Positions 1 through 33,453 of a DNA stretch of 33,453 nucleotides are shown piece after piece. Positions within the stretch are counted from its first letter, which is position 1, and each line of letters starts with the position of its first letter. Origin of the DNA: an uncultured Methylophaga sp. (GTDB taxonomy: Bacteria; Pseudomonadota; Gammaproteobacteria; GCF-002020875); NCBI GenBank assembly GCA_937877715.1, contig CALEHW010000019.1, forward strand, positions 1 through 33,453. Direction: 5' to 3'. The position numbers and the translations under genes are program-made. The notes beneath the pieces are model-generated. The model was not told the DNA's origin and did no database searches. It saw only the letters and a program-made list of their open reading frames with translations.

Positions 1-167
1 GAGTTGGATTGTGTCATCATCTCTTTTTTCACTCATTTAAGCGGAGAAGAGCCAATAATGGTAACAATTGATTAGTGCCATGGGGCGCAGTTGAGGGTAT
101 AATCCGGGCGGGGTATAGGTCACAACCTGTGATCTTTCTGTGAACGAAAGTAGGTGGGGGAACAAGG
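1..167. other. Upstream region, no gene seen
   Basis: No coding region is recognised before the first gene. A perfect TATAAT lies at 98-103, with no convincing -35 hexamer about 17 bp upstream, so any promoter here would probably need an activator. No FNR/DNR box is found at the expected distance. The purine-rich stretch just before position 168 can act as a ribosome binding site for the multiheme cytochrome gene. Confidence 0.35.
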
Positions 168-2165
168 ATGTCAAGACACATCATATCAGTCAGAGCAGTC
201 AGTTTTTTGGCTCTGTTCATTAGTCTATTCACTATGCCTGTGCTGCAGGCTGCCACAGCAGATCAATCGTCTGTCCAGTCATCCAAAAATAGTCACAGCA
301 AAGAGATTGGCAAGAAGCTGATCCCCAACAAGAAGTGTAACAAGTGTCATGCAGATGAGGATGAGAAGACATACATCCTTGGTGAGGATGAGGAGGGGCC
401 TGAGGTCTTTATCTATGTAGATCCAGATAAATTTGATGACAGTGTTCATGGAAAACAAAATTGTGTTGGCTGCCATGCCAACATTACCCTGAAAAAGGGT
501 GAGCATGAGGAGGAGCTGCCCATTGCGGTTGGCTGTATAGAGTGCCATACAGAGACTATGGAGGAGCAGAAGGATGATGCTGATCCAAAATATAAACGGC
601 TCGATGTGGTTATGGATCAGATCGACAGCTATATGGATTCTGTCCACGCACGCCCCAATCGTACTGACCAATCCAAAACCAACGCTACCTGTCATGACTG
701 TCATGATGCACATGTCATCGGCACCCTGGAAAGTGAGGCCCGCGCTGAACATCGACTAAAAAACCCTGAGGTCTGTGGCCGATGCCATGAAGATCAGTTG
801 ACTGATTACCGTATCTCCGACCACGGTAGGGCGGTAATGGAGGATGGTAACGCTGAGTCAGCGGTATGCTCTGACTGCCACACCACCCACACTATCGCAT
901 CACCTGATAGTGATGATGCCAAGCGTGCAATCACCAAGAATTGTGGAGATTGCCATGAGGATGCACAACGCACCTATTTCGCCTCCTACCATGGCCAGGT
1001 GCACCGTCTAGGTTATACCAACACTGCCAAGTGTTATGACTGTCACGGCGGCCATACGGTCAAGGGGGTGGATGATCCAACATCAGAGATCCATGCAGAT
1101 AATCGTCTGGAGAATTGCATGGGTTGTCACGAAGACGCCAATGAGAACTTCCTCACCTTCTGGCCGCACAGTGATGCCGATGACCTGGAAAATTATCCTG
1201 GTTTATGGGGTGCGAAACGTTTTATGCAGTTGCTGATCTTTGCTGTTATGGCCTTCTTCTGGGTACATGTGGTGTTGTGGCTCTATCGTGAGGTGATGGA
1301 TCGACTGCAGGGCAAAGGGTTTATTGAAAATCTGGATAAACCTGATGTGGTCTACTACCGTCGCTTCCCTGTGGTCTGGCGTTGGATTCATGGTCTGTTC
1401 GCCATCGCTACCATGACCCTGATCCTGACCGGTACAACACTACTGTTTTCACATACCGGCTGGGCCAAGGCGGTGGTGATATTCCTCGGCGGCCCGGCAC
1501 TGGAGGGTATCATTCACCGTACTGCAGCTGTAATCTGGCTTGGTATTTTCCTTACTCACCTGACTATCGCCATCAGTAATATCTGGCGCAAGCGTGACAC
1601 CTTTAGGTGGTTTGGTGAAACCTCCATGCTACCAAATTGGAAGGATTGGGATGACCTGAAGAGCATGTTCAAGTGGTTCCTGGGTCGTGCCCCACGTCCA
1701 CAGTTCTCCCACTGGACCTACTGGCAGAAATTTGACTACTGGGCACCGTTCTGGGGTGCTGGAGTTATCGGAATATCCGGTATTATGCTGTTTGCACCGG
1801 AGAAGACGGCCCTCATCTTGCCCGGCTGGATGTTCAATATTGCCACCCTGATCCATGCCGAGGAGGCGCTGTTGGCGGCCATCTTCCTTAACTCGGTGCA
1901 CTTCTTTAACGTGCACTTCAGGCCTGAGCGCTTCCCAATGAGTACCACCATTTTCACTGGTGTAATCCCCATTGAGGAGTTCAAGCATGATCACCATGTT
2001 GAGTATGAGCGGCTTATTGAGAACGGCACACTAGATAATTACCTGGTTAAGCGCCCATCACGCCGAGCTGAGCTGGCGGCCTCCTTCATTACCACCGTAC
2101 TGATCATGGCAGGCCTAGCCCTGCTTACTCTGGTGCTGATTGGCCTGATGACTGCACCAAGCTAA
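168..2165 (+). CDS. Nine-heme cytochrome c fused to cytochrome b561-like membrane domain
   Basis: Predicted membrane-bound electron transfer protein of 665 residues. A Sec signal peptide (about 1-29) is followed by a periplasmic part with nine CXXCH heme c motifs, starting at residues 57, 99, 123, 175, 203, 234, 259, 289 and 317. A transmembrane helix follows at about 352-374, then a hydrophobic domain of about four helices with spaced histidines (for example WIH, IIH, LTH, LIHAEE, NSVHFFNVH), typical of diheme b561-type cytochromes. The family logic suggests quinol oxidation in the membrane with electrons handed to the heme c chain, or the reverse. The redox partner is not known. It precedes the denitrification genes but faces away from the nirE operon, with a decayed gene between. 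A long hairpin follows the stop codon. Architecture is certain; physiological role is inference. Confidence 0.85.
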   Translation: MSRHIISVRAVSFLALFISLFTMPVLQAATADQSSVQSSKNSHSKEIGKKLIPNKKCNKCHADEDEKTYILGEDEEGPEVFIYVDPDKFDDSVHGKQNCVGCHANITLKKGEHEEELPIAVGCIECHTETMEEQKDDADPKYKRLDVVMDQIDSYMDSVHARPNRTDQSKTNATCHDCHDAHVIGTLESEARAEHRLKNPEVCGRCHEDQLTDYRISDHGRAVMEDGNAESAVCSDCHTTHTIASPDSDDAKRAITKNCGDCHEDAQRTYFASYHGQVHRLGYTNTAKCYDCHGGHTVKGVDDPTSEIHADNRLENCMGCHEDANENFLTFWPHSDADDLENYPGLWGAKRFMQLLIFAVMAFFWVHVVLWLYREVMDRLQGKGFIENLDKPDVVYYRRFPVVWRWIHGLFAIATMTLILTGTTLLFSHTGWAKAVVIFLGGPALEGIIHRTAAVIWLGIFLTHLTIAISNIWRKRDTFRWFGETSMLPNWKDWDDLKSMFKWFLGRAPRPQFSHWTYWQKFDYWAPFWGAGVIGISGIMLFAPEKTALILPGWMFNIATLIHAEEALLAAIFLNSVHFFNVHFRPERFPMSTTIFTGVIPIEEFKHDHHVEYERLIENGTLDNYLVKRPSRRAELAASFITTVLIMAGLALLTLVLIGLMTAPS

Positions 2166-2167
2166 CA

Positions 2168-2197
2168 GTGAGCTGAGCAGCTTGCTGCTCAGCTCAC
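2168..2197 (+). terminator. Perfect 13-bp stem with CTTG loop after the multiheme cytochrome
   Basis: The two arms (2168-2180 and 2185-2197) are exactly complementary and are closed by a CTTG tetraloop, 3 bases after the stop codon. No U-tract follows, so it may be a transcript-end or stability hairpin rather than a canonical intrinsic terminator. Confidence 0.55.
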
Positions 2198-2203
2198 CGA
2201 TGA

Positions 2204-2788
2204 GTGTGGGCGCGAAGCGGCCGCGCTTATCAGGCAGGCAGAATAGATATGGTTTGTGGTAATCAACTGGTAACAGTTAGCCACCATGATTGTTGTCCTA
2301 TTGTGGCGCTGCTTAACGGACTGCTGTTTATTGTTCTTGTGGTTCATCCTGGTGTCTACCAATCAACCAAGAATTTCTCGGATCTGATGGTCAACTCGGT
2401 ACAGACAATAGACAGTTTCAGTGGTGATGCTAGGTAGCGCGCACAATTTCCCCAGTCTCTGCTGGAGATCAACCGCCTGCTGCTTGGTGATCCAACCAGG
2501 CCACTACAGCGGGCGGATGCATTTGATCCATATCTAAATCACCCGCAGGATTGTCTAAGAAGCAGGACCCATAACAGTGGACTCCATTTTCTCTCATCTA
2601 CGGGTGAGGATAACCAGATGTACTACTGGGTGGATCTGGTGCTCTCCGGGAAAATCGTACGTCTCGGTTTTCATGAACGGAGATCACATATTCACTTCGG
2701 ATGGAGTCTGATTCTGCCATTTGTAGTGTGGACACTCTTTACCGTTGTTGGAGTAGTTGGAATAAAAAAACCCACCAAGATCAACTAG
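2204..2788 (+). pseudogene. Remnant of an EnvZ-like sensor histidine kinase N-terminus
   Basis: One reading frame can be followed from about 2204 to the stop at 2786-2788, interrupted by an in-frame TAG at 2435-2437. Before the stop, a hydrophobic helix is followed by residues resembling the 'EQS..DLA.LIV.SAQTW' part of EnvZ-family periplasmic sensors (here YQSTKNFSDLMVNSVQTID). After the stop come 'YYWVDLVLSGKIVRLGFHE', which matches the end of that sensor domain, and a second hydrophobic helix. The frame then ends with no HAMP, DHp or ATPase domain. The remnant is therefore both nonsense-interrupted and truncated at the second membrane segment. The true start is unclear because the upstream border lies in hairpin sequence. 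The family call is from memory of the motif pattern, not a search. Confidence 0.5.
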
Positions 2789-2805
2789 GAATTGGCGGGC
2801 TTGGG

Positions 2806-2824
2806 GTCATCCGCGTAGGATGAC
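2806..2824. other. Small hairpin downstream of nirF
   Basis: GTCATCC (2806-2812) pairs with GGATGAC (2818-2824) around a GCGTA loop. It lies 39 bases past the nirF stop, in the gap between the pseudogene end and nirF, and may close the nirECF transcript. There is no U-tract on the minus strand, so termination is not assured. Confidence 0.3.
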
Positions 2825-2862
2825 TGCCTGATTACTAAAGAAACTTTTTTGCAAATTAATTA

Positions 2863-4062
2863 CTACAGCCCAATTTTACCTGCCCGGTTAGTGAAGAAGA
2901 TGCCGCTGGGGGTCTCCATCGGCAGAGTTTTCAAGAGCTCAAAACTCTCTGTATCGTAGATCTCCACTCGGTTCTTGTCACGCACAGAGACCCACACCTC
3001 ATCACCTCTAGGAGTAAACTCCATGTGCAGAACACCCTTGCCAGGTTGCTTCTGGTGGATTATCTCCAGACTCTCGGTGTCAATTATCTGCAGGGTGTCA
3101 TTGTGGGGGAATGCGAAGTTGACCCAGACCTGGCGTCCATCAGGACGGCTGATGGCAAATACCGGTTGGCTGTGGACCGGGATGCGCCCCACCTCCTGCC
3201 AGCTGCTACTATCTACCACCAGTAGTTCATGGCGCCCAACCGCAGGGAGAAATGTCCGCTCTCCTGCACTTGCCCACCCCTCGAGGTGAGGCATCTTGTA
3301 TACCGGAAGTTTCTGCTCTCCGCGCCCGTAGTGGTCCAGAATTCGCCTCACCCCATTCTCTGGATGCCAGAGGTCGAGGAGGGCGAGGCCATCCTCACCA
3401 AACAGCCCGGCAATATAGGTTCGTCCATTTGGGGTGATGAGGCCGTCATAGGGCTGGATCCCGACACCGCTGAATTTTTGTGTAGTTGAAGAGCCATCAT
3501 CCCTCATCTCTACAATCCAGGTTTCGCCACTATCAAACAGGCTGAATACAAAACGGTCGCCCGGGGCATCAACTAGGCCGACGGTTCTGGAGCGCTTGCT
3601 CTCAGAGAGTGGTGTTGCCTTTATGTCGGAGACAAGTTCAAGATTATTACTGTTGAAGATACGAACCCCGCCTGGTTCATAATTGGATACTGCCACCCAT
3701 TTACCGTTCTGGGAGATGGCGCCACCGATACTGTTACCTCCCTGGATGATCCGTTTCTCAATCTTTTGACAGAGCAGATCCACCTTGGTAAGACCACCAT
3801 CACGACCAAAGATGAATGCATATCTCTCATCACGTGAGTAGACTGCGGAGGCATGGGAGAGATCTCCCAGCCCCTCGACCCGCCCCAGAGAGATGCGTTG
3901 CGTAGTATCGATAATCTGGATTGAACCACTGGCCCTCTCGATCACGATTCCTAGGTCCCCGGTGCCACGAACTTCACAGGCTGAAAGTGCATAACCTGTG
4001 CCCCACAACAGGAGTAGAAGTGCAATTTTTGTAACTAGTAGGGGGTGGTTATTTTGGTTCAT
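2863..4062 (-). CDS. nirF: NirF, heme d1 biosynthesis protein (d1-propeller-like)
   Basis: Periplasmic beta-propeller protein related to the d1 domain of NirS and required for making heme d1. It is known to bind a late d1 precursor, but its exact reaction is not settled. The mature part shows repeated propeller strands with motifs shared with NirS, such as 'AFIFGRDGGLTKVDL' and, near the end, 'HMEFTPRGDEVWVSV'. The chosen start (ATG at 4062) gives a hydrophobic leader ending in LSAC, a plausible lipobox, so the protein may be membrane-anchored. A longer start at 4107 has no ribosome binding site and is less likely. The gene overlaps the end of nirC by 14 nt and is the last gene of a nirE-nirC-nirF operon. 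The nirJ and nirDLGH genes also needed for d1 are not in the window. Confidence 0.85.
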   Translation of the reverse strand: MNQNNHPLLVTKIALLLLLWGTGYALSACEVRGTGDLGIVIERASGSIQIIDTTQRISLGRVEGLGDLSHASAVYSRDERYAFIFGRDGGLTKVDLLCQKIEKRIIQGGNSIGGAISQNGKWVAVSNYEPGGVRIFNSNNLELVSDIKATPLSESKRSRTVGLVDAPGDRFVFSLFDSGETWIVEMRDDGSSTTQKFSGVGIQPYDGLITPNGRTYIAGLFGEDGLALLDLWHPENGVRRILDHYGRGEQKLPVYKMPHLEGWASAGERTFLPAVGRHELLVVDSSSWQEVGRIPVHSQPVFAISRPDGRQVWVNFAFPHNDTLQIIDTESLEIIHQKQPGKGVLHMEFTPRGDEVWVSVRDKNRVEIYDTESFELLKTLPMETPSGIFFTNRAGKIGL

Positions 4063-4390
4063 ACCAGGTACCTGAGAGAAGTTGGGTTGCAATGTATCTG
4101 ATCTCATTTGGAGTCAGTATGGGAGCCCATGGTGGCATAGGGGTGCCCGGGCGTCCATGAAAGATGGTGACCTCAAGAAAGCCCTCCGGGTAGAGGTTGA
4201 GACGTGCGGGATCCAGGCTTGGCCCAAGCCCACCCTTCAGGGTAAGTCCGTGACAGGATCCGCAATCCTGTTTGACCATATGGCCAATCTCCGCCCTCCT
4301 CTCGCTGGAGAGAGCCCCCACATCCGCGATTGCCGGTAGTGGAAGAGAGAGAGTCAATAGTATAGCGGCTGTTGCGACTCTCCTGTTCAT
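4049..4390 (-). CDS. nirC: NirC-like small monoheme cytochrome c
   Basis: A 113-residue exported class I cytochrome c. The signal peptide is about residues 1-22 (cleavage near AIA-DV). The single heme motif CGSCH is at residues 43-47, and a distal methionine is likely in GTPMPPW. Small cytochromes of this type sit in d1 synthesis operons, where NirC is thought to take electrons from the last steps of heme d1 synthesis or to feed NirS. Its position between nirE and nirF, with a 4-nt overlap with nirE upstream and a 14-nt overlap with nirF downstream, supports the NirC assignment rather than a general electron carrier. Confidence 0.78.
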   Translation of the reverse strand: MNRRVATAAILLTLSLPLPAIADVGALSSERRAEIGHMVKQDCGSCHGLTLKGGLGPSLDPARLNLYPEGFLEVTIFHGRPGTPMPPWAPILTPNEIRYIATQLLSGTWYEPK

Positions 4391-5184
4391 GGATAAGAGA
4401 GTGTTGCGGAAACAGGAGGGGTATCCTCCTCGTTCAGTGACTCAAACCACTCCAGCTCACTACTGAGGCCGACAACCTTGCCTACAACAATAAGTGCAGG
4501 AGATGTGAGCCCCTGTTGTGCCACCTGCTGCTCCAGAGTGGATAGTGTTGCAATACATTTACGTTGATGGCTAGAGGTGCCGTTCTCAATAACAGCAGCA
4601 TGGGTTGATGGGGTGAGCCCATGTTTGATCAGGTTGCTGGTAATCATTGAGAGGTTATGGAGCCCCATATAGATCACCAGCGTCAGTTCAGGGTTGGCCA
4701 TCCCCTTCCAGTCCAGATCTACCTCTTCATTATTCTTGAAATGGCCGGTAACAAACAACACCCCTCTGGAGAGCGCGCGATGGGTAACTGGAATCCCGGC
4801 ATATGCCGAGGCGGCAATCCCGGATGTGACACCTGGTACAACCTCGAAAGTTATATTCTCCTTCTTCAGGATCATGGCCTCCTCGCTCCCGCGACCGAAG
4901 ACGAATGGATCTCCGCCTTTGAGGCGGACGACTCTGCGCCCACTATTGGCCAGATTGACCAGAGTCTGATTGATCTCGTCCTGAGTCATGGAGTGTCTGC
5001 CACAGCCCTTGCCGGCGTAAATTTTTGGGATCCCCTGGGGGATCAGGTTCAGGATCTCATCACTGACCAGGCGATCATGAACCACTACTTCTGCCTGCTC
5101 AATGCACCGTAGTGCCTTGATGGTCAGCAGGTCTGGATCACCAGGACCGGCACCAATCAGGGATACCATCTCTCTTCTCTTCAT
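4387..5184 (-). CDS. nirE: Uroporphyrinogen-III C-methyltransferase, NirE type
   Basis: Cytoplasmic SAM-dependent methyltransferase of 265 residues that converts uroporphyrinogen III to precorrin-2, the first committed step toward siroheme and heme d1. The family motifs are present: LIGAGPGDPDLL near the N-terminus, VVRLKGGDPFVFGRG at about residues 85-99, and VVPGVTSGIAASAYAGIPVTHR in the middle. It is a stand-alone SUMT without the CysG dehydrogenase/ferrochelatase part. As first gene of the nirECF operon next to nirS it is best read as the dedicated d1 enzyme NirE, although CobA for siroheme or cobalamin cannot be told apart from sequence alone. Two FNR/DNR boxes lie upstream. Confidence 0.85.
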   Translation of the reverse strand: MKRREMVSLIGAGPGDPDLLTIKALRCIEQAEVVVHDRLVSDEILNLIPQGIPKIYAGKGCGRHSMTQDEINQTLVNLANSGRRVVRLKGGDPFVFGRGSEEAMILKKENITFEVVPGVTSGIAASAYAGIPVTHRALSRGVLFVTGHFKNNEEVDLDWKGMANPELTLVIYMGLHNLSMITSNLIKHGLTPSTHAAVIENGTSSHQRKCIATLSTLEQQVAQQGLTSPALIVVGKVVGLSSELEWFESLNEEDTPPVSATLSYP

Positions 5185-5227
5185 TGATTACACCACCATT
5201 GCTTGATTCGCATAAATTAGGTAGGGT

Positions 5228-5269
5228 AATGTAAGTGCCGTAGAATCGCTAGTAATTGACCTATATCAA
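5228..5269 (-). promoter_or_regulatory. Predicted DNR/FNR-activated promoter of nirECF
   Basis: The box TTGACCTATATCAA (5256-5269) matches the FNR/DNR consensus TTGAT-N4-ATCAA in 9 of 10 fixed positions. On the minus strand, TACATT (5233-5228) is a fair -10 element. The predicted start near 5221 puts the box centre at -41.5, the classic class II activator position. Confidence 0.6.
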
Positions 5270-5305
5270 CAACCATTGATCTACCTCGGGTTAGTGAATC
5301 TATAT

Positions 5306-5319
5306 TTGACTTAGATCAA
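5306..5319. promoter_or_regulatory. Second DNR/FNR box between nirE and nirS
   Basis: TTGACTTAGATCAA is again a 9-of-10 match to the consensus. Its centre lies exactly 50 bp from the first box, which places it at about -91.5 for the nirE promoter (a class I distance). It is about 175 bp upstream of the nirS start codon. No good -10 is seen 41 bp to its right, so it probably helps the nirE promoter, but an effect on nirS is possible. Confidence 0.5.
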
Positions 5320-5415
5320 TGAAGTCGATGCCCTGATTGGAGGATCCTCTCCCTGCGTGTAAGAGACCTGACAATCGATGGGTGAATCAAACGATCACGT
5401 AAGTTTTGAATGTAG

Positions 5416-5478
5416 ACCTGTTTGGTAACTGTGTAACCTGTTCTAAATGGGGCTTTATTATAATTTTGGATTAGGAGA
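5416..5478 (+). promoter_or_regulatory. Predicted nirS promoter with direct repeat and strong RBS
   Basis: A perfect -10 TATAAT lies at 5459-5464, with a predicted start near 5471. The -35 region has no TTGACA-like sequence. Instead it carries the second copy of a 7-bp direct repeat ACCTGTT (5416-5422 and 5436-5442, 20 bp apart, about two helical turns), a possible activator site. AGGAGA at about 5473-5478 is a good ribosome binding site for the ATG at 5488. Confidence 0.45.
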
Positions 5479-5487
5479 ATCATAACG

Positions 5488-7116
5488 ATGAAGAAATTTT
5501 CATTGACCGTAGTAGGCTTAGCGGTTGGCGTTGCGATGAGTGGCGTAAGTGCTGTTGCGAGCGCAGGACCGACACTGTCAGATGCTGACTTTGAAGAGTC
5601 TAAAACGCTATACTTCCAGCGCTGTGCTGGCTGTCATGGTGTACTCAGAAAGGGTGCAACTGGTAAAAACCTAGAACCTAAGACTAGTCTTGAACTGGGT
5701 CAGGAGCGTCTGGAAAAAATTATCACCTACGGAACAGACGGTGGTATGAACAACTTTGACGATATCTTCACTAAGGAGCAGATCGCCAACATCTCCACCT
5801 ACATCCAGATGGAAGCACCTATTCCACCTGAGATGTCTTTGGCTATGATGAAGGAGCGTACCAAGACTTACGTTGCTCCTGAGGATTACCCAGCCAAGCC
5901 TCTGCATGACCGCAACTGGGAGAATTTCTTTGTTGTAATCGAGCGTGATGCAGGTAAGGCTGCAATTATCGATGGTGATACCAAAGAGATCATTACCCAT
6001 ATCGATACCGGCTATGCGGTACACGTAATCAAGGCAACTGAGCATCATGCAACAGAGCACCCCGTTGGTGGCATACCTGGCCGTTTCTGGTACACCATGG
6101 GTCGTGATGGTCGTATGACCAAGATTGACCTGTTCCAGACTCCTGAGAAAATGCTGGTTGCAGAGACTCAGATCGCTTATGACGCACGTGATGTTGCGAT
6201 CTCAGGTGATGGTAAGTACGTAATTGGTGGTGGTTACTGGCCTCCACATTTCGTAATTGCTGATGCAGTTACTATGGAGCCGCTAAAGGTAGTATCTACT
6301 CGTGGTGTTAACATAGATGGTGAGTACGTTAATGAGGCACGTGTGGCAGCAATCTACACTACTCCAAATGAGCCTACTTTCCTGGTTGCTGTTAAAGAGC
6401 TAGGTCAGATGTGGCAGGTTGATTACTCTGATCTCGATAACCTCGATATCGTTAAGATTGACTCTGCTAAGTTCCTGCATGATGGATTCTTCGATCCAAC
6501 CGGTCGTTACTTCCAGATCGCAGCGAATGCAGCTAACAAGATGGTTGTAGTAGACACCAAGACTCGTACACTCGAGGCTATGATCGATACTACTGGTAAG
6601 AAGCCACATCCAGGCCCTGGTGCTAACTGGGATGATCCAAAATACGGTCCTGTAGGCGGTACAGTACATCTTGGTACTGGTATGGTCACCGTATGGGGTA
6701 ATGATCCAGCAGGTAATGCAGGTAATGCTTGGAAGATCGTACGTGAGATTGAGACTGATGGTGCCGGTGCATTTATCCGTACCCATCCAAACTCAGACTA
6801 CGTATGGGCTGATCAGGTTAAGAACCCTGAGCCAGAGGTACAGCAGTCTGTACAGGTTATCTCTAAGGCAACTGGTGAGATTGTGAAGACAATCCGTGTT
6901 ACTGAAGAGGCTGGTAAGGCCGCGTTGCACATTGAGTTCGACAAGGACGGAACTGAGGCTTGGGTATCAGTCTGGAACCGTACCGACAATGCTAACCCAA
7001 CTGGTGAAATCGTGGTCTATGATGCGAAAACTCTCGAAGAGAAGGCTCGTATCAAGGGTCTGACTACACCAACTGGTAAGTTCAATGTTTATAGCAGAAC
7101 TAACCATGTAACCTAA
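5488..7116 (+). CDS. nirS: Cytochrome cd1 nitrite reductase NirS
   Basis: Periplasmic respiratory enzyme reducing nitrite to nitric oxide. It has 542 residues with a Sec signal peptide (about 1-26), an N-terminal cytochrome c domain with heme motif CAGCH at 46-50, and an eight-bladed propeller that binds heme d1. The likely d1 proximal histidine is His179 (GYAVHV). The active-site pair that protonates nitrite is His331 (FLHDGFFD) and His374 (KKPHPGPGANW), with the same spacing as in characterised enzymes. Codons are rich in GGT, GTA and ACT compared with the men genes nearby, as might fit high expression. The gene is followed by a strong hairpin terminator, so it may be monocistronic. Assignment is secure. 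Confidence 0.97.
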   Translation: MKKFSLTVVGLAVGVAMSGVSAVASAGPTLSDADFEESKTLYFQRCAGCHGVLRKGATGKNLEPKTSLELGQERLEKIITYGTDGGMNNFDDIFTKEQIANISTYIQMEAPIPPEMSLAMMKERTKTYVAPEDYPAKPLHDRNWENFFVVIERDAGKAAIIDGDTKEIITHIDTGYAVHVIKATEHHATEHPVGGIPGRFWYTMGRDGRMTKIDLFQTPEKMLVAETQIAYDARDVAISGDGKYVIGGGYWPPHFVIADAVTMEPLKVVSTRGVNIDGEYVNEARVAAIYTTPNEPTFLVAVKELGQMWQVDYSDLDNLDIVKIDSAKFLHDGFFDPTGRYFQIAANAANKMVVVDTKTRTLEAMIDTTGKKPHPGPGANWDDPKYGPVGGTVHLGTGMVTVWGNDPAGNAGNAWKIVREIETDGAGAFIRTHPNSDYVWADQVKNPEPEVQQSVQVISKATGEIVKTIRVTEEAGKAALHIEFDKDGTEAWVSVWNRTDNANPTGEIVVYDAKTLEEKARIKGLTTPTGKFNVYSRTNHVT

Positions 7117-7141
7117 ATCATTATTTAATGATTTGAAAAAA

Positions 7142-7175
7142 GTGGCCAGGAGCGTTGTTATGCGCTTCTGGCCAC
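7142..7175 (+). terminator. Hairpin terminator after nirS
   Basis: GTGGCCAG pairs with CTGGCCAC, and the stem is extended by about five further pairs (one G-U). The loop is TTGTTATG and a moderately T-rich tract follows. It lies 25 bases past the nirS stop. Confidence 0.7.
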
Positions 7176-7196
7176 ACTATTATTTGTAACAAAATT

Positions 7197-7257
7197 ATAA
7201 CTACTAACCTCATTGCTGAGGAGACAAAAAGGTCTTAGTCATGAGGTTAGTAGTTAT
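7197..7257. repeat. Perfect 17-bp inverted repeat upstream of the NirT-like gene
   Basis: The arms at 7197-7213 and 7241-7257 are exact reverse complements. The 27-base spacer can itself partly pair (AGAC with GTCT around an A-rich loop). The element lies after the nirS terminator and within the likely leader of the NirT-like gene. No U-tract follows, so it does not look like an ordinary terminator. Confidence 0.8.
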
Positions 7258-7305
7258 GCTGAATTTAATCTATTTTTACTTTAATTGATGTCCGGAGGTC
7301 ACTCT

Positions 7306-9066
7306 ATGTCTGAAAAAACAGAGGCTGAACAGAAAAAAACAGGTTTTTTCTCTCGCCGTATAATTTTCAATACAACTCTTGGTGCAGGGCTATTTTTTGC
7401 GCTTGTGGGTATTATTTTCTGGGGTGGTTTCAATACATCAATGGAGATGACAAATACCCTTGAGTTCTGTATCTCCTGTCATGAGATGGAGGATAACGTC
7501 TATGAGGAGTATCAGAAGACGGTTCATTACGCCAACCGTTCAGGTGTACGGGCGACATGTTCTGATTGTCATGTGCCTGATCCATGGATTCATAAGGTAG
7601 TAAGAAAGATTCAAGCCAGCAAAGAGGTATGGCACATGTTATTGGGGACTATTGATACCCCTGAAAAATTTGATGCGAAACGACTGACTTTGGCAAAAAA
7701 TGTCTGGAATGCAATGAAGAAGACAGATTCACGGGAGTGTAGAAACTGTCATGACTTTACATCCATGGATAAAAACATGCAGAAGCCACGTGCACAGAAG
7801 CAGCACGCAAATGCTCTGCGTGACGGCCAGACATGTATTGACTGTCACAAGGGTATTGCACACAATGATGTTCGCAAGCTGTTGAGTGATGAGGAGCTGG
7901 AGGCACTTGAGGCACCAGATGCCACAATTGCACATCCTGATGCAAAGCTGTTTGAATTGAAGGATATTGCTCCTGAGTTGGCGGTAGCTAAGGAAGAAGA
8001 GCGTAAAGCTGCAGAGGAGATGGCTGCTGCAGAACGTGAGACAGAGATCAAGCAGGCAGCGGTAGCAATGGCATCCGAGATGGCCAAAACAATGGCTGAA
8101 GAGATGGCAGCTGCAGCTGCAGCAGGCAAGAGTACTGCTGAATCTGGAGCAGGCATTGATGAGCGCTGGAACTCAATTGAGGGCCGCAAGATCACTCTGC
8201 TCTACCCTGGCCAGACATCCATGGAGTGGGTCCTTAATGGTAAGGATCATGGTGGCGCACGACCATTTACCAAGGGTGGTGACAGATGCTTTACCTGTCA
8301 TGATAAAGAGGCCGACAAGATGGGAACCAAGATTGTTGGTGGCAAGCATCAATCAGCTGCAGAGCCAGCGCCAGTCAAAGGCAAGCGTGGTGGTATCCCT
8401 GTAACTGTTAAGGCAGCTCACGATGATGAGAACCTCTATCTACACTTCCACTGGCATGACGGTGGTATCCCTGTGGCTGAGGGTGAGCGTATGGATGCAG
8501 AGAATGCTGTCAAGCTGGCAATGATGTTTGCAACGGATGAGGTTGAGTATGCAGACCGTGCCGGTTGCTGGGGAACCTGTCACCATGATGCAAACGGTAT
8601 GCCTCACCAGCCTGAGGGTACTGATGTTGTGAAATACATCAAGGAGTCACGTAGCAAGATTGAGGTTAAGGGGCGTCGTGGCAAGAAACGTGGTGGCTGG
8701 AATAAACTGCGCAAGCCAGAGGAGATCACTGCAGCCATGGAAGCAAAGAAGTTTATGGATCTGATCCGCTATAAGTCAGATGGTACAGTTGAGGATGGAT
8801 ATATCCTTGATAACCGTGTGATGGATGGCAACATCTCTGATGTGGAGATGGTGTCAGAGAATGCGAACGGAATGTGGACAGTGGTCATGAAGCGTAAGCT
8901 GAACTCTGGTGATGCTGATGACATCGCACTGGAGAATGGTAAGCTCTACAACTTTGGGTTTGCAATTCATGATGATTATAGTGATGGACGATTCCACCAC
9001 GTATCCCTTGGATACAAGCTTGGTCTGGATGATCCAAAAGCAGAGATCAATGCTGTAAGGTGGTAG
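7306..9066 (+). CDS. NapC/NirT-type tetraheme cytochrome fused to a heme-binding domain
   Basis: Membrane-anchored multiheme protein of 586 residues. The start at 7306 is chosen because GGAGG lies 7 bases upstream; the in-frame TTG/ATG at 7285/7288 lie before that site. One transmembrane helix (about 20-41) precedes four CXXCH motifs at 55, 85, 145 and 177, the NapC/NirT pattern that oxidises quinol and reduces a periplasmic acceptor. An alanine/glutamate-rich, probably coiled-coil linker (about 225-275) leads to a C-terminal domain with CFTCH at 328 and CWGTCH at 421. That domain resembles the ethylbenzene dehydrogenase/cytochrome c-552-type heme-binding domain. CWGTCH has three residues between the cysteines, an atypical heme motif. 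Lying after nirS, the protein probably passes quinol electrons toward NirS, perhaps through the fused domain. Confidence 0.85.
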
Positions 9067-9076
9067 CATCAGTAGA

Positions 9077-9436
9077 ATGATCGGTAACTTTAAAAGGCCT
9101 CTCAAGCTCCTGCTGGGAGGCCTTTTTTTTCTGTTTTATTTCTCGCAACCTTATGCCGGATCTCAGGTGGTTGATGTTGAGATCTATAAGTTCAAATTCT
9201 CCCCAGAGGTTGTGACAATTAATGTTGGTGACACCGTGAGGTGGATCAATAAGGAAAAGAGGCAATACCACTCTGTTCAATTGAACCAGGAGGACTCAGA
9301 TAGTCTATTGATGGAGTCGGACTATTTTTTCCCTAGAGAAACCTGGCAATATACTTTTACCAAGTCAGGGGATTATAGCTATATGTGTGGCCCACATCCG
9401 GAGATGACGGGAATAGTGGAGGTGGTGGCCCCTTAG
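9077..9436 (+). CDS. Secreted cupredoxin (type I copper protein)
   Basis: A 119-residue plastocyanin/amicyanin-like protein. The signal peptide is about residues 1-28. Likely copper ligands are His65 (YHSV) and the C-terminal loop Cys104-x2-His107-x2-Met110. Such proteins carry single electrons in the periplasm, and after nirS and the NirT-like protein it could be a direct donor to NirS or NosZ. The start codon follows the NirT-like stop by 10 bases and lacks a clear Shine-Dalgarno sequence. A terminator-like hairpin lies inside the signal-peptide codons, so much of the upstream transcription may stop before the copper domain is reached. It converges with the dnr-like gene. Confidence 0.82.
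   Translation: MIGNFKRPLKLLLGGLFFLFYFSQPYAGSQVVDVEIYKFKFSPEVVTINVGDTVRWINKEKRQYHSVQLNQEDSDSLLMESDYFFPRETWQYTFTKSGDYSYMCGPHPEMTGIVEVVAP
9092..9130 (+). terminator. Intrinsic terminator inside the start of the cupredoxin gene
   Basis: AAAAGGCCTC (9092-9101) pairs perfectly with GAGGCCTTTT (9117-9126) around a 15-base loop. The T-run continues to 9130, eight T in all. This is a textbook Rho-independent signature on the plus strand, and it overlaps cupredoxin codons 6-18. Confidence 0.7.
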
Positions 9437-9457
9437 GTGCTTTACCACTGCAGGATA

Positions 9458-10147
9458 CTAGTCGATCAGCACCTCACGCATCTTGTCGGCATTGAGGATG
9501 CGGATATCATTGCCATTGACCTCAATCATCTTGCTCTTCTTTAATTTTCCAAGAATGCGGGAGAAGGTCTCACGCTGAATGGAGAGACGTGATGCAATTA
9601 CGCTCTTCTGGGTCGGGAGGTGGAATTCAGTCACATTGTGTTCATCTGCTGGAATAAAGGAGAGCAGGTAGCTGATTAATCGATGGGTGGCATTATGGAG
9701 GCAGAGGTTATCGATCTCCATTACATGCCCTTGCAGACGGCGACTAAGGTCTGCCATGATTGGAAATACTGTTTCCGGATTCTTGTGCAGGATCTTCTGA
9801 TAGACCTGATTATTGAAGGAGAAGACCTCTCCAGTTTCCAGGAACTGGCTGTTAACGGGGTAAGCTCCTCGATCCATGAACATTACCGCCTCGGCAAAGG
9901 AGTTTCCTGCCTGCAGGATATTGATGGTCTTTTCATTGCCATCAGGGGCAAGTAGAAATAGTCTAATTGTGCCCGTTCGTACGACGTAAAAGTGCTTGGC
10001 CTCATCCCCTTGCGAGAACAGGATTTCATCCTGTTTTTTTCTAATCAGATCAGAGGAGGTGACAACATTTTTCATTGCCTCCTTGCTCAGAGATGAGAAG
10101 AGTGGAGAGCGACGAATCTCGCGTTCAAAAACCGGTGATAGTGACAT
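9458..10147 (-). CDS. dnr: Crp/Fnr-family regulator, DNR/NnrR-like
   Basis: A 229-residue transcription factor with an N-terminal cyclic-nucleotide-binding-like sensor domain (about 20-130), a dimer helix and a C-terminal winged helix. The recognition helix carries the E-x-x-S-R pattern (RETFSR) that in FNR reads TTGAT half-sites. The N-terminal cysteine cluster that holds the Fe-S centre of FNR is absent; the only cysteine is in the dimer-helix region. That points to a DNR-type, heme-dependent NO sensor rather than an oxygen sensor. The presence of TTGAT-N4-ATCAA-like boxes before nirE, nosZ and other operons in this window fits it as their activator. Whether it responds to NO here is inference. 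Confidence 0.82.
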   Translation of the reverse strand: MSLSPVFEREIRRSPLFSSLSKEAMKNVVTSSDLIRKKQDEILFSQGDEAKHFYVVRTGTIRLFLLAPDGNEKTINILQAGNSFAEAVMFMDRGAYPVNSQFLETGEVFSFNNQVYQKILHKNPETVFPIMADLSRRLQGHVMEIDNLCLHNATHRLISYLLSFIPADEHNVTEFHLPTQKSVIASRLSIQRETFSRILGKLKKSKMIEVNGNDIRILNADKMREVLID

Positions 10148-10387
10148 ATTGTCGGACTCGTTTCCTAGATGATCGTGGGCAGTTAATTGTTGCTCACAAT
10201 ATTATTTTTGTTATTCTAAAATCGTTTGGGGAGTTTAACGATATTCTCGCTGTTTGTTAAGGTTTTGATGCACTGTCGTGCAGTACGTTGTTCTCTATGA
10301 AGGCATGGGTTGGTCTGAGGGGGGGGCTGCGGAAAGCAGAATGCCTCTACTTTGAAAAGTATCACAGCGGTGATAGTGGGGGAGATG
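10148..10387. other. Gap between dnr and the TusA-like gene
   Basis: No gene is supported. A short hairpin (TATCAC/GTGATA, 10360-10375) lies just downstream of the tusA-like stop on the minus strand and is followed there by CTTTT, so it may be a weak terminator. The rest is AT-rich leader of dnr with no clear FNR box. Confidence 0.35.
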
Positions 10388-10684
10388 CTATGCCGTTGAA
10401 TTAACCTGATGGCAGCTGGGAATATCCACCAGAATTTTGTCACGATTATCTATATGTTGGCCAGTTGCGGTAATTTCGACCAGAAAATCCCCGTTAGCAG
10501 TGGAGTGGCTATCTATCAGAAAGCCATTTTTTTTCAGGTGGCCAAAGAGTGGTTGAGGCTCAACACTGATTAGCAGCTCAAACGACTCCCCGGGATCAAG
10601 TGCCATAGCTTGCTCAGTTGCCTTTCTGAACGGTTCTGGACAGGACAGTCCGCGGACATCAAGTGGGGTAGGGATGTTTTTCAT
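10388..10684 (-). CDS. TusA/SirA-like sulfur carrier family protein
   Basis: A 98-residue cytoplasmic protein with the family signature near the N-terminus: LDVRGLSCPEP, in which Cys15 is the sulfur-carrying residue. The helix and strands of the two-layer fold follow, but the C-terminal tail is somewhat longer than in classical TusA. TusA relatives pass persulfide sulfur to cofactor and tRNA pathways, or take part in dissimilatory sulfur oxidation. Here it follows the ZnuA-SCO gene by 60 bases on the same strand and precedes dnr. A link to sulfide delivery for the NosZ copper-sulfide centre is possible but unproven. Confidence 0.7.
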   Translation of the reverse strand: MKNIPTPLDVRGLSCPEPFRKATEQAMALDPGESFELLISVEPQPLFGHLKKNGFLIDSHSTANGDFLVEITATGQHIDNRDKILVDIPSCHQVNSTA

Positions 10685-10744
10685 AGATTGAGCTGTAATG
10701 TTCGTCTATATTACGAATGATGTAAATACCTACGGATAGTAGAA

Positions 10745-12160
10745 CTATTTCGGCAGAATTTCCCGAATGCGTGAGGCCATCTCATCGGCAGAGATACCAT
10801 GGGCAAGTTTGGTGATGAATTCACCATTGGGGGCCATCAGGAAGACCCCGGATGAGTGGTCCATGAGATACTGATTGGTTCCTCTCGATGCATCGACAAC
10901 CTTCTCGTATTTAACGTGGTATGTGTTGGCAACGCGTTCAATCATCCTCTGTGTTCCGGTCAGTCCAACCAGTGTTGGATGGAAGTAGGCGACGTAGGTG
11001 CTTAGTACATCGGGAGTGTCTCGTGCCGGATCTACAGTGATAAAGTAGGGGCGGATCTCCTCGCTATCTTTGCCCAATTTCTCCAGTGCCCCAGAGATGG
11101 TGATCAGAGAGGTAGGGCAGACATCCGGGCAGAATGTATAGCCAAAGTAGACTAGATGAAATTTGCCCACCATATTTTGGTCGGTAAAGAGTTTTCCATG
11201 GTGGTCACGGAGCATGAATTTTCTACCAATCTGGGCTGGTGGAGGGGGCTCCTGTACGTTATCGTCAGTGGCCTCTTCCGTGGCGATATTTGCGATTTCA
11301 TACTTCATACACTGTTTTATGGTGGCTGTGTTCTGCTCCATTAGCCTGAAGTAGTGGTCCGGTCCAGCATCTATCATGGAGCCGAAGCTATCCAGTATGC
11401 CAATATTGATATCTGTTCCAGTAGTGAGTATGGAGTAATCATTGGGGTTAATCTGCTCTTCGGTCAGCAAACAGCTATAGTCACCGCTCCTGAGTTTTGC
11501 TCGGCTCTCTAGCAGAGATAACCCGGTAACAGGGGTTGTTGGGGACTCTGCTACCACCCCCCGAATCTTGAGGGCATACGCCTGTTCAAAGTACTGCAGG
11601 GTGTCATAGTAGGCTATACCGATGCCACTCTTTAGTCCCCTGTACCCATACTCCAGGCGACGATCCAGTTCGGCCACTCTATATAACATATTGCGCCGGT
11701 TCTTCTCATAGAGAGGCTTACGCTGCGGATCAAGTCTCATCAGTGCCCTGGCAAGTTCGTCTACGAGGATAAGTATGTTGCGGCTGTCCAGCCAGAAGAA
11801 CGGATCACGCTTCTCCTTGTCCCAGCGTGATAGCAATACCTTTATCTCTTCATTGTCCAATAAGGTAAAGAGGGTTGTGTCCGGACCAAGCAGTTTGATC
11901 TGGTTAACCATAAACTGCTCAAGCTCTGGCCCAACCCAGACCACGATATCTGCATCACGTATGCTATGCTGCTGCTCTCTCGAGAGCTTTACCCTATATG
12001 GGGATTGTCTGTCTACAAGAAGTTCTGGTGGTCGGGTATCGGCCAGCAATCCAGATAGAATCGAGTGAATCGGTTTTATGGTGGCAATGACTCTGAGAGG
12101 CTCTCCACCCCATGTGGTTAAGGAGAAGAGGAGCAGCACAAGGAGAGAGAGTAGTCTCAA
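10745..12160 (-). CDS. ZnuA-like binding protein fused to SCO1/SenC copper chaperone
   Basis: A 471-residue exported fusion. A signal peptide (about 1-18) is followed by a ZnuA-type metal-binding protein domain (about 22-290; DADIVVWVGPELEQFM is characteristic). A proline-rich linker (about 300-310) leads to a SCO1/SenC thioredoxin-fold domain (about 311-471). The SCO copper ligands are present: CPDVC at 344-348 and His435. In the ZnuA part all three zinc-ligand histidines of the E. coli protein appear replaced (Tyr55, Phe121, Tyr185), the His-rich loop is absent, and only the acidic ligand position (Asp257) remains. It probably is not a zinc importer component but a periplasmic copper chaperone, plausibly for NosZ. 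The gene overlaps the upstream small-protein gene by 4 nt (ATGA). Confidence 0.83.
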   Translation of the reverse strand: MRLLSLLVLLLFSLTTWGGEPLRVIATIKPIHSILSGLLADTRPPELLVDRQSPYRVKLSREQQHSIRDADIVVWVGPELEQFMVNQIKLLGPDTTLFTLLDNEEIKVLLSRWDKEKRDPFFWLDSRNILILVDELARALMRLDPQRKPLYEKNRRNMLYRVAELDRRLEYGYRGLKSGIGIAYYDTLQYFEQAYALKIRGVVAESPTTPVTGLSLLESRAKLRSGDYSCLLTEEQINPNDYSILTTGTDINIGILDSFGSMIDAGPDHYFRLMEQNTATIKQCMKYEIANIATEEATDDNVQEPPPPAQIGRKFMLRDHHGKLFTDQNMVGKFHLVYFGYTFCPDVCPTSLITISGALEKLGKDSEEIRPYFITVDPARDTPDVLSTYVAYFHPTLVGLTGTQRMIERVANTYHVKYEKVVDASRGTNQYLMDHSSGVFLMAPNGEFITKLAHGISADEMASRIREILPK

Positions 12161-12501
12161 AACAACTTCTCCTGGTGGTTGATGAATGCTCTCTCCAGCA
12201 ATTCAATGCGCTCGTCAACCTGCTTGCCAATGGTTTTCTCACTGGGGCAAGCCTCTCTTGCGGTTATCATGGCAAGAAATGCTTCATTGGTCGACTGCTC
12301 AAAGGCGATGCCAATGGGGCGAATTTTGGGGACGGTTGAGACCAGTGAGCGCTTCATTCTGTGGGTCTCGTTGAGATAGCCACAGTTAAGGGCAACTCCA
12401 TTCAGTGATCCTAGCTGCTTGATGGCATCAAACTGCTCGTCATTGATTGCAGAGGCAATGGTTGCGAATAGTAACAGAGCGACTATCCATGCTGTTTTCA
12501 T
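12157..12501 (-). CDS. Small secreted two-cysteine protein of unknown function
   Basis: A 114-residue protein with a clear signal peptide (about 1-18, cleavage after ASA). The mature part is helical, with two cysteines (Cys40 and Cys85) that could form a disulfide. No family is recognised. The start at 12501 is preferred because only this gives a signal peptide; the open frame continues upstream with unrelated sequence. It is the first gene of an operon with the ZnuA-SCO fusion (4-nt overlap) and has a consensus DNR box about 42 bp before its predicted transcription start. A role with the fusion in periplasmic metal handling is a guess from context. Confidence 0.65.
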   Translation of the reverse strand: MKTAWIVALLLFATIASAINDEQFDAIKQLGSLNGVALNCGYLNETHRMKRSLVSTVPKIRPIGIAFEQSTNEAFLAMITAREACPSEKTIGKQVDERIELLERAFINHQEKLF

Positions 12502-12563
12502 CAATTTGATAGATTCCGGATTAATCTTAGTTGGTCTACCTTGACCAATGTCATTTACCGAGC

Positions 12564-12606
12564 ATATTAGCAGATGCAAAACTTCCACCGTGTTGATCAA
12601 GATCAA
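12564..12606 (-). promoter_or_regulatory. Consensus DNR/FNR promoter of the small protein/ZnuA-SCO operon
   Basis: TTGATCAAGATCAA (12593-12606) is an exact match to the FNR/DNR consensus, the best in the window. On the minus strand TAATAT (12569-12564) is a good -10. The predicted start near 12557 places the box at about -42. The same box ends only 11 bases before the menA start codon on the other strand, so bound regulator might also affect menA. Confidence 0.7.
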
Positions 12607-12617
12607 GAGAAAAGAAG

Positions 12618-13493
12618 ATGAGTAGTCCATGGCTGAGCGCAATCCGCCCCAAGACTCTATCCATAGGGGTGGTTCCGGTGCTGCTCGGAGCCACGATCGC
12701 CCATGCAGAGGGGGCTCTGATGCAACCGGTACTGCTGCCCCTGATCCTGCTGGCAGCACTACTGATTCAGATAGGGACCAATCTGCATAATGATGCTGGA
12801 GATGCGGTTAGGGGGGCAGATGGTCCAGACCGTATTGGTCCAAAACGGACAGTGGCAGAGGGGTGGTTGAGTGCGGCTGAGGTAAAAAGAGCAGCCATCG
12901 GATGTTTTTCCGCTGCACTATTGATCGGATTGTATATGGTCAAGGTTGGTGGTCTCCCTGTATTGATTATGGGGGTTCTGTCTATTGGTGCAGGGGTTGC
13001 ATATACTGGGGGCAGACTACCGATTGCCTATACCATGTTGGGTGAACTTTTTGTCTTTCTCTTTTTTGGGGTTGTTGCGGTTTCAGGTACGGTCTACCTG
13101 CTAACTCTGCAGTGGAGCATCATCTCCATCTGGCTGGGAGCTGCGGTCGGGATGCATGCCGCTGCCGTACTGGTGGTCAACAACTATCGGGATATTGATA
13201 CCGATAGACGGGCCGCAAAGTTGACCCTGGCGACCCATCTTGGAAAACGGGCAAGCAGATGGCTCTATCTGCTGCTGTTGGCACTGCCATTTCCGTTGCT
13301 GATGGTTGTTGCAGAGCTATTGCAGAAGCCGCTTCTGATCTGGGTTATTATCCCGGCACTGCTGTTTGCTCTTTACTTGGGTAGGGAGATCTACCGTATC
13401 CCCCATGGCAGAGGTCTGAACAGGCTGTTGGCTCAGACGGCACAACTACAGCTCCTGTATGGGGTTTTGATTATTTTGGGAATTCAATTATGA
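12618..13493 (+). CDS. menA: MenA, 1,4-dihydroxy-2-naphthoate polyprenyltransferase
   Basis: Integral membrane UbiA-superfamily prenyltransferase of 291 residues. It attaches the polyprenyl tail to 1,4-dihydroxy-2-naphthoate, giving demethylmenaquinol. The first aspartate-rich motif is in NLHNDAGDAVRGADGPDR and the second in NNYRDIDTDRRAAKLTLATHLG. About eight or nine hydrophobic helices are visible. The N-terminal 'WLSAIRPKTL' is the usual MenA start, supporting ATG 12618, although the preceding AAGAAG is a weak ribosome binding site. It opens a rightward operon (menA, triheme cytochrome, ubiE, menE) with 4-nt overlaps. A DNR box overlaps its promoter region. Confidence 0.93.
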   Translation: MSSPWLSAIRPKTLSIGVVPVLLGATIAHAEGALMQPVLLPLILLAALLIQIGTNLHNDAGDAVRGADGPDRIGPKRTVAEGWLSAAEVKRAAIGCFSAALLIGLYMVKVGGLPVLIMGVLSIGAGVAYTGGRLPIAYTMLGELFVFLFFGVVAVSGTVYLLTLQWSIISIWLGAAVGMHAAAVLVVNNYRDIDTDRRAAKLTLATHLGKRASRWLYLLLLALPFPLLMVVAELLQKPLLIWVIIPALLFALYLGREIYRIPHGRGLNRLLAQTAQLQLLYGVLIILGIQL

Positions 13494-14332
13494 AGATAAA
13501 GATGGTCGTAGCGGTGGCGCTCCTGATGCCACTGGTTTCCGTATGGTCTGTGGTAACAAAGGCAGAAGAGGAGGTAACCCTAACACCACCTCCGGACTCT
13601 ATTGCCCAGTGGTACAAGCCGCAGAATAAGAGGCAGGTCTGGTTGCATACCATGTTCCGTCTGCGTCGTTCTATGCAGGCAATTCAGGAATATACGATTC
13701 TACAGGATGAGAGGTTGCTGGACAAATGGGGGTCACAATTCATCAAGGACTATCGCACCATTACCGAGATGGTTCCGGAGTGGGGTGATGAGGTTGAACC
13801 CAAATGGATTAATCGACTGGAGCTGGTTATCCAGAATAGGGAGTGGGAAAAGATGGGCGGTGCGCTGAGAAAGGTGGCTATGACATGCAGCTCGTGTCAT
13901 GACGACTATCGTGCCGTAACCGCAGCCCTCTACCGCTCCCCCGATTTTGGCAAGGTGATGGTTGAGGATAGTGAGACTCTGGAGGAGCTTCCATACAAGG
14001 ATGCAATGAAGAATCTCTCGATCTCTATGAACAGTTTCAAGATTGCGGTTGAGGACAGACGATTTAGTGCTGCCACAGCGCATCTTGAGACTTTATCTAC
14101 CCGCATAATGGACCTGGGAAAGGGTTGCAGTGAGTGTCACCGTGATGAGATTCCCCGTGAGCGTATAGTGGGGTTAGAGACGGAATTACTACTGGGGGAG
14201 CTCTCTGCTCTGGTAGAGTTAAATCCAGGCGGAGTGGGAAGAAAACTGGGCAAGGTGGGGGTTGTAGTCTGCGCCCGTTGTCACAGTGTTCATCGCACCC
14301 TCTCGGATTTGAGAGGATTGCTTGAGCCATGA
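13490..14332 (+). CDS. Triheme cytochrome c, cytochrome c'-like, inside the men operon
   Basis: A 280-residue exported protein with a signal peptide (about 1-24) and three CXXCH motifs: CSSCH at 133, CSECH at 213 and CARCH at 261. The first motif with its flank (CSSCHDDYR) resembles the C-terminal heme site of four-helix cytochrome c', and the rest is mostly helical with no obvious methionine ligands. It is translationally coupled at both ends: its start overlaps the menA stop by 4 nt and its stop overlaps ubiE by 4 nt. It has no known role in quinone synthesis. A menaquinol-linked electron carrier or an NO-binding cytochrome c' relative are both possible; the function is unknown. Confidence 0.75.
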   Translation: MKIKMVVAVALLMPLVSVWSVVTKAEEEVTLTPPPDSIAQWYKPQNKRQVWLHTMFRLRRSMQAIQEYTILQDERLLDKWGSQFIKDYRTITEMVPEWGDEVEPKWINRLELVIQNREWEKMGGALRKVAMTCSSCHDDYRAVTAALYRSPDFGKVMVEDSETLEELPYKDAMKNLSISMNSFKIAVEDRRFSAATAHLETLSTRIMDLGKGCSECHRDEIPRERIVGLETELLLGELSALVELNPGGVGRKLGKVGVVVCARCHSVHRTLSDLRGLLEP

Positions 14333-15057
14333 GCGGCAAGGGAGAGCAGCTTTCGCAGACCTTTGGTTGCTCCAGGGTTGATGAGCAGGAGCGCGAAAAG
14401 AAGATACGTGCTGTTTTTAAGGCTGTCGCCCCCCGTTATGACCTGATGAATGACATGATGAGCTTCGGTATCCACCGCCTCTGGAAACGCCGTCTGGTAA
14501 ATATGGTTGCCCCGCAAACGGGGGAGGTAGTTGTTGATCTGGCAGGCGGTACCGGCGATATTGCCGAGAAGATGGCTGCAAAGGGGCGTAGCATCATTGT
14601 CATAGACCCCAGCAAGGAGATGATGGCAGAGGGGGAGAGACGGGGCATCAAGGGGGTAGAGTTCCGGGTGGGAACAGGGGAATCTATACCCCTGTCTGAC
14701 CAATCGGTGGACCGTCTTACCATCTCCTTTGGTATCCGTAACATGACAAACATGGGGCAGGCTCTGCGTGAGATCAATCGAGTACTGAAACCGGGCGGGA
14801 AAATGTACTGCCTTGAGTTCTCCAGACCACACTGGCTGATCAAGCCACTCTATGATCTCCACTCTTTCTATCTGATCCCGCGACTCGGTGCATGGATAGC
14901 CAAGGCACCAATTGCCTACAACTACCTAGTGGAGTCAATTCGCCGCTTTCCCGACCAAAAGGAGATGAAGGGGCTGATGGAGGAGGCCGGATTCACCAAT
15001 GTCAGCTACAGAAACCTCACCTTCGGAATTGCTGCCATCCATATTGGTGAAAAATGA
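14329..15057 (+). CDS. ubiE: UbiE/MenG quinone C-methyltransferase
   Basis: SAM-dependent methyltransferase of 242 residues that methylates demethylmenaquinol to menaquinol and, in proteobacteria with both quinones, also the ubiquinone precursor. The SAM-binding motif VVDLAGGTGDIAEKM is at about residues 65-80, and the family motifs 'RYDLMNDMMSFGIHRLWK' and 'SFGIRNMTN' are intact. Size is normal for the family. It lies between the triheme cytochrome and menE with 4-nt overlaps on both sides. The context favours the menaquinone role (menG), but a shared role cannot be excluded without knowing whether another ubiE exists in the genome. Confidence 0.92.
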   Translation: MSGKGEQLSQTFGCSRVDEQEREKKIRAVFKAVAPRYDLMNDMMSFGIHRLWKRRLVNMVAPQTGEVVVDLAGGTGDIAEKMAAKGRSIIVIDPSKEMMAEGERRGIKGVEFRVGTGESIPLSDQSVDRLTISFGIRNMTNMGQALREINRVLKPGGKMYCLEFSRPHWLIKPLYDLHSFYLIPRLGAWIAKAPIAYNYLVESIRRFPDQKEMKGLMEEAGFTNVSYRNLTFGIAAIHIGEK

Positions 15058-16040
15058 GTATTGATGAGGCGGAGGTTGTTCTGGAGACCAGCGGCACCGA
15101 GGGTGTTCCAAAAAAGGTTGGCCTCTCCGTAGATACACTACGTGCCAGTGCCCGCATGGGGCGGGAGCTGGAGGATCTTCAGGCCGGTGACTACTGGCTC
15201 AACTGTCTGCCACTAAACCATGTTGGTGGCCTCTCCATCAAGTATCGCTGTGAGGCGGCGGGAGCTACCATGCTGCTCCATGAGGGTTTTAATCCAGAAA
15301 GAATTTATGGTGATCTGAGGCGGTATGCTGTTACCCATATCTCACTGGTTCCCGTAATGCTCTCAAAACTGCTGGATTGTTTTGGAGGGGAACCTGCCCC
15401 TGAATCGCTAAAGACGGTACTGATTGGTGGTGATCGCCTCCCAAGGGCGCTGGCTCTGCGCGCAGTAGAGATGGGGTGGCCGATTGTGGCCTCCTACGGG
15501 ATGACAGAGACCGCCTCAAGAATCACCATGCTACGGTTAACCAGTGAGTCTGTTGAGCAGTGGGATGGCACGGATGTGGGGCCAGCGCTGCCTGGAGTAT
15601 CAATAACTACAGGGCGACGGGGTGAGATCAGAATCAAAAGTGACCTGCTGCTGGGCGGGGAGGAGCTGGTAACTGGTGATCTGGGTGGTCTGGATGATTC
15701 TGGCCATCTCCACGTGTATGGGCGGCTGGATGAGAGAATAATATCTGGGGGGGTTACAGTTGATCCGGTTCAGGTGGAGCAGCAGCTGATGTCGGCGCCT
15801 GGAGTAGTGGATGTGGCTATCAGTTCAACTCCTGATGCAGAGTGGGGCGAGCGGATTGTCGCAGTTGTCGAGGGGGGTGGAGATAGAGAGCAGCTGGCTG
15901 AGTGGGCCAGAGAGAATATCTCATCAGCCATGCGTCCACGGGAATTTCTCTTTGTCGACCAACTGGCAAGAAACAGCCTGGGTAAGCTTGATCGATTGCA
16001 ATTACGTGCTCAGGCTGAGAGCGCGTTGAGCATTCCCTGA
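15054..16040 (+). CDS. menE: Short MenE, o-succinylbenzoate-CoA ligase
   Basis: Adenylate-forming enzyme predicted to activate o-succinylbenzoate to its CoA ester. The ATP-binding loop (TSGTEGVPKK) starts at residue 12, whereas usual MenE proteins have roughly 100 or more residues before it, and the whole protein is 328 residues instead of about 450. Downstream motifs are present: VASYGMTETASR, the VTGDLGGLD aspartate motif, GRLDERIISGGVTVDP, and the C-terminal lysine in NSLGKLDR. The start overlaps the ubiE stop by 4 nt (ATGA), so a longer form starting upstream in this frame is unlikely. It is probably a compact but functional MenE; decay is less likely because the rest is intact. The 3' end overlaps menF tail to tail. 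Confidence 0.8.
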   Translation: MSIDEAEVVLETSGTEGVPKKVGLSVDTLRASARMGRELEDLQAGDYWLNCLPLNHVGGLSIKYRCEAAGATMLLHEGFNPERIYGDLRRYAVTHISLVPVMLSKLLDCFGGEPAPESLKTVLIGGDRLPRALALRAVEMGWPIVASYGMTETASRITMLRLTSESVEQWDGTDVGPALPGVSITTGRRGEIRIKSDLLLGGEELVTGDLGGLDDSGHLHVYGRLDERIISGGVTVDPVQVEQQLMSAPGVVDVAISSTPDAEWGERIVAVVEGGGDREQLAEWARENISSAMRPREFLFVDQLARNSLGKLDRLQLRAQAESALSIP

Positions 16041-17398
16041 ATCTTCAGCCTGATCTCGGAGAGCTCATCCTCGGCAACTGAGCCATCAACAATGCCGGCG
16101 CCCGCATAGAGGGTTGCCTGCTCCTCCTCAACCATTGCGCAACGCAGGAGCACATGGATCTCCCCGTCTCCAGCTGGGTCAATCCAGCCCGCCCCCCCAC
16201 AGTATCCGCCACGATTACTGTTGTGGTGTTGCTGTAGCCAGAGGTAGCTCTCCTCTTTTGGGCTCCCGCAGATTGCGGGGCTCTGGTGGAGTTTGGCGAT
16301 AAGATCAAAAATTGATACCTCTTGCTCGTCGTCACCCTTTTGCAGTCTCCCCTCAATTGAGGTGAGCAGATGCTGGATATTGTCCAATTTGCGTATTACC
16401 GGGGCTGGAGGAGTATCGATCTCACTGCAGAGTGGGGTGAGTGCGGCTATTGTGGCATCGACTACCAGCTGATGTTCGTGGTGTAATTTTGGGTCAGTGA
16501 CCAGTTGATGCGAAAGCCTGGACTCATCTGCCCTGTTATCTCCGCGTGGCAGAGTTCCAGCCAGGGCATCTGAGTAGATCTTGCGTCCCTTTTTCAGAAA
16601 GAGACGCTCTGGGGGTGCGGCGATAAAGCATCTCCCCTGTTGGCAGAAGGCAAATTGCGCGCTTGTCGGACTGCTTCGTTCCAGACTCTTCAGGGTTCTC
16701 TCTGTGGTTATCTGGTTGGAGAGGTGAAACCTCTGCTGCTCTCCCAATACCAGCTTCTCTAGTGGTGGCTGTCGGTCTTGGGACTGTATGGCGGTTATCG
16801 CCTCTCGAAACATGGGTAGTGCATGGCCCAGACTCTGGTCGCTGGAGATGATCGAGGAGGGTGAGGAGCCTACTGGCGGGTAGTTGTCAGTCAGCTCTCT
16901 AAGTTTCGCTATATCGTCTTTCCAGTGGCTGATGATCTCCTCACTACTGAACCCGCCTGTCTCGTGTGAAAAGATGATGCTCTGCCGCCCATGCTGGTTG
17001 ATTAGCTGGAGTCGTGGAAGCAGTAGCAGGGTATTGGGGAAACCGTGCCACTCGTTCTCCATTGGGTCATCTTCTGAGAAGGCGTATTGGAAAAGAAGTC
17101 TGGGGGAGGCCCCGTTCTCTTCCGGATCAAATATCCCCCATGAGCTGGTAAGTGACTCAAGCTGTCTCTCTGCATCACGAAAACGGTCTCTGCCACGACT
17201 CTCTCTGCTCCACCCGCTATTCAGTGCAAGCAGTCTGCTCTCTCCCTGCGGGCTTCTCCAGTAGACCCCATCGGTTAGTGGTGGTGGGGTAGTGAATGGA
17301 CGCTCATTGAAGCAGAGAATAACGCTGATGGTGTCATCAATCGGAGCTGCTTGATCGCTATAAATAAGATCAAGTTCATGTTTTAGCTTATTGATCAT
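16010..17398 (-). CDS. menF: MenF, isochorismate synthase
   Basis: Chorismate-utilising enzyme of 462 residues making isochorismate, the entry step of classical menaquinone synthesis. The C-terminal chorismate-binding domain has 'EKLVLGEQQ' with the catalytic lysine, 'FIAAPPERLF', 'SDALAGTLPRG', the 'HHEHQLVVDAT' helix, and the 'GGYCGGAGWID' and 'LYAGAGIVDGS' loops. The N-terminal part is less conserved, as usual. The start codon lies in a hairpin with no Shine-Dalgarno sequence, 10 bases after menB, so translation probably depends on ribosomes finishing menB. It is the last gene of the leftward nos-men block, and its final 31 bases overlap the end of menE on the other strand. Confidence 0.9.
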   Translation of the reverse strand: MINKLKHELDLIYSDQAAPIDDTISVILCFNERPFTTPPPLTDGVYWRSPQGESRLLALNSGWSRESRGRDRFRDAERQLESLTSSWGIFDPEENGASPRLLFQYAFSEDDPMENEWHGFPNTLLLLPRLQLINQHGRQSIIFSHETGGFSSEEIISHWKDDIAKLRELTDNYPPVGSSPSSIISSDQSLGHALPMFREAITAIQSQDRQPPLEKLVLGEQQRFHLSNQITTERTLKSLERSSPTSAQFAFCQQGRCFIAAPPERLFLKKGRKIYSDALAGTLPRGDNRADESRLSHQLVTDPKLHHEHQLVVDATIAALTPLCSEIDTPPAPVIRKLDNIQHLLTSIEGRLQKGDDEQEVSIFDLIAKLHQSPAICGSPKEESYLWLQQHHNSNRGGYCGGAGWIDPAGDGEIHVLLRCAMVEEEQATLYAGAGIVDGSVAEDELSEIRLKIQGMLNALSA

Positions 17399-17416
17399 AA
17401 ATGACTATTTATGATC
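17393..17416 (-). promoter_or_regulatory. Hairpin over the menB stop and menF start
   Basis: A perfect 10-bp inverted repeat (17393-17402 and 17407-17416) with a 4-base loop covers the menB TAA (17411-17409) and the menF ATG (17398-17396). No ribosome binding site precedes menF. In the mRNA the start codon would be paired until ribosomes terminating at menB open the stem. Confidence 0.55.
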
Positions 17417-18257
17417 GTCTTCCATGTTTTTTGAAATCAGGGGGGCGTTTTTCATTAAAGGCATTGCGTCCCTCTTGCCCCTCATCAGACATATAGAAGA
17501 GGGCGGTGGCATTGCCGGCCAGTTCCTGTATTCCTGCCATGCCATCGGTATCTGCGTTGAATCCGGCCTTCAATAGACGTAGTGCGGTTGGGCTGTGTTG
17601 CAGCATCTCCCGGCACCAGTTCACGGTCTCCTCCTCAAGTTGTTGGTGGGGGACTACGATGTTGACCAACCCCATCTGCAGTGCCTCATCTGCACTGTAT
17701 TGACGGCAGAGGAACCATATCTCCTTGGCCTTCTTGGTGCCAACCGCTCTGGCAAGCAGTCCTGCCCCGAGTCCGGCATCGAAACTTCCAACTTTCGGCC
17801 CGGTCTGTCCAAAGATGGCACGGTCGGAGGCTATGGAGAGATCACAGATCAGATGGAGGACATGGCCGCCACCAATGGCGTATCCATTGACCATCGCCAC
17901 TACCGGTTTTGGCAGGGTACGGATTTGACGCTGCAGATCGAGCACATTGAGATGTTCTCCTCCAGTTTCATCCTTGTAGCCACTATCACCGCGAATTTTC
18001 TGATCACCACCAGAGCAGAAAGCCTTGTCGCCTGCACCGGTCAGAATAATGGCCCCTATATCGCTATCCATCTGTGCTCGGTGAAATGCATCTATCATCT
18101 CGTCTACCGTCTCTGGACGGAAGGCGTTGTGAACCTGGGGGCGGTTGATGGTGATTTTGGCAATTCCCTCTGCACTATCGTAGAGGATGTCCCGGTAGTT
18201 ACCGACCTGTGGCTGTTTGGGGCAATTGGAGCTCTGCTCTCTTCTCCAGTCGATCAA
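17409..18257 (-). CDS. menB: MenB, 1,4-dihydroxy-2-naphthoyl-CoA synthase
   Basis: Crotonase-fold enzyme of 282 residues that closes the second ring, converting o-succinylbenzoyl-CoA to 1,4-dihydroxy-2-naphthoyl-CoA. MenB signatures are clear: '[16 protein letters not shown]', the oxyanion and active-site region '[21 protein letters not shown]', '[14 protein letters not shown]', and the C-terminal '[14 protein letters not shown]'. The bicarbonate-type enzymes carry G-Q-T-G at this place, as here. It overlaps menD by 4 nt upstream. Assignment is secure. Confidence 0.95.
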
Positions 18258-19972
18258 TGTAGTGACTCCCAGTACTGTTGATGTATATGGTTACTGCTGT
18301 TGCGATCAACCACCAATTCTATCAGCTTGGGGCCGCCCTGGCGGAATGCATCACCGAGTTGTTGCAGTTCGTTCTGCTGGTCAATGCTTCTATAGGGGAT
18401 ATCGTAGAGTTGGGCCGCTTTTTTGAAATCGATGGTTGTCGGAGTCAGCCAGAGTGACTCAAATTCATCCAGCTCGGCGGGTGGAAGATAGCTGAAGATA
18501 TTGCCCCCGCCATTATTTAGTAGCAGGATGGTGAGATTCATCCCGCTCTCTTTTGCGAGATAGAGGGCGTTGAGGTTGTGGAAGAGGGTGAGATCTCCCA
18601 GTAGTGCCACTACAGGAGTATCCGAGCCTGTGGTTGAGCGGATGCCACAGACCGTTGCAAGGTTTCCATCAATCCCGCTGGCCCCACGGTTGGCAAAGAG
18701 CTGCAACGGCTGCTCCCGGCTCGCCAACCATCCATCGAGATCACGAATGGCCATGGAGTTGCCGCTGAAGAGCAGGGCGCCATCCGGGAGCTGCTGCCGC
18801 AGTGTCTGGATGATCTGATGCTCATTCAGTGCACTCTCACTGCTGCTCCATTCTGCGGCCCGCTTCTCTTGTTGCTGCAAGGTGTGGTTGTACTCAGGGA
18901 GTGACGCGTTGTTCCCACAGTGTCCCAATAGACCGGTGCAGAAGCTTGATGGGTCTATCTCCAGCTTCTGGGTGGAGAGTGAGAGTGGGTCGCTCCAGAG
19001 CGTTTTGTGGTGGACGGTTATGTAGCGGGGCGGCGGCCTCTGCTGCAGAAAGTTTTCTAGCGAGCTGGAGAGCGGAAAACGGCCAAACTGGATGATCCAC
19101 TCCGGATGTGTGAGGTTAGCGGCTCCTCTGCCCCGGAGCAGCCCATCGTAATGGGTGATGAGGCGTCGGTTTTCTGGATGGCCCCAGCGCAGATTGGAGA
19201 GTGGGTCGGCGATTATGGGAGAGTCCAGGCGCTCTGCCAGCTTTTCCAGCAGGGGGTAGAAGCTCTCATCGTAACTCCCCTCACCGCAGAGAATCAGCCC
19301 GGGTTCTCCATGGATGGTTCTGGCAAGTGCCTGGTAATCGGTTTTGTCTATCGGCTGCCCTGCCTCTGACCCCTCCACCTGAGCGGGGAGGCTGTGGTGG
19401 CTCTGGCAGTCGATAGATGTTGAGTCTTCTGACAATAGTGGTTTGCGCAGGGGTATATTGAGGTGCACAGGGCCAGGGAGGGGGTGGCTCATCCGTTGTA
19501 TGAGCTGGGGAACAAGGGTTGAGAGCCGCTGTAGCGGCTCCTCAATCTCATCTGGCGGTGGGGTAGTGTAGCTGCCACGTACCTGTTCCCCAAACAGATT
19601 GTGCTGTTCGATGGTCTGGTTGGCACCACAGTTGTGGAGCTCAGGGGGGCGATCGGCAGAGAGCAGCAGGAGCGGGGTGGCAGAGTGATTAGCCTCGACC
19701 ACTGCAGGTAACCAGTTGGCAACAGCGCTTCCGGAGGTGCAGATCAGGGCACTGGGAGTGCCTCTCTTTCTACTCTGACCGAGGGCAAAGAATGCTGCAT
19801 CCCGTTCATCGATAATGACCCAGTGCTCTGCGGTCTGGTTGCGGGCAGCTGCCAGTGCAAGGGGGGTTGACCTGGAGCCGGGGGAGATGATGAAGCGGTC
19901 TACCCCACTCTCAACCAGCATCTGTATCAGACATGTCGACCACTGCAGATTGCGTGTGCCAGTCTCATCCAT
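18254..19972 (-). CDS. menD: MenD, SEPHCHC synthase
   Basis: Thiamine-diphosphate enzyme of 572 residues condensing isochorismate with 2-oxoglutarate to give SEPHCHC. The N-terminal pyrimidine-binding domain begins '[19 protein letters not shown]'. The C-terminal cofactor motif runs from '[17 protein letters not shown]' to '[14 protein letters not shown]', which is the GD...NN motif with the MenD-specific GGGNIF. Length is normal. The start overlaps the end of menI by 8 nt and the stop overlaps menB by 4 nt, so the genes are tightly coupled. The usual next enzyme, MenH, is not encoded here. Confidence 0.95.
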
Positions 19973-20390
19973 GCCTGTGAAGAATCTCCCGCAGTGGATC
20001 CGGTAGTGGGATCGATTCTCCGGTAGCTGATGAGATGGTCACATGGACGGTAGTGACCACTCCTCTCAGGATTGATCCCCCGTGCTTGTCTGTCGACTCG
20101 ACTAGGGTTTTCAGGGTGAATGAGTGTTCCCCTATTTTTGATACGTGAATGGTCAGTCTCAATAGCTCTCCCTGGTGGATCGGATGGTGATAGTCCGCCT
20201 CGGCGTGAACCAACGGGATGGAGAACTCTCCCTGCTCTACTATCTCCTGGAGAGGGAGAGCAGCTGCTAACAGCAGCTCCTCATAACAATTGTGGGCCAG
20301 GGTAAAGAGCTGCCCGAAGAAGAGCAGGCCAGCGCCGTCAACCTCATGAAGCCGGACTCGGTGGTTATGGGTGAATGCAGTTTCAGTCAT
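19965..20390 (-). CDS. menI: Hotdog thioesterase, probable DHNA-CoA hydrolase
   Basis: A 141-residue 4HBT-type hotdog protein predicted to release 1,4-dihydroxy-2-naphthoate from its CoA ester before MenA acts. The N-terminal motif 'RLHEVDGAGLLFFGQLFTLAHNCYEE' region matches the D-x-x-G / F...Y pattern of 4HBT thioesterases, with Asp as the likely catalytic residue. The start at 20390 overlaps the menC stop by 4 nt; the open frame upstream lies inside menC and is not used. The substrate is inferred from its position between menC and menD, since sequence alone does not fix it. Confidence 0.78.
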   Translation of the reverse strand: MTETAFTHNHRVRLHEVDGAGLLFFGQLFTLAHNCYEELLLAAALPLQEIVEQGEFSIPLVHAEADYHHPIHQGELLRLTIHVSKIGEHSFTLKTLVESTDKHGGSILRGVVTTVHVTISSATGESIPLPDPLREILHRHG

Positions 20391-21394
20391 AGAATGGAAA
20401 GTATCCCGTTTTTGATCACCGGCGCAATAGAAAGATCCTCTGCCAGCCATGAGCTGGTTGCAAGGCCGTGGGCCTCTATCTGTTGCGGATCTACGGCTGC
20501 CGCACAGTGTGCAGCCGAGAGGATGCCGATGCTGCTCTCCAGTGCTGAGGTAATGACCACAGCGACTCCACGTTCCTGGAACTGTCTGGCTATGCGGAAG
20601 GTGGTCCAGGGGCCGCTCATCAGGGTTGGTTTGAGCACAACACGCTGAAGCCATCTCTCTTGCAGCAGCGCTGCTATTCCGAACTGAGCAGCAGATTCAT
20701 CTAGGGCAATGGGGAATGAACTTATCTCCTGTAGCTGCTGAGTTTTCTCTAGGGTGGGGCACTGCAGTGGCTCCTCAATTGACTCAATGGGGAGAGAGTT
20801 GATGGCATTTATCAGCTCTGTGGCCTCTTTCATGGACCAGGCCTGGTTTGCATCCAGCCTGATCTTGCTCTGCTGCGGGATGGTTGCTGCGAACTTGTGG
20901 AGCTGCTCTATCTCATCCTTCAACGGAGAGATTCCAACCTTGAGTTTGAGGATGGTGCTACCCTCCGGATCAATAACAGGATTGTCGAGGGTGCCAACCA
21001 TCTGGTTGACCCGGACGGTTGCCGGGGCATCCGGGCTCATCCAGCGGTTGAGTGGCAGCCGTGACTGTCTGGCCATTAGAGTAACCAGTGCAGCCTCAAC
21101 CCCGCAACATGCTGCAGGCGCGTGGTCACGGTAGCTATCGAGCTGTTGCAGCAGCTCCTCTGGTGAGCGGTGTTTAGCAAATAGCTGCAGGGCATCAAGG
21201 GTCTCTCTGCAGTGGTGGCTGGATTCACCCCCCATCTCTGGGAGCGGCGCACACTCTCCAACTACGCTGCCTCCATCATCGAGGGCAATCTCCACTAGGA
21301 ACCCCTCCCTGATATTTTTGATACCGTAGCTGCTAACCCATGGGCGGCTGAGAGGGAGACGGTAGGGGAGGATAAAGAGTGACTCAATCATCAT
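20387..21394 (-). CDS. menC: MenC, o-succinylbenzoate synthase
   Basis: Enolase-superfamily dehydratase of about 335 residues turning SHCHC into o-succinylbenzoate. The acid-base lysine pair is in 'TILKLKVGI', the metal ligands in 'IRLDANQAWS', 'IESIEEPLQ' and 'IALDESAAQ', and the second catalytic lysine in 'VVLKPTLMSG'. The start is ATG 21394 or 21391; both lie within the last codons of the diheme cytochrome gene, with which it overlaps by about 10 nt. A longer frame to 21496 lies wholly inside the cytochrome gene and is rejected. This is the junction where the nos operon passes into the men genes. Confidence 0.92.
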   Translation of the reverse strand: MMIESLFILPYRLPLSRPWVSSYGIKNIREGFLVEIALDDGGSVVGECAPLPEMGGESSHHCRETLDALQLFAKHRSPEELLQQLDSYRDHAPAACCGVEAALVTLMARQSRLPLNRWMSPDAPATVRVNQMVGTLDNPVIDPEGSTILKLKVGISPLKDEIEQLHKFAATIPQQSKIRLDANQAWSMKEATELINAINSLPIESIEEPLQCPTLEKTQQLQEISSFPIALDESAAQFGIAALLQERWLQRVVLKPTLMSGPWTTFRIARQFQERGVAVVITSALESSIGILSAAHCAAAVDPQQIEAHGLATSSWLAEDLSIAPVIKNGILSIL

Positions 21395-22052
21395 CAAGGA
21401 TCGAGAGGTAGGCCAGCAGGTTATGGATCTCCTCGCTGCTGTACTCCATGAAGATGGATTCGGCGGGCTCTTCGTTGTCGTGAATGCGTTCGCCACTCTG
21501 GTATGTGTTGATCTGTTTCAACAGGTAGGTACTGTATTGCCCAGCCAGGAGAGGACTGTTTTTGCTCTCTTTACCCTCTCCACGACGACCATGGCAGCTG
21601 GCGCACTCCATCTTGTAGATCCTCTCTCCTGCCGAATAGTTACCATCAAGACGGGGGATATTGAGCAGTTTCTTGCTCATCAACAGCCTCTCGTAGGCGT
21701 TGAAATTCTCTTTGTCGATTGGCGGTAGTCTTGAGTAGAGGTGGATGGTGGGGAGATATGCGGAGACATCCAGCAGGTCACCCTCCGGCAGCTCCCGCTC
21801 CTTGGTGTAGGGCACCATCGGGTGGTTGAGGCGTTCCTGGCTCTTGAAACGGCGTAGCTCCCCCACAATATAGCCCTCTGGAAGCCCGGCCAGGCGAGGG
21901 TACTCTCCCCCTTTTCCGCCCTCTGCATATTCGCCATGGCACCCTGCACACACCTCATTGATCTCCTCACCGATCTCAAGATTGGCGGCAGTGGAGGGTG
22001 GAGCAGTAATTGCCAAGGTAAACAGCAGGGGGATAATATCTCTCTGTCTCAT
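21384..22052 (-). CDS. Diheme cytochrome c (c4-like) between nosY and menC
   Basis: Exported diheme cytochrome c of 222 residues: signal peptide about 1-22, heme motifs CAGCH at 35-39 and CASCH at 150-154. Each is followed by the G-x-x-x-P-x-LAG pattern seen in c4/c553-type domains. It starts 26 bases after nosY and overlaps menC, so it belongs to the same transcription unit. Clade II nos clusters contain two cytochromes, NosC1 and NosC2, thought to link NosG/NosH to NosZ, and this protein and the diheme protein at 28907-29632 may fill those roles. The exact correspondence is uncertain, so no symbol is given. Confidence 0.85.
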   Translation of the reverse strand: MRQRDIIPLLFTLAITAPPSTAANLEIGEEINEVCAGCHGEYAEGGKGGEYPRLAGLPEGYIVGELRRFKSQERLNHPMVPYTKERELPEGDLLDVSAYLPTIHLYSRLPPIDKENFNAYERLLMSKKLLNIPRLDGNYSAGERIYKMECASCHGRRGEGKESKNSPLLAGQYSTYLLKQINTYQSGERIHDNEEPAESIFMEYSSEEIHNLLAYLSILDDD

Positions 22053-22078
22053 CGAAATAGCGTTCCTGATAACTGCAG

Positions 22079-22906
22079 TTACAGCTGATCACCACGACGA
22101 AACAGCAGATAGCCGGTAGTAGCAGTAACGGTACCCAGAGCAAGTGGGTAGACCATTGCCCAGATCAGATACCAGAACTCTCCAAAGTGATCGAGGATCA
22201 AATAAGCCGAGGGGCCGAGCAGAACCAGCTGGGGATCAAACAGCAGCATCGAGGCGGTACGGAAAACTTGTAGTGGGTTGCTAAGGGCGATGGTAACGAT
22301 AGTCTCTGATGAAACTTGCTGCTGAATCAGTATACCCAGAAGAATAAGGTCCAGGAATAGCAGTAGAAAAAGCCAGACCAGAAAGGCGCTGCCCTGCGCA
22401 ACATCTGGTGAGCGGGCAAGGGTAGAGATCAACATGCCGATTCCAAGAAAGCACCAGGAGAGGGAGAAGAGGAATGCTGTGTAGTAGAGGAAGAGTGACC
22501 ATGGGATCTCCATCCCCTGGATAACTCCCCAGACGATCGCTCCAGCCATTGCCAGGAATACCGGCATGAATACTACGGCAAAGCGCCCAAACATCTTGCC
22601 CCAGAACCATGAAGAAAGGGATACCGGGAGGGACAACAGGTACTCGAATATCCCGGCATCACGGTCACCAGCCACAGAACGGATTGTGGTGATCAGGATA
22701 AAGATCGGCAGGATCGCCATGGAGAGTTGGATGTAGGTTATCAGCAGGCGTGAGAGGCCGACAAAGCCCATGATTCTGGATTCGGTCAGGCCAAACGCAA
22801 ACAGAAGGGCGATGATTCCACCAAAGACGATGGAGTAAATCATGAACCATCTGCTACGCAGGGATTCCGATATGTCGGCTTTGGCTGTCAACCAAGTATG
22901 TCTCAT
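22079..22906 (-). CDS. nosY: NosY, membrane subunit of the NosFY transporter
   Basis: ABC-2-type permease of 275 residues with six hydrophobic helices. It includes the conserved 'SVAGDRDAGIFEYLLSLPVS' loop that follows the first helices in NosY. Together with the ATPase NosF and periplasmic NosD it forms a complex needed to build the copper-sulfide centre of NosZ, probably by moving a sulfur species or driving copper transfer from NosL. The start overlaps the nosL stop by 4 nt. In most clusters nosY directly follows nosF; here nosL lies between them. Confidence 0.92.
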   Translation of the reverse strand: MRHTWLTAKADISESLRSRWFMIYSIVFGGIIALLFAFGLTESRIMGFVGLSRLLITYIQLSMAILPIFILITTIRSVAGDRDAGIFEYLLSLPVSLSSWFWGKMFGRFAVVFMPVFLAMAGAIVWGVIQGMEIPWSLFLYYTAFLFSLSWCFLGIGMLISTLARSPDVAQGSAFLVWLFLLLFLDLILLGILIQQQVSSETIVTIALSNPLQVFRTASMLLFDPQLVLLGPSAYLILDHFGEFWYLIWAMVYPLALGTVTATTGYLLFRRGDQL

Positions 22907-23412
22907 TGTGATCTCCCTCTTGACTCTTCCCTGCGGTGGGCAATCCGCGCCTTGGCTGATGCCTGGTAGGCCGCCTCTTGTTCAAAAATAGCTGATCTCA
23001 TCTGCTGATAGCCAATAGCTCCCTCGCTGTTCCCCTGTTGCGCACTGAATCCATAATTCATCGGGGTGTGGGTTACTTTTACGTAGTGTGCATCTCTGGC
23101 ATCAAGCCAGCTCCCATCCTGATAGTTATTGACCCATATCTCGGTAGCTGGATCACTCCCCCAGCTCTGCTCCTCAAGCCAGAGTAGTGCGCAGCCAATA
23201 TCGTCAAAGTGGAATACCTTGTTGAGTTCTCCTCCACGCACCTGGGCAGAGTGGTATCGATCACTAAGAGCCATCACGCAGCGGTCACAGTTGTCGCGAT
23301 CCCAGGTTACCTCAACCGGACCTGTTGCTGGATCACCACTGCACCCCACCAAAAACAGCAGCGGGGTCAGGCCTGCATGTTTGGCAAGATGGTGCAGGAT
23401 TTTGCTAAACAT
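22903..23412 (-). CDS. nosL: NosL, copper-binding lipoprotein
   Basis: Outer-membrane or periplasmic lipoprotein of 169 residues that delivers Cu(I) for the NosZ copper centres. Lipobox LVGC puts the lipidated cysteine at residue 24. The Cu(I) site is Cys42-x2-Cys45-x-Met47 (NCDRCVM), as in NosL proteins. The start at 23412 is chosen because it gives the lipoprotein signal; it overlaps the end of nosF by 8 nt. The first 18 or so codons lie within a near-perfect 29-bp inverted repeat, which thus supplies the start codon and signal-peptide N-region. Confidence 0.88.
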   Translation of the reverse strand: MFSKILHHLAKHAGLTPLLFLVGCSGDPATGPVEVTWDRDNCDRCVMALSDRYHSAQVRGGELNKVFHFDDIGCALLWLEEQSWGSDPATEIWVNNYQDGSWLDARDAHYVKVTHTPMNYGFSAQQGNSEGAIGYQQMRSAIFEQEAAYQASAKARIAHRREESRGRSQ

Positions 23413-23430
23413 GCAGGCCTGACCCCGCTG
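23359..23430. repeat. 29-bp inverted repeat at the nosF/nosL junction
   Basis: The arms at 23359-23387 and 23402-23430 are reverse complements with a single mismatch, separated by 14 bases. The arm core is GGGGTCAGGCCTGCATG. It covers the last nosF codons, the nosL start and the nosL signal peptide. Size and shape resemble a REP/MITE-type palindromic element. No second copy is seen in this window. Confidence 0.8.
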
Positions 23431-24289
23431 TTTGCTCTCTGTTCTCCTCGATATGGACGCTGGAGAGCAGGGCCGCATAGCGTGAAAGCATCCCCAGAAA
23501 GCGGAGACGGTCAGGTCCCGGGATGGCACCGCTCCACTCTGTTTCACCCCCCTGGTTGCCGAATCCCCATGAGCTTATGGCAGTGGAGAAGGCAGGCTCT
23601 ACTCTGGTGGTCGATATAGTGCAGTTCAGCAGGCTTGATAGTTCAATGCTGTCATCGACACGATCATCCAGAATTACCTCTCCACGATCTAGCTCAATCA
23701 CTCGGTTAACCAGTGAAGCTACCTCGTCTAGGCGGTGGCTGGAGATCAACATGGCGTTCTTCTTCTGCCTCTTCTCCAGCATGGAGAAGAGGATATGGCG
23801 TGCCTTTGGATCAAGATTGGCTGCCGGTTCATCCATGATCAGCAGATTCGTGGGGCGCCCCAGGGCGATGGCGATCAGCAGTTTCTGTTTCTGTCCTCCG
23901 GAGAGTTTTACAAATGGTTGCCTACGGATCGCCGAGAGATCCAGCCCCAGCTGATCGGTTACATGTTCCATCTCTTCGATACCACAGTCACAGACACTGG
24001 CTGCAAAATTGAGCAGCTGCTGAACCGGCATTTTCAGTGGTGGTGGTAGCTGAGGGACAAAACCGATGCTGGATAGCACCTCTCTCCGATCTTTTCGGGG
24101 GTCTAGTCTATTAACCGTGATCTCTCCATCAAAGCTGTACTCGCCTAGCAGGCAGCGGATCAGTGTAGTTTTTCCTGCTCCATTAGAGCCGATAAGAGCT
24201 ACACGATCGCCAGTCTGGATCTGCAGATCCAGCTTCTTGAGGACAGCAGTACGTTTAAAGGTTTTTGATACCTTTTGCAGAGTAATCAT
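23405..24289 (-). CDS. nosF: NosF, ATPase of the NosFY transporter
   Basis: Cytoplasmic ABC ATPase of 294 residues that powers the NosDFY complex in NosZ maturation. Walker A is GSNGAGKTT (about 34-42), the signature is LSGGQKQK, and Walker B is LLIMDEP, followed by the H-loop 'LISSHRLDEV'. The N-terminal 200 residues are typical. The last eight residues are encoded by the arm of an inverted repeat shared with nosL, so the original C-terminus may have been replaced. The gene begins 13 bases after nosH. Confidence 0.93.
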   Translation of the reverse strand: MITLQKVSKTFKRTAVLKKLDLQIQTGDRVALIGSNGAGKTTLIRCLLGEYSFDGEITVNRLDPRKDRREVLSSIGFVPQLPPPLKMPVQQLLNFAASVCDCGIEEMEHVTDQLGLDLSAIRRQPFVKLSGGQKQKLLIAIALGRPTNLLIMDEPAANLDPKARHILFSMLEKRQKKNAMLISSHRLDEVASLVNRVIELDRGEVILDDRVDDSIELSSLLNCTISTTRVEPAFSTAISSWGFGNQGGETEWSGAIPGPDRLRFLGMLSRYAALLSSVHIEENREQTAGSGLHV

Positions 24290-24302
24290 TGGTTGAGATC
24301 TC

Positions 24303-25280
24303 TCATTTCTTCTTGCTCAACCCCTTGAAGTGGTAGCTGAGTGAGTCGGTTGGACAGACATCCACACACATACCACAGCGGGTACAGTCGGGTCCAAGTT
24401 CAACATTGATTTTTGGGGCACGCCCCTTGATGGTCCACTCCAGTACATGTGGCACCAGGCAGACCTTGCGGCAGTCTCCCTCATGGTGGCAGGCATCGAC
24501 ATTGTAGTTGATTTTTAGGGGCGAGAAGATTCCGACAAAGCCATAGGTCAGGCCGATAGGACAGGCATATCGGCACCATGCACGACGTGAGTAGAAGATC
24601 TCTACAGTAAGCAGGAACAGTACCCAGAGCAGGGCAACAGTGGGGCCGTAGATCAAGGCACGACTGAGAATGCCAGTAGGGGATATGGTCTCGAATACGG
24701 TGTAGCCGGTCACCAGGGCAAGCAGGGCAAAAATGATATATAGGTAGAGGCGTGCCTTGCGGTTGAAGATATGGTTTTTGATGATCTTTTTTTCAATGAG
24801 TTTAAGATGAATCATCTCTGCAAATTCAGAGATCAGATGGTAGGGGCAGACCCAAGAGCAGAAGGCGCGCCCCCCCAGCAATAACCAGATAATGAGTACA
24901 GTTACGGTACCGATCAACAGGTTGATCACCACCACCTTGAAGGCAAGCACTACCTGCAGTGCAGAGTTGAGATCCGCCATATGGAAGCCCAAGAAGCGGG
25001 AGGCGGTCAGTGCCCCCTCCAGCACCTGAATATCCAGGGCGTAGGAGAATACAAAAAGAAGATTTATGAGGACAAGTGTGGTCCAGCGACGTCTTTTCCA
25101 CTTTTTCTTGTGATTGTCACGATATATCTGGTGAGCCTCCCGGATCTTGAATTTATCCAGCTCACCACTCTCTTTTTTGCGCTCATGTAGTTCCTGAGCT
25201 TCTGGAGATATCTTCTCGGGCAGAGTCTTGACAGGGCTCTGCCCGAGCATGATGTTGACACAATATCTTCCAATCTTCAT
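24303..25280 (-). CDS. nosH: NosH, NapH-like membrane iron-sulfur protein
   Basis: Membrane ferredoxin of 325 residues with about four transmembrane helices and the two cytoplasm-facing CX3CP motifs of NapH/NosR-like proteins (CSWVCP and CRYACP). The C-terminus carries Fe-S clusters in 'CHHEGDCRKVC' and 'CTRCGMCVDVCP'. In clade II nos systems NosH is proposed to oxidise menaquinol and pass electrons to NosG and on to cytochromes c. The start at 25280 follows a strong GGGAGG ribosome binding site and overlaps nosG by 4 nt. An 11-bp perfect inverted repeat (25215-25247) lies in its first codons. Confidence 0.88.
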   Translation of the reverse strand: MKIGRYCVNIMLGQSPVKTLPEKISPEAQELHERKKESGELDKFKIREAHQIYRDNHKKKWKRRRWTTLVLINLLFVFSYALDIQVLEGALTASRFLGFHMADLNSALQVVLAFKVVVINLLIGTVTVLIIWLLLGGRAFCSWVCPYHLISEFAEMIHLKLIEKKIIKNHIFNRKARLYLYIIFALLALVTGYTVFETISPTGILSRALIYGPTVALLWVLFLLTVEIFYSRRAWCRYACPIGLTYGFVGIFSPLKINYNVDACHHEGDCRKVCLVPHVLEWTIKGRAPKINVELGPDCTRCGMCVDVCPTDSLSYHFKGLSKKK

Positions 25281-26107
25281 GCCTGACCTCCCGTTATCTG
25301 TTCCCAGGTTGCCCGCTGATCGATAACAATGGAGGGGGCTGTGGTTGGACATACCATCTCGCAGACGCCACACCCCACACACCCTTCAAGAATGGTTGGG
25401 CGATACTGGGCACGTCCCTCTGGTGTTGTCTCCAGCATAAGCTCTATGGCACGGTTGGGAGGACACTGGTTGATATCATTGGAAGGTGGGGTTCCTGCAT
25501 CACACTGGTCGGCACGTATCTCGATCGGGCAGAGGCGAACACAGAGATCACAGAGCTCAAGATCAAAATATTGCTCATTCAGTGGCAGTGGATTCCAGCG
25601 GTCAATCTTGTCAAAACGGAGTTTTCCTCCATACTCTACCCCACGGGTAATACCATTAAACCCGGCCCCCTGCATTGCAAGACACTGATCTGGTAGCTCC
25701 AGTCTGGCATATCCCATCCTGGTCTCGTGAGGGTAGTTGATCTCGTGAGTCAGAGCCCCGGTTGGACATGCCAGTACACACTGCAGTCCATCGCACGAGA
25801 AGTCACAGGCCTGTGCCCGGGCATCGATATAGGCTGCCCCCTGTCCCTGCCCATCAAATATGTCCGCCAACTCAATCGCCTCCACGGGGCATACCTGGAC
25901 ACACTGACCGCATTTAATGCAGGAGGCGAGATACTCCTTCTCATCCAGGGCACCGGGTGGACGTAGCCGTGGATTGGCGTTGGTCATGGTTGGAATAAGG
26001 TTCAGCAGGGAGAAACCGGTAACTCCGGCAACCATTACCGAGGTTCTCAGAAACTCTCTTCGCGCCTTCTCTTCTCTTGTTAGCCGGGTAGTTTTTTTAC
26101 TGCTCAC
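25277..26107 (-). CDS. nosG: NosG, NapG-like Tat-exported ferredoxin
   Basis: Periplasmic polyferredoxin of 276 residues. A twin-arginine signal (RREFLR, residues 16-21) precedes a hydrophobic stretch. Four cysteine clusters follow: CIKCGQCVQVCP, a variant CDFSCDGLQCVLACP, CDLCVRLCP and CVGCGVCEMVCP, consistent with four [4Fe-4S] centres as in NapG. It should form a menaquinol-oxidising pair with NosH and donate to the nos cytochromes. The start codon is GTG, overlapping the nosD stop (TAGTG). NapA and other nap genes are absent, so NosG is favoured over NapG. Confidence 0.88.
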   Translation of the reverse strand: MSSKKTTRLTREEKARREFLRTSVMVAGVTGFSLLNLIPTMTNANPRLRPPGALDEKEYLASCIKCGQCVQVCPVEAIELADIFDGQGQGAAYIDARAQACDFSCDGLQCVLACPTGALTHEINYPHETRMGYARLELPDQCLAMQGAGFNGITRGVEYGGKLRFDKIDRWNPLPLNEQYFDLELCDLCVRLCPIEIRADQCDAGTPPSNDINQCPPNRAIELMLETTPEGRAQYRPTILEGCVGCGVCEMVCPTTAPSIVIDQRATWEQITGGQA

Positions 26108-27537
26108 TATTTCAGACTCTTTTCAAGTAATTTCAGTGACGATCCCCAGTCTCTGGATGATGACTGGTTCGTTTCATCGGTTGTAACAGTTGCGGACTCG
26201 TCGCTCCTGTCATCTCTCTTGCCCCCACCGCTGATCTGCCATCTGCTCTCCATCTTGGCGGCTCTCAGCAGCGGTTTCTCATCTCTCAACAGTAGTGTTG
26301 GTTCCGAGAACGGCGCCAGCTGTTCAAGAAAGTCCAGTGTCTCCAGCAGGGGGGTACCCATAAAGAAACGGGTATCCGGACGGTCCATCCAGATTCTGTC
26401 TGCATAGGCATAGAGTTTATATGGAGTATCTCCGGTGCCATCTCTGTTCTGGTCAAATCCCTCGTAATCATCCCAGTGGTTTCCCTCCCACACATTCTTG
26501 GTTGCACTCCCGTTTCCATCAACTACCACCTGGCTGATATTGTCCTTGAATGTGTTGTTGCGAGCAATATTTCCCCACCAAGGGGTGTGGAAGAGGATAC
26601 CGATACCGTTAAATGCCACCAGATTGTTCTCCATCAGGTTGGTGGTATCTGGTTGGTATGGAGAGACATCACTATAGATGCCGGTGGCACAGTATAGAAT
26701 CTTGTTGTCTGTAATCTTTACGTCACTGGTCTCCTTGAGGCCTATACCCATCCCTGTGACCCCCTGAGAGCGTGCAATATAGTTGTTCCTGATCACGGCA
26801 CCGTCACTGTACATCAGGAATATGCCAACCGAGTTGTTGGTGTATTCGTTGTCTTCAATCAGATTTCCCTGGGAGTACATGAAGTGGAGGGCATAGCGTC
26901 CACCGGAGGATTTGTTGCGGGCGATGGTGTTGTCGCTTGAGTACCAGACCACCATATCCCTGGTTCCAGTAATGATGTTGTCGGTAACCATATTGTTGAA
27001 GCTGTACCAGAGGCGAACAGAGTCTCCCTGTAGCCCCAGTGGACGATCACTCTTGGAGCTGATTCGGTTACGGCGAACAATGTTGTTTTCCGCCTGTCCG
27101 AGATCAACTCCAAACAGGCACTCCTCAATAATATTGTCCTTGATGACATTGAAGTTGCCATGTACCTGTACGCCAGAGTCTATGTCATTATGGGAGACAC
27201 CAGAGTTGACCAGTCTGAGATTCTGCAGAGTAGCACCATCGGTATCTATATAGACCACACTCCCTTTCCCCCCGGCATCAATGGTGACCCCATTTTTCCC
27301 ATCAATAGTGATCGGTTTTTCTATAGTAATGGGTCCTGCATAGGTGCCGGCAGGGGGGGTCAAAACTTCTCCACGCGGGGTGGCGTCTACCAACTCCTGA
27401 AAAGATGGGTGTTGTGGTTTGGCAGAGGCCACAGCCTGCGAGAGAGTTGAAAAGAGAGCAGACAGCAATATGGCAAACATCAGCCAGTGTGTAGTCAGCC
27501 GTACAAAATTACAGCTGACTACTGTGACCCGTTTCAT
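26107..27537 (-). CDS. nosD: NosD, periplasmic NosZ maturation protein
   Basis: Exported right-handed beta-helix protein of 476 residues with the repeated N-x-I-x-x-N strand pattern of the NosD/CASH family across about residues 80-370. The signal peptide is about 1-39. NosD sits on NosFY and supports assembly of the copper-sulfide centre. The segment after about residue 395 is an acidic and serine-rich tail beyond the usual helix, of unknown use. It follows nosB by 22 bases and overlaps nosG by one base. Confidence 0.92.
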   Translation of the reverse strand: MKRVTVVSCNFVRLTTHWLMFAILLSALFSTLSQAVASAKPQHPSFQELVDATPRGEVLTPPAGTYAGPITIEKPITIDGKNGVTIDAGGKGSVVYIDTDGATLQNLRLVNSGVSHNDIDSGVQVHGNFNVIKDNIIEECLFGVDLGQAENNIVRRNRISSKSDRPLGLQGDSVRLWYSFNNMVTDNIITGTRDMVVWYSSDNTIARNKSSGGRYALHFMYSQGNLIEDNEYTNNSVGIFLMYSDGAVIRNNYIARSQGVTGMGIGLKETSDVKITDNKILYCATGIYSDVSPYQPDTTNLMENNLVAFNGIGILFHTPWWGNIARNNTFKDNISQVVVDGNGSATKNVWEGNHWDDYEGFDQNRDGTGDTPYKLYAYADRIWMDRPDTRFFMGTPLLETLDFLEQLAPFSEPTLLLRDEKPLLRAAKMESRWQISGGGKRDDRSDESATVTTDETNQSSSRDWGSSLKLLEKSLK

Positions 27538-27559
27538 TGACTCAGACCTCTAATACAAA

Positions 27560-28771
27560 TTATTCGTGAGATGCCTTCAGGCGGATCAGTGCGGCGGCCG
27601 CGAGCACCACTGAGTTGAGCATGATTAGCCCAAAACCATAGTATGGGTAGGAGTAGGTAGAGAACTGTGCAACCTTACCAACACCAAATACAGTTGGCAT
27701 AAATGGCTTAACGGTAAATGCTCCCATCTCACTCAGATGGTGACCGAACCACCAGAGCCAACCGGCATAGTCCATGATAAAGAAGACAGGAAGAGCCATA
27801 GGAACCAGAATCAGCACCCAGGTGAACATCTTCTCCATCTTCCAGAGACCTATAATAACCAGTGCCATAGCAGCCAGCAGGCCACCAAAGACAACATTGG
27901 TAATGGTCATAATCATCCCGGTACGCTCGATATCGGTCATGCCAACCTTGCTGGCCATTACATTACAACGGGAGAGGAATTCACTCTGCTGCTGCTCTGC
28001 ATTCATGGAGGAGTCTTTCTTGATCAGGTCATACATGTCATGGAAGGTGGACATCACAGCTGAGGTAGCTCCTGCGTTTACCAGCAGGTCATTCAGCTCC
28101 TCAAATGGACGATCCTGGGTGGCATACAGGTCCACATAGGTCATTTTTGAGGCATAGCTCTCACAATCGACCCCGATGGTTGGAAAGTATCGGGCCAGAG
28201 ATTCTTCGTAACTGGCTTGGATTGCCTCGGTTCCACTCCAGCTCTCTATCTCTTCCGGTTTAAGCTGCATGGTGCTCATCAGGTCCTCTTTGTAGGGGCT
28301 GGATTGCATGCCAAGCCCCCCCTCAGTATAGAGGGTGGAGTAGGCCCAGCCAGCAATAAGGATTGAACCTGCACTCATCAGTATGATTCTCTGTCTGTTG
28401 TTGGGTATGGCAAAGGCAATCACCATCAGCCCCAGTAGGACAAAGACAAAGGGAGAGACGGCACGTTCAACCGGTGCGCCAGCTGCAATAGGATACATTC
28501 CTACATAGTGGTTGATGGCGTCCATCTCGTGTTTACAGTCGAGAGACTCCTCCTCAAACTTCTCTTCGGTCTCAACTTTTTCACAGCCATTAAAAACCCC
28601 GTTAACATGGAAGTGGATACGGATTCCCTGAGGAAATGCAGCATCCGGATATTGTGGGGCTTTCAGAGAGACCCACCAGATGGGGCTGTAGAAGATGGAG
28701 ATAAGTAGACCAAGGGCAATTAGGGAGAGAGTGCCTATGATCAGATTTTGTTTGTGGTTGGTAGTGCTCAT
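27560..28771 (-). CDS. nosB: NosB-like membrane protein of clade II nos clusters
   Basis: A 403-residue membrane protein with about six helices. The N-terminal helix is followed by a periplasmic segment 'YSPIWWVSLKAPQYPD' and later 'DAINHYVGMYPI', motifs seen in the conserved membrane protein NosB that marks clade II (Wolinella-type) nos clusters. A central soluble loop of about 120 residues holds three cysteines, and the C-terminal half has three or four further helices with 'WLWWFGHHLSEMGAF'. Its role is not established; it is needed with NosZ in the organisms that carry it. It stands after the diheme cytochrome gene and starts the nosBDGHFLY run. Confidence 0.8.
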   Translation of the reverse strand: MSTTNHKQNLIIGTLSLIALGLLISIFYSPIWWVSLKAPQYPDAAFPQGIRIHFHVNGVFNGCEKVETEEKFEEESLDCKHEMDAINHYVGMYPIAAGAPVERAVSPFVFVLLGLMVIAFAIPNNRQRIILMSAGSILIAGWAYSTLYTEGGLGMQSSPYKEDLMSTMQLKPEEIESWSGTEAIQASYEESLARYFPTIGVDCESYASKMTYVDLYATQDRPFEELNDLLVNAGATSAVMSTFHDMYDLIKKDSSMNAEQQQSEFLSRCNVMASKVGMTDIERTGMIMTITNVVFGGLLAAMALVIIGLWKMEKMFTWVLILVPMALPVFFIMDYAGWLWWFGHHLSEMGAFTVKPFMPTVFGVGKVAQFSTYSYPYYGFGLIMLNSVVLAAAALIRLKASHE

Positions 28772-28906
28772 GATTGTATAAACCTTACTCGTACATGGTG
28801 TAGATGAGTATTACATCGTTACCGCTCTCCATCTCATGTCAAAATCTCCCCAGGAGAAGGGTAAAGGGCTGCCCTCCAGAAGAGGAGGGCAGTAACATCT
28901 CAGGAC
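28772..28906 (-). promoter_or_regulatory. nosB leader with GC-rich hairpin
   Basis: CTGCCCTCC (28869-28877) pairs perfectly with GGAGGGCAG (28884-28892) around AGAAGA. It lies just past the diheme cytochrome stop on the minus strand, without a U-tract. It may tune read-through or protect the upstream transcript. No FNR/DNR box is found before nosB, so nosB is probably expressed by read-through. Confidence 0.4.
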
Positions 28907-29632
28907 TTAGTCATAATCAGGGTTCTGCCAGCCGATTGGCCCCAGATTTGCTGCAGGTACAGCAATACGGGAGGTATAATCGATAACTGCTCTCATATCA
29001 TCATTGCTGAACTCGGCAATCTGTTTGACCATGTCTGGATTTGCATTTCGACGCTTGCCATCACGAATCCACTCAAACTGACGAAGCATATACGCATAGT
29101 GCTGCCCCTGAATCTTGGGGTAGAATTTCTCCTGGTTACCCTCACCGTTGTCACCGTGGCACTGCGGACAGTTCTTTTTGTAGAGCTCTTCACCTCGAGC
29201 CAGATTGGTGCCGTCACCCTTACCGTTGTCCGGATTCATCGGTAGAGCGGCAATATATGCAGTAACATCTGCAATTGCCTGCTCATCACCAATCGACTCT
29301 GGGAGGGCGAATGGGTACATGGTTGGATTATCACGGTTGAGCGCACGAATATCTGCCAACTGTTTGATCAATACATTTCGGTGCTGGCCAGCAAGCTGAG
29401 GGAAGGTTCCATTTTGCATGCCCCATCCCTCAAGAAGGTGACAGGCAGAGCAGACCTCATAGACCTCAATGCCATTTTCACGGTCTGGGGTTAGCGTCAT
29501 GGCAACGCTCTGCTCACCCTCGCCAGTATTCCAATCCTTAACATCAGTTACCTGACCACTGGCAGAGGCAGTACTGCCAACACTCATTCCAATCATGGCA
29601 ACTCCAGCCGCAATTACTGTAATCTTCTTCAT
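28907..29632 (-). CDS. Diheme cytochrome c of the nos cluster
   Basis: Exported diheme c-type cytochrome of 241 residues. The signal peptide is about 1-24; heme motifs are CSACH at 61-65 and CPQCH at 155-159. Both halves share 'P.L.GQH..vL..Q' or 'P.I.GQHYAYMLRQF', showing two c4/c553-like domains. GGAGA precedes the ATG at a normal distance. It has its own DNR-type promoter and leads the operon that includes nosB to nosY. It is the likely periplasmic electron carrier between NosG/NosH and NosZ (NosC1/NosC2 role), which is inference from position. Confidence 0.87.
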   Translation of the reverse strand: MKKITVIAAGVAMIGMSVGSTASASGQVTDVKDWNTGEGEQSVAMTLTPDRENGIEVYEVCSACHLLEGWGMQNGTFPQLAGQHRNVLIKQLADIRALNRDNPTMYPFALPESIGDEQAIADVTAYIAALPMNPDNGKGDGTNLARGEELYKKNCPQCHGDNGEGNQEKFYPKIQGQHYAYMLRQFEWIRDGKRRNANPDMVKQIAEFSNDDMRAVIDYTSRIAVPAANLGPIGWQNPDYD

Positions 29633-29673
29633 TTACATTTTCTCCACTCTTTTAGTTTGCTCATATACTTTAC

Positions 29674-29715
29674 AGAATAGGTAAATAATCAAATCATCAC
29701 CTTGACCTGTATCAA
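29674..29715 (-). promoter_or_regulatory. DNR/FNR promoter of the diheme cytochrome-nosB operon
   Basis: On the minus strand the box reads TTGATACAGGTCAA (29715-29702), matching 9 of 10 fixed positions. TATTCT (29679-29674) is a fair -10. The predicted start near 29667 places the box centre at -41.5. Confidence 0.62.
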
Positions 29716-29752
29716 TGTAGACATTATCACTCAGAAAATATGGGTGTATTAG

Positions 29753-30073
29753 CTACTTCAGTGACGAGAGCCACTCAGCAATTTCAGCCATCTCAGCCTC
29801 ATTTACCAGCCCCATCACGCCCTGCATTGCAGCAGCTTGTCCATTACTACGAACTCCAGACTTGATGTCTTTCATCTGAGCGAGCGCATATTCCTTGTTC
29901 TGTCCAGCAAGCTTTGGATAAATTGGGAGAATCGGGGTCTGTGCATCTTTACCGTGGCAGGCCCAGCAGGTCTTGGCCTGGTAGAGTGAAGCACCATCTG
30001 CAGAGGCAGTTGTTGCCATTGCGGACAGTATGGCCATGGAGGAGGCAATTAATACAGTTTTCTTTAGATTCAT
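29753..30073 (-). CDS. Monoheme class I cytochrome c downstream of nosZ
   Basis: A 106-residue exported c553-like cytochrome. The signal peptide is about 1-25, the heme motif CWACH is at 36-40, and distal methionine candidates lie in AAMQGVMG. The start at 30073 has a GAGGA ribosome binding site 8 bases away; a longer frame to 30151 runs into the nosZ terminator and is rejected. It lies between nosZ and the diheme cytochrome, a place where a soluble donor to the NosZ copper centre would be expected. It may be transcribed by read-through of the nosZ terminator or from its own weak promoter. Confidence 0.85.
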   Translation of the reverse strand: MNLKKTVLIASSMAILSAMATTASADGASLYQAKTCWACHGKDAQTPILPIYPKLAGQNKEYALAQMKDIKSGVRSNGQAAAMQGVMGLVNEAEMAEIAEWLSSLK

Positions 30074-30133
30074 GTTTTGTTCCTCAGTTATTAAATAGTT
30101 GTTATAGATCCTGGTACTGCTAGGATTTTTTTG

Positions 30134-30163
30134 AAAAAAGGGGGAGAGCAATTGCTCTCCCCC
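30134..30163 (-). terminator. Intrinsic terminator of nosZ
   Basis: A perfect 24-base palindrome (30140-30163, GGGGGAGAGCAA and its complement) is followed on the minus strand by a run of six T (30139-30134). It starts 34 bases past the nosZ stop codon. Confidence 0.85.
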
Positions 30164-30196
30164 GTTGGTTGAAGGTTTAAGTTGTGAAAGTTTACA

Positions 30197-32491
30197 TTAT
30201 TTCACAATTTTTGCACCATGCTCTTCCAGGTAAGTCTTGGCACGTAGACCAATGTCTGCGGCCTTCACCTGGTACTGCCACCACTGGCCAGCCTGCAGGG
30301 TTCCATTCTGGAAGTCACCTGCTCCAGCAGATTCCTCTGCCTTCTTGCGCCAGGTCTCAGCAAAGCCCAACTGATCTACTGCATCCTCAACCAGCGCGGT
30401 TACTGGAGCAAAGTCAGTATAGTTGGTGCTGGTGATATAGCCTACAACACTGTCGATGACGGCTTGAGTATCCAGATTGGTCTGGTACTGCTTGTCGTAA
30501 TCAGCCTTGCTGTAGACGGTACCTTCTTGCATTGCACCAACTTCTGCCTTGTAACCTTTTGGTTTAACCAGAAGGTAGCCTTCCATCTCGAGGTGGAGCG
30601 CTGAACAGAACTCAGTACAGTAGTAAGGGAAGACACCCTCGATATCTGCAGTAAAGGTTGCAGAAACGGTCTTACCAGGTTCGATAGAGAGGTTTACATT
30701 GGTGCCGTTGACTGCGAAACCGTGGGTCTCATCCTCAGCACGCTCCAGGTTGGTCAGGTGAATAATTACCTTGTCACCAACCTCAGCCTCAATTGTCTCT
30801 GGTGTGATGTGTGAACGAATCACAGTACCAAAGACCTCAACCGTACAGTTGTCACCATCACATGTGCGGACAGTCTTTTCACGACCAGCACGGGTCTTGA
30901 ACTTGGAGCGCGTGTCAGTACGGCTGTTCCATCCAGACTTGTAGCGAATGCCAGGTTTCAGCTTGTCTGCCTTGATTGCAACTACATAGTGCGGTTCGCC
31001 CAGTGGTAGTGGCATATCATAGAGAAGTTCCATCTTGTCACCCTTGATATCAATCAACTGGTGGTTCTGTGGATGAAGTGGACCGACCGGATTGAAACGG
31101 TCAATAGCCAACTTATTCAGAGAGACAAGATACTTGCCGTCTGGAGAGGCGGAATCGCCCTCCATTGCAACCAGGTGGCCGATATTGTAGTGGACAGAGA
31201 GCTTGTCCAGAATCTCACCAGTACAGTAGTTCCACTTGGTGACCTGTGAGTCAACGTAGATTGAGGTGAAGACCGTACAATCCTTGGAGTCATACTGGGT
31301 ATGCAGGGGACCAAGTCCTACCTGTACCTGCGTATGAAGCGAGTCCTCCAGAGAGACGATAGGGATACCGTAGGTATCACGAGCCTCATATTTGCCAGCA
31401 TTATGTGCAGCCATCATCTTCTCGAAGCTGTAGACATAAGCGTGGCTGTCCAGCTTGCCGGAAACGATGATATGGGCACCATCAGGAGATACATCTACGC
31501 CGTGTGGGCTTTTTGGCTCTGGAACCAGGAATAGGGCGTTATTCTCCACCATTGTCTCCATGGAGAGTACATCCATCCCATTAATAGATTTACCTTTTCC
31601 TGCCTTGTAGAGCTCTGCCGCTTTCTTCCAGTTAATTGCATGGAGGAAGTCAGTGTCTTTCTGGGAACAACCTGCCTCATAAGGAGGACGACCCTTCTCG
31701 ATGCCACCAACATAACGCTCAGAACAGAAGGAGTTGGTGAAGGACCAGCCATCACTCACAAATTTACCAGTATCGGATAGATCCTGGCTGTATGGAGGGA
31801 GCTCGACCGTGAAGGATTGAGATTGGTCAATGCGACCCTTCTCATTGTCGAAGCTCCAGTAGGTGACACCACCACGGTAGCGGTCATTAAACTGCTCCAG
31901 TGGGACATACTCGTTCTCGAATGGAGCAGGATACTGTGCCGCCTCAACAATATAGTCAGTATTTGGAGTTACAAAAGCACCACCATGCTCATTATTGAAG
32001 TGTGGGTTAACCACAATTTGTTTGGTCTCGAAGTCATGTAGATCAATCACTGCTATGCGAGGGTTAGCCTTGTCATTGATGAAAAGGTACTTACCGTTGT
32101 ACTCACCCTCTGTCTCAGAGAAAGCGGGGTGGTGGGTGTCACCAAAGTTGATCTGCTTCCCGTTGATGTTTCCTTGAGCCAATACTGCCTTGGACTCATC
32201 ATCAAAGCCATATCCCTGCCATGGCTCTGGCGTGAATACGCCGATGTATTTAAGAATACGCATTGAAGGGATTCCGTAGACAATAACCTGCCCACTCTGT
32301 CCGCCGGAGCTGAAGGCGAGATATTCATCACGTCCGCCAGATGGGGTATAGGTTTTAGCTGCCGCTAGCAGATCCTTCTGTGTGAGGCCACGCTCTTTCA
32401 TGACATCATCCAGCGAGGAGGACCACGCTGCACTTCCGGTACCGAGCGACATTCCGATGGCAGTTGCCATTGTGAGCGTCTTCTTAAGCAT
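30197..32491 (-). CDS. nosZ: Clade II-type nitrous oxide reductase NosZ
   Basis: Periplasmic enzyme reducing N2O to N2; 764 residues from ATG 32491, which has AGGAG upstream (a longer frame to 32641 is rejected). The leader is a Sec-type signal without twin arginines, the mark of clade II NosZ. The seven-bladed propeller carries the CuZ histidines in contexts such as 'NNEHGGAF', 'KSPHGVDVS', 'GLGPLHTQYD', 'YNIGHLVA' and 'LGEPHYVVAI'. The CuA site is Cys625-x3-Cys629-x3-His633-x2-Met636. About 117 helical residues follow the CuA domain; unlike the Wolinella enzyme, no CXXCH heme motif is present there. A DNR promoter precedes it and a strong terminator follows. Confidence 0.95.
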   Translation of the reverse strand: MLKKTLTMATAIGMSLGTGSAAWSSSLDDVMKERGLTQKDLLAAAKTYTPSGGRDEYLAFSSGGQSGQVIVYGIPSMRILKYIGVFTPEPWQGYGFDDESKAVLAQGNINGKQINFGDTHHPAFSETEGEYNGKYLFINDKANPRIAVIDLHDFETKQIVVNPHFNNEHGGAFVTPNTDYIVEAAQYPAPFENEYVPLEQFNDRYRGGVTYWSFDNEKGRIDQSQSFTVELPPYSQDLSDTGKFVSDGWSFTNSFCSERYVGGIEKGRPPYEAGCSQKDTDFLHAINWKKAAELYKAGKGKSINGMDVLSMETMVENNALFLVPEPKSPHGVDVSPDGAHIIVSGKLDSHAYVYSFEKMMAAHNAGKYEARDTYGIPIVSLEDSLHTQVQVGLGPLHTQYDSKDCTVFTSIYVDSQVTKWNYCTGEILDKLSVHYNIGHLVAMEGDSASPDGKYLVSLNKLAIDRFNPVGPLHPQNHQLIDIKGDKMELLYDMPLPLGEPHYVVAIKADKLKPGIRYKSGWNSRTDTRSKFKTRAGREKTVRTCDGDNCTVEVFGTVIRSHITPETIEAEVGDKVIIHLTNLERAEDETHGFAVNGTNVNLSIEPGKTVSATFTADIEGVFPYYCTEFCSALHLEMEGYLLVKPKGYKAEVGAMQEGTVYSKADYDKQYQTNLDTQAVIDSVVGYITSTNYTDFAPVTALVEDAVDQLGFAETWRKKAEESAGAGDFQNGTLQAGQWWQYQVKAADIGLRAKTYLEEHGAKIVK

Positions 32492-32564
32492 AACTTGTTG
32501 ACTCCTAATTAGTTTTTCTTGGTCTGGCTCTTTGGGAGAAGAGTACAGAACGTACGGTTCCAAA

Positions 32565-32581
32565 ACTAAGTTGAACTTAGT
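32565..32581. promoter_or_regulatory. Palindrome at the predicted nosZ transcription start
   Basis: ACTAAGTT-G-AACTTAGT is a perfect 8-bp inverted repeat with a one-base centre, too tight for an RNA hairpin loop but the right shape for a dimeric DNA-binding protein. It lies immediately downstream of the predicted nosZ start, where a repressor would act. Confidence 0.35.
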
Positions 32582-32591
32582 ACCCGCAACA

Positions 32592-32631
32592 CTAATACAT
32601 ACCAATATGAATACCCCTTGATCTAGGTCAA
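32592..32631 (-). promoter_or_regulatory. DNR/FNR promoter of nosZ
   Basis: On the minus strand the box reads TTGACCTAGATCAA (32631-32618), a 9-of-10 match. TATTAG (32597-32592) is a possible -10. The predicted start near 32585 puts the box at about -40. Confidence 0.58.
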
Positions 32632-32674
32632 TTTGCTCCACATTGATTGTTTTTTGGTGGCACGCTATAACTTC

Positions 32675-32680
32675 TATAAT
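32675..32680 (+). promoter_or_regulatory. Possible -10 element of the secreted-protein gene
   Basis: A perfect TATAAT lies about 95 bases before the start codon at 32776, in the divergent region shared with nosZ. The -35 region is T-rich and poor. The DNR box at 32618-32631 is about 62 bp upstream of the start this would give, a distance at which FNR-type activators can also work. Confidence 0.35.
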
Positions 32681-32775
32681 GTGGATTCGGGCATGGTATT
32701 TCGGTTGCAGGATTCAACTATTCGGTTATAGTGGATTTTTTCCCGCCTCAAGAGCTCTGTATGGAGAGAATAAGA

Positions 32776-33171
32776 ATGAAAAAAGTGATTGGAATAATAA
32801 TTTTAATGGCAAGCAGTTTTGGCGTCTATGCAGAGGCCAGGCTTAGCTGTGATCTGGATGAGATTGATAGCTATACTGGAGAGGTCGCCCGTAATGCTGA
32901 TGTAAAGGTGACAGTTCCTGACCGTCATTTTCGTGACAAGCGTGTTAGTGAGTATAATGAGGATTATGTAATCTATGAGGAGTGGGTAATTAATCCTCAG
33001 GCCTCAATTTACCGTCTTAGGGGAAAGCTGGATGGTGAATTGGTCACTCTTGAGAAGAGCATGATTGAGGCCGGCACCGGAATTGTACGTGGCGAGATCC
33101 GCCACAAGGAGATGGGCAGCCGTCCAAGAAAGAACACGACATATGAAGGGCGATGCTACCTAGATGAATAG
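32776..33171 (+). CDS. Small secreted protein of unknown function
   Basis: A 131-residue exported protein with a signal peptide (about 1-20, cleavage near VYA-EA). The mature part is beta-rich and charged, with two cysteines, one near each end (in RLSCDLDE and GRCYLDE), likely joined in a disulfide. No family is recognised. GGAGA lies 8 bases before ATG 32776; an ATG at 32761 in the same frame is possible but less well spaced. It is divergent from nosZ and followed by its own intrinsic terminator, so it is a single-gene unit. Confidence 0.7.
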   Translation: MKKVIGIIILMASSFGVYAEARLSCDLDEIDSYTGEVARNADVKVTVPDRHFRDKRVSEYNEDYVIYEEWVINPQASIYRLRGKLDGELVTLEKSMIEAGTGIVRGEIRHKEMGSRPRKNTTYEGRCYLDE

Positions 33172-33194
33172 TGTTAAGGGTAACTTAGTCAGAG

Positions 33195-33221
33195 AGGCCA
33201 TCAATACGATGGCCTTTTTTT
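33195..33221 (+). terminator. Intrinsic terminator after the secreted-protein gene
   Basis: AGGCCATC (33195-33202) pairs with GATGGCCT (33208-33215) around AATAC, followed by a run of seven T ending at 33221. Confidence 0.85.
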
Positions 33222-33226
33222 ATGCG

Positions 33227-33352
33227 GCCGAAGGCAGAACGCCATGAGTTTGCCCGTGGATGAATGAGTTTTTCAATGAGACATTAGGAAGCGAAGCGAC
33301 TTTTGGGTCATTGATCAGCCGAAGGCTGTAATGTGCGAAGCACGGCGTAGCC
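33227..33352. repeat. Cluster of GNA-triloop mini-hairpins
   Basis: Five short perfect stems closed by a three-base G-N-A loop occur in 126 bases: GCC-GAA-GGC (33227-33235), GC-GAA-GC (33291-33297), CAGCC-GAA-GGCTG (33316-33328), GTGC-GAA-GCAC (33333-33343) and GGC-GTA-GCC (33344-33352). No gene is seen. A related CGC-GAA-GCG lies at 2211-2219 next to the pseudogene. Confidence 0.55.
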
Positions 33353-33386
33353 ATAGTACCCCGGATTTATCCGGGGGAATCTATGG
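33351..33386 (+). promoter_or_regulatory. Hairpin that can hide an RBS and start codon
   Basis: CCATAG (33351-33356) pairs with CTATGG (33381-33386), and CCCCGGA pairs with TCCGGGG inside. The right arm contains the GGGGG ribosome-binding-like tract and the ATG at 33383, so both would be sequestered when folded. Confidence 0.45.
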
Positions 33387-33453
33387 ATGCTATCTATTCT
33401 CCCGAGTTCGACACTTACAGCCGTAACTTACTGATTAAGTTGTATTCAGTTTT
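33383..33453 (+). CDS. Possible start of a gene cut by the window edge
   Basis: From ATG 33383 an open frame of 23 codons runs to the window end with no stop (begins MDAIYSPEFDTYSRN). GGGGGAA lies 5 to 11 bases upstream. The residue mix looks coding, but it is too short to assign a family. It could also be chance. Confidence 0.35.
   Translation, partial: MDAIYSPEFDTYSRNLLIKLYSV

Follow-up and report, generated by a model that had tools for sequence, protein, structure and literature searches.

A gene of an uncultured Methylophaga sp. encodes a ZnuA-like domain (Z) fused to an SCO1/SenC domain (SCO) and follows the gene of a small secreted protein (S). On the grounds of sequence comparison and of analogy with known chaperones, S, Z and SCO together may well constitute a periplasmic module for copper delivery to, or maturation of, the clade II N2O reductase NosZ, probably at its CuA site and with Z in a docking role. 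The window in which the gene was found is a stretch of 33,453 nucleotides (assembly GCA_937877715.1, contig CALEHW010000019.1, positions 1 to 33,453), and the features that define the module are as follows.

10745..12160 (-), ZnuA-like (Z) + SCO fusion gene, 471 aa, TTG start (Pfam, AF2, Foldseek)
11303..12097 (-), Z domain, aa 22-286, ZnuA fold, invariant Cys230/Cys284 pair
11222..11299 (-), flexible linker from Z to SCO, aa 288-313, pLDDT <50 in the AF2 model
10748..11224 (-), SCO1/SenC domain, aa 313-471 (PF02630)
11117..11131 (-), CPDVC copper motif, Cys344 and Cys348, invariant in 62/62
10856..10858 (-), His435, third SCO copper ligand, invariant in 62/62
12157..12501 (-), secreted protein S, 114 aa, invariant C40 and C85, predicted four-helix

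The fusion protein and its family

The TTG start of the fusion gene shares the letters TTGA with the stop codon of the S gene and has an AGGAG ~8 nt on its 5' side. Pfam assigns the Z half to ZnuA (PF01297, aa 24-284, E 1.7e-32, 113 bits against a curated cut-off of 29) and the other half to SCO1-SenC (PF02630, aa 313-448, E 1.9e-46, 158 bits), the best PDB sequence match of the latter being Bradyrhizobium ScoI (4wbj, E 9.7e-36). An AlphaFold2 model of the fusion, built with 57 family sequences, had a mean pLDDT of 89.4 and consisted of two well-formed domains joined by a disordered linker, with an arrangement of the domains that is not fixed (pTM 0.64). When the model was compared with solved structures in Foldseek, Z matched ZnuA with a TMt of up to 0.91 and the second domain matched ScoI/Sco1 with a TMt of 0.90. 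Z thus keeps the ZnuA fold, for which an earlier note on this DNA had suggested a structural comparison, and the SCO half is as intact as that note held, with the ligands of CPDVC and His435 unchanged throughout the family.

A search for further ZnuA-SCO fusions had also been proposed, and >60 homologous fusions were found, all of them in Gammaproteobacteria: Sedimenticola, Thiodiazotropha symbionts, other Chromatiales, Thiohalomonas and Thioglobus perditus. The scan used exact peptide patterns over ~85,000 species genomes and additional same-genus genomes, and so finds close relatives and undercounts the family; the Z motif QYFEQxYA in particular missed genomes with NYFEQAYA, YYFEQAYA or QYFSQAYA, which surfaced only via S. 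Conservation over dozens of species rules out a chance reading frame or an assembly artefact as the source of the fusion.

Elsewhere in the genome there is an orthodox znuA-znuC-znuB set with a Fur-family regulator, its ZnuA carrying the three His, and a second SCO gene lies beside a PCuAC-like gene (names given from reading the sequences by eye). Since the genome keeps its own znuABC and a separate SCO, the fusion is not the housekeeping copy of ZnuA or SCO and replaces neither.

The altered zinc site

Residues were assigned to columns by a HMMER alignment of the window protein to the solved ZnuA of E. coli and Salmonella; the E. coli ligands are numbered His60, His143 and His207. At the first site SPYRV in the window stands opposite SEHDY in ZnuA (H60 to Y55), at the second DPFFWLD opposite NMHLWLS (H143 to F121) and at the third AYYDTLQYFE opposite VFHDAYGYFE (H207 to Y185). 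The acidic ligand is retained as D257 (GILDSFG opposite GTLDPLG). Composition of the family at the four positions is given with each codon.

11996..11998 (-), Tyr55 codon, ZnuA His60 position; family Y35/F12/H9 of 64
11798..11800 (-), Phe121 codon, ZnuA His143 position; family F34/Y20/H9 of 65
11606..11608 (-), Tyr185 codon, ZnuA His207 position; family Y24/F21/H18 of 65
11390..11392 (-), Asp257 codon, ZnuA acidic ligand position; family D49/N14 of 63

This alignment bears out the replacement of the three ligand His by Tyr55, Phe121 and Tyr185, which the earlier note had read, as well as the absence of the His-rich loop; persistence of the fold motifs and of Asp257, also claimed there, is confirmed by alignment, Pfam and Foldseek. 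The three ligand His that characterise a ZnuA-type SBP are therefore missing from the window Z, and 41 of 65 members have none of them, 17 have one, two have two and five have three. Apart from Y, F and H, the ligand sites are at times occupied by L, W, Q or G. Within the genus, homologues carry Y, F or L at the first two sites, and a single H was seen, at the third; the substitutions are thus neither chance nor a sequencing error. Genes for a partner ABC permease or ATPase were not found among the recurrent neighbours of the fusion loci. At the three classical sites the window protein has no histidine, but His32 (KPIHS) is conserved in 64/65 members of the family and in 8/9 of the orthodox ZnuAs, which leaves the cleft region not certainly histidine-free.

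In a Z tree computed without the ligand-site columns, orthodox ZnuAs fell on one side (support 100/100) and the five three-His members formed one clade nested deep inside the family (support 100/100). These five (L062 and L066-L069, Thiodiazotropha-type) have Asn in place of Asp257. Their His triad was probably regained, as regain in so deeply nested a clade is simpler than many losses. His at site 185 changes state eight times or more.

The family reaches down to ~40% identity with >20 Z columns invariant, the Cys230/Cys284 pair among them, and R118, R127, Y171-G175, Y184, T187, Q193, A194 and A196 are fixed in it and not in nine orthodox ZnuAs. Along the sequence, several of these family-fixed residues lie close to the former ligand sites. 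With its fold and Cys pair conserved, Z is remodelled rather than decaying, and selection acts on a rebuilt binding region but not on the classical zinc site.

It is unlikely, in our estimation, that Z has retained the binding of a metal (probably copper) at an altered site and feeds it to SCO, which would make the fusion a copper-collecting SBP joined to its acceptor. The ligands could then be Asp257, Tyr, the conserved His32, or those His that part of the family has kept or regained. The presence of Asp or Asn at position 257 in 63/63, of His32 in 64/65, and of His at single sites and in one clade at all three speaks for this reading. Streptococcal AdcA (PDB 7jj9), a Foldseek match, is a precedent for an SBP fused to a metal-binding domain. 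However, no classical His position is conserved, the tolerance of Y, F, L, W, Q and G is unusual for metal sites, and His32, which orthodox ZnuAs conserve just as well, is therefore a mark of the fold and not of a new site.

The small partner protein and natural rearrangements

S, which was overlooked in the earlier note, is together with SCO the most constant core of the system. A homologue of S lies directly upstream of the fusion, usually overlapping it, in 62/63 loci, the sole exception starting at a contig edge. Its AF2 model has four helices (pLDDT 91.6), and searches of Pfam, PDB sequences and PDB folds with S gave no significant match.

Three genomes depart from the usual arrangement. 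In the same-genus genome G001, S and SCO form one protein without Z, which has a gene of its own that stops where the Z half of the fusion stops (loci L112, 4377-5270, and L111, 6202-7161). G019, from another family, has S next to an SCO that is not fused, and its Z gene follows a DsbA-like and a DsbD/CcdA-like gene. The single-contig genome G179 has S adjoining SCO, and Z was not found in it, there being only a weak ZnuA match 28% identical. Such natural fission and re-fusion shows that S, Z and SCO belong together, with the bond between S and SCO the tightest. The description of Z as a retired zinc scaffold covalently tied to a copper chaperone is not upheld as it was put: the zinc site is lost in most members, but the His state ranges from 0 to 3, Z is separate in G001 and G019, and with no Z in G179 the tie is not invariant.

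Two observations concern the surroundings of stand-alone Z genes. That of G001 adjoins a cas1-like gene (name given by eye), and the position of that of G019 after the DsbA-like and DsbD/CcdA-like genes (L108, 5964-8442) is possibly a hint of a thiol redox linkage.

Association with clade II nitrous oxide reductase

The window contains a full clade II nos cluster, and the fusion module itself is placed near nirS and a cupredoxin, 18 kb from nosZ.

30197..32488 (-), nosZ, clade II type, PF18764 8.5e-33, 77% identical to Thiodiazotropha NosZ
22079..30151 (-), remaining clade II nos cluster, homologous to the nos genes adjoining the fusion in other loci

The remaining cluster comprises two cytochromes c and NosB-like, NosD, NosG-like, NosH-like, NosF, NosL and NosY genes. 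Across the family, where neighbour clusters were computed on greedily selected ORFs to avoid antisense shadow ORFs, genetic linkage to nosZ of the kind that marks a clade II nos accessory gene was found: nosZ is the next downstream gene on the same strand in 18 loci, at a gap of 176-325 nt, and 24 loci have nosZ, NosD, NosG-like or NosB-like genes as neighbours of the fusion. This adjacency is spread over several separate branches, with seven changes on the tree. In over half of the loci the flank that was retrieved holds no nos gene, many of the contigs being short.

Whether other genomes with the fusion carry nosZ had been posed as a check, and 44/50 do, mostly draft MAGs; nosZ is absent from view in 6/50, perhaps through incompleteness. 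All six same-genus genomes have nosZ, though matches within the genus count as a single lineage. In a sample of 369 genomes of the class, 24 were called positive for clade II nosZ at >=70% identity to the query, and S was present in 10/24 of these as against 1/345 of the others. The association gave a Fisher p of 2e-12, or of 3e-8 with one count per family, in a sample that is not phylogenetically independent. S is missing from 14/24 clade II nosZ genomes, hence the S-Z-SCO module is one solution among others and is not universally needed. Weak ZnuA matches in further clade II nosZ genomes (L137 and L139) were considered as Z and rejected as orthodox His-bearing ZnuAs.

That the module matures another copper site, in a haem-copper oxidase or in the cupredoxin donor of NirS, so that its coupling with nos would reflect denitrification alone, is quite unlikely. 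The window module does have nirS and a cupredoxin close by, nir neighbours of the same kinds occur at locus L080, and 6/50 fusion genomes lack a visible nosZ; on the other hand nosZ is directly adjacent in 18 loci, S is associated with clade II nosZ, and a further SCO with a PCuAC-like gene is encoded in the genome. The earlier note had proposed a copper-delivery protein for NosZ or a cytochrome oxidase. The tie to NosZ is upheld by the genomic evidence, NosZ is a likelier target than an oxidase in view of the second SCO and PCuAC-like gene and the co-occurrence with clade II nosZ, and copper delivery itself is an interpretation.

Proposed function

For a module serving NosZ, we infer that copper is the cargo and CuA the target, and that Z is a docking protein rather than one that binds a ligand. 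The CxxxC/His site of the SCO domain would carry copper (or reducing equivalents) and pass this on to NosZ, at the CuA site of its cupredoxin domain, a step proposed by analogy with Sco/PCuAC of Paracoccus. Z would be a ZnuA-derived scaffold that has lost classical Zn(II) binding, whose aromatic-filled cleft and new conserved residues may serve in docking or recognition of S or apo-NosZ and so hold SCO in place, and S would be the near-constant small partner of SCO. A bolder version is advanced tentatively, in which S-Z-SCO would be an undescribed machine for copper insertion into CuA, with Z in non-metal docking or ligand sensing and S a new family with a fold absent among solved structures.

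Binding of an organic ligand or a metal-ligand complex (e.g. a copper chelate) in the old cleft of Z, for delivery to SCO, would be consistent with the aromatics that replace the ligands and with the family-fixed new residues, as in a repurposed pocket under selection; but none of the recurrent neighbours was recognised as a gene for making or taking up a ligand of this kind, and the idea is decidedly unlikely. It is scarcely credible that the ZnuA half is a decaying relic, as loss of the ligands and the splitting off or absence of Z in some genomes are outweighed by >20 invariant Z columns at ~40% identity, a fold with TMt 0.91, the invariant Cys pair and a nested three-His clade that does not fit decay, and frequent frameshifts or stops in Z were not seen in the family.

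Relation to known systems

Z resembles ZnuA and other cluster A-I SBPs (E. coli ZnuA, PDB 2osv and 2ps9) in its fold (TMt 0.87-0.91), long backbone helix, Cys pair and Asp at the fourth ligand position, whereas the window protein lacks the three ligand His, the His-rich loop and a nearby ABC transporter partner and is fused to SCO. Likewise the SCO half shares the domain fold and the CPDVC and His ligands with SCO1/SenC chaperones (ScoI, PDB 4wbj), but follows a secreted ZnuA-like domain in the same chain, is coupled with S and has a tie to nosZ. AdcA is like the fusion in joining a ZnuA-type SBP to a second metal protein and unlike it in having a solved zinc-bound structure and another partner domain. 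It works in zinc import, and its domains (PDB 7jj9) are ZnuA-like and ZinT-like.

NosZ is the known N2O-destroying enzyme and fails when copper is short (PMC6530538). When copper is low, N2O reduction in Paracoccus is supported by homologues of Sco (SenC2) and PCuAC; these have been assigned to CuA, and NosL to CuZ (PMC7558416, PMC6530538). SenC2 thus provides the parallel of a Sco homologue that aids copper loading of NosZ, a role that the SCO studied here would have by analogy; the Paracoccus Sco and PCuAC homologues are separate proteins, and no ZnuA-like part or S is described for them in the review (PMC7558416). NosL is, as the module would be, a periplasmic copper chaperone of the nos cluster (PMC6530538), but it is neither an SCO nor a ZnuA protein and serves CuZ, and the window has a NosL-like gene of its own. 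No description of the fusion was found in open-licence papers, in none of which nosZ, ZnuA and SCO1 occurred together. S, Z and SCO are genes that can be tested for CuA loading in cultured Sedimenticola. Z also shows clearly how a scaffold for metal transport can be put to new use once its metal ligands are lost, and the fusion has ties to the removal of N2O, a greenhouse gas, across many marine sulphur bacteria.

Regulation and other genes of the window

Downstream of the fusion are two smaller genes, and an FNR/DNR-type box precedes S.

10388..10684 (-), DUF2249/TusA-like protein, PF10006 4.9e-11
9458..10147 (-), CRP/FNR-family (DNR-like) regulator, PF00027 and PF13545
12593..12606, perfect FNR/DNR-type box TTGATCAAGATCAA, centre 98 bp upstream of the S ATG

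The DUF2249/TusA-like gene is a conserved neighbour of the fusion only within the genus. Control of the operon by DNR, as the earlier note had it, agrees with the perfect box before S, but the same TTGATCAAGATCAA box is 11 bp upstream of the start of a divergent UbiA-family gene at 12618, and since the two share it the target is not proven. Boxes with one mismatch precede nirS (5256 and 5306) and nosZ (32618). Among 55 loci an exact box was found upstream of S in nine (~1.1 expected), several of the nine being closely related, and a box with at most one mismatch in 16 (3.5 expected).

Two other cytochromes of the window deserve mention. A second cytochrome d1-domain protein at 2863-4107(-) is NirF/NirN-like and has no cytochrome c domain match. 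At 7303-9066(+) a NapC/NirT-type multihaem cytochrome is joined to an ethylbenzene-dehydrogenase-type haem domain (PF09459), and this fusion cytochrome adjoins nirS and the cupredoxin.
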